Assembly (NCBI GenBank): GCA_020725425.1
Contig: DYFA01000054.1
Location: forward strand, 43,664 to 107,663
Reading direction: 5' to 3'
Source: Aneurinibacillus sp.
Lineage (GTDB): Bacteria > Bacillota > UBA5301 > DYFA01
Length of the DNA: 64,000 nucleotides
A program made the position numbers and the translations under genes. Position 1 is the first letter of the stretch. Every line of letters starts with the position of its first letter. The notes beneath the pieces are model-generated. The model saw nothing but the letters and a program-made list of their open reading frames with translations. It had not been told where the DNA came from and made no database searches. Of this stretch, positions 1-64,000 are shown one piece after another.

Positions 1-1362
1 CAGGGGCTGATCGCCAAGTCGTGGACCGTCTCCCCCGACGGGAAGGTGTACACCTTCCACCTGAACAAGGGGGTCAAGTTCCATGACGGTCGCGAGGTGA
101 CCGCCGAAGACGTGGTCTTCTCGATGGAGCGGGTGCTGGCCCTGAAGTCGGGCTACTCCTGGCTCTGGGCGGACTTGGTCGCGGAGACCAAGGCGGTGGA
201 TAAATACACCGTGACCTTCCGGCTGAACAAGCCGTTCGCCCCGTTCCTCTCGACGCTCCCGTGGCTGGCGGTGGTGAACAAGGCCGCCATTCTGGAACAC
301 AAGAAGCCGGGGAACTTCGGGCAGTACGGCGACTACGGCCAGGACTGGCTGCTCAAGGCGGACGCCGGCTCGGGCGCCTACACCTTCAAGAGCTGGACCC
401 GCGGCAACGAAATCGTCTTCGCCAAGTTCGACGGGTACTTCAAGGGTTGGCGGAAGGGCGCCATCGATGAGGTGCGGGCCAAGGAGGTCTATAACGACGC
501 CACCATCATCGCGGAGATGAAGACCGGAGCGCTGACGATCGCCGACCACTACCGGGCGCTCGAGACCTACTCGGCGCTGGCGAAGATGAAGGGAGTCGCC
601 ATCAAGAAGGCTCTCTCCGGCGAGGCTTTCTACCTGAAGATCAACACCCGCAAGGCGCCCACAGACAACGTCCATGTCCGCCGCGCCATCAACTACGCCT
701 TCGACTACGACGCCTTCCTCCAGCAGATCGACCCCGGCGCCGAGCAGGCGCGCGGTCCGATTCCGGCGACCATCCCCGGCTTCGACCCGACCACGCCTCA
801 GTTCAAGCGGGATGTCAAGAAGGCCAGAGAAGAACTGGCCAAGAGCGGCCTGAAGCCGGACGACCTGACGATCAACTTCTGCTATGTCCAGGGCTTCGCC
901 CTCGAGGAGAAGCTGGCGTTGCTCTTCCAGGCCAACCTGGCCGAAGTCGGCCTCAAGGTGGTCCTCCAGCCCGAGACCTGGGGCCGGATCACTGACATCG
1001 CCGCCAAAGTGGAGACCACGCCCCACGTGACGGCGGTCTTCAGCGCCGCAAACTACCCGGACGCCGACAACTACCTCTACACGGCCTATCACTCGGACGC
1101 CGTCGGCACCTGGATGTCGATGGAATGGCTCAAGAACCCGGAGATCGACAAGCTCATCGAGACGGGACGGGTCACCGTGGACCCCAAGGCCCGCCAGAAG
1201 ATCTACAGCGAGCTCCAGCACAAGATCGTGGAGCTTGCGCCGGACGTCTTCATCTACTCCCTGCCGAAGCGCTACGCCATGCAGACCTGGCTGAAGGGCT
1301 TCGAGTTCGTCCCGGTCATGAGCTTCGAATACGACTTCCACAAGATGTGGGTGGAGAAGTAG
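1..1362 (+). CDS. ABC transporter substrate-binding protein, family 5 (3' part)
   Basis: This is an extracellular solute-binding protein of the oligopeptide/dipeptide type (SBP family 5), which would capture a peptide or similar solute outside the membrane for the permeases that follow. The reading frame is open from base 1, so the true start, signal peptide and lipobox lie outside the window. About 453 residues are visible. The family's conserved N-lobe stretch with FHDGREVTAEDVVFS and the later VRRAINYAFD region are both present. It is the first gene of a five-gene transporter set and is followed by a strong hairpin. The family is clear, but the ligand is unknown. The neighbouring amidohydrolase suggests an amide or nitrile-type compound, which is inference only. 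Confidence 0.9.
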   Translation, partial: QGLIAKSWTVSPDGKVYTFHLNKGVKFHDGREVTAEDVVFSMERVLALKSGYSWLWADLVAETKAVDKYTVTFRLNKPFAPFLSTLPWLAVVNKAAILEHKKPGNFGQYGDYGQDWLLKADAGSGAYTFKSWTRGNEIVFAKFDGYFKGWRKGAIDEVRAKEVYNDATIIAEMKTGALTIADHYRALETYSALAKMKGVAIKKALSGEAFYLKINTRKAPTDNVHVRRAINYAFDYDAFLQQIDPGAEQARGPIPATIPGFDPTTPQFKRDVKKAREELAKSGLKPDDLTINFCYVQGFALEEKLALLFQANLAEVGLKVVLQPETWGRITDIAAKVETTPHVTAVFSAANYPDADNYLYTAYHSDAVGTWMSMEWLKNPEIDKLIETGRVTVDPKARQKIYSELQHKIVELAPDVFIYSLPKRYAMQTWLKGFEFVPVMSFEYDFHKMWVEK

Positions 1363-1371
1363 CCTGCCACC

Positions 1372-1406
1372 GCGGGGAAGGGGAGGCCCCGCCTCCTCTT
1401 CCCCGC
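1372..1406 (+). other. Intercistronic hairpin after SBP gene
   Basis: A 15-nt arm at 1372-1386 pairs with 1392-1406 around a 5-nt loop with one mismatch. It lies ten bases after the SBP stop and has no T-run. It probably stabilises the SBP transcript or partly terminates before the permeases. The other two SBP genes in the window have similar hairpins. Confidence 0.6.
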
Positions 1407-1428
1407 TCGATCACTGAAAGGATTCGCG

Positions 1429-2454
1429 ATGCGCTATCTGACGCATGTGTTTCGCCGGACCGGCAATGCGCTGATCGTCTTGGTCGGGTTGTCGATCGTG
1501 ATCTTCCTCATCTCGCGGGTGCTTCCGGGTGATCCCGCCCGGATGGCGCTGGGGCCGTACGCCACCGAGGAACAGGTGCGACACCTCAGAAGCGAGATGG
1601 GGCTCGACCGGCCGCTGGTCGTACAGTACGTCCGTTACGTGTCCAACCTGTTGCGGGGGGATTTCGGCAAGTCCTTGGTCTCGGAACGGAACGTGAGACT
1701 CGACCTAGAGGCCCATCTCCCGGCGACGGCCGAACTGATCGTCGTGACGACCCTGTGGATCGTTCTGCTCGGAATTCCGCTCGGGGCCCTCTCCGCCGTA
1801 AAGAAAGACACCTGGATCGACCACGCCATCAAGGCCTTCACCTTCACCGCGGTGGTGACGCCGGGGTTCATCGTGGGGATAGCCTTCCAACTCCTGTTCG
1901 GCTACGGTTTGGACTGGCTGCCGGTGACCGGCCGGCTCTCCCCGGGCGTCCTGCCCCCGGAGAGGGTCACCGGGTTCCTCCTGGTCGACAGCGCCCTGGC
2001 CCGCGACTGGCCCCTCTTCCGGGACGCCCTGATCCACATCCTCCTGCCCTCCCTGGCGCTCTCCTTCGCCGGGATGGGCCAGACGATCAGGATCACCCGT
2101 TCGAGCATGCTGGACGTGGAGAACCGGGATTTCATCCAAGTGGTGCGCTCCTACGGCGTTCCGGAGCGTCTCGTCATGTTCAAGTACATGCTGAAGCCGG
2201 CGTTCATACCCACGTTGCAGGTGATCGGGCTGACCTTCGCCTCCCTCTTCGGCAACGCCTTCCTCATCGAGAATGTCTTCTCCTGGCCGGGGATGGCGAA
2301 GTATGGCGTCACCGCCCTGCTCAAGAAGGACCTCAACGCCCTCATCGGCGTGGTTCTCGTCATCGGCACGGCCTTTCTGGTCGTGAACCTGGTGGTGGAC
2401 GTGCTGATGGGTTTCCTTGACCCGCGCCTCCGCCTGAAGGGGGCCGCGCGATGA
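1429..2454 (+). CDS. ABC transporter permease, DppB/OppB family
   Basis: This inner-membrane permease (341 aa) forms one half of the translocation channel of a peptide-type importer. The N-terminus has one transmembrane helix (about residues 10-30), followed by the typical LPGDPARMALG loop of DppB proteins. Five further hydrophobic segments follow, with an EAA-like loop at RSYGVPERLVMFKYML that docks to the ATPases. ATG is chosen because AAAGGA lies just upstream. Its last four bases overlap the start of the next permease (ATGA), indicating translational coupling. The family assignment is secure, but the substrate is not known. Confidence 0.93.
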   Translation: MRYLTHVFRRTGNALIVLVGLSIVIFLISRVLPGDPARMALGPYATEEQVRHLRSEMGLDRPLVVQYVRYVSNLLRGDFGKSLVSERNVRLDLEAHLPATAELIVVTTLWIVLLGIPLGALSAVKKDTWIDHAIKAFTFTAVVTPGFIVGIAFQLLFGYGLDWLPVTGRLSPGVLPPERVTGFLLVDSALARDWPLFRDALIHILLPSLALSFAGMGQTIRITRSSMLDVENRDFIQVVRSYGVPERLVMFKYMLKPAFIPTLQVIGLTFASLFGNAFLIENVFSWPGMAKYGVTALLKKDLNALIGVVLVIGTAFLVVNLVVDVLMGFLDPRLRLKGAAR

Positions 2455-3335
2455 GGCCCGTGGTCGGAGCCGACGCCGCTCCCGGGCGGCAGCGCCTGCG
2501 GCTCGCCAAGTTCTGGTACCGTTACTCCCAGAACAAGGCGTCCATCGTCGGGCTTGTCGCCGTGGTGCTCATCATCGCTCTCACGGTCCTGGCTCCCTAT
2601 GTCACTCCGTACCCGGAACACGCCGGGGTTTACGTGAACTTCGGAGAGGCCTTCCAGCCCCCCAGCGCCGCTCACTGGTTCGGGACGGACGAGGTCGGAC
2701 GCGACATCTTCACCCGGACTATCTTCGGCTACCGTTTCTCCCTGCTCCTGGCCGTGGTCGTGCTCGGGATCGGCGTGCCCCTCGGAGTGCTCCTGGGGTT
2801 GGTCGCAGGCTACTACGGTGGATGGGTCGAAAGCGCCATCATGAAGGTGACGGACATCGTCCTCTCTCTCCCGGCGCTGGCCATGGCCCTGGCCGTGAGC
2901 GCGGTTCTCGGGTCGGACCTGGGCCACAGCATGCTGGCGCTCGCCGCCATCTGGTGGACCTGGCACGCCAGGCTCGTGCACGGGATGGTCCGCTCGCTGA
3001 AGAACGAGGAGTACGTGGAAGCCGCGAAGGTCATGGGGGCAGGTGACGCCCACATCATGTTCAGGGAGATCCTGCCCAACTGCATCCCGGCCATCCTGGT
3101 CAAGACGGCGCTGGATGCGGCCTTCGTCACGGAACTCGGGGCGGGTTTGAGCTTCCTCGGCCTGGGGGTCCGGCCGCCGACGCCGGCCCTGGGGACCATG
3201 GTGGCGACCGGCGCGGGGTATCTCCCGGCCCACTGGTGGATGGCGGTCTTCCCCTCCCTGGCGATTCTGCTCTTGATCTTCGGCTTGAACTGGTTTGCCG
3301 ACGGCTTGAGGGATGTGTTGGATGTTGACCTCTGA
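2451..3335 (+). CDS. ABC transporter permease, DppC/OppC family
   Basis: This is the second membrane subunit (294 aa) of the peptide-type importer and pairs with the preceding DppB-like protein. A cytosolic N-terminal tail leads into a first helix at about residues 30-50. The extracytoplasmic loop carries HWFGTDEVGRDIFTR, a stretch characteristic of DppC/OppC proteins. The cytoplasmic EAA loop reads EAAKVMGAGDAHIMFREILP, as expected for contact with the ATPases. The gene overlaps dppB by four bases and the ATPase gene that follows by about fourteen bases, so the operon is tightly coupled. No unusual feature is seen. Confidence 0.93.
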   Translation: MRPVVGADAAPGRQRLRLAKFWYRYSQNKASIVGLVAVVLIIALTVLAPYVTPYPEHAGVYVNFGEAFQPPSAAHWFGTDEVGRDIFTRTIFGYRFSLLLAVVVLGIGVPLGVLLGLVAGYYGGWVESAIMKVTDIVLSLPALAMALAVSAVLGSDLGHSMLALAAIWWTWHARLVHGMVRSLKNEEYVEAAKVMGAGDAHIMFREILPNCIPAILVKTALDAAFVTELGAGLSFLGLGVRPPTPALGTMVATGAGYLPAHWWMAVFPSLAILLLIFGLNWFADGLRDVLDVDL

Positions 3336-4338
3336 GGTGGCGCCGCTGCTTGAGATAAGAGAACTGGGGTTGGAGTTCAGCCGGTTCAGCGGCAAGGCCC
3401 GGGTTCTGGACGGCGTGAGCCTATCAGTGTGCAAAGGGGAGAAGGTCGGCGTGGTCGGGGAGACAGGTTGCGGGAAGTCCCTGACCATGAAGGCCGTCAT
3501 GGGGCTTCTGCCCACCCGGCGGACCACGGTGACGGGCGGCGAGATCCTGTACAAGGGCCAAAACCTGCTGGGGATGAACCTGTCCGCGCGACGGAGGATC
3601 ACCGGCAAAGAGGTGGTCATGGTCTTCCAGGACCCTAACGGCTCGCTGAACCCGGTGTTCACCATCGGGGAGCAGATGGAAGACATCCTGGGCTGGTCGA
3701 GCAGGGAACCCGCTCGCCGCAGCCTCCGGTTCGGCTTGCCGAAGGCGGTGGCGGCGGAAGCCCGAAGGCGGGCGGCGGGCGTTTTGGCGCAGGTAGGACT
3801 GGCGGATCCGGAGCGCATCTTGAACAGCTACCCCTTCCAGCTCAGCGGCGGCATGCGCCAGAGAGTCCTGATCGCCATGGCCCTGGCGAACCAGCCGGAG
3901 CTCCTGATCGCCGACGAGCCGGGGACCGCCCTGGACGTCACCACGCAGGCCCAAATCCTGCGGCTCCTGGACGACCTCGTCCGGGCCCGGGGGATCGCCA
4001 TCTTGATGATCACCCACAATCTGGGGGTGGTCCGGCAGGTCACCGACCGGGTCTACGTCATGTACGCCGGGACGGTGGTCGAGACTGCCCCCACGGAGCG
4101 GCTCTTCGCCGACCCGCTCCACCCGTACACGCAAGGCTTGCTCGCCTCGGTGCCGCGTCTTGTGGGCGGAGGGTTGTCGGAGGGCATCGACGGAAGCGTG
4201 CCCGACTACCTCTCGCCTCTGCCCGGGTGCCGGTTTGCGCCCCGCTGCGCCCGGGCGACCGAACGCTGCCACCAAGAGAAACCGGTTCCGAGGGTGGCCG
4301 GCGAGGCGCACCTGGTCGCCTGCCACCTGGTGAAGTGA
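3322..4338 (+). CDS. ABC transporter ATP-binding protein, DppD/OppD family
   Basis: This cytosolic ATPase (338 aa from this start) energises the peptide-type importer together with the next gene. The Walker A is GETGCGKS, the signature is LSGGMRQRV, and the Walker B is LLIADEPGTALD. The C-terminus has the oligopeptide-ABC extension with three cysteines (CRFAPRCARATERC), which in DppD/OppD proteins is associated with an Fe-S site. An ATG nine bases upstream (3313) is also in frame. However, the GAGGGAT element sits at a proper distance only from 3322. The gene overlaps the end of the DppC gene. Confidence 0.92.
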   Translation: MLTSEVAPLLEIRELGLEFSRFSGKARVLDGVSLSVCKGEKVGVVGETGCGKSLTMKAVMGLLPTRRTTVTGGEILYKGQNLLGMNLSARRRITGKEVVMVFQDPNGSLNPVFTIGEQMEDILGWSSREPARRSLRFGLPKAVAAEARRRAAGVLAQVGLADPERILNSYPFQLSGGMRQRVLIAMALANQPELLIADEPGTALDVTTQAQILRLLDDLVRARGIAILMITHNLGVVRQVTDRVYVMYAGTVVETAPTERLFADPLHPYTQGLLASVPRLVGGGLSEGIDGSVPDYLSPLPGCRFAPRCARATERCHQEKPVPRVAGEAHLVACHLVK

Positions 4339-4344
4339 GGAAGC

Positions 4345-5358
4345 ATGGAGAAGCAACCAGCTGCCGAAAGACCATTGATCGCAGTGCAGAACCTGCGCAA
4401 ATACTTCCCCCTCCGCCGAGGCCTGCTCAAGCAGAAGGCGGGCTTCGTCCGGGCGGTGGACGGGGTCACCTTCAGCATCGCTCCAGGAGAGGTCCTCGGA
4501 CTGGCCGGCGAATCCGGCTCGGGGAAAAGCACCGTCGGGCGCCTACTTTCAGGCCTGTACCAGCCCACCGCGGGCGAGGTGTTCTTCCGGGGCCGGACCC
4601 TCTTCCCGTCCGAAGCGGGCTGGCGCCCGGTCCGCCAGGAGATCCAGATGGTTTTCCAAGACCCGGGGTCGTCGCTGAACCCGCGCCGGACGGTGGGCAA
4701 GACCCTCGAGGTCCCGCTCCGGCTCCACCGGGCGGACCGGTCCCGGCGCATGGACGAACGCATCGCGGAGCTCCTGGCCATGGTGGAGCTGCCGCCCGAC
4801 TTTGCGGACAAGTTGCCTCGCTCCATGAGCGGCGGCCAGCGACAGCGGGTGGCCATAGCGAGGGCCCTGGCTTGTCAGCCGTCCTTTATCGTGCTGGACG
4901 AACCGACCTCGGCGCTGGACGTCTCAGTCCAGGCCAAGATCATCAAGCTGCTCCTGAAGCTGCGCGAGCAGTTCGGGCTGTCATACCTCTTCATCTCTCA
5001 CGATCTCGGGTTGATGCGCAACGTGGCCGACCGGACCGCGGTCATGTACCTCGGGAAGATCGTGGAGCTGGCGCCGACGGACCAGTTGTTCAACCAGCCG
5101 CTCCACCCGTACACGCAGCTCCTTCTCTCCTCCATCCCGGTGGTCTCCCCCGAGGAAGAGGCGATCCGGCCCAAAGCCGCGGCGGTGGAGGGGGAGATAC
5201 CCAGCCCGGTGGATGTCCCCCCGGGGTGCGCCTTCAGCACGCGCTGCCCGTCGGCCGCCGCCGGCTGCCGGGAGGAGGACCCGGCGCCGGTCGAGTTCAG
5301 CGACGGCCACCTGGTCAAGTGCCATCTTTTCGCTCACAGGAGGTGTGGAGTACGATGA
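4345..5358 (+). CDS. ABC transporter ATP-binding protein, DppF/OppF family
   Basis: This is the second ATPase (337 aa) of the importer and forms a heterodimer with the DppD-like protein. It has a long N-terminal lead-in before the core domain (KYFPLRRGLLKQKAGFVRAVDGV), typical of DppF/OppF. The Walker A is GESGSGKS, the signature is MSGGQRQRV, and the Walker B is FIVLDEPTSALD. The C-terminal oligopeptide-ABC region again has spaced cysteines (CAFSTRCPSAAAGC). It begins six bases after the DppD stop behind a GAGGAAG element. Its stop overlaps the hydrolase start (ATGA), which ties transport to hydrolysis. Confidence 0.92.
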   Translation: MEKQPAAERPLIAVQNLRKYFPLRRGLLKQKAGFVRAVDGVTFSIAPGEVLGLAGESGSGKSTVGRLLSGLYQPTAGEVFFRGRTLFPSEAGWRPVRQEIQMVFQDPGSSLNPRRTVGKTLEVPLRLHRADRSRRMDERIAELLAMVELPPDFADKLPRSMSGGQRQRVAIARALACQPSFIVLDEPTSALDVSVQAKIIKLLLKLREQFGLSYLFISHDLGLMRNVADRTAVMYLGKIVELAPTDQLFNQPLHPYTQLLLSSIPVVSPEEEAIRPKAAAVEGEIPSPVDVPPGCAFSTRCPSAAAGCREEDPAPVEFSDGHLVKCHLFAHRRCGVR

Positions 5359-6161
5359 GGGAAGTTGGAGTGGGACTCCTGCAGATGGAGTGCGTCCTCG
5401 GCGACCTCGAGGCCAATCTCGAACGGGCCGAGCGGTTGATCGCCGAAGCGGCCCGGCAGGGGGCGCAGGTCGCCTGCCTCCCGGAGATGTCCACCACCGG
5501 CTACAATCCGGAGCTTTTGGGCGAGCGCTTCCCGGCCCTGGCCATCGCCCCGGACGGGCCGGAAGCGACCCGCCTCGGGAAGGCGGCTGCGGCCCACAGC
5601 CTCTGGCTGATCGCGCCGGCGGTCGAACGCCGGGGCGACGGGCGCCTCTACAACTCGGCGCTCGTGTTCTCCCCAGACGGCAAGCCGGCCGGGTCGTACG
5701 CCAAGACGCACCTCTGGGCGGCAGAGCGGCGCCATTTCACCCCCGGTCCCGGCTTCCTGACCATCGACGCCCCCTTCGGACGGTTCGGCGTGATGATCTG
5801 CTACGACGCTGGATTCCCGGAGGTCGCCCGGACGCTCGCGCTGGACGGGGCGGAGCTCATCTTCATGCCTTCGGCCTGGCGCATCCAGGACAAGGACATC
5901 TGGGACCTGAACGTTCCCCAGCGCGCGCTCGAGAACACGCTGTTCGTCGTGGCGGTCAACCGGGTGGGACGCGAGGGCGACCTCCATCTCTTCGGCAACT
6001 CCAAGGTAGCCGACCCGCGCGGCCGGATCTGCTGCGAACTGCCGCTCGATCGGGAGACCGTGACGGTCGCCCGCCTCGATCTCGCCCTCGTGGCCTCGCT
6101 CCGCGCCGAGATACCCTACCTGCGCGACCGCCGAGCGGAGCTTTACGCCGGCCGGCTGTAG
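5355..6161 (+). CDS. Carbon-nitrogen hydrolase (nitrilase superfamily)
   Basis: This is a cytosolic amidase-like enzyme (268 aa) of the nitrilase superfamily, which hydrolyses amide or related C-N bonds. The catalytic triad is visible: Glu in CLPEMSTTGY, Lys in YAKTHLW, and Cys in VMICYDAGFPE. The protein has the length of a single nitrilase domain, without a glutamine-dependent synthetase. The ATG overlaps the upstream ATPase stop (ATGA) and is preceded by AGGAGGTG. The frame is open far upstream, but that part is only the shadow of the ATPase gene. Co-transcription suggests it acts on the imported compound. Whether it is an omega-amidase, an N-carbamoyl hydrolase or another type cannot be told here. 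Confidence 0.9.
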   Translation: MREVGVGLLQMECVLGDLEANLERAERLIAEAARQGAQVACLPEMSTTGYNPELLGERFPALAIAPDGPEATRLGKAAAAHSLWLIAPAVERRGDGRLYNSALVFSPDGKPAGSYAKTHLWAAERRHFTPGPGFLTIDAPFGRFGVMICYDAGFPEVARTLALDGAELIFMPSAWRIQDKDIWDLNVPQRALENTLFVVAVNRVGREGDLHLFGNSKVADPRGRICCELPLDRETVTVARLDLALVASLRAEIPYLRDRRAELYAGRL

Positions 6162-6202
6162 CTCCCACGACTCTTCACCCTCGCCGGCCAAAAGGCCGCC
6201 GC

Positions 6203-7111
6203 TCAGCCGTCCGCCGGCTGGGGGAGGGCGTCTTGCGGCTCATCGAACGGCTCGACGTGGGAGATCACCCGGCTGACGCCGGGGTAGGTCTCCCGCACGG
6301 CGAGTTCGATCTCGTGCGCCAGGCCGTGGGCGGCCTCCACATGCATGTCCGGGTCCACCTGGACGTGGAGGGTGACCTCCAGGTCGTCCTCCCGCCCGCG
6401 GGTGACGATCCGGTGGCAGGAGCGCACCCCCGGCACGGTCGCGACCACCTGCTCGATCTGGCGGGCGTCCATGGCCGCCGTGTCGCAAAGGATGTCCGAG
6501 CCGCGGCGGACGATCCCGACCGCGGCGCGGAGGATGAGACCCGAGATCACCAGGGCCGCCACCACGTCCAGCCATGCCCACCCCAGTTTCACCGCGACCA
6601 GGGTGGCGATGACCGAGAGGGAGACGTAGAGGTCGCTCATCGTATGGAAAGAGTCGGAGACGAGGATGTCGCTCTGCAAGGCCCGCCCTTGCCGGCGTTC
6701 CCAGGTCATCACGCCGAAGTTGACCACCAGAGTGGTAAGCATGACGGCGAAGCTGGCCAGAGTGACTTCAGGTCCCGGGCCGCCCGGGTGGAGCAGCCGC
6801 CGCGCCACCCGCTCGATGATGTCGAAGGAGACGAGGGCCAAAAGGCCGGCGATGGCAAGGGCGGCGAAGGTCTCGTACTTCTTGTGGCCGAGGGGGTGGT
6901 CGTCGTCAGGGGGGCGGGAAGCCAGGCCGATCCCGATCAGGCCCACGATGTTGGAAGCTCCGTCGGCCAGGGAGTGGTAGCCGTCCGCCGTCATGCTGGC
7001 GCTGCGGCTGATTATCCCGTAGATGACCTTGGCCAGGGCGACGGACCAGTTCAGAACCAGGATGATGATCAGGACCCGGCGGATCCTCCTGAAGCGCTGC
7101 TCGTCGGACAC
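6203..7111 (-). CDS. Cation diffusion facilitator (CDF) metal exporter
   Basis: This proton-coupled divalent-metal exporter (302 aa) sits in the cytoplasmic membrane. Six hydrophobic segments lie in the first two thirds. They carry the CDF metal-site motifs HSLAD in helix 2 (DGYHSLADG) and HTMSD in helix 5 (SDSFHTMSDL). The C-terminal cytosolic ferredoxin-like domain includes VTLHVQVDPDMHVEAAH. The GTG at 7111 is chosen because GGAGGTG lies six bases upstream. The frame continues upstream but runs into the terminator hairpin. The gene has its own promoter and a structured leader, which suggests metal-responsive attenuation. Zn, Mn, Fe or Ni/Co specificity cannot be assigned. Confidence 0.9.
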   Translation of the reverse strand: MSDEQRFRRIRRVLIIILVLNWSVALAKVIYGIISRSASMTADGYHSLADGASNIVGLIGIGLASRPPDDDHPLGHKKYETFAALAIAGLLALVSFDIIERVARRLLHPGGPGPEVTLASFAVMLTTLVVNFGVMTWERRQGRALQSDILVSDSFHTMSDLYVSLSVIATLVAVKLGWAWLDVVAALVISGLILRAAVGIVRRGSDILCDTAAMDARQIEQVVATVPGVRSCHRIVTRGREDDLEVTLHVQVDPDMHVEAAHGLAHEIELAVRETYPGVSRVISHVEPFDEPQDALPQPADG

Positions 7112-7130
7112 GGCTGCACCTCCATATGAA

Positions 7131-7213
7131 AAGACCTGCGGGCACCAGACACCAGTCCCACAGGTCTTCCCTGCTGCTCCAACGGAGCCCGGCCCCACCG
7201 GCCAGCGGCCGGT
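7131..7213 (-). promoter_or_regulatory. Structured leader with terminator (candidate attenuator) of the CDF gene
   Basis: Read on the minus strand, the leader holds three successive hairpins. The first is a perfect 7-bp stem (7197-7213), the second is a 5-bp stem (7176-7188), and the last is a 12-bp stem (7157-7168 with 7131-7142, one G-U pair) followed by TTTT. The CDF ribosome-binding site comes directly after this terminator. This resembles a transcription-attenuating riboswitch. NiCo and yybP-ykoY riboswitches are known to precede metal exporters, but I could not match either consensus. It could instead simply terminate the upstream gene. Confidence 0.5.
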
Positions 7214-7232
7214 CGCCTGCTCTGGATACGTT

Positions 7233-8537
7233 TTATTGTAGTTCGCCGTACCGTATTTGACAACGGGACGGTGGTTCCTGCTCGCTTCCTCCCGGACGCG
7301 ACCACGGGAGGGGCCGGCCGGCCAGTGCCCCGGGGTAACGGAGCAGGAGATCCCACACCGACACCGGCCATCCCAGCTTCACGACGGCCGGCGGGTGGCG
7401 GGGATGATCCGCCGTTCCCCCGCCGGCTCTGGCGGAGGGAGACGGTGCGGCCAGAGTGAAAGTCCCGTAAGACACTCCCACCCACGCCTGCCGCGCCGGC
7501 CCATCCTTCGGGGACGCCGCGGCCGCCCTCCCCGTTTCCCACGTCTCCCCCGTCCCCCCCGCCCGCCGGGCTGCCAGGAGGAGTCCGCCCGGCAGGCGCG
7601 CCGCTCCGCCCTGCACCACGATCCGGGCGAGGGGGAGCCGGTCTCCGGGGCGGCAAGGCTGTCCGGCAGGAGAAGGCGCAGGCGCGCCCGTCATGCGGCC
7701 CAGCGCCTCCAGCACCACCAGCCGGAGGGGCAGGTGCTCCTTCAGCGGCAGAGACAGCCGGGGGATGGTGAACATCACCGGTTCCAGGCCCGCCGCCGCC
7801 AGGACCCGGCGGAGAGCAGCCAGAGGGAGGGCGTCCCGGACGTAGCCGTGGATGACGAGCGGCTCCCCGCCGACCCGTAGCACGGGCAGGAGGAGGATTT
7901 CCGGGTCGGCCGCCAGCGCCGGCAGGTGATGCGCCCCGTCAAAGATGACCATCCGCCAGATCCCCGCCCGCTTCGCCAGGAGAACGCTCCGCCAACCCGC
8001 CGGGGTGAGCCGGCCCAGGTCGGCGTCGGTGCAGTCCACCATCAGCCGGGCCCCCAGCTTGGCCGCGGCCCGGGTGACCGCCAACACCCGCTCCCCGTCC
8101 CCTTCCTCGCCGCCGCTTCCGCCCCCGGAGCCGGAGGCTCCCCGGAGGCGGCCCCCCGGCCGGAAGACCGCCGGGGTGTTCAAGATGACGAGCACCTCGG
8201 CGCGGTTCCGCCTCTTCCCGCGACCCCCGTCCGGCGGTCCGGTGGCGAGGCGGCAGGCCGTCCGCCCGTCGAGGAACCGCACCCGGCCGGCCCGGATGGC
8301 GTTCCGCTCAGCAGGGGTGAGCCGGGCGGAGAGCGCCGCCTGCGACCCTCTGGAAGGGGCGAAGAGGCGGATCGTCGCCAGCCCCGCCGCCGTCCAGAGC
8401 GCTGCCCCGGCCGCAGACAACGCCACCGCCGCTCCCCACCGCCGCCACCTGCCGGCCGCTCTTCGCCGCGCCCCTCCTGCCGCTATCGCCCCATGCCCTT
8501 CACCCGGGGCTATAGTGCCCCCCGCCTGGGGCGACAA
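7233..8537 (-). CDS. Hypothetical membrane-anchored protein
   Basis: I do not recognise this protein. A basic stretch (RRRAAGRWRRWG) precedes one hydrophobic segment (about residues 35-60 of this model), so it is probably anchored with its C-terminal domain outside. The rest includes a glycine-rich linker, then alternating strand/helix-like segments such as MVIFDGAHHLPAL, ILLLPVLRVGGEPLVIHG and WPVSVWDLLLRYPG. The start is uncertain. A TTG at 8537 keeps the basic stretch, while a GTG at 8426 removes it. The frame is open further upstream, where it would run into the ferredoxin gene on the other strand. The CDF promoter lies within its 3' end. Confidence 0.5.
   Translation of the reverse strand: MSPQAGGTIAPGEGHGAIAAGGARRRAAGRWRRWGAAVALSAAGAALWTAAGLATIRLFAPSRGSQAALSARLTPAERNAIRAGRVRFLDGRTACRLATGPPDGGRGKRRNRAEVLVILNTPAVFRPGGRLRGASGSGGGSGGEEGDGERVLAVTRAAAKLGARLMVDCTDADLGRLTPAGWRSVLLAKRAGIWRMVIFDGAHHLPALAADPEILLLPVLRVGGEPLVIHGYVRDALPLAALRRVLAAAGLEPVMFTIPRLSLPLKEHLPLRLVVLEALGRMTGAPAPSPAGQPCRPGDRLPLARIVVQGGAARLPGGLLLAARRAGGTGETWETGRAAAASPKDGPARQAWVGVSYGTFTLAAPSPSARAGGGTADHPRHPPAVVKLGWPVSVWDLLLRYPGALAGRPLPWSRPGGSEQEPPSRCQIRYGELQ
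7235..7263 (-). promoter_or_regulatory. Sigma-A-type promoter of the CDF gene
   Basis: On the minus strand, TTGTCA (7258-7263) and TACAAT (7235-7240) are separated by exactly 17 bases. Each hexamer matches the consensus at five of six positions. Transcription would start near 7228 and give a leader of about 115 nt. The promoter lies inside the last codons of the upstream gene. Confidence 0.7.
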
Positions 8538-8565
8538 AATCCTGCCGGCGAGATCCTGGATTTTG
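8535..8565. promoter_or_regulatory. Inverted repeat between divergent genes (possible operator)
   Basis: CAAAATCC at 8535-8542 and GGATTTTG at 8558-8565 form a perfect 8-bp inverted repeat. It lies about 75 bases upstream of the ferredoxin/AOR cluster. It is a plausible regulator site for that cluster, but no regulator gene is adjacent. Confidence 0.3.
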
Positions 8566-8637
8566 ACAGGAATGGTTGCCTCCCTGGAGAAATGTGAACC
8601 TCTGGAGACGAAAACTGGTACAGGGGGGGAATTCGGA

Positions 8638-9120
8638 TTGGGCAAGTACCTCAAGGTCAACCATGAGAAATGCACCGCCTGTCGCCGGTGCGAGCTGGTG
8701 TGTTCGTTGAAGAGGTCCGGGGAGTTCAATCCGGCCAAGGCCTGCCTCAGTGTGGCCACTTTCCTCGACGACGACTTCTACTTCCCCGTGACCTGCCAGC
8801 ACTGTGAGGAGCCGCTCTGCCAGAAGGTTTGCCCGGCCGGGGCCGTCGTCCGGAACGAGGTGACCGGGGCCGTGGAGATCGACCAGGACCGCTGCATCGG
8901 TTGCAAGATGTGCATCATGGCCTGCCCCTTCGGCGCGCCGGTCTCCGTTCCGGAAACCGGCAAGGTCACCAAGTGCGACCTCTGCCAGGGCGAGCCGGAA
9001 TGCGTCAGTTTCTGCCAGTGGGGCGCGCTGGAGTACGTCGAGGCTGACCGGGCGGCCGTGGCGAAACGCCGCGAGGTGGCGCGCCGATTGATGGACGTCC
9101 TGCGGGAGGTGGCAGGGTGA
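8638..9120 (+). CDS. AorA-like electron-transfer protein with four 4Fe-4S clusters
   Basis: This is a cytosolic iron-sulfur protein (160 aa) of the HycB/FdhB/AorA type that passes electrons from the aldehyde oxidoreductase. Four cysteine groups are visible: [35 protein letters not shown], and a final group at [14 protein letters not shown]. The start is taken as TTG, because a poly-G ribosome site (CAGGGGGGGA) lies just ahead and the sequence before it has no ferredoxin character. The stop overlaps the AOR start (TGATG), so the two are translationally coupled. In Aromatoleum, AorA-like subunits bridge AorB and the FAD subunit, and the same set follows here. Confidence 0.88.
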
Positions 9121-10955
9121 TGTACGGCTGGATCGGCAAAATCGGCCGGGTGGACCTGAGCCGCGGCATTGTGACGGTGGAGGACCTGGACCCGATGGTG
9201 GCCAGGGAGTACGTGGGGGCCCGAGGGCTCGGCACCAAGCTCTTCTGCGACGAAGTCGACCCCCAGGTGGATCCGTATGCGCCGGAGAACAAGCTGATCT
9301 TCGCCACCGGGCCGCTGACCGGGACGGCCGCCATCTCCGGCGCCCGGTACAACGTGGTCACCAAGTCCCCTTTGACCGGCGCCGTCGCTGCCTCCAACTC
9401 GGGCGGCTACTTCGGCCCGGAACTGAAGTTCGCCGGCTTCGACGCCCTGATCATCGAGGGGAAGGCCCCCAGCCCGGTCTATCTCTGGGTGGAGAACGGC
9501 CGGATCGAGGTGCGCCCCGCCGGGCACCTCTGGGGCAAGACCACCCACGAGACGGAGGACATCCTCCACGCTGAGACGGATCCTGAGGCCAAGATCGCCT
9601 CCATCGGCCCCGCCGGCGAGAGCCTGGTGAAGTTCGCCTGCGTGGTGAATGACAAGCACCGGGGAGCGGGCCGGTCCGGCGTCGGCGCCGTGATGGGGTC
9701 CAAGAATCTCAAAGCGGTCGCCGCCCGCGGCACCGGGGGCATCAAGGTGGCCGACCCGGCCGGGTTCCGGGAGGCGATGCGCGACGCCTTCGAGAAGACC
9801 AAGGCCCACCCGGTGACCAGCACCGGCCTGCCCACCTACGGCACGGCTGTCCTGGTCAACATCATCAACGCCCACGGCATCTTCCCGACGCGCAATTTCC
9901 AGACGGGGGTCTTCCCGGGGGCGGAAAGGATCAGCGGCGAGGCGATGGCCGAGCGGACGCTGGTGCGGAAGAAGGCGTGCTTCGCCTGCCCCATAGCCTG
10001 CGGCCGGGTCACCCGGGTCAAGAGCGGGAAGTACCAGGGCGCCGGCGAGGGCCCGGAGTATGAGCCGCTCTTCTCCCTGGGCTCCGACTGCGGCGTCGAC
10101 GACCTCGAAGCCGTCACCAAGGCCAACTACTACGCCAACGAGCTGGGTTACGACCCGATCTCCTTCGGAGCGACACTGGCCTGTGCCATCGAACTCTACG
10201 AACGGGGGTACCTGCCGAAGGACGACGCCGGGGTCCCGCTCCGGTGGGGCGACGGGGATCTGCTGGTGGAGATGGCCCGGAAGGTCGGCTACCGGGAGGG
10301 CTTCGGGGACTTCCTGGCGGAGGGGTCCTACCGGTTGGCCGAGAAGTACGGCCATCCGGAGCTCTCGATGAGCACGAAAAAGCAGGAGTACCCGGCCTAT
10401 GACCCGCGGGGGGCCCAGGCCATCGGCCTCAACTACGCCACCTCCAACCGCGGCGGGTGCCACGTCCGGGGTTACACCATCTCCCCCGAAATCCTCGGGG
10501 TCCCGGAGAAGCTCGACCCGCTGACGACGGAGAACAAGGCGGCCTGGGACAAAGCCTTCCAGGATGTGACGGCCCTCGTCGACTCGAGCGGGATGTGCCT
10601 CTTCACCACCTTCGCCCTGGGGGCTCCGGAGGTTGCGGCGATGCTGGCCGCCGCCACCGGGGTGGCGTACACGGTGGAAAGCGGGCTCCTCGCGGGGGAG
10701 CGCATCTGGAACCTGGAGCGGCTGTTCAACCTGGCGGCCGGATTCACGGCGGCCGACGACACCCTGGCCCCGCGTCTTTTGGCCGAGGCGCTGCCGGAAG
10801 GGCCGGCGAAGGGCAAGGTGGTCGGCCTCGCCGAGATGCTGCCGGAGTACTACCGGCTCCGCGGTTGGGACGCCGAGGGCGTGCCGACCCCGGAGACGCT
10901 CGAGAGGTTGGGGATCACGTGGAAGTCCAGCTCTTCTCGCTCCTCCGTCGCCTGA
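9120..10955 (+). CDS. Aldehyde ferredoxin oxidoreductase (AorB-like, tungsten/molybdenum)
   Basis: This tungstopterin enzyme (611 aa) oxidises aldehydes to acids, or does the reverse with low-potential electrons. The AOR N-domain is clear (ATGPLTGT, then [13 protein letters not shown], then [12 protein letters not shown]). The 4Fe-4S ligands are CFACPIAC plus a distant Cys in SSGMCLFT. The pterin-binding stretch [21 protein letters not shown] is present. The length is normal for the family. ATG 9120 is preferred, though GTG 9117 is adjacent. The 3' end overlaps the MoaD-like gene. The gene set matches the AorABC type, which can couple to NAD(H). The aldehyde range is unknown. Confidence 0.92.
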
Positions 10956-11188
10956 CGAAGACCGGCACGGTAGAGGTGCAGGCGGGGACGGTGAAGGAAG
11001 CGCTGGCGGCGCTCGTGGAGCGGTTTGGCCCCGCCCTGGCGGCGGAGCTGTTCGACGCCTCCGGCGAGGTCAAACCGCTCTACAACCTCCTTTTGAACGG
11101 GCGGAACATCGCGTACCTCTCGGGGCTGGACACGCCACTCGCCGAGGGCGATACGCTGACCATCATCCCCCCGGCGGCGGGGGGCTAA
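10919..11188 (+). CDS. MoaD/ThiS-family sulfur carrier protein (AorD-like)
   Basis: This is a small ubiquitin-like protein (89 aa). It ends in the Gly-Gly tail (IIPPAAGG) that MoaD/ThiS proteins use to carry sulfur as a thiocarboxylate for pterin cofactor synthesis. The N-terminus ([12 protein letters not shown]) and the [12 protein letters not shown] loop fit the beta-grasp fold. It starts with GTG inside the last codons of the AOR gene, overlapping by about 37 bases. It therefore probably serves the tungstopterin of that enzyme. MoaD-like genes commonly accompany AORs, and no other Mo/W cofactor gene is in the window. Confidence 0.85.
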
Positions 11189-11195
11189 GCGAGGT

Positions 11196-12470
11196 GTGAC
11201 CGTGCGGTACGTCATCGTGGGCAACAGCGCGGCCGGGCTCGCCGCGGTGGAGTCCCTCCGGGCGGCGGCTCCCGGGGCGGAGATCACCCTGGTCGCTGCG
11301 GAGGAAGGACCGGCCTACTCCCGGGTCCTGACCTCCTGTTACCTCGCCGGGCAGGTCCCGGAGGAGCGGCTCTTCCTGGTCGATGAGGGATTCTACCGTT
11401 CCCGGAACGTCGAGACGCTGTTCGGGCGGGCGGCCGTCGGGCTCGCGGCGGGGGAGAACCTCCTCCTGCTGAGCGACGGTACCCAGCTCGCCTTCGACCG
11501 GCTGCTCGTCGCCACCGGGGCCTCGCCGCAGCGCCTGACCGTCCCCGGCGCCGATCTGCCGAGGGTCTTCACCCTCCGGACGCGGGCGGACGCTGAGGCG
11601 ATCCGCCAAGCGGCCCGGGGGGCGCAGCGGGCGGTCGTGGTGGGCGGCGGGATGGTGGCCCTCAAGGCCGCCGAAGCCCTTTGCGCCCTGGGGCTGGCCG
11701 TCACCATGGTGGTCAGCTCCCCCCGCCTCCTGTCGCAACTGCTCGACCCGGCCACCGCCGACCTGGTCCTCCACCGCCTCGAACAGCCCGGGTTGACCGT
11801 GCTGCTCAGGGAGAACGTGGCGGAGATCCAGGGGGACGGCCGGGCGGCTCAGGTGGTGACCGACCGGGGCCGGGAGCTCCCCTGCGACCTCGTCGTGGTG
11901 GGGAAAGGGGTCCGCCCCAACGTGGAGTGGCTGGGTGGGAGCGGGGTGGCGGTGAACCGGGGAGCGCTGGTCGACGAGCGTCTCCGAACCTCCCGGCCGG
12001 GCGTCTATGCGGCGGGGGACGCCGCCGAGACCTGGGATGCGGCCTGGGAGGAGAGGCGGGTCAACGCCCTGTGGAGCAATGCGGTGGAGCAGGGGCGGGT
12101 CGCCGGCCTCAACCTGGCCTCCCCCTCCGGAGCCAGCCTGGCCTACCCGGGCTCTCTCGCCGAGAACTCCCTGCACTGGGGCGACCTCTCTCTGATCGCC
12201 GTGGGTTGTGTGCACCCGCCGGCCGACGATCCCCGCTACCGGGTGTACACGCGGCAGGACGGCGACCGCTTCTACCGGCGGCTCGTCTTCCGGGAGGGGC
12301 GGCTGGTGGGGGCCGCGCTGCTGGGGGACGTCCGGGGGGCGGGTGTCCTCCGCTCGCTCATCCGGTCGGCCGCCGGAGGGTGGGAGGAGCGGGCGGCCGA
12401 CCTCCTTTCCCCCAGCCTGAGTTACGGCCGCCTGTACCGCCACCTGGCAGCCGCGCTTCGCCCGGCCTGA
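11196..12470 (+). CDS. FAD-dependent pyridine nucleotide oxidoreductase (AorC-like)
   Basis: This flavoprotein (424 aa) of the pyridine nucleotide-disulfide oxidoreductase fold probably links the AOR/ferredoxin pair to NAD(H). An N-terminal dinucleotide-binding motif (YVIVGNSAAGLAAVE) holds FAD. A second, internal one (VVVGGGMVALKAAEAL) would hold NAD. The second FAD-contact motif GVYAAGDAAE follows near residue 270. There is no redox-active CxxxxC pair, so it is not a disulfide reductase. A Cys near residue 45 (TSCYLAG) resembles NADH-oxidase or nitrite-reductase-like relatives. The GTG start follows GCGAGG. Its position as fourth gene argues for the AorC role. Confidence 0.82.
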   Translation: MTVRYVIVGNSAAGLAAVESLRAAAPGAEITLVAAEEGPAYSRVLTSCYLAGQVPEERLFLVDEGFYRSRNVETLFGRAAVGLAAGENLLLLSDGTQLAFDRLLVATGASPQRLTVPGADLPRVFTLRTRADAEAIRQAARGAQRAVVVGGGMVALKAAEALCALGLAVTMVVSSPRLLSQLLDPATADLVLHRLEQPGLTVLLRENVAEIQGDGRAAQVVTDRGRELPCDLVVVGKGVRPNVEWLGGSGVAVNRGALVDERLRTSRPGVYAAGDAAETWDAAWEERRVNALWSNAVEQGRVAGLNLASPSGASLAYPGSLAENSLHWGDLSLIAVGCVHPPADDPRYRVYTRQDGDRFYRRLVFREGRLVGAALLGDVRGAGVLRSLIRSAAGGWEERAADLLSPSLSYGRLYRHLAAALRPA

Positions 12471-12487
12471 ACCGGCCCGCTGAACGA

Positions 12488-13126
12488 TCAGCCTTCCCGC
12501 GGTCCGCCCAGATAGGTGAAAACCTCCTCCAGGCGTTTGCGGCCGGGAGACTTGGGCCTCTCCGCCGGCACCCCCAGCGGCACCAGGGCCACCAGGCGCC
12601 ACCGCTCCTCGACACCCAACAGCCGCTCGATCTCCCGCGCCGCCAGGACAGGGGCGCACATCCAGCACGTCCCGTACCCTTTCGCGTGGGCGGCCAGCAG
12701 GAGAGTCTGGACGGCCGCCCCGATGCTCTGGAGGTCCGGGCGGGCCCGCAGGCGGTCGATCTCCGCCGCCGCCAGCCCCCGGGCCTTGAGGGCGTCGTCG
12801 GTCCGGGAACGGTACTCCTCCCCGAAGACGGCGATCACCACCGGCGCGTCGGCGAAGAAGAAGCTCCACCCCTTCATCCCGCCGACTCCTTTCACCCCCG
12901 GAACAGCCCGGGCCAGCTCGTCGATGGCCCGCTCGACCGCCTCCCGCATGGCCGCCTTCACTCCGGCGTCGGCCACCGCCACAAACTTCCACATCTGCCG
13001 GTTGGAGGCGCTGGGAGCCAGCGTCGCCCAGCGCACGATCTCCCGCACCTCCGCCTCCGGCACAGGGTCGGGCCTGAACCGGCGCACGCTCCGCCGGCCC
13101 GCTAGAACCTCATAGAACTCAGCCAC
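12488..13126 (-). CDS. Nitroreductase family protein
   Basis: This FMN-dependent oxidoreductase (212 aa) of the nitroreductase superfamily is cytosolic. The FMN-binding N-terminus (YEVLAGRRSVRRFRPDP) and the ATLAPSASNRQMWKFV segment are typical. The region QSIGAAVQTLLLAAHAKGYGTCWM matches the family helix at the dimer interface. The final third has the LVPLGVPAERPKSPGRK motif that contacts the flavin phosphate. It converges with the FAD oxidoreductase gene across a 17-base gap and is followed closely by the response-regulator gene region. The physiological substrate (quinone, nitro compound or flavin) cannot be deduced. Confidence 0.87.
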   Translation of the reverse strand: MAEFYEVLAGRRSVRRFRPDPVPEAEVREIVRWATLAPSASNRQMWKFVAVADAGVKAAMREAVERAIDELARAVPGVKGVGGMKGWSFFFADAPVVIAVFGEEYRSRTDDALKARGLAAAEIDRLRARPDLQSIGAAVQTLLLAAHAKGYGTCWMCAPVLAAREIERLLGVEERWRLVALVPLGVPAERPKSPGRKRLEEVFTYLGGPREG

Positions 13127-13142
13127 AGGAATCCTCCATCCT

Positions 13143-13574
13143 TCACGACCGCGCCGCGGCCGCGGTTACCCCCGGGACCGGCACTGACGCCGGAACGTCG
13201 CCCGCGCCGCGGGCGGCACCGGCCAGGCTGGCGACCAGACCCACCAGCTCCCAGAGGTCGAAGGGCTTCGCCACCAGCGCCTGGTAAGTGCCTTCCGGCG
13301 GCAGGAGGCCTTCTCCCGGAACTGTCCCCGTCATGATGATGACCGGAATGTCCCGTAAAGCCGGGTCGGAGCGCATGCTCTCCACCATCGCTTTCCCCCC
13401 GAGCCGGGGCATGGACAGGTCCGTGATCACCAGGTCGGGCAGGGGTTGAAGCTTAAGCTGCTGAAGGGCCGCCAGGCCATCCGGGGCCACTACTGCCTCA
13501 TAGCCTTCCCCAGTCAGGACGCGTTGCAGGACCATACGTATTCCCGGCTCGTCTTCCACCACCATGACGCGCAC
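13143..13574 (-). CDS. Single-domain response regulator (CheY-like receiver)
   Basis: This is a stand-alone receiver domain (143 aa) without a DNA-binding output domain. It has acidic residues in VVEDEPG, phosphoacceptor Asp52 in VITDLSMPR, Thr82 in IIMTGT, and Lys103 in VAKPFD. About 25 low-complexity residues follow the domain. The start is GTG 13574 (MRVMVVEDE). A GGGGGAGGACGG stretch lies just before it. No histidine kinase is nearby, so the partner kinase is elsewhere. A 12-codon leader ORF with a strong ribosome site ends 19 bases upstream. Confidence 0.88.
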   Translation of the reverse strand: MRVMVVEDEPGIRMVLQRVLTGEGYEAVVAPDGLAALQQLKLQPLPDLVITDLSMPRLGGKAMVESMRSDPALRDIPVIIMTGTVPGEGLLPPEGTYQALVAKPFDLWELVGLVASLAGAARGAGDVPASVPVPGVTAAAARS

Positions 13575-13593
13575 TGCTCCGTCCTCCCCCTTG

Positions 13594-13632
13594 TTACAGG
13601 GCCGCGCGGGCCCACGGATATGTGAACATCAT
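13594..13632 (-). CDS. Possible 12-aa leader peptide upstream of the response regulator
   Basis: An ATG-ATG start with AAAGGAG four bases upstream opens a 12-codon frame (MMFTYPWARAAL) ending in TAA, 19 bases before the response-regulator start. The ribosome site is much better than that of the downstream gene. It may couple translation to the regulator, or it may simply be chance. No attenuator hairpin is obvious. Confidence 0.3.
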   Translation of the reverse strand: MMFTYPWARAAL

Positions 13633-13720
13633 ATTCTCCTTTCCCGTTGGGATATCCTGCCAGAGGGGGAAGCCTTGTCCAGCCGCCGGAAGACAACCGC
13701 GAGTGCCCCAGACCGAGCTC

Positions 13721-14392
13721 TTAGACGATCAGAGTCAGGCGAAGGCGCGCCGGGGCCAGGGCGAGGTTCCAGGCGGTGATCGTATACCTCCCGGGCGCCT
13801 CGGGCACGAACCGCTCCACTGCCACCTCCACCTGTCCGGGCCCGAGCACCGCCTCCCGGATCACCGGGGCGTAGACGCGGTCGCGCGAGGCGCGGAAGAC
13901 CTCTTGCCCGTCCCGGGTGACGAGGAACTCCGCCCGCTGGGTGGTGGGGTAACGCAGGATGAGCGGCGTGGGACCGGCGTTGAGGGCGATGAGCCGCATG
14001 GTCACCGGCTCGCCGACCCGGGGGCGGACGGGGCCGACGTGAAGGGCCAAGAGAATCTGGTCGACGAAACCCACCGCCAGGTGGGGAAAAGGCAACCCGA
14101 CCCGCCACATGCGCTCCACCACCGCCGCCCGGGGGGCTTCATTCCCTTCCTCGCTCATCTCCTCGCCCTCTGACCCCACAAGCCAGGCGTGCCGGGGCAC
14201 CCACCCCCCTCCCGGGAAGGCCCTCGCCGCCAGTTCCCCGGGCAGGTCCGGCACCAGCAGCGGCCGCCCCGGGCTGAGCGCTTCCGGCCGGGCCAGGTGG
14301 TTGGCGGCGGCCAGCGCTTCCGGAGAGACCCCGAACCGCTCCGCCAGGCTGTTCAGAGTGTCCCCCGGCTCGACGAGGTGGGTGAAGGCCAT
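13721..14392 (-). CDS. LysM domain protein with C-terminal BsuPI (intracellular proteinase inhibitor) domain
   Basis: This 223-aa protein begins directly with one LysM domain (residues 1-45: HLVEPGDTLNSLAERFGV, then LSPGRPLLVPDLP). LysM domains bind peptidoglycan. The second half resembles the BsuPI domain (MRLIALNAGPTPLILRYPTTQ, then AEFLVTRDGQEVFRAS, then PGRYTITAWNLA), a beta-sandwich described for a Bacillus intracellular proteinase inhibitor. No signal peptide is seen, so export is unclear. The ATG at 14392 is used because GGAAGGGGG precedes it, although the frame is open upstream. It lies directly downstream of lexA behind a candidate SOS-like palindrome. Confidence 0.75.
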   Translation of the reverse strand: MAFTHLVEPGDTLNSLAERFGVSPEALAAANHLARPEALSPGRPLLVPDLPGELAARAFPGGGWVPRHAWLVGSEGEEMSEEGNEAPRAAVVERMWRVGLPFPHLAVGFVDQILLALHVGPVRPRVGEPVTMRLIALNAGPTPLILRYPTTQRAEFLVTRDGQEVFRASRDRVYAPVIREAVLGPGQVEVAVERFVPEAPGRYTITAWNLALAPARLRLTLIV

Positions 14393-14427
14393 GGGATACG
14401 CCCCCTTCCGCCGCCATCTTATGTGCC

Positions 14428-14455
14428 TTTCGCCCGAAATGCGTTTCGCCCGAAA
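14428..14455. promoter_or_regulatory. Tandem palindromes; possible LexA box before the LysM gene
   Basis: Two copies of TTTCGCCCGAAA (14428-14439 and 14444-14455) are spaced 16 bases apart. Between them, CGAAATGCGTTTCG (14435-14448) is a perfect palindrome, apart from its 4-base centre, resembling the Bacillus SOS box CGAAC-N4-GTTCG. It lies 36 bases before the LysM gene start. LexA binding is inferred, not shown. Confidence 0.4.
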
Positions 14456-14472
14456 GGAGTAAGGAAGGCGAA

Positions 14473-14492
14473 GCCCGCGGCTCACCGCGGGC
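14473..14492 (-). terminator. Hairpin after lexA
   Basis: A perfect 8-bp stem (GCCCGCGG with CCGCGGGC) has a 4-base loop 37 bases after the lexA stop. On the minus strand it is followed by a pyrimidine-rich tract (CTTCGCCTTCCTT) rather than a clean T-run. It is probably a weak intrinsic terminator. Confidence 0.5.
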
Positions 14493-14528
14493 AGGCCGGC
14501 ACGGAGATATCTACCCCCCCTGCAACGG

Positions 14529-15122
14529 CTACAGCTTGCGGATGACCAGGATAACCCGGCCGAGGATGGTGACGTTCCGGGCGTAGATCGGCTCCATGGC
14601 GGGGTTGGCCGGCTGCAGCCGGATCCGGTCCGCCTCCCGGTAGAAGAACTTGACCGTCGCCTCATCATCCACCATGGCGGCGACGATCTCCCCGTTGCTG
14701 GCGGTGGGCTGGCGCCGGACAACCACCAGGTCGCCGTCGTGGATGCCGGCCTCGATCATCGAGTCCCCCCGGACGGTCAGGGCGAAGACCTCCCCCTCCC
14801 CGACCAGGTCCCGCGGGAGGGGCAGCTCCTCCTCCCGGTTCTCGGACGCCAGGATGGGCTGGCCCGCCGCGATTCGACCGAGGAGGGGCACGTTCACCGT
14901 CGGCCGGGACGTGTGGGGCAGCTCGATCGCCCGGTGCTTGTACGAGCCGCGCCGGATGAACCCCTTGTTCTCCAGGGCCGCCAGGTGCTGATGGATCGTG
15001 GCGGTCGAAGAAACGCCCACCGCTTGTGCGATCTCGCGCACGGTGGGCATCTGACGTCCGGACGCCGAGACGTCCTCGAGGTATCTGAGCACCGCTTCCT
15101 GTTTCGGCGAAAGCCCCTTCAC
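14529..15122 (-). CDS. lexA: LexA repressor
   Basis: LexA (197 aa) represses SOS genes and is inactivated by RecA-stimulated self-cleavage. The N-terminal winged helix includes PTVREIAQAVGVSSTATIHQ. The cleavage site is Ala86-Gly87 (RIAAGQPI), and the catalytic dyad is Ser121 (RGDSMIEAG) with Lys158 (ATVKFFY). The protein is therefore complete. The start is GTG 15122, with AAGGAG nine bases upstream. Its promoter carries an SOS-box-like element overlapping the -35, consistent with autoregulation. The gene lies between a Fic-gene remnant upstream and a LysM gene downstream. Confidence 0.96.
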   Translation of the reverse strand: MKGLSPKQEAVLRYLEDVSASGRQMPTVREIAQAVGVSSTATIHQHLAALENKGFIRRGSYKHRAIELPHTSRPTVNVPLLGRIAAGQPILASENREEELPLPRDLVGEGEVFALTVRGDSMIEAGIHDGDLVVVRRQPTASNGEIVAAMVDDEATVKFFYREADRIRLQPANPAMEPIYARNVTILGRVILVIRKL

Positions 15123-15161
15123 CCGCCGCCCGCTCCTTCCGTCCCAATCATTTCCTCCCTG

Positions 15162-15201
15162 ATTTTAACACACCGCGGGCGACAAGGCAAACAAATTTTC
15201 G
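15162..15201 (-). promoter_or_regulatory. lexA promoter with SOS box
   Basis: On the minus strand, TTGCCT (15185-15190) and TAAAAT (15162-15167) are separated by 17 bases. Overlapping the -35 is CGAAAATTTGTTTG (15188-15201), matching CGAAC-N4-GTTCG at eight of ten fixed positions. LexA bound here would block RNA polymerase, the usual autoregulatory arrangement. Confidence 0.65.
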
Positions 15202-15215
15202 GTCGGCCATCCTAC

Positions 15216-15344
15216 TCACCTCCCGGTTATCTGCTGGCGGAAGAGCGCCTCCCGGCCCTTGAACTCACCGACGAGTCTGACCGTACGCAGGATGGCCTGG
15301 GTGACCGGTTGCCGCTCCAGGAAACCCGGCTCGAAGGATTTCAC
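15216..15344 (-). pseudogene. Fic family protein, N-terminal remnant
   Basis: A GTG-started frame of 42 codons reads KSFEPGFLERQPVTQAILRT and later EFKGREALFRQQ. I recognise this as the start of Fic/DOC-family AMPylases of the long type, which normally continue for about 300 residues to an HPFxDGNGR core. Here the frame ends at a stop after the QQ, and nothing of the Fic core follows. The rest was apparently deleted up to the lexA promoter. The remaining upstream part of this gap (15345-15426) holds only a 23-codon frame that I do not consider a gene. Confidence 0.6.
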
Positions 15345-15426
15345 GCCTCGATCAACCTCCCCGCCGGGGCGCCGATACCCAGGGCCGCCAGGTGGTTCGC
15401 GACGCTCTCCATGGCTCAGCCTGTGC

Positions 15427-16086
15427 TCAGAGCTGGTTCACGATGAACGACATCACGCCCATGACCTTGTCCATGGGTATCTGAAGCGCGGCCCAGTAGA
15501 TACGGGCGCCGCGGAGATAGAAGTAGTGGTTCATCCCGTTCCCCCGGGTGGAGAAGTAGACCTTCCCCCTGATGCTGAGCGGCTCCGGCCGGGTATAGGT
15601 GGTGGGGTTGGCCTCCATGCGCTCCAGCATCTTCCGGAACAGCTCCTGGGCCTCCTCCTTGGTGGCGGAGGCGGTCATCCAGACGATCACCTTCTCCTGG
15701 CCGCTGCCGTACGTGGCGATCTCGGCCGAGGCGGCCGGGATTTCCTTCCCGTGGAGCTTGCTGATCTCCGCCAGGGCCGCGGCGCCGGTGGAGTGGGCCG
15801 TCCGGGGGAGACCGTTCACCTCTGCCGGGAACGGCTTCCCGTCGTTGGGCCCGGGCCCCTGGTCCAGCTCGGCGACGTTGAAGTCGGTCGTTCCGGCCGC
15901 TCCTGCTGGTGCTTCGGGACTGGCGGCCGGTTGCCTCGCGGCCTCCCCGATCCCGTCGCCGGGGGCCTGGGCGAGGTCGGGCGCCCCTCCCGGATGGGTG
16001 CGGCGGAACTCCAGCTGCCCGCCGACCACCGCGGCGACCAGAAGCACGATTACCCCGATGAGGAGAAAGTAGTTGGTGCGGCTCAT
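15427..16086 (-). CDS. Unknown anchored protein at the end of the ccm operon
   Basis: I do not recognise this 219-aa protein. It has one N-terminal transmembrane helix (residues 6-22, YFLLIGVIVLLVAAVVG) and a low-complexity Ala/Pro/Gly linker to about residue 70. A soluble domain follows, presumably outside the membrane, with VIVWMTASATKEEAQELFRKML and a C-terminal strand-rich end. Its ATG overlaps the stop of the CcmD-like gene (ATGA), so it is translated with the cytochrome c maturation set. No cysteine pair or haem motif is present, which makes a thioredoxin or CcmH role unlikely. A role in apocytochrome handling is only a guess. Confidence 0.7.
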   Translation of the reverse strand: MSRTNYFLLIGVIVLLVAAVVGGQLEFRRTHPGGAPDLAQAPGDGIGEAARQPAASPEAPAGAAGTTDFNVAELDQGPGPNDGKPFPAEVNGLPRTAHSTGAAALAEISKLHGKEIPAASAEIATYGSGQEKVIVWMTASATKEEAQELFRKMLERMEANPTTYTRPEPLSIRGKVYFSTRGNGMNHYFYLRGARIYWAALQIPMDKVMGVMSFIVNQL

Positions 16087-16220
16087 GCCTTCTTCCTCCC
16101 GACGACCTCTTTGAGCAGAGACACCTCCCGGGCCAACTGGCGCTGCTGCGCCGCAAGGTATGAAGCGTAGCCGAAGAGGGCCACCCAGACCAGCGTGTAC
16201 CCGATGAACAACATCCTCAT
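16083..16220 (-). CDS. CcmD-like small membrane protein
   Basis: A 45-aa frame starts at ATG 16220, four bases after ccmC ends. It has one hydrophobic segment (MLFIGYTLVWVALFGYASYL) followed by a charged, helical tail (QQRQLAREVSLLKEVVGRKK). This is the size and topology of CcmD-type haem exporter subunits, which help CcmABC release holo-CcmE. Sequence similarity in this family is low, so the call rests on size, topology and position directly after ccmC. Its stop overlaps the next gene's start. Confidence 0.65.
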   Translation of the reverse strand: MRMLFIGYTLVWVALFGYASYLAAQQRQLAREVSLLKEVVGRKKA

Positions 16221-16223
16221 GAC

Positions 16224-16910
16224 TCAAACCCCCTCGCGCAGCTCGTCCTTCAAGTCCGCCACTTCCCGGCGGAGCTCCTCCAGGCGGAGCCGCTGCTGCA
16301 TGAACCAGAAATAGAGCAAGGTGAAGGCAGCGATCCCTCCCAGCATGGCCGCCACCATCTCGGGCGTCATGTGAAAGCCCCGCCGGTCGATCACCACCGG
16401 ATGGATCGTCCGCCACCACCGGATGGAGAGGAAGACGATCGGCACATCCACCCACCCGATGATCCCGAAGACCGCCGCCAGCCGGGCCTTGCGTTCGTTG
16501 CCCTCGGCCGACCCCCGCACCACCAGGTAGGCCAGGTAGATGAACCAGAGAACCAGGGTGGTGGTGAGCCGCGGGTCCCAGGTCCAGTAGGTGTTCCAGG
16601 CCGCCTTGGCCCAGATCGGGCCGGTGAGCAGGACGATCGTCGTGAAGAGCACCCCGATCTCGGCGGAACAGTAGGCCAGCGTGTCCCAGTTCCGCCTCCG
16701 CGTGCGCAGGTAGGCGACGCTGGCTACGAAGACCACCGTGAAGGCCAGGAGCAGCCCGACCCACGCCGCCCCGACGTGCCAGTAGAAAATGCGCTGGATG
16801 GGGCCCATCGTGACCTCCTCCGGCGCGTAGACCAGCGCCAGGTACAGCGAGACCGGGATCCCGGCGAAGGTCGCCCAGGACAGCCAAGCGCTGCGTCCAC
16901 CCATAACCAT
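16224..16910 (-). CDS. ccmC: Haem exporter protein CcmC
   Basis: CcmC (228 aa) is an integral membrane haem-handling protein that presents haem to CcmE. Six hydrophobic segments surround the tryptophan-rich motif TYWTWDPRLTTT. Two likely external haem-ligand histidines lie in FYWHVGAAW and WWRTIHPVV. The C-terminus has a charged helical tail. It is the fifth gene of the cluster in the order E-F-A-B-C-D, ten bases after ccmB. The motif and gene order make the assignment safe. Confidence 0.92.
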   Translation of the reverse strand: MVMGGRSAWLSWATFAGIPVSLYLALVYAPEEVTMGPIQRIFYWHVGAAWVGLLLAFTVVFVASVAYLRTRRRNWDTLAYCSAEIGVLFTTIVLLTGPIWAKAAWNTYWTWDPRLTTTLVLWFIYLAYLVVRGSAEGNERKARLAAVFGIIGWVDVPIVFLSIRWWRTIHPVVIDRRGFHMTPEMVAAMLGGIAAFTLLYFWFMQQRLRLEELRREVADLKDELREGV

Positions 16911-16919
16911 CCCTCCCGG

Positions 16920-17597
16920 TTATCCCTCCAGGACGTACTCGAAGAGCAGGAAAGGCACCGCCAGGAAGACGGCGCCGTACACGCCGAGGACTCCGAGCCA
17001 CGGCAGGTACTCCGTAAGCTGCGCTCCCGCCAGGATCGCCCGGGTGGCCTGGACCGCTCCGATGACCACCGGCACCGCCACCGGGAAGAGGATCACCGGC
17101 AGCAGGATCTCACTGGTCCGGGTGTTGGCCGCCAGAGCCGAGAGGAACGTTCCCACGGCGATGAACCCGAAGGTGGCCAGGACCACCACCGCCCCGAGGA
17201 GCGCCCAGGACCCCTGCAAGGTGTAGTTGAAGAGGACAAAGAAGAGCGGGAGCGAGACCGCCTCCACCACCAGGGTGAAGACCAGGTTGGCCAGGACCTT
17301 GCCGAAGTAAATGGCGGACCGGTCCACCGGGGCCAGCATCAGACCGTGCAGGCAGTCGTTCACCTTCTCCGCCACGAACGACCGGTTCAGGCCGAGCATG
17401 GCCGCGAAGAGGAAAGCCACCCAGATCACCCCCGGCAGGATGAAAGCCAGACTCTGCCGGGTCGGGTCGAAGGCGAAGGCGAAGATCACGATCACGAGGA
17501 AGGCGAAGATGAGCATCGCCGAGGATGTCTGCTTGGTGCGCAGCTCGGCCCGGAGATCTTTGGCGGCGATGGCCCACACCCGGCTCAGGAAGGACAT
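16920..17597 (-). CDS. ccmB: Haem exporter protein CcmB
   Basis: CcmB (225 aa) is the membrane subunit of the CcmAB ABC complex, which uses ATP to release holo-CcmE from CcmC. About six hydrophobic segments are visible, beginning after AKDLRAELRTKQT and including VIWVAFLFAAMLGLNRSF, a stretch well conserved in CcmB. The gene overlaps the 3' end of ccmA by 13 bases and is followed by ccmC. The protein has normal length and no anomalies. Confidence 0.9.
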   Translation of the reverse strand: MSFLSRVWAIAAKDLRAELRTKQTSSAMLIFAFLVIVIFAFAFDPTRQSLAFILPGVIWVAFLFAAMLGLNRSFVAEKVNDCLHGLMLAPVDRSAIYFGKVLANLVFTLVVEAVSLPLFFVLFNYTLQGSWALLGAVVVLATFGFIAVGTFLSALAANTRTSEILLPVILFPVAVPVVIGAVQATRAILAGAQLTEYLPWLGVLGVYGAVFLAVPFLLFEYVLEG

Positions 17598-18300
17598 CCG
17601 GCCACCCCTCCCACCCGGGCCAGGTACTCCGCTGGAAAGGCCGCCCGGTCCACCTCGCCCCGGGGCGCCTGGTAGACCACCTTCCCCCGGGAGAGGATCA
17701 TCACCTGGTCGGCCAGGGAGAGACCCTCCTCGAAGTTGTGGGTGATCATCACCACCGTCCGGCGGTCGGTCTTCAGCCGGGCGAGTATCCGGCTCAGCAC
17801 GGCGCTCCCCTGTGGATCGAGGCCGGTGTACGGCTCGTCGAGGAAGAGAAGCGACGGCTGGTGGAGGATGGCCCGGGCGATCGCCAGCCGCTGCTGCATG
17901 CCGCGGGAGAAGTGCCGGACCGGGTCGTGGAAGTAGAGGGCGAGGCCCACCTCCTCCAGCGCCTCCGGGATGCGCCGGTCCACGTCGGCCACGCCGTACA
18001 TCCGCCCGTAGAAGCGGAGGTTCTCCGCGGCGGTCAGGTCGTCGTACAGGTAAGTGTGATGGGAGAGGACGCCGATCGAGCGGCGGAGCGCCTGGGCCGA
18101 GTCGTCGTCCACCGTCACCCCGTCGATCCAGAGCCTCCCCTCGCTCGCCTTGGTGAGCAGGCAGAGGATCCGGAGCAAGGTGGTCTTGCCCGCCCCGTTC
18201 GGCCCGAAGATGGTCAGGAACTCACCGGTCGGCAGGTCGAGGCTGATCCCCGAAAGGATCTGCCGGTCACCGATCCGTTTCCCCAGCCCCTCCGCCCGGA

Positions 18301-18304
<4 letters not shown>
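17585..18304 (-). CDS. ccmA: Haem exporter ATP-binding protein CcmA
   Basis: This ABC ATPase (239 aa) is paired with CcmB. The Walker A is GPNGAGKT, the signature is FSRGMQQRLAIARA, and the Walker B is LLFLDEPYTGLD. The signature begins with FSRGM rather than LSGGQ, a variant common in CcmA proteins. The ATG overlaps the ccmF stop (ATGA). The frame is open much further upstream, but that part is the shadow of ccmF. The gene lies between ccmF and ccmB in a tight operon. Confidence 0.9.
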
Positions 18305-20289
<1,985 letters not shown>

Positions 20290-20302
20290 CGATGTACCTC
20301 CC

Positions 20303-20701
20303 TTACTGGCCGGTTTTCACCTTGGCCTCATACTTGGAGGGGCACTTGGTCAGGACGTTCTCGGCAATGAAGACCCCGTCCCGGAAACGCCCTTCGACCA
20401 GAACATCCGACCCGTCCTCGAAGGAGCCGGGGCGCACCCCCTTGTAGGCTACGGGGAGCGTGCGCCGTCCGTCGGTCAATTCGAACCTGAGCAGAACCTG
20501 GTCCGGGTCGAAGGTCACAGAGGAGCCGATCAGCTTGCCGTTGACGCGCAACTGCTGGTCGGCGCGGGCCGCCGGCTGGCTGAGGAGTTCCTCCAGAGTG
20601 ACGTAATAGGTCTGCGATCGGGAGAGCCCTAAGACCATCAAGGCCGCCATGGCCAGAACGATGAGGCCGATCCCCAGAAAGACCTTGGTTCGCTTCTTCA
20701 C
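20303..20701 (-). CDS. ccmE: Haem chaperone CcmE, CxxxY type
   Basis: CcmE (132 aa) carries haem covalently from CcmC to CcmF. It has one N-terminal membrane anchor (residues 7-26) and the OB-fold domain (LRVNGKLIGSSV, then VAYKGVRPGSFEDG, then VLVEGRF). The haem-binding residue is normally a His (HxxxY). Here the position is Cys120 in CPSKY, giving CxxxY. This variant is known from archaea and some Desulfovibrio-like bacteria and tends to occur without CcmH, as here. GTG 20701 is the start. It is the first gene of the operon, divergent from a PAP2 gene. Confidence 0.9.
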   Translation of the reverse strand: MKKRTKVFLGIGLIVLAMAALMVLGLSRSQTYYVTLEELLSQPAARADQQLRVNGKLIGSSVTFDPDQVLLRFELTDGRRTLPVAYKGVRPGSFEDGSDVLVEGRFRDGVFIAENVLTKCPSKYEAKVKTGQ

Positions 20702-20811
20702 GCCCAGACCCCCTCGTACATGCTACCATAATTTCGACGCCCCCGCGCCCTCCCCTGCTGAAGGTTTGTGGAAGGGAAGGTTCGGCCGCAGGGCGGTCGA
20801 AAGATATCACC

Positions 20812-21477
20812 ATGAACCGTACACGCCGCACCGCCCTGCCGTGCCTGCTGGCCCTGGCGCTCCTGGCTGCCGCCGCCGCGCCTGCCCTTCCCGCGCCGGC
20901 CTCGCTTTCCGCCCCGGCGCCGGAGGTCCCCTACGCCGACGGCTGGACGCTCACCGCCGTCCTGCTCGCTGCCGACCCGGCCGCCGGGGCCGCGGTCCGG
21001 AACGGTCTACAGGGGTCGGTGGCCGACGCCGCCATGCCGGCCGTCACCCTGCTCGCCGAGGGTCCGGGTGTCGCCGCCACCCTGGCCGCCCTGTACCTGG
21101 CCGGGGAAGAGGAGACGGCAGCCGAGGCGGCCCTCTCCGTCGCCTGCGCCGGAGTGCTCGTCACCGGGGCCAAGTGGGCCGTCGGCCGCGGCCGCCCCGA
21201 TTCCGACGCCCCCAACAGCGTCCACTACCTCGCCGGCCGCCCGGGCTACGACTCCTTCCCCTCGGGCCACACCGCCACCGCCTTCGCCCTCGCCCGGGTC
21301 CTGGCCCGCCGGTATCCCGAGCGGAGCCGCCTCTTCTACGTCCTGGCGGGGCTCGTGGGGCTCTCCCGCATTTACCTCAACCGCCACTACCCGGGCGACG
21401 TCGCCGCCGGGGCCCTGGTCGGCCTATACGCCGCCGACCACGCCCGCTCGCTGCCGTTCTGGCGCACCACCTTCTAG
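20812..21477 (+). CDS. PAP2-family phosphatase
   Basis: This exported or membrane-associated acid phosphatase (221 aa) belongs to the PAP2 superfamily, which acts on lipid phosphates or undecaprenyl pyrophosphate. A signal-peptide-like start (LALALLAAAAAPALPAPA) is followed by hydrophobic helices. The three signature motifs are complete: KWAVGRGRP, PSGHTATAF, and SRIYLNRHYPGDV. Catalytic His residues are present in the last two. It is transcribed divergently from ccmE. Substrate is not assignable, and cell-envelope lipid recycling is the usual role. Confidence 0.88.
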   Translation: MNRTRRTALPCLLALALLAAAAAPALPAPASLSAPAPEVPYADGWTLTAVLLAADPAAGAAVRNGLQGSVADAAMPAVTLLAEGPGVAATLAALYLAGEEETAAEAALSVACAGVLVTGAKWAVGRGRPDSDAPNSVHYLAGRPGYDSFPSGHTATAFALARVLARRYPERSRLFYVLAGLVGLSRIYLNRHYPGDVAAGALVGLYAADHARSLPFWRTTF

Positions 21478-21626
21478 CCCCTCCAATACCTCTCCACGCC
21501 GCCATCGTACAGCAGGAGACAATATGGAGGAATGATCCTGATGTGGGAGAAATTATAGGATCGTCGTTCCACGTTTTTCCAACGCGGATGAGGGACTGAG
21601 GTGAAGGTGAAAGGAGTGTGCAGACG

Positions 21627-23894
21627 GTGAAACGGAGACTCTTCCCGGTGGTAGTGTCCCTGCTCCTCGTAGGCCTGGCAGCCGCAACCGCCCTGGCTGC
21701 CCCCCCGTTGCGCCTGGTGACGGCAAGGGAGGGGCCCATCGCAGCCATGCTCCAGGCCAAAGGGCTGATCCCGCCGGGAGCCGACCAGGACCAGATCGAC
21801 GCGATCGTCCAGGCCTACCTGAACAGAGTCCGCTCCAAGTCCAACGACTGGGTGAACCCCAAGGCGGCGGCGAAGCTGGCTGCCCGGGAGACGGCCGCCA
21901 GCGAGCACGGCAACCTCCTCTACGGGAAGAAGCTCGGCAAGCTGGTCGGCGTGGCGCCGGCGGTCAACGTGACCTACGGCGACCCCGCCGAGACCGGCAA
22001 GATCCTGGTCATGCTGGTCGAGTTCACCGATCCGGCCCATAACCTGCTGCCCGAGCCGGACCGGACAGTCAACAACACCGACTACTGGGTGCCCGACTTC
22101 AGCGTTGCGCACTACCAGAAAATGCTCTTCGACCGGACCCCCGGGGCCCTGACCATGGCCAACTACTACATCCAGCAGTCCAACGGCCTGTACACGGTCG
22201 AAGGCCAGGTGTACGGCTGGTACCGGGTGAACAACCCCGAGTACGTCTACGGTCGCGACTCCGAGAGCGGCATCGACAACGCCATCAAGAACCCGGCGGA
22301 GCTGATCCGGGACATGCTGCTCCAGATGGAGGCGGACGGCCGGATCGGCGAGGTCCCCTGGAGCGAGTATGACGGCGACGGTGACGGATTTATCGACCAC
22401 ATCATGATCGTCCACGCCGGCGCCGGCCAGGAAGGCGGCGGCGGAGCCCAGGGCGACGACGCCATCTGGTCCCACAGCTCCTTCGCCGACTGGGGGAACA
22501 ATGGCATCCCCATCCCGGGCACGAACCTCCGCATCGGCCCCTACACCATGATGCCGGAGGACGGGTCGATCGGGGTCTTCTGCCATGAGTTCGCCCATGA
22601 CCTCGGCCTGCCCGACGAGTACGACACGATCTACTCCGGTGAGTCCTCTCCGGCCTTCTGGACGCTGATGGCCTCCGGCTCCTGGCTCGGCGACGACCAG
22701 GCGCTCGGCACCTGCCCGTCCAGCATCAGCATCTGGGGCCGGTACGTCCTCGGCTGGGTCAACCCGGCGGTCGTCACGCTGGACGACCTGAGGAGCGGCG
22801 CCCAGACCTTCAAGCTGGATCACTCAAACCACCTGACCGACGAGGCGCAGGCGATCCGGGTCAGCTTGCCCAAGAAGCCCTTCACCATCAGCGTCAACCT
22901 GCCGTACAGCGGGCTGTACGAGTGGTGGTCGGGGATGGGCGACCAGGTCGAGCGCTGCCTGAGCCGTGTCTTCGACCTATCGATGGTCTCCAGCGCCCAC
23001 CTCAACTTCTGGACCTGGTACGACATCGAGCAGGACTGGGACTACGGGTACGTCGAGGTATCCACCGACAACGGCGCCACCTGGACGTCGCTTCCGGGCG
23101 CCATCACCACCAACGACGACCCGAACGGCCAGAACGCCGGGAACGGCATCACCGGTTCGAGCAACGGGTGGATCCTGGCGAGCTTCGACCTGACACCCTT
23201 CGCCGGCCGGGAGATCATGCTCCGCTTCCGCTACTGGACCGACATGGCGGTGCAGGGCAAGGGCTGGTGCATCGACGACGTCACCATCCCGGAGATCGGC
23301 TTCTTCGACAACGTGGAGTCCGGCAACCAGGGCTGGTTGAAGACGGGCGGCCCGGGCGAGTGGACCATCTTCGAGGGCACCTCGACCAAGATGGTGACTC
23401 ACTACTACCTGATGGAGTGGCGCGACTTCACGGAGTTCGACCGGAGCCTCAGGACCTGCTACAACTACACCGGCGCCACCTGGGCGGAGCGTTTCTCCTA
23501 CAACCCGGGCCTGCTCCTGTGGTACCGCGACACTGCCTACGTCGAGAACTGGGTCGGCGTGCACCCGGGCCACGGCTTCCTGCTCGTGGTGGACTCCCAC
23601 GACACGATCCTGCGCACGCCGAACAAGGGCCTGCCGTGGCGGACCCGGATCCAGGTCATGGATGCGCCGTTCGGCGTCGAGCGGACGATCGAGAACACGC
23701 TCACCCGGGACGACAAGAGCCGCACCTACCAGTCCCTGCCGCCGGTGCCGAACTTCGACGACAACAAGACGTACCTGAGCCCGGCCTACCCGATCAGCGG
23801 CGTCCTGCTCCCGAACTACGGCGTCAGCTTCCGGGTCCTCGGCGCGGCGCCCGACCAGTCGGCCGCTCTGGTGAGCATCCACACGAAGCCGTAA
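21627..23894 (+). CDS. Secreted M6-family metalloprotease (immune inhibitor A-like)
   Basis: This is a secreted zinc endopeptidase (755 aa). A signal peptide (residues 1-23, ending TALAAPP) is followed by a propeptide and the M6 catalytic domain. The zinc motif HEFAHDLGLPDEYD starts at residue 320 and is complete (HExxH plus downstream acid). The C-terminal half has a beta-rich carbohydrate/MAM-like region typical of immune inhibitor A proteins. GTG 21627 is preferred because AAAGGAG sits ten bases upstream. A GTG at 21618 would almost touch that site. A strong terminator follows. The role is probably scavenging of extracellular protein. Confidence 0.9.
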   Translation: MKRRLFPVVVSLLLVGLAAATALAAPPLRLVTAREGPIAAMLQAKGLIPPGADQDQIDAIVQAYLNRVRSKSNDWVNPKAAAKLAARETAASEHGNLLYGKKLGKLVGVAPAVNVTYGDPAETGKILVMLVEFTDPAHNLLPEPDRTVNNTDYWVPDFSVAHYQKMLFDRTPGALTMANYYIQQSNGLYTVEGQVYGWYRVNNPEYVYGRDSESGIDNAIKNPAELIRDMLLQMEADGRIGEVPWSEYDGDGDGFIDHIMIVHAGAGQEGGGGAQGDDAIWSHSSFADWGNNGIPIPGTNLRIGPYTMMPEDGSIGVFCHEFAHDLGLPDEYDTIYSGESSPAFWTLMASGSWLGDDQALGTCPSSISIWGRYVLGWVNPAVVTLDDLRSGAQTFKLDHSNHLTDEAQAIRVSLPKKPFTISVNLPYSGLYEWWSGMGDQVERCLSRVFDLSMVSSAHLNFWTWYDIEQDWDYGYVEVSTDNGATWTSLPGAITTNDDPNGQNAGNGITGSSNGWILASFDLTPFAGREIMLRFRYWTDMAVQGKGWCIDDVTIPEIGFFDNVESGNQGWLKTGGPGEWTIFEGTSTKMVTHYYLMEWRDFTEFDRSLRTCYNYTGATWAERFSYNPGLLLWYRDTAYVENWVGVHPGHGFLLVVDSHDTILRTPNKGLPWRTRIQVMDAPFGVERTIENTLTRDDKSRTYQSLPPVPNFDDNKTYLSPAYPISGVLLPNYGVSFRVLGAAPDQSAALVSIHTKP

Positions 23895-23928
23895 CAGACA
23901 ATGGACATCGCTCCTTAGGCGTACGGCA

Positions 23929-23962
23929 GGCTGCCCCAGGGCGAACGGGGCAGCCCCTTTTT
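23929..23962 (+). terminator. Intrinsic terminator after the M6 protease gene
   Basis: A perfect 9-bp stem (GGCTGCCCC with GGGGCAGCC) around a 9-base loop is followed by CCTTTTT. It lies 34 bases after the protease stop. Confidence 0.85.
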
Positions 23963-23982
23963 CATCGGCGATCAACTGAGCG

Positions 23983-24027
23983 CTGACACTCTTGCCGGCC
24001 TGTGCTATGATGTATGTGATGATGTAT
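23983..24027 (+). promoter_or_regulatory. vapBC promoter with direct-repeat operator
   Basis: CTGACA (23983-23988) and TATGAT (24006-24011) are spaced 17 bases apart. The 9-base word ATGATGTAT occurs twice (24007-24015 and 24019-24027), one copy over the -10. Direct repeats with 12-base spacing suit a ribbon-helix-helix antitoxin, so this is a likely autoregulatory operator. Confidence 0.6.
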
Positions 24028-24050
24028 AAGAGCGGAGGGGGGGATGCCTG

Positions 24051-24314
24051 ATGTCCCGTCTGATTCGCAAGCAGCTCTACCTCGAGCCCGCTCAGGACGC
24101 CCTGGTCAAAGAGTGGGCTGCCAAACGCGGTCTCAGCGAGGCGGAAGTGGTCCGTGAGGCACTGAATCTCTACGCCGCCACGGCGCAACAACTCCGCCTT
24201 CCCCGGAACCCGGCGGCTTGGGCAGAGGAAAAGGCTTTCCTGGAGGCGCAGGGCTGCCGGGAGACTGTACCCGGACGGCGGGAATGGGAGCGGGAAGATT
24301 TGTATGAAGACTGA
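24051..24314 (+). CDS. VapB-type antitoxin (ribbon-helix-helix)
   Basis: This small protein (87 aa) resembles RHH antitoxins. The N-terminus LIRKQLYLEPAQDALVKEW gives a strand and helix, followed by AKRGLSEAEVVREALNLY as the second helix. The C-terminal half is charged and would wrap the toxin. It starts at an ATG nine bases after a GGAGGGGGGG stretch. It overlaps the toxin gene by 11 bases, the usual layout for a VapBC pair. It probably binds the repeats in its own promoter. Confidence 0.8.
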   Translation: MSRLIRKQLYLEPAQDALVKEWAAKRGLSEAEVVREALNLYAATAQQLRLPRNPAAWAEEKAFLEAQGCRETVPGRREWEREDLYED

Positions 24315-24777
24315 CTGCTTTCTCGACACCAACCTGCTTGTCTATGCTTACGACCGTTCGGAACCGGACAAGCAGACCAAGGCTCAACAGCTCCTCAACT
24401 ATCTGGCGGAGCGGGGTCTCGGGTCGGTCAGTGCCCAGGTGCTATCCGAATTCTACGTGGCCGTCACCCGTAAAATCGCAGCCCCGTTGAGCAGCGCCGA
24501 AGCTGCGGAACGGCTTCGGAATCACTTTCAGACCTGGACCGTTCTGGAGGTCACCGGACCCATCGTCCTCGAAGCGGCCCGCGGGGTTACCGAACACCAA
24601 TTCCCTTTCTGGGACGCCCAGATCTGGGCAACGGCCAAGCTGAATCAGATCCCGCTGGTACTCAGTGAAGATTTCCGTGACGGCGCGTTCGTGGAAGGAG
24701 TCCGTTTCCTGAACCCGTTCCGGGAGGGCTTCGAGCTGGGCCAGCAGCTTGACAGGGACCCCTGCCGTCCTCGATAA
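24304..24777 (+). CDS. VapC-type PIN-domain RNase toxin
   Basis: This is a PIN-domain ribonuclease (157 aa), expected to cut tRNA or other RNA when freed from its antitoxin. Acidic metal-binding residues are visible in FLDTNLLVYAYD near the start, in VLSEFYVAV near residue 47, and in FWDAQIWATA near residue 107. The domain looks complete. The gene starts within the antitoxin gene. Directly downstream lies the scar of a second toxin-antitoxin pair. The RNA target is unknown. Confidence 0.87.
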   Translation: MKTDCFLDTNLLVYAYDRSEPDKQTKAQQLLNYLAERGLGSVSAQVLSEFYVAVTRKIAAPLSSAEAAERLRNHFQTWTVLEVTGPIVLEAARGVTEHQFPFWDAQIWATAKLNQIPLVLSEDFRDGAFVEGVRFLNPFREGFELGQQLDRDPCRPR

Positions 24778-24799
24778 TGGGGCCAGAGCCTGGAGGAGT

Positions 24800-25006
24800 G
24801 CCACCGTGGGGTATCGTCTGCGAACCTGGTCATCCTCTTCGGGTCCCTGGCCCGCGGCGACGTGGGGCCGAACAGCTGTCCTGGACAAGTACTACATCCC
24901 GACGCGCTATCCGGACAGCCTCCCGGGAGGTATCCCGTCAGAGGCCTTTGAGCAACGGGATGCCGACCGCGCCCTGGAGTTGGCGGAGCAAATCGTTGAT
25001 CCGGAT
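24800..25006 (+). pseudogene. Degraded MNT nucleotidyltransferase / HEPN pair
   Basis: Two fragments in different frames lie side by side. The first, around 24823-24865, reads NLVILFGSLARGD, the nucleotide-binding motif of minimal nucleotidyltransferases. The second, 24878-25006, reads VLDKYYIPTRYPD, then AFEQRDADRALELAEQIV, which is the C-terminal end of a HEPN-domain partner. A normal MNT-HEPN toxin-antitoxin module needs about 700 bases. Here the parts in between are deleted, so both genes are dead. The stretch sits between vapC and a WYL regulator. Confidence 0.65.
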
Positions 25007-25010
25007 AACC

Positions 25011-26156
25011 TTAGCGGAACCGTCCTTGTCGTCGGGTCATCGGAATCAGTTTGCGGGGGACGACTTCCCCGTATCTCTCCAGAATCAGCAGGGCGCTTTC
25101 CCGGACGCTCTCCCGGAGCGCCCTCGGCTCCAGCACCGCGGCGGACTCGCCGAAGCTGCGGACCCAGACCCTGATCTCATTGAGCCCGGACACCATGTCT
25201 GTAAAGAGCAGGGTCCCACCCGGTTCCAAGGTCAGGCTGGCGTCGCGGCGGTGGGCCGTCTCCTTGCGCACCCGGGCCAAGACATTGAACTGGTCCCAGA
25301 AGCGGATGACCACCCGGTGGAGTTTCCCATGCTCCACCCCCCAGGAATAGCGGAAGTACTCGTCCAGGCAAAAGCCGGACGGATAGGAGAAACGCTCTGT
25401 GAGTTCCTGAACCCGCTGGAGACGGTCCAGGCGGAAAGTCCGGATTCCCCGTGCCCTATGGCAGTGACCGACCAAGTACCAGGCGGCCTGCACCCAGTAG
25501 TAGAGCAACCCGTAGGGATCCACCCTCCGCTCCGCAACTTCACCCGTGCCGGCGCTCCTGTACCGGATCAGCAACCGCTGTCGAGCGCGGATGGCCCTCT
25601 CCAGGCGCCGGACCAGCGCCTCTGGCTGGCCCGGGTCATAGACCGGCCGGACACCTTTGACCACGATGGGCCTCCCCGGTTGCGGAATCTCCCCTTCCCC
25701 GTCTGCGCCACCTTGCCCTCTCCGGCCTGACCTCAGCTGGGGATTCCCCAAGAGAGCCTCCTTTAGGCGCTCCCGAACCGCCCGGAGGGCAGAATCCGCT
25801 TCCGTCCCCGACTCAGCCCAGGCCGGTTGGAGAGCTTCAAGCAACGCCCACGTCTCGACGGCCGTGAGCGGAAGGGGAGGAAGGAGATAATCGGACGCCT
25901 GCAGATGCCAGGGACGCTCAGCAGTATTCCGTTCAGCCAGGTCGTCTTCTTCCCCGCTCCCTTCTCCATCAGCTTCGTTGTACAACGGAACGTTGGCGTA
26001 TTCGCAGAGCAGGCGAAGGTCTTCCCTCACGGTCGCCGGAGCCACCCCACAGACGGCTGCCAGCTCTGCCTCGGTGAGACCTTGAGGCGCGGCGCGCAGG
26101 GCATGCAAGAGGCGGATCATCCGCCCGAGCGCCGCTTCGTCGAACCGGCTCGCCAT
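25011..26156 (-). CDS. WYL-domain transcriptional regulator (second of a tandem pair)
   Basis: This is a 381-aa DNA-binding regulator. A winged-helix N-terminus (GLTEAELAAVCGVAPATVRED) is followed by a linker and a WYL domain. The WYL core is clear: PYGLLYYWVQAAWYLVGH, then RTFRLDRL. A WCX-like C-terminal domain follows (VVIRFWDQFNVLARV). WYL domains sense ligands, often nucleic acid or nucleotides, and modulate the attached HTH. It begins two bases after the stop of the upstream WYL gene. The pair looks like a PafBC-type heterodimer, although the target genes here are unknown. Confidence 0.85.
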   Translation of the reverse strand: MASRFDEAALGRMIRLLHALRAAPQGLTEAELAAVCGVAPATVREDLRLLCEYANVPLYNEADGEGSGEEDDLAERNTAERPWHLQASDYLLPPLPLTAVETWALLEALQPAWAESGTEADSALRAVRERLKEALLGNPQLRSGRRGQGGADGEGEIPQPGRPIVVKGVRPVYDPGQPEALVRRLERAIRARQRLLIRYRSAGTGEVAERRVDPYGLLYYWVQAAWYLVGHCHRARGIRTFRLDRLQRVQELTERFSYPSGFCLDEYFRYSWGVEHGKLHRVVIRFWDQFNVLARVRKETAHRRDASLTLEPGGTLLFTDMVSGLNEIRVWVRSFGESAAVLEPRALRESVRESALLILERYGEVVPRKLIPMTRRQGRFR

Positions 26157-26157
26157 T

Positions 26158-27402
26158 TCACCGCCCTCCGTAGCGGGCCACGATCCGCCGCACGCTCTCG
26201 ATGAGTTCCTCGCGCAACTCGGCCGGCTCGAGCACCTCGGCGGAACTGCCGAAGCTCCTTACCCAGACCCGAATCTCATGGAGCCCCGACACCTCGTCCG
26301 TGTAGATGACCGAACCGCTCCCCTCTTCCTCGATCTTCGCCTTAGTCCGGTGGGCCGTTTCGCGCTTGAGCCGCGCCATCACGTTGTACTCGTCATAGAA
26401 CCGGATCCTGACCCGATGCAGTTCCCCCCGCTCGACCCCCCAGCACGGCGCCAGGTGTCCCTGGAGGTCGAATCCCTCGGGCGGCGTGAACGTCTCCTGC
26501 ATCACCCCAACGTCGGTCATACGGTCCAGGCGAAAGTGGCGCAGAGCCTCCTGGCCTTGAGCGGAGCGCCCCCCGGCCACCAGATACCAGGCATCGTGAA
26601 ACCAGTAGTAGACCAGGCCCAACGGCGCCACCGTCCGTTGGCTCGCCTCCCCCGCCAGGGTGGTGTAGAAGAAGCTCACCAGGCGTCTCTCCTGGCAGGC
26701 CCGTTCGAGTAAGTCCACGCGTTCCTCGATCTCCGGCGGCTGCAGATAGTACCGCCCCTTGACCAGGCGGACGGGGTTGTGGCGGCCTTCTGCTTCCCGC
26801 AAAACGCTGGAGCCGGCCTCCCCGAGCAGGCAGGAGCGAAGCTTCTCTTCCGCGCTCCGCAGCGCCTCTCCGCGAGGCAGCAGTTGCCGCTGAATGTCCA
26901 GATAGCTCAGGAGGGCCAAGGCTTGGTCAGGAGAAAGGGTGAGGCGGGGCAGAAAGCCGCCGCCAGGGTAATACCGCCCCTCCCGCAGGTCAATCAGGCC
27001 GCGCTCCTGGAGAGAGGCCAGGTCCCGCAGGATCGTGCGCTCGCAGACCTCGAAGCGGCGCGCCCCCCTTTCGCAGAGCCCAGCCGGCGCAAGGGAACCC
27101 GGTTCTTCGTAGATCCACTTGAGCAGGGAGAGCTGGCGAACCTCCCGCTCCGTGGCCGGAGCCGTCGCTTGAGGAGCGTCTTCTTTGATGGACACCAGGC
27201 ATAACCGGTCACCTTGGCGGGCGACTTCAATACCTCGCCGGCGCATTTCTCCCAGGTCCCGCTGGACGGTGCGCCGACTGACCGCCAGCCGGGCGGCCAA
27301 CGCCTCCACGGTGAAAGCCCCCGGCTCTTCGGCGAGCAGGGCGCAGAGTGCAGCCTGCCGACGTGCCTTCTCCACCGCACTCCACCCGCTTTCGACCGAC
27401 AT
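26158..27402 (-). CDS. WYL-domain transcriptional regulator (first of a tandem pair)
   Basis: This 414-aa regulator has two HTH segments before the WYL domain: FTVEALAARLAVSRRTVQRDLGEM near residue 35, and a second around residue 115 (ERTILRDLASLQERGL). The WYL core is PLGLVYYWFHDAWYLVAG, then RHFRLDRM, with a C-terminal WCX-like region. ATG 27402 is chosen, because the longer frame would run through the intergenic region and into the divergent activase gene. The divergent position suggests it may control the glycyl radical activase, but that is inference. Confidence 0.83.
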   Translation of the reverse strand: MSVESGWSAVEKARRQAALCALLAEEPGAFTVEALAARLAVSRRTVQRDLGEMRRRGIEVARQGDRLCLVSIKEDAPQATAPATEREVRQLSLLKWIYEEPGSLAPAGLCERGARRFEVCERTILRDLASLQERGLIDLREGRYYPGGGFLPRLTLSPDQALALLSYLDIQRQLLPRGEALRSAEEKLRSCLLGEAGSSVLREAEGRHNPVRLVKGRYYLQPPEIEERVDLLERACQERRLVSFFYTTLAGEASQRTVAPLGLVYYWFHDAWYLVAGGRSAQGQEALRHFRLDRMTDVGVMQETFTPPEGFDLQGHLAPCWGVERGELHRVRIRFYDEYNVMARLKRETAHRTKAKIEEEGSGSVIYTDEVSGLHEIRVWVRSFGSSAEVLEPAELREELIESVRRIVARYGGR

Positions 27403-27564
27403 GTCTGACTCTAGCCATTCGCTGGAGTGCGAGGAAATTCCTGTCTGGGTTCTGCCCCCTGGCACAGGGTTGACACGCGGACTATCACTCGACAGAGGGA
27501 TAAGAGAGACTCTGGGGAATTCATGCGATAGAAGAGTCGCAGGCACTAGCGAGAGGAATGCGAG

Positions 27565-28575
27565 ATGCGCGAAGAGTCCGGGTTGATCTTCGACGTCCAG
27601 CGGTTTTGCCTTCACGACGGTCCCGGCATCAGAACGACCGTCTTCCTCAAGGGGTGTCCACTCCGTTGCCTGTGGTGCAGCAACCCGGAGTCCCAGAGCG
27701 GCGTACCTGAACTGCTTCATTATCCCCAGCAGTGCATCCGGTGCGGCCAGTGCCTCGATGCGTGCAGGTATGGGGCAATACAACCTGCAGCCGGAAAACC
27801 TGAGAATTCAGCGCTGACACCGGTGATCGAGCGGGCGGCCTGCAAGGGGTGTGGGGCATGCGCCAAGGTTTGCCCGTCGGGCGCCCTCAGGCTGGCGGGG
27901 GAGGTCATGACCTCCACCCAGGTCCTGGAACTGGTCCGCCGTGACCTGCCTTTTTTTCAGCGGACGGGCGGCGGGCTCACCCTGTCGGGGGGCGAGCCTC
28001 TGTTACAGCCGGCGTTCGTGCTGTCGACCCTGGAGGGGGCGCAACAACTGGGCGTTCCGGCCGCGCTCGAGACGGCCGGCCTCTGTGCCGCCGACGACCT
28101 CGTCAGGGCCGGAAGGCTGTGCGAGGTTGTCCTTTTTGACCTGAAGCACGCTGACCCGGTCAAGCACCGGCAATTGACCGGTCACGGCAATTCTGAGATC
28201 CTGGAAAACCTCCGCCTCTTAGTCGAGCGCGGTTGTCGCGTGACGGTCCGGATCCCCTTGGTCAATGGCTTGACCGCGACGGTGGAGAACGCCCGAGCGC
28301 TCAGCGCTATCTTGAAGGAAGTGGGAAAGGCTCACTGCCGGGCCGCGCCGGAAGGCGGGATCATGGGTGTGGAACTGATGCCCTATCACGAACTGGGCGC
28401 CGGCAAGTATGCCGCCCTGGGAAGACCGAACCCCCTTCCAGACGCCATGAGAGCATTGGTGGGCGAGGGGGTGACCCCGCACGTCAGTCAGGAAGTAGTG
28501 GCCAACCTGCAAAGGATAGTCACCGAGGACTCCGGCTTCCCCTGCCGCGCTCCGCGCGAGTTGAGGGGCACCTAG
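27565..28575 (+). CDS. Glycyl radical enzyme activase (radical SAM)
   Basis: This activating enzyme (336 aa) uses S-adenosylmethionine and a 4Fe-4S cluster to place the glycyl radical on its partner. The radical SAM triad is Cys31, Cys35 and Cys38 (GCPLRCLWC), preceded by DGPGIRTTVFLKG. A ferredoxin-like insert binds two more clusters (Cys57/60/63/67 and Cys93/96/99/103), as in activases of glycerol dehydratase-type enzymes rather than PFL activase. The gene is transcribed toward its presumed partner, with 18 bases between the two stops. This convergent layout is unusual. Confidence 0.92.
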   Translation: MREESGLIFDVQRFCLHDGPGIRTTVFLKGCPLRCLWCSNPESQSGVPELLHYPQQCIRCGQCLDACRYGAIQPAAGKPENSALTPVIERAACKGCGACAKVCPSGALRLAGEVMTSTQVLELVRRDLPFFQRTGGGLTLSGGEPLLQPAFVLSTLEGAQQLGVPAALETAGLCAADDLVRAGRLCEVVLFDLKHADPVKHRQLTGHGNSEILENLRLLVERGCRVTVRIPLVNGLTATVENARALSAILKEVGKAHCRAAPEGGIMGVELMPYHELGAGKYAALGRPNPLPDAMRALVGEGVTPHVSQEVVANLQRIVTEDSGFPCRAPRELRGT

Positions 28576-28593
28576 GACCCGGCGCCCCGCGGC

Positions 28594-30804
28594 TCAACAG
28601 CGCGCGATGATCTGGTCTTGGATGTCCCGGTCAAGGGTGACGAAGAAGGCGCTGAACCCCCACACCCGGACCAGGAGGTCGCGGTAACTTGCAGGGTCAG
28701 CCTGGGCCTTCCTGAGAGTCTCCCGATCGACCAGATTGAATTGGATCTCCATGCCTCCCAAGCTGAAGTAGGTTCTAACCATCGCCTCCACGAGCTCCTG
28801 CTGATCAACAGCCAGGAGAGAGACAGGAAGGGCCAGGTCGAGCGCCATTCCGTTGGCGGCCCGGGAAAAGTCGATCTTACTGACCGAGCGGATGACGGCC
28901 GTGGGTCCTTTGGTGGCTGTCCCGGCCGCGGGTGAGCAGTTGGCAGCGATCGCCGCTCCGCTCAGCCGCCCGTCGGCCGACGCGCCGATCTGTTTCCCGG
29001 CGGCGTGATACCAGGAAGCCCAGAAAGCCGGTTTGAAGGCGAAACCGTATGGATTGCGTTGCGCGAGAATCACGTCGCAGCAGTGACTCGCGATCTCCCG
29101 GGCGAGGGAGTCGACGTAGTCGTCGTCGTTTCCGAACTTGGGGCACCTTGAGATGATCTCCGTGCGCAACCCTTCATACCCCTGGAAGTTCTTCTTCAGC
29201 GCCTGGACGAGTTCGGGCAGGCTTATCCGTCGTTCCTCGTAGACCAACTTGCGGATGGCGGCGAGCGCGTTGGCGACGTTGGGCAGTCCGCGGCAAGCCG
29301 TCCCAGTGTAGTAGTACTTGCATCCACCAGCGGTGCGATCCAAGCCTCTGAGCATGCATTCCTCGAAAGTGGCCGACAACAAGGGAGTTGGGCAGATGGA
29401 ACTGATGTGGGACATGACCCGGTTGCACTCTCGGGCTTTGCGTTGGATGGCGTACTCGAGCTGTGCCTTATAAGCCGCCATGAGTGCCTCGAACCCGCCA
29501 CGGTCAAGCGCTTCGGCGTCACCGGTCGGGGGGCCGCAGGTGTCGCCGGTGTCCATGACCGCGCCAAAACCCAACAGGGCTTTGGTCTGGTCGGGGGCGT
29601 GATCACCGGTGAGAATGGGCTCACCGTTATTCAGGGCCAGTTCCAGGTACTTGAGGAGTTCCAGCCAGACGCCGATCATGTGATCGCCTGTCTTCCCGGG
29701 AACGAGCGGTTCCACGCAACCCTGGCAGGCCCAGTTGACCGCGTCGGCCCGCTCGATCCCCACTGATTCCAGCGCTGGGATGACGGCCTCGTCGTTGTGG
29801 AAGGCCAGCGCCCCCGGGGCGTGACGCAGCACGGCAAAGGCCGCCCGGTACAGTGAAGCGGACGTCCGGGAGTGGCAACGGATGGAGAAGGTGGGCGTCC
29901 GGACCGGCAACCCAACCCGCGCCCAAAGACATAGGTAAGTCAATTCGTTGGCGGCGTCCGAGCCGTCCGGCAGGATTCCGCCCAGGGTGATCGAGGTTCC
30001 GTTGTCTGCGTCCCGCCAGTCCCCGAAGATGTAGTCGGCGTAGTTCAGTTTCACGTAGAATTGTTCGAGCAGCTCGAGGGTGCGCTCTTCGTCCAGCAGA
30101 TTGCGGTCCAGGTCCCGGCGCCAGTAAGGATAGAGGAGTTGATCCAGGCGACCGAGAGGCACCTGACAGGGCCCTACGGTCCGGAAGACGGAGTAGGTGA
30201 ACCAGAGGGACTGCAGCGCTTCGTGGAAAGTGGTTGCCGGGCCGGCGGGAACTCTTTCACACAGGCTGGCCAAGGACAGCAGGTGCTCCCGCCGGGCGGC
30301 GCCAATGTCCGGCTGACCTGCTTGTTGTCGTAGGAGCGCGGCGTAGCGCGCCGAGTACTCCACCACCCCTTCACAGGCGATTCGGGCGGCCTTCCAGAAA
30401 GCAACTTGCTCCGGTGTGGACGGGGAGCATGCCGAGAGGTGCTCGGCCGCTTGAGCCGCCAGTCCACCGAAACCGAATTCCAGCACACGGGTGAAACCGG
30501 GAACCACGTGGGAGAACTGAGTTTCCGGTCCTATACCCAGGTGTTGGACCCGGACCCTTTCCGACTCCGAGGTGAATTCGGGGAACGGCATCGTCGGGCG
30601 GCACCCGACCAATTCCTCGTCCTCACCGACCCACAGCGGAACGTGTCGAAGCAGCAGTCGAGTGGCCAGGGCTTGGCGTATGACGATAGGCTCCTCCATG
30701 ATTGACGCACCTTCGTGGTCCACCAACCGCAGGCGGTCGTGGCGCACCCACTTGTCCGTGCTCTTCTGCAGTTGGGCGATGAGGGCCCCGGTCCGCGGCT
30801 TCAC
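28594..30804 (-). CDS. Glycyl radical enzyme, eliminase/lyase type, substrate unknown
   Basis: This is an oxygen-sensitive radical enzyme (736 aa). The active-site loop reads QGCVEPL: the thiyl Cys followed by Val and the general-base Glu. This pattern occurs in diol dehydratases, choline lyase, isethionate lyase and related enzymes. Pyruvate formate-lyase instead has adjacent cysteines. The glycyl loop is RVWGFSAFF, about 20 residues from the C-terminus, where RVxGYS is usual. The GTG at 30804 lies seven bases after a GGAGGG site. It is the last gene of the long leftward operon, after the aminotransferase. Annotation as PFL would be misleading. Confidence 0.88.
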   Translation of the reverse strand: MKPRTGALIAQLQKSTDKWVRHDRLRLVDHEGASIMEEPIVIRQALATRLLLRHVPLWVGEDEELVGCRPTMPFPEFTSESERVRVQHLGIGPETQFSHVVPGFTRVLEFGFGGLAAQAAEHLSACSPSTPEQVAFWKAARIACEGVVEYSARYAALLRQQAGQPDIGAARREHLLSLASLCERVPAGPATTFHEALQSLWFTYSVFRTVGPCQVPLGRLDQLLYPYWRRDLDRNLLDEERTLELLEQFYVKLNYADYIFGDWRDADNGTSITLGGILPDGSDAANELTYLCLWARVGLPVRTPTFSIRCHSRTSASLYRAAFAVLRHAPGALAFHNDEAVIPALESVGIERADAVNWACQGCVEPLVPGKTGDHMIGVWLELLKYLELALNNGEPILTGDHAPDQTKALLGFGAVMDTGDTCGPPTGDAEALDRGGFEALMAAYKAQLEYAIQRKARECNRVMSHISSICPTPLLSATFEECMLRGLDRTAGGCKYYYTGTACRGLPNVANALAAIRKLVYEERRISLPELVQALKKNFQGYEGLRTEIISRCPKFGNDDDYVDSLAREIASHCCDVILAQRNPYGFAFKPAFWASWYHAAGKQIGASADGRLSGAAIAANCSPAAGTATKGPTAVIRSVSKIDFSRAANGMALDLALPVSLLAVDQQELVEAMVRTYFSLGGMEIQFNLVDRETLRKAQADPASYRDLLVRVWGFSAFFVTLDRDIQDQIIARC

Positions 30805-30819
30805 GTGCACTCCCTCCGT

Positions 30820-32220
30820 TCAGGCCAGCTCTTTCGCCGCCTTGATAGACTGGTCGAGCACCTCGAGGATCAAGTCGATCTCTTCCTTCGTGATTATGTA
30901 GGGAGGCATGAACGTGATTCGGTTGCCGAAGTAACCCACCCGGAGCAGAATGACACCCCTGCGCAGGGCCTCGCTCGCCACCCGCGCGGCCAGTTCAGGC
31001 GCAGGTTGCTTGGTTCGCTTGTCTCGTACGAACTCCACCCCCAGGGCCAACCCCAAACCGGCGGCGTCCGCCAGAACCTCGTGCTCGGCTTGAAGGGCTT
31101 TGAGGCCGTCGAGGAAGTAGTTCCCCACTTCCGTGACGTGGGCCAGCAGGTTCCGCCGTTCGATCTCCGCGATCACCTCGAGAGCCGCCCGGCAGCCCAC
31201 GGGGTTCCCGTGGAAGGTGCCCATGTGCTTGTCGGGGCGGTTCGCCCAAGCCTCTGCGATGTCCCGGCGCGCGATCAGGGCCGACAGCGGCCAGATGCCC
31301 CCCGAGATCGACTTGCAGATGGTGATCATGTCCGGCGTGACCCCGAAGTGCTCGCAGGTGAACCACTTGCCGCTCCGGCCGATGCTCATCGGAATGGCGT
31401 CGCTCAAGAAGATCAGGCCGTAGCGGTCGCAGATCCGGCGCAACCCCTGGTAAAACTCGGCCGGGGGCACGATCATCCCGCTGTGCGTCTGCACCGGCTC
31501 CACGACGAGCCCCGCTACCAGCGAGGTGCCGGTATTCGGATCGTACACCCCATACTCGGCCGACTCGAAGAGCCGCTCGATCCAAGTAACACAGAACATG
31601 TCACAGGAGGGGTACGTCCGCTCGAAAGCGCATCGGTAACAGTAGGCGTACGGCACTCGGATAACGTTGAAGTTTACGCCCGGGAACCCCTCCCGGTTAT
31701 AGGCGTTGGCGGCCAGATTGACGCTGGCCACCGTCCGCCCGTGATAGCCGCCGAAGAAGGTGATGATGTCCCGGCGGGGCGGCGGAGAAGCGTAGTGCAT
31801 GAGTTCCAGGGCAAGGTCCACCGTCGGGCCGCCGCCGAGTTCGAATTGAACCTGGCCGTGCTTCAGAAAGCCCGGAGCGATCTCGAGCAACCGCTGCGCA
31901 AGCTCGGCCCTGGGGATGTTCGGCCAGTCGGAGACGTGCATCAAGCGCTCCGCCTGTTCCATGGCCACCTTGATCAGTTGTTTCGGGGAATACCCGAGGC
32001 ACGAAGTGGCGAACGCTCCCAAGGTCTCGATGTACACGTTCCCGTCAACGTCCGTGACGTAGATGCCGTCCTGGCTCTCCAGTACCGGGACCTTGGCCGA
32101 ATCGTCCATCACCGCCCGCCAGAAGGTCCCTCCTGTTTCATTGCGCAGCAACAGGTCGTAGTACTTGCGTGACAGTTCTCCCGGTATATCCCGGAGCATT
32201 CCCGGCCTCTTTCCCTTCAT
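30820..32220 (-). CDS. Class III aminotransferase (omega-aminotransferase type)
   Basis: This PLP enzyme (466 aa) moves an amino group between an omega-amino or similar compound and a keto acid. The PLP-lysine region is ITICKSISGGIWPLSAL, preceded by GRSGKWFTCEHFGVTPD. The pyridine-contact Asp is in FLSDAIPMS, where DEV is usual. A cysteine-rich insert (YAYCYRCAFERTYPSCDMFC) is present, as in clostridial relatives. The ATG at 32220 has GGGAGG eight bases upstream. It is a paralogue of the aminotransferase at 43091. The gene lies 67 bases after the ABC ATPase gene and just before the glycyl radical gene. Confidence 0.88.
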   Translation of the reverse strand: MKGKRPGMLRDIPGELSRKYYDLLLRNETGGTFWRAVMDDSAKVPVLESQDGIYVTDVDGNVYIETLGAFATSCLGYSPKQLIKVAMEQAERLMHVSDWPNIPRAELAQRLLEIAPGFLKHGQVQFELGGGPTVDLALELMHYASPPPRRDIITFFGGYHGRTVASVNLAANAYNREGFPGVNFNVIRVPYAYCYRCAFERTYPSCDMFCVTWIERLFESAEYGVYDPNTGTSLVAGLVVEPVQTHSGMIVPPAEFYQGLRRICDRYGLIFLSDAIPMSIGRSGKWFTCEHFGVTPDMITICKSISGGIWPLSALIARRDIAEAWANRPDKHMGTFHGNPVGCRAALEVIAEIERRNLLAHVTEVGNYFLDGLKALQAEHEVLADAAGLGLALGVEFVRDKRTKQPAPELAARVASEALRRGVILLRVGYFGNRITFMPPYIITKEEIDLILEVLDQSIKAAKELA

Positions 32221-32287
32221 GGCTCTTACCTCCCAGTACGTGATATTGGGAACACTTAGTCTGCCAGGGCGCCTCACCGGCAACCCG

Positions 32288-33406
32288 CTAGAACTTGACC
32301 AGGGTTTGCTCGGTCTGAGCGTCGAACAGGTAAACCGAGGACGGATCGAAGTCCAGGGCTACCCTCTCCCCGACCCCGGGGGACTTTGAGGCCTGAGTTA
32401 CGGCCACGACCCGTCCCTCCTCGGTTTCAAGATGGACGTGAGCCTCCTCTCCCAAGTACTCCACCACGGCCACCTTCCCCCGGAACAGAGCGCCTTGGGT
32501 CCCGGACGTCAACGCTACTCTCCGCGGGCGAACCCCAAGGATGACCTCCTGACCGTCCTGTTCGGAACGGAGCCGGTCGCATGCCGGGCGGGGCACCGCA
32601 AGGCGGAACCCCCTCGTCTCAACCGTCCAGGGGTTCTCCTGGGCGCCGGAACCTGCCTCTCCTCCGCGGACAAGCCTCCCGGTGAAGGTATTGATCGTGG
32701 GATTGCCGACGAACTTGGCCACAAAAAGGTTCGCCGGGTTCTCGAAAACCTCGGGCGGCGTACCCACCTGCTGTAACCGTCCGTGGTTCATGATGGCGAT
32801 GCGTTCGCCAATGGCCATGGCCTCTTCCTGGTCGTGGGTGATGTAGATGGCGGTCACTCCGACGTTGTGGCACAGAATCTGGATCTCGGTCCGCATCGTC
32901 ACCCGGAGCTTGGCGTCCAGGTTGCTGAGCGGTTCATCGAGCAGAAACAGATCGGGCTTCCTGACCAGCGCTCTGCCCAGGCAGACCCGCTGGGCCTCTC
33001 CCCCCGACAGTTGGCTCGGTTTGCGGTCCAGCAGGTGATCAACCCTCAGAGTGGCGGCGATGCTCTCCACCCGGCGTTTGATCTCCGCCGGGGGCGTTTT
33101 CCTGATTTTCAAAGGGAAGGCGATGTTTTCGTAACAGGTCAGGTGAGGATAGAGGGCGTAGGTCTGGAACACCATCGCGACGTTCCGATCCTTCGGTTCG
33201 AGATCGTTGATGAGCCGGCCGGCTTTGTAGATCTCGCCCGCGTCCGGCTTCTCAAGGCCGGCCGCCAGGTTGAGGACGGTCGACTTGCCGCTGCCCGAAG
33301 GCCCCAGGAGCACCAGAAGCTCACCGTCCCGCACGTCCAGGGAGAAGTCGCTGACGGCGGCCACCTTGCCGTAGTTCTTGGAGACGTTCCTGAACGAAAT
33401 ACTCAA
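32288..33406 (-). CDS. Sugar ABC transporter ATP-binding protein (MalK/UgpC type)
   Basis: This ATPase (372 aa) drives carbohydrate-type importers. The Walker A is GPSGSGKS, the signature is LSGGEAQRVCLGRAL, and the Walker B is LFLLDEPLSNLDAKLR. The C-terminal part has the TOBE-like regulatory domain (ILGVRPRRVAL, then EYLGEEAHVHLE). It follows two permeases and the SBP gene in the leftward operon. The rightward operon has an SBP and two permeases but no ATPase, so this protein may serve both importers. Sharing is known for MsmK-type ATPases, but here it is inferred. Confidence 0.9.
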   Translation of the reverse strand: MSISFRNVSKNYGKVAAVSDFSLDVRDGELLVLLGPSGSGKSTVLNLAAGLEKPDAGEIYKAGRLINDLEPKDRNVAMVFQTYALYPHLTCYENIAFPLKIRKTPPAEIKRRVESIAATLRVDHLLDRKPSQLSGGEAQRVCLGRALVRKPDLFLLDEPLSNLDAKLRVTMRTEIQILCHNVGVTAIYITHDQEEAMAIGERIAIMNHGRLQQVGTPPEVFENPANLFVAKFVGNPTINTFTGRLVRGGEAGSGAQENPWTVETRGFRLAVPRPACDRLRSEQDGQEVILGVRPRRVALTSGTQGALFRGKVAVVEYLGEEAHVHLETEEGRVVAVTQASKSPGVGERVALDFDPSSVYLFDAQTEQTLVKF

Positions 33407-33449
33407 CGTCTAAGCCCCCCCGAAGCCATGTTGTGGTATGATCCTTTCT

Positions 33450-34310
33450 TTACCGCTTGACGGTACCAAAGGTCATCCCGCGCACCAGGTAGTCTTGGAT
33501 CAGGACGGCAAACGCCAGAACCGGTAAGGCGATGCACGTCCCGAGGGCGCCCACTTCGCCCCAAATCTCCCGCCGCCGGGTTCGGATGCCGGCAGCCATG
33601 ACCGGCAGGGTCTTGGCTTCTGTCCCGGTCAGCACCAGGGCGAAGAGGAATTCGTTCCAGAGGGTGATGAAGCAGAAGAGCGCCGTGGCCACCATACCGG
33701 GTAACGCCAAGGGGATCACGATTCGGCGCAGCACCCCCAGGGTGGAACACCCATCGACCATGGCGGCTTTCTCCAATTCGATTGGTATGTCGGAGAGGAA
33801 CCCCTTCATCAACCAGACGGCGAGCGGAAGGGCCTGAGCCGCGTAAATCCAAATGAGACCCACTCTGGTATCGAGCAGGCGCAGTTGCCGGAACATCAAG
33901 AACAGCGGCACGGCGACAGCTATGGGAGGCAGCATCTTCGTGCTCAGCATCCAGAATGCCAGATCTTTGCTGCCCCGGAACTTCAGCCGCACAAACCCGA
34001 AGGCGGCCATGGTCCCGAGCAGGACCGCGACCAGGGTCGCACTCACGACCACGCTCAGGCTGTTCAGCATGTATCGAAACAGCTGCCGCTCGGTGATGAC
34101 CTGCACGTAGTGTTCGAGGGTCGGCTTGAAGAGCCAGACCGGCGGCAGGGTGAACGTCTGGACCCTCGATTTCAGCGAGGTCGCGAGCATCCAGTAGATC
34201 GGAAAGAGGAAGACGAGGCTCACCAACCCGATGGCCAAGAGGTAACCGATGCTCCGCATCAACCTGGCCCGGCCGGCTGCTGTCCGCGTGTCGCGCTTCC
34301 CGTTGCTCAT
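33450..34310 (-). CDS. Sugar ABC transporter permease (MalG type)
   Basis: This inner-membrane permease (286 aa) belongs to the MalG/UgpE family. Six hydrophobic segments are visible. The cytoplasmic coupling loop reads ELEKAAMVDGCSTLGVLRRIVIPLALPG, matching the EAA motif, and the family's FFxxWNEFLFAL region is present as FITLWNEFLFAL. Its ATG overlaps the stop of the MalF-type permease gene (ATGA). It works with the ATPase downstream and the SBP upstream. The substrate is unknown. Confidence 0.9.
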   Translation of the reverse strand: MSNGKRDTRTAAGRARLMRSIGYLLAIGLVSLVFLFPIYWMLATSLKSRVQTFTLPPVWLFKPTLEHYVQVITERQLFRYMLNSLSVVVSATLVAVLLGTMAAFGFVRLKFRGSKDLAFWMLSTKMLPPIAVAVPLFLMFRQLRLLDTRVGLIWIYAAQALPLAVWLMKGFLSDIPIELEKAAMVDGCSTLGVLRRIVIPLALPGMVATALFCFITLWNEFLFALVLTGTEAKTLPVMAAGIRTRRREIWGEVGALGTCIALPVLAFAVLIQDYLVRGMTFGTVKR

Positions 34311-35203
34311 GACGCTCCTCCCCCGCTGTACTGTTGACTTGGCGCGGCGGTCAGCTTGACCAGGCGAGTGGTCGCCACGATGCTGGCCACCAGGAAGATA
34401 TAGGACAAGGCAGAAGCATAGCTCACGTCACAGAGCACGAAACCCTGCTTGTAGATGTACATGCTGAGGGTCTCCGTGGCCGAACCCGGCCCCCCTCCGG
34501 TCAACACGTAGATGACATCGAAGCTCACCAGCAGTGAAAGGAGCCGGAAGAGAGTGGCTACGGCGATGATCGGCCGTAACATGGGCAGCGTTATGTAGCG
34601 TAGCGTTTGCCACCTGGTGGCGCCGTCGACGCGGGCTGCCAGGTAGGCCAGGGGAGGCAGCGATTGCAATCCCGCCAGCACGATCAGCACGACGAACGGA
34701 GTGGACTGCCAGATGTCGACCAGAATCAGCGAGAGCTTGGCTAAGTTGGGGTAGGCCAACCATTCCACGGCTCCTGCTCCCACAAGCGACAGAAAGTAGT
34801 TTAGGATTCCGAAATTGGTGTTGTACATGAGCGCCCACATCAAGCCCACCACCACCGGGGTGACCATCATGGGCAGCAGGATACAGGCCCGGAAAGCCTT
34901 CAGGCCGCGGCTCTTACGGTTCAAGAGCAGCGCGATCCCTATCCCGAGAACCAGTTCGATGACGAGAGACGGAACAAGGATCTGGAAGGTGGTGACCGTC
35001 GCCTGCCACAGGCGCGGATCGCGGAGCGCCCGGACAAACTGGTACAGGCCTACGAACCGTCGCCCGAACGGGTCGGTGAGGTTGTAGTTCTGCAGGCTCA
35101 GGAGCACGGAGTAGACTAAGGGCACGATCGAGGTCGAAAGCAGAATCAAGGTAGCCGGCCCGACCAGGACTAAGAGCAGCAGTCGGCGTCTTCTCGTCTC
35201 CAT
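34307..35203 (-). CDS. Sugar ABC transporter permease (MalF type)
   Basis: This is the partner permease (298 aa from this start). It has six hydrophobic segments and an EAA loop near RVDGATRWQTLRYITLPMLRP. The motif LTGGGPGSATETLSMYIYKQGF is typical of MalF/UgpA proteins. The ATG at 35203 is preferred because AAGGAT lies just upstream; an in-frame start at 35239 is possible. It overlaps the MalG-type gene by four bases. A strong hairpin separates it from the SBP gene. Confidence 0.88.
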   Translation of the reverse strand: METRRRRLLLLVLVGPATLILLSTSIVPLVYSVLLSLQNYNLTDPFGRRFVGLYQFVRALRDPRLWQATVTTFQILVPSLVIELVLGIGIALLLNRKSRGLKAFRACILLPMMVTPVVVGLMWALMYNTNFGILNYFLSLVGAGAVEWLAYPNLAKLSLILVDIWQSTPFVVLIVLAGLQSLPPLAYLAARVDGATRWQTLRYITLPMLRPIIAVATLFRLLSLLVSFDVIYVLTGGGPGSATETLSMYIYKQGFVLCDVSYASALSYIFLVASIVATTRLVKLTAAPSQQYSGGGAS

Positions 35204-35253
35204 TCTATCCTTGGTCCCTCCCCCGGATGGCCAGTCCATGACGAGTTCAGACG

Positions 35254-35288
35254 GGGGCTGGCGGAAACCGACGGGTCCCGCCAGCCCC
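35254..35288 (-). other. Intercistronic hairpin between SBP and permease genes
   Basis: A perfect 11-bp inverted repeat (35254-35264 with 35278-35288) starts nine bases after the SBP stop. It has no T-run. As at 1372 and 45913, it probably raises SBP expression over permease expression by transcript protection or partial termination. Confidence 0.6.
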
Positions 35289-35296
35289 TTGAGCCC

Positions 35297-36637
35297 TCAT
35301 TTGTAGTAGCCTGCGCCGCGCATCACGTCGTCCAGTTTGGCTTGGGCATCGTCTAGGGCCTCTTTCGGCGATTTCTGCTTTGACGCGGCTTCCGACAGTG
35401 CCAAGCCCACGATTTCCAGGATGGCCGGAAACTCGGGGACCGGGGGCGGTGGGGTGCTGTACGCCGCGGTCAGGTTGGAGGCCGGCCCGTGCGGGAATCG
35501 CTTCGCGACCTCCGCGTTTTTGTAGGTCGACACCCTCATCGGGGCTGCGCCACCGCTCAGCGTCACTGCCAGGTCGGTCTCCTTGCTGAGAAGCCACCTG
35601 ATGAACTCCTTGGCGGCTTCCTTGTTTCTGCTTTGCTTATTGATGCCGATTCCCCAGCCGCCGAGGAGTGAGCGCTTAGTCACCTCACCGGGCGTAGGCG
35701 TGTAACCGAGCTTCCCGGCAACCTTGGACTTGCTGGGATCCTCGTATTCCCCCATGAACACGTTCCAGTTAAGCTGGATGGCGACGTCACCCTTCTGCAT
35801 GGCGGCGGTCATGTCGCCCCAGCCATAACCAAGCGTGCCCGGCGGGCAGTAGTTGTGGACCATCGTCACGAAGTCGGTGAGCGCCCTGACGTTCGTCTTG
35901 CTGTTGAAGACCGGCCGCTTCGTCTTGGGGTCGATGATCTCCCCGCCGTAGGGGTACATGAAATGGGTGAAGGCACAGTAGATGGGGTCGTCGCGCTGCA
36001 TTTGCGTGGCGGTGCCCCAGAGGTCGATCTTTCCGTCTCCATCGGTGTCTCGGGTAAAGAACTTCACCACGTCCATGAACTGCTTCATAGTCTCCGGAGG
36101 CTTGAGGTCATATCCGTACTTGGCCTTGAACTCGGATCTGTATTTCGGTGACTCGAACAGGTCCTTCCGATAGACCTGAAGCATCTGAACCGGGATGAAA
36201 CCGACACCGATCTGGCGATCCTTGTACCGATAACCCTCCACATGACGGGAGAGGAGGTCGGCGAAGTCGAAGTCACGGTCGTTCTTGAGTTCGTTAATGA
36301 AAGAGTCCAGCGGCAGGAGGGTGTCGGTGCGTCCGAAAGCCCCCACGAACCAGAGGTCGAACCCGACCAGGTCGGGCTTCCCGGTTCCGGAGATGAGTGA
36401 GAGAAGCTGCTTCTCCATCAGACTGGAGAGGGGATATTCCGTGATGGTCACGTCGATTCCGGTGAGCTTCTTGAATTCGGGCAGGTGTTTGCGGATCGCG
36501 TAGACTTGCGGGTCATCGACCATGATGAACTCGAGCTTCACGCCGTCAAAGCGCCGGTAGCTCCGGGCCAAGCCCGGAGTGCAAGCCGCGCCCAAGACCA
36601 AAGCCAGGACGAACGCGAGTGACAGAGCCCTTTTCAT
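35297..36637 (-). CDS. Sugar ABC transporter substrate-binding protein (family 1)
   Basis: This secreted solute-binding protein (446 aa) has a signal peptide (residues 1-20) containing a Cys in LGAACTPG, which might be a lipobox although the spacing is not classical. The mature part has the family 1 fold: LEFIMVDDPQVYAIRKHLPEF, then the family stretch ETMKQFMDVVKFFTRDTDGDGKIDLWG. It is the only SBP of the leftward operon. It resembles the SBP at 44569 in that stretch, suggesting related ligands. The ligand is probably a carbohydrate or polyol derivative. Confidence 0.9.
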   Translation of the reverse strand: MKRALSLAFVLALVLGAACTPGLARSYRRFDGVKLEFIMVDDPQVYAIRKHLPEFKKLTGIDVTITEYPLSSLMEKQLLSLISGTGKPDLVGFDLWFVGAFGRTDTLLPLDSFINELKNDRDFDFADLLSRHVEGYRYKDRQIGVGFIPVQMLQVYRKDLFESPKYRSEFKAKYGYDLKPPETMKQFMDVVKFFTRDTDGDGKIDLWGTATQMQRDDPIYCAFTHFMYPYGGEIIDPKTKRPVFNSKTNVRALTDFVTMVHNYCPPGTLGYGWGDMTAAMQKGDVAIQLNWNVFMGEYEDPSKSKVAGKLGYTPTPGEVTKRSLLGGWGIGINKQSRNKEAAKEFIRWLLSKETDLAVTLSGGAAPMRVSTYKNAEVAKRFPHGPASNLTAAYSTPPPPVPEFPAILEIVGLALSEAASKQKSPKEALDDAQAKLDDVMRGAGYYK

Positions 36638-36691
36638 CTTTTCTTCCCTCCCCGGATTGAATCTTGGATAGCCGGTCCGTTCCTAGATACC

Positions 36692-37345
36692 TTACCCCCG
36701 CCTTGTCCGGGCCTCCGTCACGACCCGGAGGAAGGCTTGCGCCCTTGCCGTCACGACATCCCACTGCTCCTGTGCGACCGCACTCCGGTTCACCAATTCG
36801 CCGCCGACACCCAGCGCGGCCGCCCCCGCCTCAATGAACCCTGCCGCATTATCGAGGTTGACTCCCCCTACGGCCATCATCTCGACTTGCGGCAAGGGCC
36901 CGCGGAGCTCCCTGAAGTAGCGGGGACCCAGCGAACCGGCCGGGAAAACCTTGACGATCTCCGCCCCAGCCGACCAGGCGGATAGGATTTCCGTCGGGGT
37001 CATAGCCCCTGGTACCGGGAGTACGTCATAGCGATGGCACGTCTCGATGACCTCGAGGTTTAAGTTGGGCGCCAACACGAAAGAGGCCCCTGATAGGATG
37101 GCAGTGCGGGCTGTGTCGGCGTCCAGGACGGTACCGGCGCCCACGATCAGCCCAGCGGCGTGCTTGTCCACCAGTTCCTCGATCATCTTCGGCGCCCCCC
37201 GGGTGTTGAAGGTCACTTCGATCGCCCTTATCCCTCCTTGCCTTAGGGCTTCACACAGTCTACCCAGGGTCGACGCGGAGGTGCCCCTGACGATTGCCAC
37301 CACTCCGGATTCTCTGATCACCCGGGCAATCTCGTCGCGTTTCAC
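36692..37345 (-). CDS. KDPG/KHG aldolase family protein
   Basis: This class I aldolase (217 aa) splits a 2-keto-3-deoxy sugar acid (phosphate) into pyruvate and an aldehyde. The catalytic Glu is in IEVTFNTRG and the Schiff-base Lys in EIVKVFPAGSLG. The phosphate-site glycines are in VGGVNLDNAAGF. The length is typical of the trimeric enzyme. It overlaps the dehydrogenase gene by four bases. With a kinase, a dehydrogenase and sugar transporters in the same operon, a sugar-acid pathway is likely. Whether the substrate is KDPG or an analogue is open. Confidence 0.9.
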   Translation of the reverse strand: MKRDEIARVIRESGVVAIVRGTSASTLGRLCEALRQGGIRAIEVTFNTRGAPKMIEELVDKHAAGLIVGAGTVLDADTARTAILSGASFVLAPNLNLEVIETCHRYDVLPVPGAMTPTEILSAWSAGAEIVKVFPAGSLGPRYFRELRGPLPQVEMMAVGGVNLDNAAGFIEAGAAALGVGGELVNRSAVAQEQWDVVTARAQAFLRVVTEARTRRG

Positions 37346-38310
37346 TGACAGCCCCCCTTCTTTCCTGTCTCACCGGTCGTACGGGTCAGCACATCGATGG
37401 TGTTCTGGGCCGCCATCATGCTCATCCTTCGCACGGCCTCCCTGGTGTAGCCCCCCGTATGGGCGGTAATGAGCACGTTCGGCAACCCGCAGAGCGGGCT
37501 GTCCATGGCCGGCTCATGCTCCAGAACGTCAAGCGCCGCCCCGGCGATGGTTCCGGAAATGAGGGCCTCATGGAGTGCCTGCTCGTCGACGATACCGCCG
37601 CGGGCGGTGTTGATGAGATAGGCGGAGGGTTTCATGAGCCGCAACTCCCGGGCCCCGATCAAGCCCCTGGTCTGTTTGTTCAGGGGGACATGGAGAGTGA
37701 CGAAGTCCGAGGCGGCGAGCAGCGCATCAAAGCTGGTGTAGGTGGCCTCGTTGGCATCTGCCCATCCTGGATCCGGCACCGCGTCGAAGCAGAGAATCCT
37801 CATCTGGAAGCCCCGGGCCCGCTGCGCCACACACCTTCCGATTCGGCCGGTACCGATAATCCCTAAGGTCTTCCGCCACACCTCGCTCCCGAGGACCCGC
37901 TGCCACCGCCCGCTCCGGACCTGCCCGGCAGCATCCATGAGCCGCCGCGCACAAGCCAGGACGAAAGTCATCACCAGGTCCGCCACCGACTGGTCGTTCG
38001 CCCCGGGCGTGTTCGTCACCACGATGCCCCGCTCAGCGGCTGCCTGCAGGTCGATGTTGTCCAAGCCCACCCCGTAGCGGGAGATGACTTTCAGCCTGGC
38101 GGCCCCGGCGATCACAGAAGCATCCACCCTGTCGTTGCCGGTAATGAGGGCGTCGGCGCCCTTGATTAAGCCCGCCAACTCTTGCGCGGATAAGGGACGA
38201 TCCAGCCCACTCCTCACCACCTCGCACCCAGCCTGGTGCAAGAGCGCAAGCGGTTCCTCTGACCCTTCGCCGAAGGAACGTGCCGTAACGACTACCTTGA
38301 AGGCTGTCAC
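37342..38310 (-). CDS. D-isomer specific 2-hydroxyacid dehydrogenase
   Basis: This is a cytosolic NAD-dependent dehydrogenase (322 aa) of the phosphoglycerate/hydroxypyruvate reductase family. The NAD-binding motif is TLGIIGTGRIGRCVAQRA. Catalytic residues are visible: Arg in INTARGGIVDE, Glu in LDVLEHEPAMD, and His in LITAHTGGYT. No ACT domain follows, so it is not a feedback-regulated SerA. GTG 38310 is chosen because AGGTGG lies eight bases upstream; 38322 is also in frame. It overlaps the aldolase gene. The substrate is probably a sugar-derived 2-hydroxyacid. Confidence 0.88.
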   Translation of the reverse strand: MTAFKVVVTARSFGEGSEEPLALLHQAGCEVVRSGLDRPLSAQELAGLIKGADALITGNDRVDASVIAGAARLKVISRYGVGLDNIDLQAAAERGIVVTNTPGANDQSVADLVMTFVLACARRLMDAAGQVRSGRWQRVLGSEVWRKTLGIIGTGRIGRCVAQRARGFQMRILCFDAVPDPGWADANEATYTSFDALLAASDFVTLHVPLNKQTRGLIGARELRLMKPSAYLINTARGGIVDEQALHEALISGTIAGAALDVLEHEPAMDSPLCGLPNVLITAHTGGYTREAVRRMSMMAAQNTIDVLTRTTGETGKKGGCQ

Positions 38311-38322
38311 GTTTTCCACCAC

Positions 38323-39852
38323 CTACCGCTCGAGCGCGGCCATTTCCTTAAATAGAGGCTGCAAACCGTCGTGGAGCGACTTGAAGACCCGGTACGCCCG
38401 TTCATAGTGCGCCGCCCTCTCCGCATCGGGCTCGTAGCGGGCCTCAAGACTGACTACCCGTTGGACCGCCTCAGAAGCGTCCTTGTACACGCCGACCCCC
38501 AACCCGGCCAGGATGGCGGCGCCGACCACCCCCCCCTCGAAGTTCTTCAGAGTCACAATCGTCTTCCGGTAGACGTCTGCCTTGATTGACGACCACAGCG
38601 GGCTCCTGGCGCCGCCACCCACTGCTCGCACCTCTTCAATCCGGATTCCCTCGGCCTCGATCAGATCGAGGCTTTGGCGCAGGTCGTACGCTACCCCCTC
38701 CATGATCGCCCGGACGCAGTGTCCCAGAGTATGGCGAGGCGTCAGGCCGAAGAACACCCCCCGGCTGTCGCTTGTCCCCAGCGTCCGTTCGCCCAGCAGA
38801 TAAGGAAGATAGAACAGACCTTCCGCCCCTGCTGGAACGTCCTGGGCCTTGCGGTTCAAGAGTTCGTAGGCGGAAATCCCCGCCGCCCGGGCCTCGGCGA
38901 CTTCAGCCGCGGCAAAAGTATCCCGAAACCATTTGTAGCTGCCGCCCCCCGCATCCAGGATGCCGAACGAGATCCACCCTCCCCCCGGGATCACATGGTG
39001 AAGGTGCATGAGTCGCCGGTCATAGAGGGGCTGCGGGACATACACGGAGACGTCGGCCGCGGTCCCGGTGACGTCGCAGGCCTGCCCGGGCAGCGTGATC
39101 CCCGCTCCAAGCAGGAGGCACATCATGTCCCCACCGCCGCAGACGACCGGCGTCCCCTTGGGCAACCCCGTGACCTTGGCCGCCTCCGCCGTGACCGAGC
39201 CGATCACCGACGAAGACTCCACGATGGGCGGCAATTTGGAGGGATCCACCCCGAGGAGGTCGCACAACTCCGGAGACCAGCGGCGGGTCCGGGCGTCGAA
39301 GAGATATGTGCCCGAAGCCTCGGAGTAGTCGGTGTACCTCTCGCCGGTCAGGCGCAGGTTCAGATAGTCTTTGCAGGTCAGGAAGGCTTCCGCCCGGTCG
39401 TAAACCTCCTGCTGGTTCTCCTTGAGCCACCGGAGCTTGAAGCCGGTCCAGGCTGGGACTGGGGCGTTTCCTGTGAGGCGGAGCATCTCCCCCTCGTCCG
39501 CCTGTGCCGCCACGGCTGCACACTGGTCGGCACTCCGCTTGTCACACCAGAGGAGAGCGTCCCGGGAGACGAGCCGGCCGGAGCGATCGACGGGGACAGT
39601 GGCGTGCATCTGGCCCCCGACGCCGACAGCCAGGACCTGCGCCCCGGACAGAGTCGCCAGGACGTCCCGGATGTTCTCGACCGTGCTCTCCCACCACAGC
39701 TCGGGATCCTGCTCAGCCCAACCCGGCCGCGGACAGCGGAGAGCATACGGTCGGGACGAACTCGCCAGGACACGCCCCTCCAGGTCGAGAAAGGCCACCC
39801 GGCCGCTTTCCGTGCCGATATCGACACTCAATAGACCCGCTGGCTTCGTCAT
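38323..39852 (-). CDS. FGGY-family carbohydrate kinase (xylulokinase-like)
   Basis: This ATP-dependent sugar kinase (509 aa) has an N-domain starting with LLSVDIGTESGRVAFLD and the substrate-loop GVGGQMHATVPVDRSG typical of xylulokinase/gluconokinase-type FGGY proteins. The C-domain has the nucleotide site (DVTGTAADVSVYV, then VRAVGGGARSPLW). The second FGGY motif is present near residue 365 (FFGLTPRHTLGHCVRAIMEG). It lies between the AOR-cupin gene and the dehydrogenase gene. The sugar cannot be told from the sequence alone; a ketose or sugar acid is likely. Confidence 0.9.
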   Translation of the reverse strand: MTKPAGLLSVDIGTESGRVAFLDLEGRVLASSSRPYALRCPRPGWAEQDPELWWESTVENIRDVLATLSGAQVLAVGVGGQMHATVPVDRSGRLVSRDALLWCDKRSADQCAAVAAQADEGEMLRLTGNAPVPAWTGFKLRWLKENQQEVYDRAEAFLTCKDYLNLRLTGERYTDYSEASGTYLFDARTRRWSPELCDLLGVDPSKLPPIVESSSVIGSVTAEAAKVTGLPKGTPVVCGGGDMMCLLLGAGITLPGQACDVTGTAADVSVYVPQPLYDRRLMHLHHVIPGGGWISFGILDAGGGSYKWFRDTFAAAEVAEARAAGISAYELLNRKAQDVPAGAEGLFYLPYLLGERTLGTSDSRGVFFGLTPRHTLGHCVRAIMEGVAYDLRQSLDLIEAEGIRIEEVRAVGGGARSPLWSSIKADVYRKTIVTLKNFEGGVVGAAILAGLGVGVYKDASEAVQRVVSLEARYEPDAERAAHYERAYRVFKSLHDGLQPLFKEMAALER

Positions 39853-39871
39853 CCCTCATCCCCCCGCTTCT

Positions 39872-42109
39872 TCACCCGCGGTCCGTCTTCGGGTGCCCGT
39901 GGCATCCGGAGAGCACCCAGAAGTACTCAAGTACCTCGTGATGCGGGTTGAAGGTGGTGTGAAAGAGGCCGAAGGGCACAAGAAAGGTGTCGCCGGCCTT
40001 GATCTCAAACTCCTCCTCTCCGATCCGCATCCGGCCCGCGCCCTTCGTGACGTGGTAGATCTCCTCGTATTCGGCGTGAGCGTGACCTGAGGTGCGGCAG
40101 CCGGGGTAGATCACGGTGTAGCCGGCGGTGAGGTTGTCAGTGGGGGCGTTGGCCGGGGAGAGGAGGATGAACGAATCCCGCAGAACCTTCGTCTCCTCAC
40201 CCTGGAGCAGGGCGGAAAAGGACTTCGGTCCGGGCTCGGCTTCCGTGCGCTCGATGTTGCTGACCGTGATGGCCGCGGTTCGGCCCGCGCCGTCGGCGAC
40301 CAGTTCGGACAGCCCCAGCCGGCGCAGGGTCTCTCCGCGCACAATCCCCTGTTCGTCCCAGCCCCGCTCCTGGTAGTATTCCTGTAGCATCTTCCGGTAG
40401 ATCTCGGGTTCGACGCGCCGCCCCTGAGCCGGGCCGGCCGGCAATACTTCGCTGGTCAGTCTCTCCGGAAGCTGGTCATCCTTGGTCGTTATCCCTTCGC
40501 GGTTGAGGCACAGCCGCTCCAAGGAGTAGATCCGCTCACCGATGGTCATCAAGTCCGACGTCAAGTCCAGCCCTGTGACCAGCTTGAGTACGACCTCCCT
40601 GGGTGATTCGGTGAAGCCGAGGGGCTTTCTGGCGTTGGTGCAGAGACCGAGCGAGTCCACGTAGGCCCGGGTATCTTGGGCGGTGCGGACCAGGTGAGCC
40701 TTGCCCTCGCCGCTCAAGGGATCATACTTCCCCGAGAGCAACTCCTCGGAGATCGTCCATCCGCCGACGTTGTGGCAGGCGCCGCGACTCGACGTCCCAT
40801 AAGCCAGACCCATTCCGAGAAGACCCCGCGGATCATACGCCGCCAGGGGAGAGCCCTTCACGTGCATCAGGTACTTGCTCCACTCCGGGTGTGCCTTGGC
40901 CACACCCAGGACGCCTTCGGCCAGGAGGTTCCCGATGGCTTTCCGCTCGGCGATCAGTCGCAGCCCCTCGACCAGCGCGGTCGCGTTCCCGAAAGAGAAG
41001 GCGATACCGTCCGTATCATCCAGGGTGATGAGCCCGCGCTCGAACAGCTCCATCGCCAGCCCAACCATGTACCCCCCGCTCATCGTGTCCATGCCGTAGG
41101 CATCGCAAAGCCAGTTGGCCTTGACCACCGCCCCGAAATCAGCCACCCCGCAGTGCCCACCCAAGGCCCAGATGGATTCGTAGTCCGGGTCGGACTGGGC
41201 GCCCGCCCACGGCCCTTGGTTCACCTGACACCGCTTGGTGCAGGCAATGGGACAGCGCCAGCAAGCTTCGTTCTTGACCCAGTAGCGGGCTTTCATGGTA
41301 CGGGCGCCGAGTTCCCCGGCTCCTTCGAAGGTGGCCGTCGAGAAGTTGCGCGTCGGATAGCAACCATGGGAGTTGATGATCTCCGTCAACTGGTTGGTGC
41401 CGTATTCGGTAAGATCCAGCTTGCCGGCGCGCACGTCCTGACTCAACTGAGGCAGGACGGCTTTCAGCCCTTGGGGGTCAGCCACTGGCACGCTCCCGTG
41501 CCCGCTGACGGTGATGGCCTTCAGCTTCTTGGCGCCGAAGACCGCTCCGGCCCCACCCCGTCCGAAACTTCGGCCGTCCGCCTGGACGGTCGCGAATCGA
41601 ACCCCGACTTCGCCGGCCGGGCCGATACAGACCACACTGGCCCCAGGCCGCTCCTTAGCCAGGGCTTCAGCAGTCGAAAAGGCGTCCTTCCCCCAGAGGG
41701 ACGCGGCCTCATGAAACTCGACCTGCCCGTCTTCTAGGCTGATCCACGTCGGTTCCGCGCTGGCGCCCCGAATGATCAGGCCGTCAAACCCAGCCTGTTT
41801 GAGAAACGGGCCGAAATCGCCCCCGGCGTTGGAGGTGGTGTAGTGTCCGGTCTCGGGCGACTTGGTGGCCAAGGAAAGCTTGGTGCTCGCCGGGACACTG
41901 GTTCCAGTGAGAGGCCCCGTCATGATGATAAGGCTGTTCTCGGATCCAAGAGGATCGCAGCTGGCCGGCACTTCCTTGACGTAGTAGTAGGCAGCGAGGC
42001 CCCGCCCTCCAAGGTATTTGCGGACCTCCGCCTCACCGAAAGATCTGACTTCGGTCTGCTTGGTAGTTAGGTCGACTGTGAGTATGCGCCCGTTAAACCC
42101 TCCGACCAA
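39872..42109 (-). CDS. Aldehyde ferredoxin oxidoreductase fused to a C-terminal cupin domain
   Basis: This 745-aa protein has an AOR part (residues 1 to about 620): MTGPLTGTSV, then the cluster ligands CWRCPIAC and a distant Cys in LGLCTNARK, and the pterin stretch DPRGLLGMGLAYGTSSRGACH. A linker follows, then a cupin of about 90 residues. The cupin has complete metal motifs: GHAHAEYEE, and GDTFLVPFGLFHTTFN. The fusion is in one uninterrupted frame. TTG 42109 is preferred because AGGAGGA lies seven bases upstream. The longer frame from 42151 would overlap the regulator gene. It is the first enzyme of the leftward operon. The cupin may sense or bind a substrate or metal. Confidence 0.88.
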   Translation of the reverse strand: MVGGFNGRILTVDLTTKQTEVRSFGEAEVRKYLGGRGLAAYYYVKEVPASCDPLGSENSLIIMTGPLTGTSVPASTKLSLATKSPETGHYTTSNAGGDFGPFLKQAGFDGLIIRGASAEPTWISLEDGQVEFHEAASLWGKDAFSTAEALAKERPGASVVCIGPAGEVGVRFATVQADGRSFGRGGAGAVFGAKKLKAITVSGHGSVPVADPQGLKAVLPQLSQDVRAGKLDLTEYGTNQLTEIINSHGCYPTRNFSTATFEGAGELGARTMKARYWVKNEACWRCPIACTKRCQVNQGPWAGAQSDPDYESIWALGGHCGVADFGAVVKANWLCDAYGMDTMSGGYMVGLAMELFERGLITLDDTDGIAFSFGNATALVEGLRLIAERKAIGNLLAEGVLGVAKAHPEWSKYLMHVKGSPLAAYDPRGLLGMGLAYGTSSRGACHNVGGWTISEELLSGKYDPLSGEGKAHLVRTAQDTRAYVDSLGLCTNARKPLGFTESPREVVLKLVTGLDLTSDLMTIGERIYSLERLCLNREGITTKDDQLPERLTSEVLPAGPAQGRRVEPEIYRKMLQEYYQERGWDEQGIVRGETLRRLGLSELVADGAGRTAAITVSNIERTEAEPGPKSFSALLQGEETKVLRDSFILLSPANAPTDNLTAGYTVIYPGCRTSGHAHAEYEEIYHVTKGAGRMRIGEEEFEIKAGDTFLVPFGLFHTTFNPHHEVLEYFWVLSGCHGHPKTDRG

Positions 42110-42125
42110 CTGGATCTCCTCCTGT

Positions 42126-42869
42126 TCACTGATTCTTGGGACGACCGACAAGCTCCACTTCGTAGGCGTATCGATCAGCCCGGCTCGCCGCCATCACCAG
42201 CTCCAGGGGCCGGCCGTCCGGTCCGTAGGTAACCCGCGTGATATGCAACAGCGGCGCGCCGCGGCGCACTCCCAGCATGGCGGCTTCCGCCGTCCCCGCC
42301 GGTTTCGCCTCGACTCTCTCGTGGGCCCGGGCCAAGACCAGGTGGTACTTTTTCTCAAGCGTTTGATACAGGGAGCCTTTCACATCCTCGGCGCAGAGAC
42401 CCGGCACGAGTTCCGGCAACAGGTAGTTGGTCATGGCAGTGACCGGCCCGTCGGGAGTGCAGCGGAGGCGATCGATCTTGACCACCGGTGCTTCAGGCGG
42501 GATTTCCAGAGCGGCAGCCACCTTGGGCGGCGCCGGGACGGTCTTGATTTGGATGTCGCGTGTTTCGGTAGGCACACCGCGAGCCGCCATGGTCTCCGCC
42601 CAACTGGAAATCATGTTTAACTTTTGACTCACTTTGACTGCGGCCACGAAGGTCCCCTTGCCCTTGCGCTTGACCAGCAAGCCTTCGTGAACCAGATCCT
42701 GGACGGCGCGTCTGACAGTGACTCGGCTCACGTCGTACATCTGCTCCAACTCCGGCTCCGTGGGAATTGCAGCAGATTTGGTGAACTCCCCTGTTTCAAT
42801 CCTGCGGCGCAACTCTTCCTTTAACTGGTGATACAGAGGGATCGGGCTCTCCTTGTCCAAAACGGCCAT
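42126..42869 (-). CDS. GntR-family regulator with UTRA domain (HutC subfamily)
   Basis: This is a ligand-responsive repressor (247 aa). The N-terminal winged helix is typical: IPLYHQLKEELRRRIETGEF, then VSRVTVRRAVQDLVHEGLL. The UTRA effector domain fills residues 80-240, with LLHITRVTYGPDGRPLE. It lies between the leftward catabolic genes and a divergent operon, and its own promoter overlaps rightward ones. It therefore probably controls both arms in response to the imported compound or a phosphorylated intermediate. The stop is 16 bases from the AOR-cupin start. Confidence 0.92.
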   Translation of the reverse strand: MAVLDKESPIPLYHQLKEELRRRIETGEFTKSAAIPTEPELEQMYDVSRVTVRRAVQDLVHEGLLVKRKGKGTFVAAVKVSQKLNMISSWAETMAARGVPTETRDIQIKTVPAPPKVAAALEIPPEAPVVKIDRLRCTPDGPVTAMTNYLLPELVPGLCAEDVKGSLYQTLEKKYHLVLARAHERVEAKPAGTAEAAMLGVRRGAPLLHITRVTYGPDGRPLELVMAASRADRYAYEVELVGRPKNQ

Positions 42870-42916
42870 CTCTCTCCCCCTTTACCGAGAGTAGAAACTC
42901 AATGCTCATTGACCTG

Positions 42917-42975
42917 TTGACATTATAACATACTCATGATACATTGACAACGACGACCTGTAATAACGTTATAAT
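42917..42975. promoter_or_regulatory. Overlapping divergent promoters and GntR operator candidates
   Basis: Leftward: TTGTCA (42945-42950), 17 bases, then a perfect TATAAT (42922-42927). Rightward: TTGACA (42917-42922), 17 bases, then TACATT (42940-42945). A second rightward pair, TTGACA (42944-42949) and TATAAT (42970-42975), has 20-base spacing. The palindrome ATAACGTTAT (42963-42972) resembles GntR-family sites and overlaps the last -10. One bound regulator could therefore block both directions. Confidence 0.65.
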
Positions 42976-43090
42976 GAGTTATGTACCCACCCAACATGTG
43001 GCACTCTCTGTCTGCTATCCGCCGGGGAGGTGACATCTCCAATATCCCGAAAGCTCTGGCTAGGCTGACTCGAGAAAGGAGGGGGACAGC

Positions 43091-44494
43091 TTGAACGGCA
43101 ACGGTCCTCAGGTCAGGACCGACATTCCAGGCCCCAAGAGCAGAGAGCTTCTCCGAGCTGACCAACGGCACCTATCCCACGGCAGCGCCTACGGAGACAT
43201 GTTCGGGAGTGGACTTCACGCTCCGGTTTTCGTCGCCTCCGAAGGTTGCTATCTTATCGATGCCGACGGCAACCGGTTCATGGATACGTCCGGCGCCTAC
43301 TCGATCGGAGTCCAAGGTTATTCGCCCGGGCCTCTGATTGATGCCGTCTGCGCGCAGATGCGACAACTGATGCATCTGCCGAACATGCCCAACATCCCGA
43401 TGCTGCAATTGGCCGAGAGTCTCCTGGGGATTTGCCCCGGCGAACTCAAGGAGGGCCTTGTCCAGTTTGAGGTGGGCGGCGGTCCGACCATGGACCTGGC
43501 CTTCAAGCTGGCCTATCACCACGCGGTCTATGGCAAGGGTGTGTCACACCCGGTCACCCTTGCTTTCATGGGCGCATACCACGGGCGCTCCATCGGGGCC
43601 AATACGTTGACCGGCTACGCCTACTACCGGGACGGCATGCCGAGAACGCCCGATGTGGTTCACCTCCCGTTTGCCTATTGCTACCGGTGCCCGTATGAGA
43701 AGGAATACCCGTCCTGCGACATCCTCTGCGCGCGCCTCGTCGGCAAGCTGTTGGAGTCCAGCAACTATACCTTCCGCGATCCCAACACCGGACACAACTC
43801 AGTCGCAACCCTTGTGATAGAGCCGATTCAGGCCCACTCCGGGATGATCGTCCCGCCCGACGAGTTCATGCCCACCCTGGCAGAAGTCTGCCGCCAGTAC
43901 GGGATCACCACCGTCGTGGACGAGATCTGCATGGGGATCGGGCACACCGGGAAGTGGTTCGCCTGCGATCACTGGGGGTTCGTGCCGGACATCATGGCGG
44001 TGGCCAAAGCCCTGACCGGCGGCACCTGGCCTCTGGGTGCGGTTGTGGCCAAGAGACCAATCTATGAGGTCTGGGGTGCCCTCCCCGACAGGCACATGGG
44101 AACCTACCATGGAAGCCCCGTGGGTTGCGCCGCCGGCCTGGCCACCCTTGACCTGATCAAGCGGGAGAACCTCCTGGAGAACGCGAGCCGGATGGGCGCA
44201 TACTTCCTGGCCGGCCTGCATGAGCTCGCCGACCGGCATTCGCTGATCGGCGAGGTTTGTGGCAAAGGCCTCGCGCTCGGGGTGGAGTTCGTCCGGGACC
44301 GTACCACCAAGGCCCCGGCCGCCCGCGAGGCGGGACTCATCGTGCTCGAGGCGGCCAAGAAGGGCGTGCTGATTCTGCGCAATGGCTACTTCAACAACCG
44401 CATCACCTTCATGCCGCCCCTGAACGTAACCAAGGACGAGGTCGACATCATCCTGAAGGTCTTGGACCACGCGATCAGGCGGGTTGCATTGTAG
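43091..44494 (+). CDS. Class III aminotransferase (paralogue of 30820-32220)
   Basis: This is a PLP-dependent omega-aminotransferase (467 aa). The pyridine-contact Asp lies in VVDEICMGIG, the usual DE form, and the PLP-Lys is in MAVAKALTGGTWPLGAV. The cysteine-rich insert FAYCYRCPYEKEYPSCDILC is shared with the leftward paralogue, as are GKWFACDHWGFVPD and the RITFMPPLNV end. The start is TTG 43091, five bases after AAAGGAGGGGGACAG. It is the first gene of the rightward operon. Having one copy per arm suggests two different amino donors, or separate forward and reverse steps. Confidence 0.88.
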   Translation: MNGNGPQVRTDIPGPKSRELLRADQRHLSHGSAYGDMFGSGLHAPVFVASEGCYLIDADGNRFMDTSGAYSIGVQGYSPGPLIDAVCAQMRQLMHLPNMPNIPMLQLAESLLGICPGELKEGLVQFEVGGGPTMDLAFKLAYHHAVYGKGVSHPVTLAFMGAYHGRSIGANTLTGYAYYRDGMPRTPDVVHLPFAYCYRCPYEKEYPSCDILCARLVGKLLESSNYTFRDPNTGHNSVATLVIEPIQAHSGMIVPPDEFMPTLAEVCRQYGITTVVDEICMGIGHTGKWFACDHWGFVPDIMAVAKALTGGTWPLGAVVAKRPIYEVWGALPDRHMGTYHGSPVGCAAGLATLDLIKRENLLENASRMGAYFLAGLHELADRHSLIGEVCGKGLALGVEFVRDRTTKAPAAREAGLIVLEAAKKGVLILRNGYFNNRITFMPPLNVTKDEVDIILKVLDHAIRRVAL

Positions 44495-44568
44495 CACGAG
44501 CGTAGGAGGTGATCCGAACGGCGTCCTGCGTTGCCAGCCCGGGTAAACAAATTCTAGGGGGTGAGAGA

Positions 44569-45882
44569 ATGAGATCATTCCGAGGATTGGCTCTGGTGCT
44601 TGTGAGTGTTGTGTTGGTGTTTGGCATGACCTCCGTCTGCTTGGCCGCCCAGGCCAAACCTTTCGCCGGTACCCACCTCAACATGATCGCCTACGCCAGT
44701 CCAGCCGTCGATGCCACCAAGGCATTGCTCCCCGAGTTTGAGAAGGAGACTGGAATCAAGGTCACTATCACTGACGTGCCGTACGAACAACTCCACGAGA
44801 AACAGATCCTTGAGTTGACCGCCGGCCAGGGCGCGTATGACATAATCATGAACGACTACCTCTGGGTGGGCGAGTACGCCGCCGGCAAGTTCATCTTGCC
44901 GCTCACCAAGTTCATGAAGGATCCGAAGCTCAATCCGCCGGATTTCGACCCGGGGGACTTCATTCCCAAGACTCTGGAGGCCTTCGGCACCTGGAACGGT
45001 ACAGTGTACGCTCTGCCTTACCTTACCGTGGTGCAGCTTCTCTTCTACCGCAAGGACCTGTTTGAAAAGGAAGGCGTCAAGGTACCTGAGACCTGGGAGG
45101 AGTATCTTGCCGCCTGCAAGCACTTTACGCGGGACACGAACGGTGACGGCAAGATCGACTTCTGGGGTCACGGCTCGGCCTCTCGCCGAGGGATGGACGT
45201 CTTCAACGAATTCGGTATCTGGTTGTGGACCTTCGGCGGGGACATCCTCGACAAGGACATGAAGCCTATCTTTAACCGCCCCGCCGGCGTGGAAGCCCTC
45301 AAAGCTTACCGGGAACTGATTGCCAAGTATGCGACTCCCGCTGCCTCCTCCAACGCTGGTTACGAGGCAACAATGGAGTTCATGCAGGGCAAGACCGCCA
45401 TGCTGCTGTTCTGGACTGAAGTAGCGGCCATGGTGGAGGATCCCGCCCAGTCACTGGTCGCCGGCAAGGTCGGCTACGCCGCACCTCCCAAGAAGGTGGC
45501 CAGCGTCCCGAACTTCGGCGGGTATGGGCTGTCGATCGCGCGCAACTCCAAACATCCGGAGGCGGCCTACGTCTTCATCTCCTGGATCACCAGCAAGAAG
45601 ATCCAGAAGAAGTACACTCTGCTGGGAGGCACGCCTACCCGCAAGTCGCTCCTGGCCGACCCGGAGCTGAACCGGAAGTTCCCCTACTTCGAGGCTGCCC
45701 GCAAGGGTCTGGTGACCGGCAAGTACTTCCCGCGGATCCCCGAATACCCGCAACTGGAAGAAGCCATCGCGCTGGAAGTCCACCGGGCGATTCTCGGCCA
45801 GAAGGATCCCAAGGCCGCCCTGGACGACGCGGCGGCCCGCGTCCAGGAGATCCTGGCGAAGGCTGGTTACTACAAGAAGTAG
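44569..45882 (+). CDS. Sugar ABC transporter substrate-binding protein (family 1)
   Basis: This secreted solute-binding protein (437 aa) has a signal peptide ending near FGMTSVCLAAQAK. The mature domain begins THLNMIAYASPAVDATKALL. The family stretch TWEEYLAACKHFTRDTNGDGKIDFWG corresponds to the one in the SBP at 35297-36637. ATG 44569 is used because GGGGGTGAG precedes it; the frame extends upstream without a usable ribosome site. It is followed by a perfect 13-bp hairpin and two permease genes, but no ATPase. The ligand is probably related to that of the other importer. Confidence 0.9.
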   Translation: MRSFRGLALVLVSVVLVFGMTSVCLAAQAKPFAGTHLNMIAYASPAVDATKALLPEFEKETGIKVTITDVPYEQLHEKQILELTAGQGAYDIIMNDYLWVGEYAAGKFILPLTKFMKDPKLNPPDFDPGDFIPKTLEAFGTWNGTVYALPYLTVVQLLFYRKDLFEKEGVKVPETWEEYLAACKHFTRDTNGDGKIDFWGHGSASRRGMDVFNEFGIWLWTFGGDILDKDMKPIFNRPAGVEALKAYRELIAKYATPAASSNAGYEATMEFMQGKTAMLLFWTEVAAMVEDPAQSLVAGKVGYAAPPKKVASVPNFGGYGLSIARNSKHPEAAYVFISWITSKKIQKKYTLLGGTPTRKSLLADPELNRKFPYFEAARKGLVTGKYFPRIPEYPQLEEAIALEVHRAILGQKDPKAALDDAAARVQEILAKAGYYKK

Positions 45883-45912
45883 CATTAAGGCTCGAGGCTG
45901 GCCTGCAGCGGA

Positions 45913-45942
45913 GTCAAGGGCCCGGCGACCCGGGCCCTTGAC
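45913..45942 (+). other. Perfect intercistronic hairpin after SBP gene
   Basis: The arms 45913-45925 and 45930-45942 are a perfect 13-bp inverted repeat around a 4-base loop, 30 bases after the SBP stop and before the permeases. It is followed by CCCCC, not T's. A transcript-stabilising role is likely. Confidence 0.65.
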
Positions 45943-45972
45943 CCCCGGCGCTACTACAGGAGGCATCGTCCG

Positions 45973-46887
45973 ATGATCGGCCTGGCCCCGCCAAAACCTC
46001 GCAAACGGCAAATGACCCTGGAACGCCGGACGCCTGCTCTCATGGTGACGCCGGCCGTTGCGTTGCTGCTGCTCTTGACGCTCTTCCCGATGTTTTACTC
46101 TTTGTTCCTCAGCCTGCACGACTGGAATATGGCCCGGCCCCAACACGGGAGAACCTTCATCGGCCTGGGAAACTTCTCGCGCCTCTTGAACGACCCGTAT
46201 TTTTGGGAAGCGCTGGGCCGTACAGCCGTTTACGTGGTGGGCGCCGTCACTTTGCAGATGGTTATCGGGTTCGCCCTGGCGCTCTTGTTCTCGTCCCGTA
46301 CCCGCTTCGTCTCAGTATCCCGAGCGCTCCTCCTTTTTCCAGTGATGCTGTCCCCCATCGTCGTCGGAGTCATGTGGCGCATCTTGTATCATCCCAGCTT
46401 CGGCATGGTCAATTTTGCGACTTCGTTCCTTGGGCTTGGGACTCGAGCCTGGCTCGGCGACCCTAAAACGGCGATGCTGGCGATCATCCTGACCGAGGTA
46501 TGGCAGTGGTCGCCCTTCGTGATGCTGCTCGTGCAATCAGGACTGGCCGGCTTGCCACCAGAACCTTTCGAGGCGGCGCTGATCGACGGCGCTTCGTCTT
46601 GGCAAGCTTTCTGGAGAATAACCGTTCCTCTTGTCAGTCCAACCCTCATCACTGCAGGACTGCTCCGCATGATGGATGCAATCAGGTCATTCGACACCAT
46701 TTATGTCATGACGAAGGGCGGCCCTTCTAACTATACCGAGACCCTTAGTTTCCTGACCTACAAGACCGGGTTCATGTTCTTCGATATGGGGATGGCCTGC
46801 GCTTTATCATACGTCCTGCTCCTGATCGTGCTTACGCTCAGCCAGGTCCTTACGCGGGCCAAGGTGTTCAAGGTGGACGTCTCGTAG
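45973..46887 (+). CDS. Sugar ABC transporter permease (MalF type)
   Basis: This membrane permease (304 aa) has six hydrophobic segments. Its EAA loop is ALIDGASSWQAFWRITVPLVSP, and MTKGGPSNYTETLSFLTYKTGF is typical of MalF/UgpA proteins. The start ATG has AGGAGG nine bases upstream. It pairs with the next permease. The set lacks its own ATPase gene, so the MalK-type ATPase at 32288-33406 is the obvious candidate partner. Confidence 0.9.
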   Translation: MIGLAPPKPRKRQMTLERRTPALMVTPAVALLLLLTLFPMFYSLFLSLHDWNMARPQHGRTFIGLGNFSRLLNDPYFWEALGRTAVYVVGAVTLQMVIGFALALLFSSRTRFVSVSRALLLFPVMLSPIVVGVMWRILYHPSFGMVNFATSFLGLGTRAWLGDPKTAMLAIILTEVWQWSPFVMLLVQSGLAGLPPEPFEAALIDGASSWQAFWRITVPLVSPTLITAGLLRMMDAIRSFDTIYVMTKGGPSNYTETLSFLTYKTGFMFFDMGMACALSYVLLLIVLTLSQVLTRAKVFKVDVS

Positions 46888-46934
46888 GACGGAATCATCA
46901 GACAGGAGTACATCGGTCCAGGAGCGTGGTCAAC

Positions 46935-47798
46935 ATGAAGGCAACCTTCCAGGGCTTGAACTCAATGTACCGCAGAATCCCACGGAAGAACTTGCAGGCG
47001 TTCGGCTTGGCGTTGGCTCGGGCCGCCCTCCTTCTGGCCTATCTCTTCCCCATAGTATGGGTCTTTCTCACCTCGATAAAGCCACCGATCCTGACAGTCA
47101 CGCCTAAGCCGGTATGGATCTTCCAGCCGACTCTCGTGAGTTACCAGGCTCTCTTCCGCAAGTACGATTTCGGGCGTTTCATTAGTAACTCATTGACCAT
47201 CGCCTTCTGGTCAACCTTGATCACCACTGCCCTGAGTACCACCGCCGCTTACGCTCTCAGCCGGCATGCTATCCGCAGGCGGGACGACATCGCATTCTGG
47301 ATCCTGTCCACGAGAATGCTTCCGCCCATCGCCAGCGTATTACCCGTATTCATCCTGATGAGGACTTGGGGCCTACTGGACACGAAGCTGAGCATGATCG
47401 TCATGTACAGCGTGTTCAACATCCCCCTGTCCGTCTGGATCATCAAGGCCTTCATGGCGCAACTGCCGAAGGAACTCGAAGAGGCGGCGCTGGTCGACGG
47501 GTGTTCTGTGTTGAGGGCGTTCACCAGGATCGCTCTCCCTCTGTCTCTGCCCGGTATTGTGGCCGCGGCCACACTTACGTTCATCCTGGCCTGGAACGAA
47601 TTCACCTTCGCCCTGGTCCTGGCCCAAATGAAGGCCAAAACCTTCCCCGTGGCCATCGCCGGGTTCCAGGCGAAACACGGCCTGTTTTTGGGCGAGTTGT
47701 CGGCCGGCGCGATCGTCGGAACCCTTCCCATCCTCGTGGTTGCGCTTCTCTTGGGCCGATATATCGTGGCCGGCCTGACCGTCGGGGCGCTTAAGTGA
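46935..47798 (+). CDS. Sugar ABC transporter permease (MalG type)
   Basis: This is the second permease (287 aa) of the rightward importer. Six hydrophobic segments are seen, with the EAA loop EEAALVDGCSVLRAFTRIALPLSLPG and the LTFILAWNEFTFALVL region typical of MalG proteins. ATG 46935 is preferred, since a GTG at 46926 nearly touches the AGGAG site while the ATG is eleven bases away. It is followed 31 bases later by the isomerase-like gene. It probably depends on the ATPase of the other arm. Confidence 0.88.
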   Translation: MKATFQGLNSMYRRIPRKNLQAFGLALARAALLLAYLFPIVWVFLTSIKPPILTVTPKPVWIFQPTLVSYQALFRKYDFGRFISNSLTIAFWSTLITTALSTTAAYALSRHAIRRRDDIAFWILSTRMLPPIASVLPVFILMRTWGLLDTKLSMIVMYSVFNIPLSVWIIKAFMAQLPKELEEAALVDGCSVLRAFTRIALPLSLPGIVAAATLTFILAWNEFTFALVLAQMKAKTFPVAIAGFQAKHGLFLGELSAGAIVGTLPILVVALLLGRYIVAGLTVGALK

Positions 47799-47829
47799 AA
47801 CATGACGACCTGAAGGAGGACGGGTAACC

Positions 47830-49158
47830 ATGAATGTACCGCGAACTGGACTGATCACCGTTTCCCTCGAGGGGGAACGCCTCGATCTGGCGGAAAAGTT
47901 CGACCGGACGGCACGCCACCAGTTGGCCAGGTTCGGCCTCGAAGTCTTGGGTGACGGGATCCCCAAGACCCACGGGCGTGAGGTGCTGGCGGCCGTGGAG
48001 AGCGTCAGGAGGGACGGCGCCGAGTCCATCGTGTACCTCATGGGCACCTGGGTTTCGGCTCCGGACGTCGTGACCGCGGTTCAGCTCGCCGGCATGCCTA
48101 TGGCGGTCTGGGGTGTGCCCGAAGGTGCTTCCTTTTCTTCCGTCGGCGCCAACGTGGTGCATGGAGCTCTTGAGGAACTCGGCCTCAAGCACAAACTGGT
48201 CTACGGTCTGCCGGACGATGAGGAAACCCTCCGCGAATTGGTCTGCTTTCTACGGGCCGCTCGAGTCAAGCACGCGCTTAACGGAGCGCTCCTTGGACTC
48301 ATCGGCGGCCGCAGCCTGGGGATGTACCCGTCCACAACCGACCCTCTCCAGGTCAAGCGAGTCTTCGGTCTCGAAATCGAACACGTCGACCAGCTCTTGC
48401 TGGTTGAGACCGCCCGGGGGCTGGATGAGGAGAAGGTCACCCAGGCCTATGAGGAGTTCAAAGGGGCCTATGGGCAGATCAACGTGCCGATGGAGATCAT
48501 GTCGAAGTCGCTCCGGATGTACTTTGCCCTCAAACAACTGGTCTCCGAGCGTCAGTTCGACTTCGTCGCCCTGAAATGCCTGGAGGAGGTGATCAATACT
48601 TACGTCTCCTGTTGTCTGCCGATCGCCCTGGCGAACGACGAAGGCCTTATCACGGCCTGCCAGAGCGACATCAACGCGGCCATCGCCATGCAGATCATGC
48701 ATCTCCTCACCGGCAGCGCGCCGATGTTCGCCGATGTGAACGTGGTAGACAAGGACACTGGCGTCGCCAGACTCGTCAACTGCGGCACCATGCCGACGGT
48801 ATTGGCTACAAGCAAGAAAGACGTGGAGTGGAACTGCCAGTACGAGTACATGGGCAAAGCCCGGGGCGCCTGTCCCACTTTCTGCTGCCGGGCCGGCCAC
48901 GTCACTTTCGCCGCCCTGAGCCGCATCAAGGGAGACTACGTGATGCAGATCGCCTCCGGCGAGGCCTTCGAGCAGCCGAAAAGCGTCCTGGCGGAGGTGC
49001 GTGACGTCTGGCCACAGGCCTTCGTGAAGCTTCACGGCGACCCGCTGGATTTCTACCGCAACCTTCGCTCCAACCACATGGTCGCGGCCTACGGGGACGT
49101 CACCAACGAGCTCATAGACTTCTGCGCGCTCTCAGACATTCGACCTATACTGACATAG
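47830..49158 (+). CDS. L-fucose/L-arabinose isomerase-like protein
   Basis: This 442-aa protein resembles the FucI/AraA-like superfamily, metal-dependent aldose-ketose isomerases. Matching features are the N-terminal Rossmann-like half (VYLMGTWVSAPDVVTAVQLAG, then LIGGRSLGMYP), the QINVPMEIMSK segment, and the C-terminal part with CQYEYMGKARGACPT. A conserved Glu/Asp metal pair is plausible (CLEEVINTY, ACQSDINAA), but I cannot confirm ligand positions. It closes the rightward operon and ends 15 bases before an insertion sequence. It probably converts the imported or deaminated sugar to the form the kinase takes. Confidence 0.78.
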   Translation: MNVPRTGLITVSLEGERLDLAEKFDRTARHQLARFGLEVLGDGIPKTHGREVLAAVESVRRDGAESIVYLMGTWVSAPDVVTAVQLAGMPMAVWGVPEGASFSSVGANVVHGALEELGLKHKLVYGLPDDEETLRELVCFLRAARVKHALNGALLGLIGGRSLGMYPSTTDPLQVKRVFGLEIEHVDQLLLVETARGLDEEKVTQAYEEFKGAYGQINVPMEIMSKSLRMYFALKQLVSERQFDFVALKCLEEVINTYVSCCLPIALANDEGLITACQSDINAAIAMQIMHLLTGSAPMFADVNVVDKDTGVARLVNCGTMPTVLATSKKDVEWNCQYEYMGKARGACPTFCCRAGHVTFAALSRIKGDYVMQIASGEAFEQPKSVLAEVRDVWPQAFVKLHGDPLDFYRNLRSNHMVAAYGDVTNELIDFCALSDIRPILT

Positions 49159-49205
49159 CAGGAGCGCAGGGGTGGAGTTGCCCCGATTTCGTGGACGGGT
49201 TGATG

Positions 49206-50060
49206 TTAGGCAGCAGGGATCTGAGTATCGGTTTCGCCCTGGAGGTACCACCTCCTCTCAAACTCCAAAGGACTGAGATAACCCAAAGTTGAGTGTCGGC
49301 GGTGACGGTTGTAGAAGCCCTCGATGTACGCGAAGACGGCTGACCGTAGAGACTGCCGAGTAGGCCACTGGCGCCGGTCGAGCAGTTCCGTCTGCAGGGT
49401 GGCGAAGAAACTCTCCGCCACCGCATTGTCGAGAGCATCGCCTACGCTTCCCATGGAGGCGTAGATGCCGGGGCTCTGCAGAGTGTTTGCAAAGACCAAG
49501 GCCGTGTACTGGGCCCCATGATCGAAATGATGGATAACCCCCGCAGAAGGCTTGCGTCTCCAGATGGCCATGTTCACGGCCTCAACTGCGAGCTCAGCCA
49601 CCGGACGCTCACCCATGGCCCAGCCAACAACCATGCGTGAGAAGGCGTCGATGACTGCCGCCAGGTAGAGCTTGCCTTCGCCTGTCCCATGTTCAGTCAT
49701 GTCCGCCACCCACAACCGGTTAGGGGCTGGCGCCGTGAACTGACGTTGAACCAGATCTGGCGCCAGGTCATGTTTGGAGTCGCGGCGGGTGAAGCCGCGG
49801 TTTCGCCGCCGACGAACACCCGTCAGTCCGGCCTCGCGCATAAGTCGAGCGACCCGCTTCTTGGAGCACTTGACACCCCGGCCGATGGTCAACTCCGCGT
49901 GGACCCTGGGGGCTCCATAGGTGCCCTTGCTCTTTTGGTGTATCTCCAGGATCAGCTTCATCAGTTCAGCATCCCTCATGGCATGGACTGACAAATCCCT
50001 GGTGCGCCACGCATAGTAGCCGTTGGTGGAGACGCCCAGTACTCGGCACATCGCGGCCAC
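49206..50060 (-). CDS. IS3-family transposase OrfB (DDE domain)
   Basis: This is the catalytic part of the IS3 transposase (284 aa from its internal ATG). An HTH_21-like segment (KGTYGAPRVHAEL) precedes the rve integrase core. The acidic residues are Asp in NRLWVADMTEHG, Asp in VIHHFDHGAQYT, and Glu in NAVAESFFATLQTEL, so the DDE triad is intact. It is normally made as an OrfAB fusion by a -1 frameshift. The frame is open upstream of 50060 (AFRFVEHQKAAHRVA), back to an A7 run inside orfA at 50144-50150. Confidence 0.9.
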   Translation of the reverse strand: MAAMCRVLGVSTNGYYAWRTRDLSVHAMRDAELMKLILEIHQKSKGTYGAPRVHAELTIGRGVKCSKKRVARLMREAGLTGVRRRRNRGFTRRDSKHDLAPDLVQRQFTAPAPNRLWVADMTEHGTGEGKLYLAAVIDAFSRMVVGWAMGERPVAELAVEAVNMAIWRRKPSAGVIHHFDHGAQYTALVFANTLQSPGIYASMGSVGDALDNAVAESFFATLQTELLDRRQWPTRQSLRSAVFAYIEGFYNRHRRHSTLGYLSPLEFERRWYLQGETDTQIPAA

Positions 50061-50101
50061 GCGGTGAGCGGCCTTCTGGTGCTCGACAAACCGGAACGCC
50101 T

Positions 50102-50392
50102 CTACCGGGTCCGGTCGGTCTCCTTGGCAAAGAAGGCCGCGGCTTTTTTTAGGATGTCGCGCTCCTCGCGCAGAATCCGGTTCTCACGCCGCAACCGCTG
50201 CAGTTCCTCTCGCTCGGAGGTCGTTAGTCCCTCGCGTTTCCCAGAATCGATCTCATCCTGTTGGACCCACCTACGAAGCGTATCGTCGCATATCCCCAGG
50301 TCTTGAGCAATCTGTGCCACTGACTTGCCGCTACTACGGACCAGTTGAACGGCCTCGGCCCTGAACTCCGGCGGATGCGGTTTCCCCGGCAT
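50102..50392 (-). CDS. IS3-family transposase OrfA (HTH)
   Basis: This is the DNA-binding part of the IS3 transposase (96 aa). The helix-turn-helix reads SVAQIAQDLGICDDTLRRWV. The C-terminal leucine-rich helix (ELQRLRRENRILREERDIL) mediates multimerisation. Just after it comes a run of seven A's (50144-50150 on the minus strand), a typical slippery site. A -1 shift there enters the orfB frame. Both genes look intact, so the element may still be active. Confidence 0.88.
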   Translation of the reverse strand: MPGKPHPPEFRAEAVQLVRSSGKSVAQIAQDLGICDDTLRRWVQQDEIDSGKREGLTTSEREELQRLRRENRILREERDILKKAAAFFAKETDRTR

Positions 50393-50460
50393 GTGGACAC
50401 CTCCCCTTTGAGTCTACATCCCGAATCTCTAGGTGTCCATGAAACCGGGGTAAGCTCACA

Positions 50461-50479
50461 CCCCCACACGCGTGGGGAT
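50461..50479. repeat. Possible relic of a type I-E CRISPR repeat
   Basis: CCCCCACACGCGTGGGGAT contains a 6-bp palindrome (CCCCAC with GTGGGG), like the stem of many type I-E repeats. It lies exactly where a cas1-cas2-array order would place the array, touching the cas2e stop on one side and the IS on the other. Only one copy exists, and it touches the cas2 stop codon. It could instead be a terminator hairpin. Confidence 0.4.
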
Positions 50480-50739
50480 CAGAGCGTAAGGCCGTCGAAA
50501 TCGACCAACTCACGCCTGCAACCGCCCCAGATGCGCATGGCGAATCCTTGTTCCGTGTTACTGCTGTGAACCATGATGCAACCGCCGTCGTCAGCCTTCC
50601 GACAGGCCTTGATCCAAAGCTTGTCCCGGACCAATGCCGACATGGAACCAACAAAGACTCCTGGTTTGAGTTCCAGCATCCACCGGGTAAGTTCGCCCCG
50701 CAGGCTAGGTGGAACCTTCTCCAGGATCATCACCACCAT
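50479..50739 (-). CDS. cas2e: CRISPR-associated endoribonuclease Cas2, type I-E
   Basis: Cas2e (86 aa) forms the adaptation complex with Cas1. The sequence fits the I-E subtype: VVMILEKVPPSLRGELTRWM, then LKPGVFVGSMSALVRDKLW, MVHSSNTEQGFAMRIWG, and the end RRELVDFDGLTL. ATG 50739 is chosen because GGAGGAG lies seven bases upstream; longer frames start inside the cas1 tail. It appears intact, but its Cas1 partner is only a fragment. It therefore cannot support spacer acquisition from this locus alone. Confidence 0.9.
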   Translation of the reverse strand: MVVMILEKVPPSLRGELTRWMLELKPGVFVGSMSALVRDKLWIKACRKADDGGCIMVHSSNTEQGFAMRIWGGCRRELVDFDGLTL

Positions 50740-50955
50740 GTACACTCTCCTCCGCCGCTCCGACATCCGCGCAGTTTACGCCCCCGCAAAGCCGCCCTAC
50801 TACCGGGTCCCAGATCCCCCCAGGGGCAGTGAGATCATCGACGAACTCCTCCAATGGCTCGGGCGTAGTCAGGCCGTCCACGTTCAGTATTCTTTCGAGG
50901 TCGACCGCCGCCCGTTCAAGCAGTAGCGATTCCCGGGACCACGCCGTGTGACACG
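50705..50955 (-). pseudogene. cas1e, 3' fragment
   Basis: An open frame without a start overlaps the cas2e 5' end. It reads ACHTAWSRESLLLERAAVDL, then ERIL, matching the C-terminal helix of type I-E Cas1 (family pattern ACRdxFrxxxLLxxxxxDIExlL). It ends with a WDPVVGRLCGGVN tail and a TAG at 50705. Everything upstream, including the catalytic residues, is missing. The sequence changes abruptly at about 50957 to the inverted cas7e fragment, marking a rearrangement junction. Confidence 0.7.
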
Positions 50956-50958
50956 CTA

Positions 50959-51265
50959 GACGATTTGTTGAATCGACTGGGGGAGACAGAAGGACGGGAA
51001 GACAGCCCAGATCATGCTCCTATCTCCGGCAGACATCCAGGCGGTAGCCGAAGTGATGCTTGAAGCGGCGGTCGCAGCGGAGACAGCGGATTCCTTCGCC
51101 AAGGTCACCTCCAAGGAACTGGAAGAAAGGGCGGGGTTGCGCGGCTGGCGTCCGATTACTCCCGACATCGCTCTCTTCGGCCGCATGATTACCTCCGGCG
51201 CTTTCCGGGACGTCGAGGCATCCGTCCAAGTCGCCCACGCTATCTCGACCCGACCGCGAGGATAA
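50959..51265 (+). pseudogene. cas7e (Cse4/CasC), internal fragment, inverted
   Basis: The frame from about 51014 reads RPITPDIALFGRMITSG, then EASVQVAHAIST, the signature of type I-E Cas7. The upstream bases encode DDLLNRLG in another frame, so a frameshift lies near 50995. Only about 100 of about 350 residues remain, and the frame stops right after HAIST. It is on the opposite strand to cas3 and cas2e. The stretch from 51266 to 51344, up to the cas3 stop, holds nothing I recognise. Confidence 0.7.
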
Positions 51266-51344
51266 GGCCATCGCGGTCCATGACGCCGCGGGCAAGGTTC
51301 CGGTGCCTTGTGCCTCTCTCACCCTGCTCATGTTGGGACCTGGA

Positions 51345-54068
51345 TCACGCCCTTTCCGTTTCTTCCCGGACGACTCCGAGGTCCGGGTCGTCACGCACCG
51401 AAAATGTCTTGCCCTGCCGCTCCCTTCCCCGCCAGAATCCACCGTGTAACCGCAGGACGGTAACGCCCGGCAGCCACGCAGGAGCTTCTTTGGGCGGTTC
51501 AAAACCACAGTCGGCCTCCACGTCACGCAACCACCACTTAGGGACATTCACTGTCTCAAAGAAGATCCGTTTAAGCGTGTCGCGGCCGGGGGGGCGGCTG
51601 GCCGTCAATTCCGTTCTGAAGGCCTCCCCTTCGAGCAACAGCAACTGGCGGGTTTCATCGCCCACCCTGGTTTTGGCGGTAAAGTAGCTTGAGGCTTCGC
51701 CGTCTTCGTCGTCGAAGGGCCCCCCGGGCATGCGGGCCAGCTTGAAGGCTGCCTCGTAAGGAGGTGGGATAAGGTATTTCTTCGCTTCGTCTTTCTCCCT
51801 CTCGACCTGTGTCCTCAGATCCTCCCAAGCCGCGGCGAGATCCTCTGACGCGATCGTATCTTCACCTTTGACCGTAGGAGAATCATCATAGACAGCCTCA
51901 ACCAATGGGCGGATATCTTCGGGAAGATTCAACTCTTCAACACCGGCCAACGCCAAGAGAGTTTTGAGCAAAACGAAGCGGTGGTACACACGTTCGGTAG
52001 CCCCGAAGACGGGCCGGCCCGGCCCGGGCAGAAGGAGGTGCAAACGAGCTTCCGGGCCGGTCGGCCGGCTCGGCCGGAGGTGGCGGTGAAGCCGTCCCAC
52101 TCTTTGCAGGAGGAGGTCGACCGGGGCAAACTCGGTGAACATCTCATCAAAGTCAAGGTCCAGGCTCTGCTCGACCACCTGAGTGGCTATGAGAACAGCC
52201 CGACCTGGCCTCTCCGTCCGCTCCGCGTCACCCGGGTCGAGCAGGCTCCGCTTGTCAAAGAGTCTGAGCGCTTCCTCCTCGATTTCCTGGCGCCGCCCGG
52301 CACGAAACCTGGCATGGAAGAGAAGAAGTCGGGGTGGCTGTGGAAAGTCTGCGAAGATCGCCTGCAGTTCCCGGTAGATCGCCTGCGCTGAATCGACCGT
52401 GTTGGCGATCACGCAGAGGCAACCGCCGTCCCTCGCCTGGTCGGCCACCAATCGGGCTAAACCGGTCGGGTCGCCCAGCAAGCCCGGATGCTTTACCAGG
52501 CGCACGTTCTGGGTTTTGGCAGACCCGGTGACCGCCTTTTCTCGCACTTCCCCGCCCCAACCGACGTAGGTGAGCAAGGGATATGGCGCGGTCTCCCCGT
52601 CGCGGGCGGGGTTGAGCGCCGCGCCGGGGGCATATGCTTCGATCAGGGCCTTTCGGCGAGACTGAGGCAGGGTGGCGGAGAGCAATACCACAGGTATCTG
52701 CAGATCGCGACACCATCGCAGGAGAAGGGTTAGGATCTCGGACATGTAGGCGTCGTAGGCGTGTACTTCGTCGATGACCAGGACCTTCCCGGCCAAGCCG
52801 AAGAGCCGCAGGAAGCCATGCTTGACGTGGAGTACGCTCATCAAGGCTTGATCGATCGTGCCAACGCCGTTGGACGCCAGAAGGCTGCGCTTCTTGGGTC
52901 GGAACCATTCCAGTGCCGAAGTCTGCTCCTGCCCGCTCCCAGACGAAAGTTCGGGCGGGCATTGGGGAGAGGCCTCGTCCAGCAGCCAGGCCATCCCGTG
53001 AACCAGCCTCACCCCGTGAGCCGCGGGCGGATCATGCGCTGCGAGAAACGCTTTGAACCGCCCATACATTTGATTGCTGGTAGCGGCGGTGGGCAGTGCC
53101 ACGTAGATGCCACCAGCTGCCGCCGGCCTCATCCATTGAGTGGCCAGGTAGATGGCCGCCTCGGTCTTCCCTTCCCCCATCGGGGCCTCAACGATGGCCA
53201 AGCCCGGCTTGAGGTTCTCCCCGCAAAGTTCTTCACAGGCGCTCTGGACCGGCCGGGGGTTCCGGATTTCCGGCCAGACTGCACCGAAGCGCATGGGAGC
53301 CGACCACGGCACATCCTTGGTTAAACCGAGGCTGGCCACCGCGTTTTCAGCCCTCTGGCCGGAAAGGGCAACGTAGGAGGCAAAACCTATATCCCCGTCC
53401 TTGAAAGGAAAGAGTTCCGGGTTGGAGGCAATCCAGTCGCTGAAGACAATCAGGCCGGAGAGCAGGATACCCGCCGCGCTGTGGTCCCTGAAGCGGGCCT
53501 CCCAGGAGGAAGGTGCGAAGACTTGTCGAAGAACGGCCTCCAATTCAGAACGAAGAGGCTCCCACTGGGCTTTGAGCGAAGCTACCTCGTTCGTTGGATC
53601 GTCCACTCGAAAATCGCCATGATGGCCTCGGAGAGCCGCGGCCACTGTGTGTGCCGAAGGCCTGTCCCAGCCAACCGCATCGATCAGATGGTTCATTGCC
53701 CACTGGCCGCTCATAGCCTCGTGGCGATACTTCGGGTCTTCCACAATGCAACAGAGCCCGTCGCTCTCAAGAGGCGCAACCAAGTCAGGCGGACCCTTTC
53801 CTTGAAAGTCAGATCGGCATTTGCCCAGGTCATGGCAGGCCACCAAGTATGCCAGCCAGCATCGAGCCTGATCCGGTGAGCATCCCGCCGCCTCGCAGAA
53901 CTTTGGCACTATGCTGCGAAAAGCTGATGTCTGGAGCAAGACCATCGCCACGGAGCCGGCGTCGATCAAGTGGCAAACCAAGGGATGGAAAGGGTCGGTC
54001 TTGGCCCAAAGCTTGAAAACCGTCGTCTCAAGTCGCCGGGACAACATCGTCACCTCGTTCTCGGTCAA
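51345..54068 (-). CDS. cas3: CRISPR-associated helicase-nuclease Cas3 (HD + helicase), likely type I-E
   Basis: Cas3 (907 aa) is the nuclease-helicase recruited by Cascade to degrade target DNA. An N-terminal HD domain has HPLVCHLIDAG near residue 30, CHDLGKCRSDF near residue 80, and RGHHGDF. The helicase core has Walker A APMGEGKTEAA, the DEVH box VIDEVHAYDAYM, LLSATLP, and the motif VI region QRVGRLHRH. No frameshift is seen. The start is TTG 54068, with ATG 54047 an alternative. It follows the type III-B operon by 92 bases. All Cascade genes except a cas7e scrap are missing nearby, so its function is uncertain. Confidence 0.88.
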   Translation of the reverse strand: MTENEVTMLSRRLETTVFKLWAKTDPFHPLVCHLIDAGSVAMVLLQTSAFRSIVPKFCEAAGCSPDQARCWLAYLVACHDLGKCRSDFQGKGPPDLVAPLESDGLCCIVEDPKYRHEAMSGQWAMNHLIDAVGWDRPSAHTVAAALRGHHGDFRVDDPTNEVASLKAQWEPLRSELEAVLRQVFAPSSWEARFRDHSAAGILLSGLIVFSDWIASNPELFPFKDGDIGFASYVALSGQRAENAVASLGLTKDVPWSAPMRFGAVWPEIRNPRPVQSACEELCGENLKPGLAIVEAPMGEGKTEAAIYLATQWMRPAAAGGIYVALPTAATSNQMYGRFKAFLAAHDPPAAHGVRLVHGMAWLLDEASPQCPPELSSGSGQEQTSALEWFRPKKRSLLASNGVGTIDQALMSVLHVKHGFLRLFGLAGKVLVIDEVHAYDAYMSEILTLLLRWCRDLQIPVVLLSATLPQSRRKALIEAYAPGAALNPARDGETAPYPLLTYVGWGGEVREKAVTGSAKTQNVRLVKHPGLLGDPTGLARLVADQARDGGCLCVIANTVDSAQAIYRELQAIFADFPQPPRLLLFHARFRAGRRQEIEEEALRLFDKRSLLDPGDAERTERPGRAVLIATQVVEQSLDLDFDEMFTEFAPVDLLLQRVGRLHRHLRPSRPTGPEARLHLLLPGPGRPVFGATERVYHRFVLLKTLLALAGVEELNLPEDIRPLVEAVYDDSPTVKGEDTIASEDLAAAWEDLRTQVEREKDEAKKYLIPPPYEAAFKLARMPGGPFDDEDGEASSYFTAKTRVGDETRQLLLLEGEAFRTELTASRPPGRDTLKRIFFETVNVPKWWLRDVEADCGFEPPKEAPAWLPGVTVLRLHGGFWRGRERQGKTFSVRDDPDLGVVREETERA

Positions 54069-54160
54069 CAGATGTCGGCCCTTCAGCTTCGGTTAAGTGA
54101 AGAGAAGATCAAGGATGTAACCTGGAGCCTCTGCATGCGTGGTGTCCTGCCCTTCGCCAG

Positions 54161-55297
54161 TCAGGCGGAGTGCACCTCTTGCGAAAGGTTACGGAAGTCA
54201 CCCTGGTCATCGACGAGCAACCGGGGATTCCGCTCCAGTTCAGCGTAGCAGGCGTCGTGCGTCCCCCAGATTCCGTTCACATACAGGGCGTCCTCCGCCT
54301 TCTCGTATCTCCAGGCGACCCGAAGCTGGATGCTGTTCCGCTCCGGCCCTTGCCACAGACCATAGCACAGCTTTAGTCCATCGAACATGGCGAAACCCTT
54401 GTCCCTCTCGTGGTGAAGTTCGGGGTCCTGTGGATTCACCTGGACTTTCTTGACGAGGGTCCGCAACTGCTTCAACAGCCACTTCCGCTCCGACCAGTAA
54501 TGCCGGAGGCTCTTCCTGGCTTGGTCCGAGAGGAGGAACCACGTGCCGAAGAGCGATGCGTAGCGCTCCTGGCTGAGCAGGAAGTGCCCGAAGGCGTTGA
54601 GTTCCAAGACCTCTCCCGCCCGCTCGAAGAAGTATGGGTGCGCCTCCACCGCCGCCTGCTCGTCCTCGCTCAAGCTTCCCCACCCGACCACTCCTTCCAA
54701 CTTCAAGCGGCGCAGGAGCGGAGCGTACGCCTCCAGGAAGGCCTGGTCAATCTGGAGGGGAACCGCTGGTATCTCCTGCAGCACCTGGTTCAGCCCGTGG
54801 AGGTAGAGCGACGGGAAGCCGTAGAAGGAGCCGGCGATGTAGCCGAAGGAAGTCATCACCTTGTAACCGCCCAGCGGGACGAAGGCCGTCGGCAGGCCGG
54901 CGAGGCGCAACTCATGCAGCTTAGCCCCAAGGTCGCGCAGGAAGTCGGCCAGAGCAGCCTTCAGCTTTTGGCGGTCGGTGACGTCGAAGCCCCGGACCGG
55001 CACGCCGTTCACCGCCGCGTTGAACTCCTCAGCCAGCACTTTCTCTAAAACGCGGAAGGACTGCCGGCCCACCGGCGTATCGGTGTAGAAGAGTGTGAGC
55101 ACCGGCCTCGCCGCCAGTCGACCTTCCTTCCGCAGCGCCCAAAGCACGGAGTATTCGGCACTCACCTTCTCCGGCTCCGAGGCGGCGGCAACGGCGGAGG
55201 GCGGCGGCGCGTCCTTCCTCCCGAAGACGTTGCCCTGGTCCAAAACGGAGATTCCAGTAGTGAAGACGATCTGTTGAAACGGTGTCCGGTGACTCAC
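54161..55297 (-). CDS. CARF-domain effector with RelE-like C-terminus (Cami1-like)
   Basis: This is a predicted cyclic-oligoadenylate-activated effector (378 aa). Residues 1-180 fit the APE2256/TIGR02619 CARF family: LTLFYTDTPVGRQSFRVLE, then FVPLGGYKVMTSFGYIAG. A middle helical part follows. Residues from about 258 to 357 look like a RelE-family RNase fold: helices LRHYWSERKWLLKQLRTL, then strands LKLCYGL, IQLRVAWRYEKAEDALYVNG. CARF-RelE proteins (Cami1) cut mRNA on ribosomes after type III signalling. RKSLRH also fits a HEPN RxxxxH motif, so a HEPN RNase is an alternative. GTG 55297 is chosen from the GGGAG spacing. It is the last gene of the Cmr operon. Confidence 0.72.
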   Translation of the reverse strand: MSHRTPFQQIVFTTGISVLDQGNVFGRKDAPPPSAVAAASEPEKVSAEYSVLWALRKEGRLAARPVLTLFYTDTPVGRQSFRVLEKVLAEEFNAAVNGVPVRGFDVTDRQKLKAALADFLRDLGAKLHELRLAGLPTAFVPLGGYKVMTSFGYIAGSFYGFPSLYLHGLNQVLQEIPAVPLQIDQAFLEAYAPLLRRLKLEGVVGWGSLSEDEQAAVEAHPYFFERAGEVLELNAFGHFLLSQERYASLFGTWFLLSDQARKSLRHYWSERKWLLKQLRTLVKKVQVNPQDPELHHERDKGFAMFDGLKLCYGLWQGPERNSIQLRVAWRYEKAEDALYVNGIWGTHDACYAELERNPRLLVDDQGDFRNLSQEVHSA

Positions 55298-55309
55298 GGT
55301 GCTCACTCC

Positions 55310-56425
55310 CTACTTCGGCCACAAGAACTGGATCTTGATCTCGCCTCCAGAACTCGGGCTGATACTGTGCACCTTCAACGTGACTTTCTCGCCGGGCTTG
55401 CGGTCGGCAGGCACCTCCCGGGTGTTGGCGATCGGCCCGGCAATCTCCCGTCCGTCGAAGGTGATCTTGGCCTTCCACCCACCCTTGTTCGTCCGCTCTT
55501 CGAGCAGGGTCGCCCGAACCTCCTGCCCCGAGACGAGCCCGACCGGGCTCGGGGATAAGACCGGCGCGTCCGTCCGCCGGGGTGGGCGCCAGTCCGGGCC
55601 CTTGATCCGCCCGTAACCGGCGCTTGTCTTTCCACCGATGCCCCAGTTCTCCAGCGCTTCGTGCAGAAGCCTCAAGCCGAGACCAGCCCATTTCTCCCCC
55701 TCGGGCCCTTCGACGTCGCATCCCACCGCGAGCAGGAAGCGCCCTTGGATGGAAAGGAAAGGCACTGGCACTGGTTCGTCACCGTCACCGGGCGGCTTGC
55801 CCTCAATGCCGGCGTAGTAGTCTTTGTGATGAACGGTGATGACGTCCAGCGCCAAAGCGCCCGTCGGACGGCCGTTCGCCGGGTCGGGCACAAGGGAGTC
55901 AGGAGTCACCCAGGCATCGTAGAAGAGCAGGTGGCCGCTGTCCTCCGTGGTGCCGAACATGGTCTGGAAGCACTCTCCCGGCGGGCTTTGTTTGTCCCCG
56001 AGGTGGCGGCTGAAGCGAGGGTCCCCCTTTCCCCAGACCTGGTCGGAGTAATGAGCGGCCAACCCCTTCAGGGCGGTCCCGGGAAAGTAGGGCGTGCCGT
56101 AGGGGTGCTGCAAGATAAGACCTGCTTCAAGGGGCGACTCGGAACCTAAGCCGAAGACCGCCCGCCCGTCAATCTCCACCTCCTGGGTTGGAACCCCAGA
56201 TCCCAAGCTGCTTTTCCACCGCTCGTAGGCCCGGGCGTACAGCGGGTAGGTTGCCTGGCAGGCTCCGATAGCTTCCTCCAGCAGTTGCTGCTTCGGCGCC
56301 GCGCTCTTTTCGTCGTGTCTGGACAGATACTTCCGGAGCAGGAGGTCTGCGTTGGCTGTCCGGCGGCCGGCTGGGCGGGCCGTAGGGTCCGGGAGGCAGG
56401 CGCGGCGCGCTCTTACGTCGCTCAT
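55310..56425 (-). CDS. cmr6: Type III-B CRISPR RAMP protein Cmr6
   Basis: Cmr6 (371 aa) caps the Cmr backbone filament at the crRNA 3' side. The RAMP signature is visible: GLGSESPLEAGLILQHPYGTP with PYFPGTALKGLAAHYS, and the glycine-rich loop GIGGKTSAGYGRIKG. An extra C-terminal domain of about 90 residues follows (SGQEVRATLLEERTNKGGW), rich in strands and OB-like, which many Cmr6 proteins lack. The ATG overlaps the cmr5 stop (ATGA). Twelve bases separate it from the CARF-RelE-like gene. Confidence 0.9.
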   Translation of the reverse strand: MSDVRARRACLPDPTARPAGRRTANADLLLRKYLSRHDEKSAAPKQQLLEEAIGACQATYPLYARAYERWKSSLGSGVPTQEVEIDGRAVFGLGSESPLEAGLILQHPYGTPYFPGTALKGLAAHYSDQVWGKGDPRFSRHLGDKQSPPGECFQTMFGTTEDSGHLLFYDAWVTPDSLVPDPANGRPTGALALDVITVHHKDYYAGIEGKPPGDGDEPVPVPFLSIQGRFLLAVGCDVEGPEGEKWAGLGLRLLHEALENWGIGGKTSAGYGRIKGPDWRPPRRTDAPVLSPSPVGLVSGQEVRATLLEERTNKGGWKAKITFDGREIAGPIANTREVPADRKPGEKVTLKVHSISPSSGGEIKIQFLWPK

Positions 56426-56805
56426 GGTTCTTCGCCCTCCTGGTTCTGTTCGTCATCCTTCAGCAGCGCCTCGGCGTACCGTTTGAGCCAAGAGGAGGCA
56501 GCCAGCACTTCCCGGCTCAGTCTAAGGTAGGAAGCGGCGCTCGCGGTTCGACTCAACTCCAAGAGCTCTTCCGCCGACAGACTCAGGCCCAGCGTGTACG
56601 CCAGATCCTCGGCGTATCCTCGGCGCTTCTTCGCCAGCGCGAACGCCAGCGCCTGGCAGAGCCCGCTGTTGTGGACGAGGGCCGGGAAGCCCTTCGCAAA
56701 CCGCAGGTATTCGGCTTCGCTCGTCTTCTCGTCCCGGCGGTGCGCCGCCTGAACCCTCTGGACAGCTTGCGCCGCCCGGCAAGACCATGACTGCTGCCTG
56801 GTCAT
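56422..56805 (-). CDS. cmr5: Type III-B CRISPR small subunit Cmr5
   Basis: Cmr5 (127 aa) is the small, all-helical subunit that forms the minor filament of the Cmr complex. The protein is almost wholly helical, with the conserved region EYLRFAKGFPALVHNSGLCQ and then ALAFALAKK, characteristic of Cmr5. It begins one base after the cmr4 stop and overlaps cmr6 by four bases. The length is normal. No catalytic role is expected. Confidence 0.9.
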   Translation of the reverse strand: MTRQQSWSCRAAQAVQRVQAAHRRDEKTSEAEYLRFAKGFPALVHNSGLCQALAFALAKKRRGYAEDLAYTLGLSLSAEELLELSRTASAASYLRLSREVLAASSWLKRYAEALLKDDEQNQEGEEP

Positions 56806-56806
56806 G

Positions 56807-57691
56807 TCAGACCTCCTTCCCGCTGAACAGGCACCGGACCCGTCCCCGCCCGGTCGTCGCCTTGCCGCCGACCTGGCAAATCAGGGGGCGGCCGCATGCT
56901 TTGTCCAGAACCTCCTGCGCGCTGAACCCCTCGGCCCATACCCGGTCGCACCAAACCAGGCCGGCCAGCACCGTCTCCGGCGGGAGGCTCTCCTCGTACC
57001 ACAGGGCCCCGCCCGCCACGGTCTTCGTCTTATCGTCGATGCGTATCCTGGCCTGAACTTCGGTGCCTGTCTCGGAAAGGAAGTCGAACGTCGAGTCGGA
57101 CAGGATCGCGAATCGGGGGAGAAGCATCTTCTGGTCCTGCGGGCGGTCGGGGAAGATCTGCCCCGCCAGGAACCTGGCCCACGCTGAGGCGGACGGGTCC
57201 TCTGCGGTCGCGAAGTCTAGGTCTTCGAGAAACATCCGCCCGTCCTCGCTGATCGCTTCGGCCTCCGCCACCAGGGCCCGCTCCCCCGCCGGCGCGTCCG
57301 GCACAGAAGGAACCCCAGGCACCTCGGCTTGTTCGAGGTCCCTGGCCAAGCGCTGCAAGGCCAGCGACGATGTGGCGTAGACGAAGGTGCCGAAGTAGCT
57401 CCGGACTGGCAGCAGGACCAGGCGGGCGTCGGTCAACACCAAGGCACCCGCCTGGTCGTCTTCCGTATTCTCGGCAGCGCGCCCGAATGCGGCGTCGACG
57501 AACTGCTTGTTGCCCTCGTCCCGCTCGAACATATCGCGCAGGACGCCTTTCATGGCTGTCCCCGGAACCAGCGGCCAGCCGGTCACCTTCTCGCGCATCA
57601 CCGGCAAGTCCACGAATGCCGCTCCCCGCCCTGCACCTACGTGCAAGGGGGTGAGGGCATGGACCCAGTAGACCCGCGTGTTGTCGCTCAT
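56807..57691 (-). CDS. cmr4: Type III-B CRISPR RAMP protein Cmr4 (backbone RNase)
   Basis: Cmr4 (294 aa) is the repeated backbone subunit that cuts target RNA every six bases. The N-terminus HALTPLHVGAGRGAAFVDLP contains the loop with the catalytic Asp (VDLPVMRE, residue 28). The RAMP motif follows at WPLVPGTAMKGVLRD, and the C-terminal glycine loop is VGGKATTGRGRVRC. Target RNA cleavage therefore looks intact. ATG 57691 is chosen two bases after cmr3, though the frame is open far upstream as a shadow. Confidence 0.92.
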   Translation of the reverse strand: MSDNTRVYWVHALTPLHVGAGRGAAFVDLPVMREKVTGWPLVPGTAMKGVLRDMFERDEGNKQFVDAAFGRAAENTEDDQAGALVLTDARLVLLPVRSYFGTFVYATSSLALQRLARDLEQAEVPGVPSVPDAPAGERALVAEAEAISEDGRMFLEDLDFATAEDPSASAWARFLAGQIFPDRPQDQKMLLPRFAILSDSTFDFLSETGTEVQARIRIDDKTKTVAGGALWYEESLPPETVLAGLVWCDRVWAEGFSAQEVLDKACGRPLICQVGGKATTGRGRVRCLFSGKEV

Positions 57692-57693
57692 CT

Positions 57694-58887
57694 TCAGTTC
57701 CTCCCCTCTCCCGAACGCCTTTCCCACACGCCGTAAGTCGCCAGCCCGAAGCCGTCCCGCCGGTCCTGTTCCTCGTCTGAGACCGGATGCAGCCACCAAT
57801 CCGCCAGAGCCGAGCCGCTCCCGGCCCCGTCGCACAGTTCGAAGAAGTAGACCGCCCCGGCCGGGACAAGCCGCCTGATGGGTTTGGGCCCGCGCCGGCC
57901 CTTTTCCAGATTCCAGCCGGAGAGTGGGCGCCACCGGTCCACACACGCCCCTTTAAGCCGCACCCGGACCCCCGAGCCGGGCAAAGTGCCTTCTAGCGAG
58001 TCTCGGTCGAGCCAGCCGGGTCGCCAGCCCCCGGCAAAGATCGCCGGGGTGGCCAACCCAAGCCGCACTCCGCCGGCCCGCGCCAGGGCTTTCCGAATTT
58101 CCTCGGGGCAGCTCCAAGCGCTTTCGTCTGGGCTACCTTCCAGCTTCGCCAGCCGCCGCTCGCCGCCGAACGGGTGAAGCTCCGCCAGCCCCGCCAGCAG
58201 CGAGGCTGCCTCCGAGTCACCCGCCGCCTCCGCGCGAGCCACCGCGTTCACGACGCGAGTCCGACCATCTGGTCGCTCCAGGGGGATATCGTTGAAAACG
58301 AGCGTCTGGGTGGTGTACAGCTTGCCGTCCTCCGCCCGCCCCGTCTGCGGATCGATTTGGACGTGGACCCGCTCCTCTTTGGGCAGCAAGCCATGGCCGT
58401 CCGCCGGAGCGAACCCCTCCGGGTCGTCCGTCGCCAGCCAGCGGGCGTAGTCCTGCACCCGCCAAAACGACGGACTCGGCGCCGGCTTGGCGTTCGTGGT
58501 GAATTCCATCGGCCAAAGCCCGGGCGGAAGGTCGACTCCCTCGCCGTCGAGCAGCGGTCGCGGCCGCAGCGCCAAGTGAAGCTGCCGCTCGCCCTCCCGG
58601 TAGGCGAAAAAGTCCCGGGGCGCGGGGAGGTACAGCACCTCGGCCACCTCGAGCAGCGGACCGGCCACTGCGATCCGCTTGACCCGCGCGACCAACTGAG
58701 GGTCGTCGAACGGGCGCTTCGCCTCGCCCGCCAGTGCTTTACCGAGGACCGTCCGCACCGCGCCGGCCACCACCGACGGATAGATCCAGTCGAGCGACCG
58801 CGCCCGGTTGCCGCCTTCACCCGCCCCGAAGGGCCGGCCGTCCCGGGCGACCACCGGGTCGTGTGGCTTGATCCTGACTAAGCTCAC
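57694..58887 (-). CDS. cmr3: Type III-B CRISPR RAMP protein Cmr3
   Basis: Cmr3 (397 aa) binds the crRNA 5' tag and sits next to Cas10. The N-terminus (VRIKPHDPVVARDGRPFGAG) is the typical Cmr3 opening, followed by WIYPSVVAGAVRTVLG, the RAMP helix. The C-terminal glycine-rich loop is DGFGLATYGVWE. The ATG overlaps the cas10 stop (ATGA). The sequence looks complete. Confidence 0.9.
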   Translation of the reverse strand: MSLVRIKPHDPVVARDGRPFGAGEGGNRARSLDWIYPSVVAGAVRTVLGKALAGEAKRPFDDPQLVARVKRIAVAGPLLEVAEVLYLPAPRDFFAYREGERQLHLALRPRPLLDGEGVDLPPGLWPMEFTTNAKPAPSPSFWRVQDYARWLATDDPEGFAPADGHGLLPKEERVHVQIDPQTGRAEDGKLYTTQTLVFNDIPLERPDGRTRVVNAVARAEAAGDSEAASLLAGLAELHPFGGERRLAKLEGSPDESAWSCPEEIRKALARAGGVRLGLATPAIFAGGWRPGWLDRDSLEGTLPGSGVRVRLKGACVDRWRPLSGWNLEKGRRGPKPIRRLVPAGAVYFFELCDGAGSGSALADWWLHPVSDEEQDRRDGFGLATYGVWERRSGEGRN

Positions 58888-60704
58888 GCTGGCTCACCCC
58901 TTACCTCCAAGGCCGAGGACCCGCGTGACCGTTCCTCGACCCTTGGCAACTCCACCGCCAGACGGCGAGCGACCATTACTTCGTCTGCCAGGCGCGTGAG
59001 GTCGGCCGGAACCTTGACCGTTTCGAGCAGCGCCTTCAGCGTCTCCTTGGCCCCCGAGTCTTTCGCCTGTTTCCTGCGGAGCAGCCGCAGGGCGTCCGCC
59101 TGCAATAGCTCTCTGAGCTGCGACTCAGGCCAGTCAGTTATCTCCCACCTCTCGTACTCCCGGGCCAAGGCCCTGAGGTCGTAGGCCGCCTTGTCGGGCA
59201 GCGCCCCGACCCGGAACAGGTCTATCCACTGCTGCAAGCGGGCATCGAGCGCGTCCGCCAGGTTCTTCCCCCATTGGGCGCGGGCCTTGATCACCGAGCC
59301 GCCGCGGGTCCAGAAGCTGACCGCCAAGCCGTCCCGCTCATCGGCCGCTCCGGCCCCTTCCTTCGCGTTCCGTTCAGCCTCCTTGGCCCTCGTCAAGAGG
59401 TCCTCCAGCGGCTCCAAGCAGTGGCCTACGGACACGCCCGCCGAGAGGGTCACCTCGGGCGCCACCTCCCCCACGAGCCGTCCGAACTCGTCGTGGAGCC
59501 TGCGGGCGGCTAGAAGGCAGGTGTCGAGCGGGAGGAAGGCTAGGACATCATCTCCCCCCGAATAGACCAGTGAGCCGTGGCACTCGGCGACAATAGCCCG
59601 CGCCGCCGCGGCGAACCTGGCCAACTGGCGAGACAGGCGCCGGTGTTCCTCGGGCGAACGCAAGTTTGAGATGGCACTTCCCATCCGGTCGCCGTCGGCT
59701 TTCAGAATGGCCAGGTAAGGTGAGGGCTGACCAACCTTCTCTTTCTGAGAGCGCAGCAACGCGTCGATCTCGCCTAAGGCCGGCAGGTGGTCGGCCAAGT
59801 CGGCCTCCTTCATCATCACCCGCCGGCGGGACTCGAAGAGGACTTCGCACTCCCGGGGAAAGTCCCGGAAGACCGGGTCGTCGATCGGGTCAGCGAAGTC
59901 GGGGTGGCACTTTTGCTCTACCTTCCGCAGGAGCTCCCGGCCGCCCTGTGTCCCCCACAGCCGTCTGATCCAGACGTCCGCCGCCACCCGGCTGACCGAG
60001 ACGAAGCGGACCCCGCCCTCCCGGGCGCCGCCCACCGCCCTTCTCTTGATGAGCCCGATCGCGTCGAGTTGCTCGCCCTGTTTCAGGCGCAGCTCGCGGC
60101 GCAGGCGCGCCCCCTGCGCCGTCTTGTCCTGCACCGCTTCGTTCAGCACCGTCTCCCGGGCGCCGTCCAGCGACGACTTGGGCACCTTGGCGCGTCCCTT
60201 TACCGGGAGAAAATCCCGGAGCGCCTTGCGGCCGGCGAGCAATCGTTCCACTCTGGTTCGGGCTGCTATGTAGTCGTTCCCCATAGGCACCCAGGCGGCG
60301 TAGAACTCGAGGACGTCTTTAAGCTGCTCCTCCCAAACGTCCAACCGGATGGCGAGCGTAGCCGTAGAGCCGATGTTGCGCAGCGCGTCGGCCGCAAACC
60401 CCTTCCAACGCTCCTTCGCCGCCTCTTGGGCCGACCTCGCCAGTTCCTCTGGCGCCAACCCTTCGGGCACCTGGGCGAGAAGCTTGTTCGCGACGTTGAG
60501 CTGTGAGCCTGGGGACAGCTCCTCTTCTGGCCTCTCCGGCGCGGGGAAGATCAACGTGGCGCCGCTCCGGTGAAGGCTGAGGGCAGCCGCCTTGCTGATC
60601 TCAGACAACAGGTGCGACCCGAACCAGAGGTCGTGGGTCCGCCGGGCGGCGGCGATGAAGTCTTGTACCGGCCCGAGGGCGACGGACAAGAGATAGCCGC
60701 TCAT
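58884..60704 (-). CDS. cas10: Type III-B CRISPR protein Cas10/Cmr2 without HD domain
   Basis: Cas10 (606 aa) is the signalling subunit that makes cyclic oligoadenylates when the complex binds target RNA. The cyclase motif is YSGGDDVLAF (GGDD at residues 383-386), so synthesis should be active. The protein begins directly with LLSVALGPVQDFIAAARRTHDLWFGS in halves typical of the first palm domain. The N-terminal HD nuclease found in many Cas10 proteins is absent, and the length is correspondingly short. The system should therefore rely on RNA cleavage and second-messenger effectors rather than Cas10 DNA cleavage. It overlaps cmr3 and cmr1 by four bases each. Confidence 0.92.
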   Translation of the reverse strand: MSGYLLSVALGPVQDFIAAARRTHDLWFGSHLLSEISKAAALSLHRSGATLIFPAPERPEEELSPGSQLNVANKLLAQVPEGLAPEELARSAQEAAKERWKGFAADALRNIGSTATLAIRLDVWEEQLKDVLEFYAAWVPMGNDYIAARTRVERLLAGRKALRDFLPVKGRAKVPKSSLDGARETVLNEAVQDKTAQGARLRRELRLKQGEQLDAIGLIKRRAVGGAREGGVRFVSVSRVAADVWIRRLWGTQGGRELLRKVEQKCHPDFADPIDDPVFRDFPRECEVLFESRRRVMMKEADLADHLPALGEIDALLRSQKEKVGQPSPYLAILKADGDRMGSAISNLRSPEEHRRLSRQLARFAAAARAIVAECHGSLVYSGGDDVLAFLPLDTCLLAARRLHDEFGRLVGEVAPEVTLSAGVSVGHCLEPLEDLLTRAKEAERNAKEGAGAADERDGLAVSFWTRGGSVIKARAQWGKNLADALDARLQQWIDLFRVGALPDKAAYDLRALAREYERWEITDWPESQLRELLQADALRLLRRKQAKDSGAKETLKALLETVKVPADLTRLADEVMVARRLAVELPRVEERSRGSSALEVRGEPA

Positions 60705-61975
60705 CGGAACCCTCCTTCCTGCCGCGCGAAGTTCAAGAAAGCCTCCACCGCCGAACCCTTGGGCGAGAAGCGCAAGGGCGACTCGGACCCTTTCAGGTCA
60801 GGTCTGAGGATGGTGTCGCGGCGGAACGGGTCTTTCGGAAGTGCTGCCATGACCTGCGGATTCTTGGACTCCAACCGCACGGCCTTCACCGGTTCAACCT
60901 TTAGCGGGACGATCACTTGGGCGGCCCCGCCCCCTCCTACGGCCAGCGCTTTCAGAATGAGCGGGCTGGCCATCCGCTGTCCATCCGCTGGGTATAGTGT
61001 CAGGTCTTGAGGTTCAGGCCACCGGCCGCTTACTTCCTTGAAGTGAAAGACGATGGGCAGGCCAAACTCGGCTCGCGGAAAGCCCAATTTCAGCTCGGTG
61101 ACTGAGCGCCGCAAGGCGCGGTTATTGAGATAGCGCAGACTATTCGCTTCAGGCCAACGCGAGCGGCCCGGGAAATCGCCGCTTCGCTTGGCAGGATCTC
61201 GGCCGACTCCCGGTCCTTGCCTGAACTTTTGGAGTAGCTCTACCACATGCTGCCAAGCCCTAAGAGGGTCCTGGGTTTCAACATCCTTCTCCTTCACCAG
61301 CAGCCGTTGAGGCAGGGTTGGCCAAGAACGTGGTTCGTCCGGGAGCCTGAGCCCGTACCTTTTGAGGCAAGACGCATACCAGTCATGTACCTTGGCGCCT
61401 TGCGGCGGAGAGAACTGCTCGCAGAAGAGCGATCCACACCCCCGTCGTGTCCGGGCGCCCAACCCGCCGAAGTTGACCCATGCCCACAGTGCCGGTTCGA
61501 TCTCGTTCTCGAGCTTCGCCTGGTCTAGGCAGGTCACCGTGAGGTCGAACGCCGCGGACCAGGTTGCGATCGCCGGTTCGCGAGGCCCGTCCGGGCTTCT
61601 CCTGGAATCACCCCTGAAGGGAAAAAGCGCGTAAGCGGGTTGCTGCCACTGCGCTTGGCTTCCGACCTCCACCACCCGCACACGTACCTGCGTCGGGCTG
61701 GCCTCCCCCGCCGAGCCGAAGATGCCTGTCTCCCTATCGCGCAACTCCGCCACATCCTCGCACGCCGCCCCGCGCGACGCCCGCCACCAGAACCTGAGCT
61801 GCCCGCGGATGCTGCTTCCCCTGATCAGGGTCACCGGATCGTTCTTCCCAGGTACCGTGCCCCCGCCGAAGAGCGGTGTCACCACCCGGATACGGTAGGT
61901 CCGGCTGAACCCTCCGCCCCGGCCGATCCGGGACGGCGGATCTGGGCAGGAGATGATCGTGCGTCTTTCCTCCAC
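60701..61975 (-). CDS. cmr1: Type III-B CRISPR RAMP protein Cmr1
   Basis: Cmr1 (424 aa) caps the complex together with Cmr6. The two RAMP halves are visible. The first has RIRVVTPLFGGGT and IRGSSIRGQLRFWWRASRG, and the glycine loop NFGGLGARTRRGCGSL; the second has LGFPRAEFGLPIVFHF. GTG 61975 is chosen because AGGGAGG lies seven bases upstream; 61984 would overlap that site. It is the first gene of the overlapping cmr1-2-3-4-5-6 operon behind a promoter at 62011-62038. Confidence 0.9.
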   Translation of the reverse strand: MEERRTIISCPDPPSRIGRGGGFSRTYRIRVVTPLFGGGTVPGKNDPVTLIRGSSIRGQLRFWWRASRGAACEDVAELRDRETGIFGSAGEASPTQVRVRVVEVGSQAQWQQPAYALFPFRGDSRRSPDGPREPAIATWSAAFDLTVTCLDQAKLENEIEPALWAWVNFGGLGARTRRGCGSLFCEQFSPPQGAKVHDWYASCLKRYGLRLPDEPRSWPTLPQRLLVKEKDVETQDPLRAWQHVVELLQKFRQGPGVGRDPAKRSGDFPGRSRWPEANSLRYLNNRALRRSVTELKLGFPRAEFGLPIVFHFKEVSGRWPEPQDLTLYPADGQRMASPLILKALAVGGGGAAQVIVPLKVEPVKAVRLESKNPQVMAALPKDPFRRDTILRPDLKGSESPLRFSPKGSAVEAFLNFARQEGGFR

Positions 61976-62010
61976 CCACAGCACCTCCCTTTCTGGCTTG
62001 TCCTTTTGGA

Positions 62011-62038
62011 TTTTACACCTTGAATCGGACAGCCCAAG
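62011..62038 (-). promoter_or_regulatory. Promoter candidate for the cmr operon
   Basis: On the minus strand, TTGGGC (62033-62038) and TAAAAT (62011-62016) are separated by 16 bases, 36 bases before the cmr1 start. The -10 is good and the -35 is weak. A 5-bp hairpin (62056-62070) lies between it and the csx1 stop but has no T-run. Confidence 0.45.
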
Positions 62039-62076
62039 TCACGACTCCGCACTTGCCGGCAGAACCGGCTTACACC

Positions 62077-63288
62077 TCATGTGCCGGGGCAATTCCCAAG
62101 ACACGATACTAGCGGCTCCAGTTGTTCGGCCAAATGACGGCTTTGGCGGAAGATGTCTTCGGCGTGCCGGGCGTTCTCTCGCATGCCTGCGTGCGCCAGG
62201 TCGTTGCGGAGTTCCCTGAGGCGCCCCCAAAGATGGACGATGTCTCGCTGTTGAGGCACTTCCTCCAGTCCAAGGTTCGCGTCGCGGGACAAAGCGTCAT
62301 TCAGGAGATTCTCGACTCTCCTACGCTCCTCCCAGTCAAGCAGATGGTACCCGAGTCGATAACAAACCAGCGACACAACCCATTCACGAGCGAGGGTGAC
62401 CGCCTGAATCAGCTGATCACCGTTCAGGTAACGACGTAGCAGCTCAAACTGGACAAGAAGGGTTCGAGGCACATCGGCCAGTGGCTTGTCCATCGCTAGA
62501 GCGGCGTGCATTTCCGTTATGCGACCGAGCAGCAACGAAAAGGGTTGCGCCCACTTGTTGACCTCGTCTGCCGCTCGCTCCACACGGCTAACGGCGCGGG
62601 CCGCCCACTCCATGACCTCGTGCGAGCGGGCCAGGGCCATAGCCTGCGATACCTTGCGAATCGCGCGCGCCGCCCCCTTAAGATTCCGCGGCAAGTCTCC
62701 ACCCCTGCGCCGGAGGTGTTGCTCATCCTGGGCTTCTTCAAGCCGTTTGGCCAGCTCTCTCGCATCACCGGTCTCCAGAAACCTGTCCGCAGCCACCGTC
62801 CAGTCGATCAAGGTGACGAACGGCGTCAAGTCGAAAACTGGTGCCTCGGCCAGCTCGCCGTCGCCGGTCTTGGCGTCGTAAGCCCCGTAGACCAGCCTCC
62901 GCAGGTGAACCCGCTTCGCGACCTGCAGAAACACCGCGGCCAGGACCGCCAGAACTGGAAGCGAGCGAAACCCGTGAGTGATGTCCAGGACGATTTCGTC
63001 TCCCTCTGCAGTCGCATGAGTCAAAGCGTTGAAGATGAGCCACATCTCGTCTTCCGCTCGCCCGTGCGGAAGCAAGACCTCGGTCAGAGGCAGCCTTCCG
63101 GCAAGCTCGTTCTTGAGCCGGACAGCATGTCTGTCGTACGCTGCTTGGGTGAGAAACAAGACGAGCTCAACTGGTTCAAAGAAGTGACAGGCGGCAATAG
63201 GGAAGTACCTGGTCTTGCAGCGCTGTCCGTCTAGTACGTAGGTGATCTCTTCATACTCGCTATTGCCAAGGAAGCTCAACAGCTTCAT
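62077..63288 (-). CDS. csx1: Csx1-family CARF-HEPN RNase (TIGR02221-like)
   Basis: This is a predicted cyclic-oligoadenylate-activated RNase (403 aa). The N-terminal CARF domain starts MKLLSFLGNSEYEEITYVL and has the ligand loop DEIVLDITHGFRSLPVL near residue 100, typical of Csx1/TIGR02221 proteins. A long helical region follows. The HEPN catalytic motif is RNDLAH (Arg361 to His366), complete. It lies 101 bases upstream of cmr1 on the same strand with the cmr promoter between. It would act as an indiscriminate RNase when Cas10 signals. It is one of two different CARF effectors at this locus. Confidence 0.88.
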   Translation of the reverse strand: MKLLSFLGNSEYEEITYVLDGQRCKTRYFPIAACHFFEPVELVLFLTQAAYDRHAVRLKNELAGRLPLTEVLLPHGRAEDEMWLIFNALTHATAEGDEIVLDITHGFRSLPVLAVLAAVFLQVAKRVHLRRLVYGAYDAKTGDGELAEAPVFDLTPFVTLIDWTVAADRFLETGDARELAKRLEEAQDEQHLRRRGGDLPRNLKGAARAIRKVSQAMALARSHEVMEWAARAVSRVERAADEVNKWAQPFSLLLGRITEMHAALAMDKPLADVPRTLLVQFELLRRYLNGDQLIQAVTLAREWVVSLVCYRLGYHLLDWEERRRVENLLNDALSRDANLGLEEVPQQRDIVHLWGRLRELRNDLAHAGMRENARHAEDIFRQSRHLAEQLEPLVSCLGNCPGT

Positions 63289-63372
63289 CTTCCGGCCCCC
63301 TGCCTTCGAGAGTATTGCCTCATTTTGCCATGCTTGCCGTAATTTCCTTCCTCCTCCCTCAAAATCACTGAA

Positions 63373-63869
63373 TTATCCCACATCTTTCGTCGGAAGCCGA
63401 CCTTCGCGGGTCCCGGCCGCCGACTCCGGTGCGAGCTGTGAATTCCGGCAGAATCGAACACCCATTCCGGCCATTTCGGATACCTTCAAGTTGAGCTTGT
63501 GTGCGTTATGCACCAGCCGGTCCAGGATCGCATCCGCCACAGAGGGGTCCGCGATGGTGGCATGCCAGTCTCCTCTGGGCAGTTGGTTGCCACCGCCATC
63601 GAGCGGTTCTGGTAGCGGTCGTCCATCACTTCAAGGAGATCGCGGACTTCCCCCGCTCCGAGGGGACAGAGTCCCCAATCGTCCAGGAGCAGGAGATCCG
63701 TCTTGGCGAGCTTAGTCATGAGCCCGGGATAAGAGCCGTCGGCCTTACCAGGCCCAGGTCCCCGATCAGCCGGGGGAGACGATAGTAGCGGGCGGTGAAC
63801 CCCTGGCGGATGGCGGCGCTCGCTAAAGCACAGATGTCGTCGGGTCGGTAGCTGCAACAAGGGAAACCC
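63373..63869 (-). pseudogene. istB (IS21-family ATPase helper), degraded
   Basis: Fragments of IstB are spread over several frames on the minus strand: AAIRQGFTARYYRLPRLI, then GKADGSYPGLMTKLAKTD with LLLLDDWGLCPL, then DRYQNRS, and finally [17 protein letters not shown]. At least two frameshifts separate them. The N-terminal Walker A part is not recognisable, and no istA is visible. This is the relic of an IS21-type element between csx1 and the CRISPR array. The short rest, 63289-63372, may contain the csx1 promoter (GATAAT on the minus strand). I see nothing else there. Confidence 0.75.
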
Positions 63870-63901
63870 CTTCGCATGACTCTTACGTCGAAGAGCTTTC
63901 A

Positions 63902-64000
63902 GTCCCCATTCCTCATAGGTAGGCTACAAACTAGTGGCGAGAGCGGATATACAAGCAGGGGATTGTGGGTTTCCATTCCTCATAGGTAGGCTATAAACAC
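63902..64000 (-). CRISPR. End of a CRISPR array (two repeats, one spacer visible)
   Basis: Two 30-base repeats (63902-63931 and 63969-63998) flank one 37-base spacer (63932-63968). On the plus strand they share CCATTCCTCATAGGTAGGCT. On the minus strand the repeat starts GTTTGTAGCC and ends in GAAAC, as type I-B/III repeats do, so the array is probably transcribed leftward. The left repeat is degenerate at its GAAAC end (GGGAC), as expected for the leader-distal end. The array continues beyond the window. Confidence 0.85.

Follow-up and report, generated by a model that had tools for sequence, protein, structure and literature searches.

The window analysed here, a 64-kb stretch of DNA, carries on its minus strand a gene for a glycyl radical enzyme (GRE), at the coordinates and with the length of 736 residues given in the initial annotation. 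Its reading frame is open, and the product scores above the Pfam cut-offs of the PFL-like (425.5 bits) and Gly_radical (83.2 bits) domains. The full frame comprises 738 codons from a GTG at 30810. A Shine-Dalgarno sequence, GGAGGG, lies seven bases upstream of the GTG at 30804 and too close to that at 30810; since it is well spaced for 30804 alone, the 736-residue protein is the likelier product. The genes of the locus are listed in Table 1.

Table 1. Features of the GRE locus, its divergent arm and the GRE-free sister cluster; positions refer to the window unless another contig is named.
Feature	Position	Strand	Basis
WYL-type regulator, divergent from activase (start approximate)	26158-27402	minus	HTH_11, WYL, WCX
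Radical-SAM GRE activase	27565-28575	plus	TIGR02494 300.7 bits, over cut-off 174
Glycyl radical enzyme (GRE), 736 aa	28594-30804	minus	PFL-like and Gly_radical; motifs; alignment; Shine-Dalgarno start
Class-III PLP aminotransferase-like protein AT3a	30820-32283	minus	PF00202; alignment
ABC importer ATPase, UgpC/MalK type	32288-33406	minus	NCBIfam 392 bits, cut-off 432
Sugar-type ABC permease	33450-34310	minus	NCBIfam matches GlcU, MalG
Sugar-type ABC permease	34307-35239	minus	NCBIfam matches UgpA, GlcT
Extracellular solute-binding protein, SBP_bac_1	35297-36637	minus	PF01547
KHG/KDPG aldolase	36692-37345	minus	TIGR01182 171.5 bits, over cut-off 156; PF01081
D-2-hydroxyacid dehydrogenase, PGDH/GhrB-like	37342-38322	minus	PF02826, PF00389; below all equivalog cut-offs
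FGGY sugar kinase, xylulokinase-like	38323-39852	minus	TIGR01312 397 bits, over cut-off 380
Aldehyde:ferredoxin oxidoreductase (AOR) with C-terminal cupin fusion	39872-42151	minus	PF01314, PF02730, PF07883
GntR/UTRA regulator, upstream of operon	42126-42869	minus	PF00392, PF07702
Second class-III PLP protein AT3b, divergent arm	43091-44494	plus	PF00202
Second solute-binding protein, paralog of 35297-36637	44509-45882	plus	Sequence and position
ABC permease, divergent arm	45973-46887	plus	Matches permeases of related loci
ABC permease, divergent arm	46926-47798	plus	Matches permeases of related loci
L-fucose isomerase-like protein	47830-49158	plus	PF02952 51.5 bits; 64% identical to C24 copy
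GRE-free sister cluster L114 (G000:C24:66001-86000)	6178-18825	minus	

The motifs ACQGCVEPLVPGKTG, which forms the Cys loop with the GCVEP thiyl loop, and RVWGFSAFFVTLDRDIQDQIIARC were confirmed, along with the LGR(V/L)DQ motif, as in CutC, and a C-terminal glycyl loop reading RVWGFSAFF; both the Cys-Val-Glu and the RVWGFS loop noticed in the initial annotation are present. In the numbering of the 736-residue protein the key residues are the catalytic His99, placed before the loop, Cys363, the catalytic Glu365 and Gly716, all four invariant in an alignment of 20 sequences, and 7 of 88 strongly conserved columns are altered in the window GRE. The AlphaFold2 model shows a confident GRE fold (pLDDT 85.4, pTM 0.89), and its top Foldseek matches are propanediol dehydratase, glycerol dehydratase and CutC (26-29% identity); the match to the isethionate lyase IslA / IseG is at 24% identity. 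The open frame, intact core and good model rule out a pseudogene or sequencing artefact. The gene is real and intact, and its predicted product is an unusually divergent, oxygen-sensitive radical enzyme.

The protein is shorter than most of its relatives, which have about 790-830 residues, as had been noticed before, mainly because of a single internal deletion: about 55 residues are missing directly before the catalytic His, a segment carrying a PYWxGR motif in the relatives. Set against this loss is an insertion of 20 residues behind the Cys-loop helix. The glycyl loop had been singled out as RVWGFS instead of RVxGYS. The GFS part proved to be a clade-level character, with RVSGFS in 10 of the 11 members of one clade of short GREs, and the Trp alone is unusual: among the roughly 120 GREs inspected, RVWGF has a single further occurrence, in a Phycisphaerae protein (L003:7286-9502).

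The GRE gene is the last of a ten-gene operon that runs on the minus strand from the AOR gene at 42151, with gaps of -4 to 57 bp, and it starts 15 bp after the AT3a gene. The activase gene is convergent with it, tail to tail, with 18 bp between the stop codons. AT3a keeps the PLP lysine and the aspartate; DA replaces the usual DE, and the Glu is lost. The start codon of the AOR-cupin gene is uncertain, and the gene overlaps the GntR gene by 26 bp. Judging from its gene content, the operon looks built for the import and breakdown of a sugar-like compound. The aminotransferase and sugar importer of the initial annotation were both found, and of the ORFs listed for the 64-kb window none was seen to encode a microcompartment shell protein; that description of the context was incomplete, since Pfam and NCBIfam searches added the AOR-cupin, FGGY kinase, 2-hydroxyacid dehydrogenase and KDPG aldolase genes. 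A terminator and promoter scan and a repeat search for operators at the locus returned nothing useful, and no aminotransferase homolog at E<=1e-100 was found in 398 other genomes of the phylum.

Several other features were observed in the window. An integrase-core (rve/HTH_21) transposase gene (49206-50060, minus) lies beside the end of the divergent sugar arm, and a CRISPR type III-B-like (Cmr) locus (51345-63288, minus) encodes Cas10, RAMP proteins, a Cas_APE2256 protein and Cas3 with HD and helicase domains. A second AOR (9117-10955, plus) is encoded in a cluster of its own, in which a ferredoxin-like gene precedes it and a small MoaD-like ORF and a flavoprotein-like gene come next. An immune inhibitor A-type M6 metallopeptidase is encoded at 21618-23894 (plus).

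On another contig of the same genome, C24, the cluster recurs without the GRE, the aldolase and the 2-hydroxyacid dehydrogenase. The set there consists of genes for a GntR regulator, a GPI-type cupin, an AOR 51% identical to that of the operon, a ribose-type (sugar) ABC importer, two tandem class-III PLP proteins, a fucose-isomerase-like protein and an FGGY kinase. The absence of these three genes from C24 makes them look like a module added to a duplicated sugar-type cluster. The sugar-type clusters of the genome thus contain four class-III PLP paralogs, AT3a, AT3b and the C24 pair (L114 9109-11926, minus). All four keep the PLP lysine and have in common a CxxC...CxxxC motif, which the aligned relatives of solved structure lack. 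The genome carries a second GRE, with a GCAEP loop (L110, G000:C33:25001-45000, 9823-17363, plus), which groups with the YbiW/AG6P-lyase clade; its gene is followed by those for an activase, a fucose-isomerase-like protein, an aldolase-like protein and an FGGY kinase, and lies behind an NMT1/taurine-type ABC importer. A C-terminal GRE fragment with the motif RVAGYCAYF, a frame of 172 residues with the rest missing (L111, G000:C2, 2588-3106, minus), looks like the remnant of a third GRE.

Membership of the window GRE in known families was judged by NCBIfam equivalog cut-offs, tree clades and AU tests. Every NCBIfam GRE equivalog cut-off is missed by a wide margin. For TIGR01774, the PFL2/glycerol dehydratase subfamily, the score is 468.9 bits against a curated cut-off of 678.2, while six other GREs tested score 516-942. 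Rejected candidates are choline TMA-lyase CutC (TIGR04394, 333.6 of 1050 bits; grouping rejected, AU p=0.001), trans-4-hydroxyproline dehydratase HypD (NF043068, 348.7 of 1100 bits; AU p=0.028), the sulfopropanediol dehydratases HpsG and HpfG (NF048011 and NF048009, 346 and 362 of 1000 bits), AG6P lyase YbiW (32.5% identity; AU p=0.0002), the indoleacetate and hydroxyphenylacetate decarboxylases (NF033718 and NF033715, 300 of 1100 and 202 of 1150 bits) and pyruvate formate-lyase (TIGR01255, 88 of 994 bits). A phage or plasmid origin was rejected as well, the only phage or plasmid matches being ordinary GREs at <=35% identity. For PflD / AM6P lyase the score is below the cut-off (NF007437 (PRK09983), 324 of 1109 bits), and grouping with the PflD-like L100 clade is borderline (AU p=0.063). 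Grouping with glycerol/propanediol dehydratase is borderline too, with the GRE outside that clade in the trees and AU p=0.056. The AU test does not reject grouping with an uncharacterised short-GRE clade (p=0.40), the window GRE being its sister in one tree and apart from it in the focused tree. In the trees it forms a lone long branch, the longest in the focused tree.

A genome-contig scan and about 1500 sampled genomes, obtained in four phylum draws of which two overlap heavily, gave a best local identity of 44%; no GRE exceeded this value in these samples, outside which a closer relative may exist. The best whole-protein identity among the sampled sequences is 38% (L100). In a published GRE network, characterised activities separate at about 60% identity (PMC6453916), and by this yardstick the window GRE forms a cluster of its own. 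On sequence criteria, the GRE belongs to no characterised family among those tested. Clustering in a known family, which the initial annotation had named as the outcome that would overturn its reading, was sought with equivalog scores, trees and AU tests and was not found, and the description as a GCVEP-type, non-PFL enzyme without a characterised family is supported, with a loop of the C-x-E eliminase type. The annotation had also taken Cys-Val-Glu to exclude PFL chemistry and to indicate elimination. The former is supported; C-x-E also occurs in GRE decarboxylases, so the loop alone is no proof of the latter.

The loci of the nearest GREs, many proteins of which were named by eye from sequence without profile search, are of two kinds, carbohydrate loci and AOR loci. 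Among the carbohydrate loci, PflD-like GREs occur with a ROK kinase and an ABC importer (L100, L102), and other GREs with GH42, GH2, ABC and FGGY proteins (L103), with an ABC importer and a UroD-like protein in Treponema (L011), and with an allose-type ABC importer and ROK kinase on a chloroflexote plasmid (L121). At L009 the GRE gene adjoins genes for a class-III PLP protein, an FGGY kinase and an aldolase-like protein. AOR genes are present in GRE loci L099, L101, L106, L107 and L113. In AOR-bearing genomes, an AOR gene lies within about 5 kb in 5 of 12 related GRE loci, where roughly 0.4 would be expected by a hand estimate from AOR counts per genome, the loci not being independent. At L107 the gene order is GRE, activase, GldA-like, 2-hydroxyacid dehydrogenase and AOR. 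At L113 a glycerol-dehydratase-like GRE is accompanied by an aquaporin-like protein and an AOR, a pairing which suggests that the AOR may remove the aldehyde made by this GRE. These loci suggest that GRE and AOR are recurring partners in anaerobic Bacillota; the AOR would then oxidise the GRE aldehyde with ferredoxin, taking the place of a CoA-dependent dehydrogenase. No description of such a partnership was found in the literature searched, and a literature search for sugar GREs beyond the AG6P/AM6P lyases gave nothing matching.

The gene, its motifs, its operon and its divergence are established by these data; the chemistry, the substrate and the order of steps are inferred. Judged by the conserved Cys/Glu/Gly set and by the nearest structures, the most likely chemistry is radical elimination, and a substrate derived from carbohydrate is likely from the operon content. 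We give an even chance to the GRE being a functional radical eliminase, with dehydration as its most likely reaction, which acts at one step of a pathway degrading an imported sugar, or a compound derived from sugar, under anaerobic conditions. Further points in favour are the C24 duplicate with its sugar genes, the carbohydrate loci of several relatives and the nearness of AOR genes to related GREs. The activase would generate a radical on Gly716, which would pass to Cys363, and the resulting thiyl radical would abstract hydrogen from a hydroxyl-bearing carbon. Glu365 would deprotonate that hydroxyl, and the substituent next to it would depart, probably in the form of water. This would give a deoxy aldehyde or ketone, pulled forward by the co-encoded enzymes: the AOR would take an aldehyde product and the KDPG aldolase a 2-keto-3-deoxy acid.

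The single most likely reaction, itself rather unlikely to be the right one, would convert an aldonate or its phosphate to a 2-keto-3-deoxyaldonate for the KDPG aldolase, which is present in the operon without a co-encoded dehydratase. Abstraction of the C2 hydrogen and loss of the C3 hydroxyl would yield the exact substrate of the aldolase, and the GRE would stand in for a classical sugar-acid dehydratase. NCBIfam found no Edd in the genome, which is 97% complete, as both ILVD_EDD proteins score as IlvD. The second IlvD-type protein, or the one strong enolase-superfamily match in the genome, could supply the aldolase instead of the GRE. A route of dehydration alone leaves the aminotransferases unexplained, which counts against the dehydratase reading, and the xylulokinase-like FGGY kinase and the fucose-isomerase-like protein suggest a route via a ketose instead of an aldonate.

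In another reading, the GRE would release ammonia or an amine from a substrate with vicinal amino and hydroxyl groups, for example a derivative of an amino sugar; the same amino compound would be handled by the class-III PLP enzymes, and the AOR would oxidise the resulting aldehyde. This C-N lyase chemistry is unlikely. The short distance between the GRE and AT3a genes, the four PLP paralogs in sugar-type clusters, the gene neighbours at L009 and the position of CutC among the closest folds speak for it, whereas the CutC grouping is rejected (AU p=0.001) and the C24 PLP pair occurs without a GRE, which indicates that the PLP enzymes do not need one. The ring of an FGGY-phosphorylated cyclic sugar might also be opened, in the manner of AG6P lyase (YbiW) or AM6P lyase (PflD). 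The precedent is the cleavage of 1,5-anhydrohexitol-6-phosphates by YbiW and PflD (PMC12441222), and the relative with the highest identity, L100, is PflD-like and accompanied by a sugar kinase and an ABC importer. Such a reaction is improbable, given 31-33% identity to PflD and YbiW, the rejection of the YbiW grouping (p=0.0002), the borderline grouping with the PflD-like L100 clade (p=0.063) and an operon kinase of the FGGY type, not ROK/PTS.

We hold it equally improbable that the enzyme is a divergent short-chain diol dehydratase, converting a small diol from sugar cleavage to an aldehyde that the AOR would oxidise with ferredoxin. The AOR in the operon and beside several other GREs would fit, as would the top fold matches to propanediol and glycerol dehydratases and a grouping with them that is not firmly rejected (p=0.056). 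The residues binding diols in glycerol dehydratase are replaced in the GRE, though, which also lies outside the clade of these enzymes in the trees and matches no equivalog, and the operon contains no alcohol or propanal dehydrogenase. Chemistry other than elimination, such as decarboxylation, or a degraded function would accord with the longest branch in the focused tree, the loss of a helical segment ahead of the active-site His and the occurrence of C-x-E in GRE decarboxylases. It is very improbable in view of the intact core residues, high conservation and adjacent activase, the decarboxylase-model scores given above, which fall far below their cut-offs, and the lack of aromatic-acid genes seen nearby.

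Uncharacterised GRE clusters are common, and many have no assigned function. A lone GRE lineage encoded with an importer, a kinase, a dehydrogenase, an aldolase and an AOR is a compact lead to new radical carbohydrate chemistry. If the aldonate reading is true, it would represent a radical, oxygen-sensitive variant of the Entner-Doudoroff pathway coupled to a ferredoxin-reducing AOR.

In comparison with known systems, the GRE shares with propanediol and glycerol dehydratase (5i2g, 9rcp, 1r8w) the fold, the GCVEP loop, the His before it and the glycyl loop, but identity is 33-35% and about 55 of their residues are missing. At the positions of the diol-site residues His281, Ser282 and Asp447 of glycerol dehydratase (GDH numbering) it has Cys, Gln and Ile, respectively, so its pocket is not that of the known diol dehydratases; no substrate-specific residue set was recognised in the protein. 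With CutC it has in common the fold and the LGR(V/L)DQ and GCVEP motifs, but identity is 31% and microcompartment genes are absent. PflD / 1,5-anhydromannitol-6-phosphate lyase is likewise 31% identical, and the window GRE differs in its neighbours and in the lack of a PTS. L100, the best whole-protein match and encoded in an ABC and sugar-kinase locus, is 53% identical to E. coli PflD.

The Phycisphaerae GRE at L003:7286-9502 resembles the window GRE in RVWGF, the deletion before the His and an insertion at the same site after the Cys-loop helix, but has a GCNE instead of a GCVE loop and 29% identity. The two group at support 97 in one tree, and the grouping disappears with more long branches, so that their kinship is tentative. 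In L003 this gene (minus) and another divergent GRE gene (9566-11887, plus), of different deep lineages, lie back to back. The uncharacterised short-GRE clade (L003p, L103, L004, L006, L008-L011, L015, L150) includes two Lachnospiraceae proteins (L006 9560-11725, plus; L015 9767-11920, plus) encoded inside apparent surface-polysaccharide clusters, an unusual setting for GREs, with neighbours named by eye as glycosyltransferases, LicD-like and cytidylyltransferase-like proteins. This clade shares with the window GRE a short N-terminal half and the GFS glycyl loop, but identity is <=34-35% and its members have an extra 14-residue deletion near residue 310, absent from the window GRE, which is further distinguished by the Trp in its glycyl loop and an activase nearer to that of L099.
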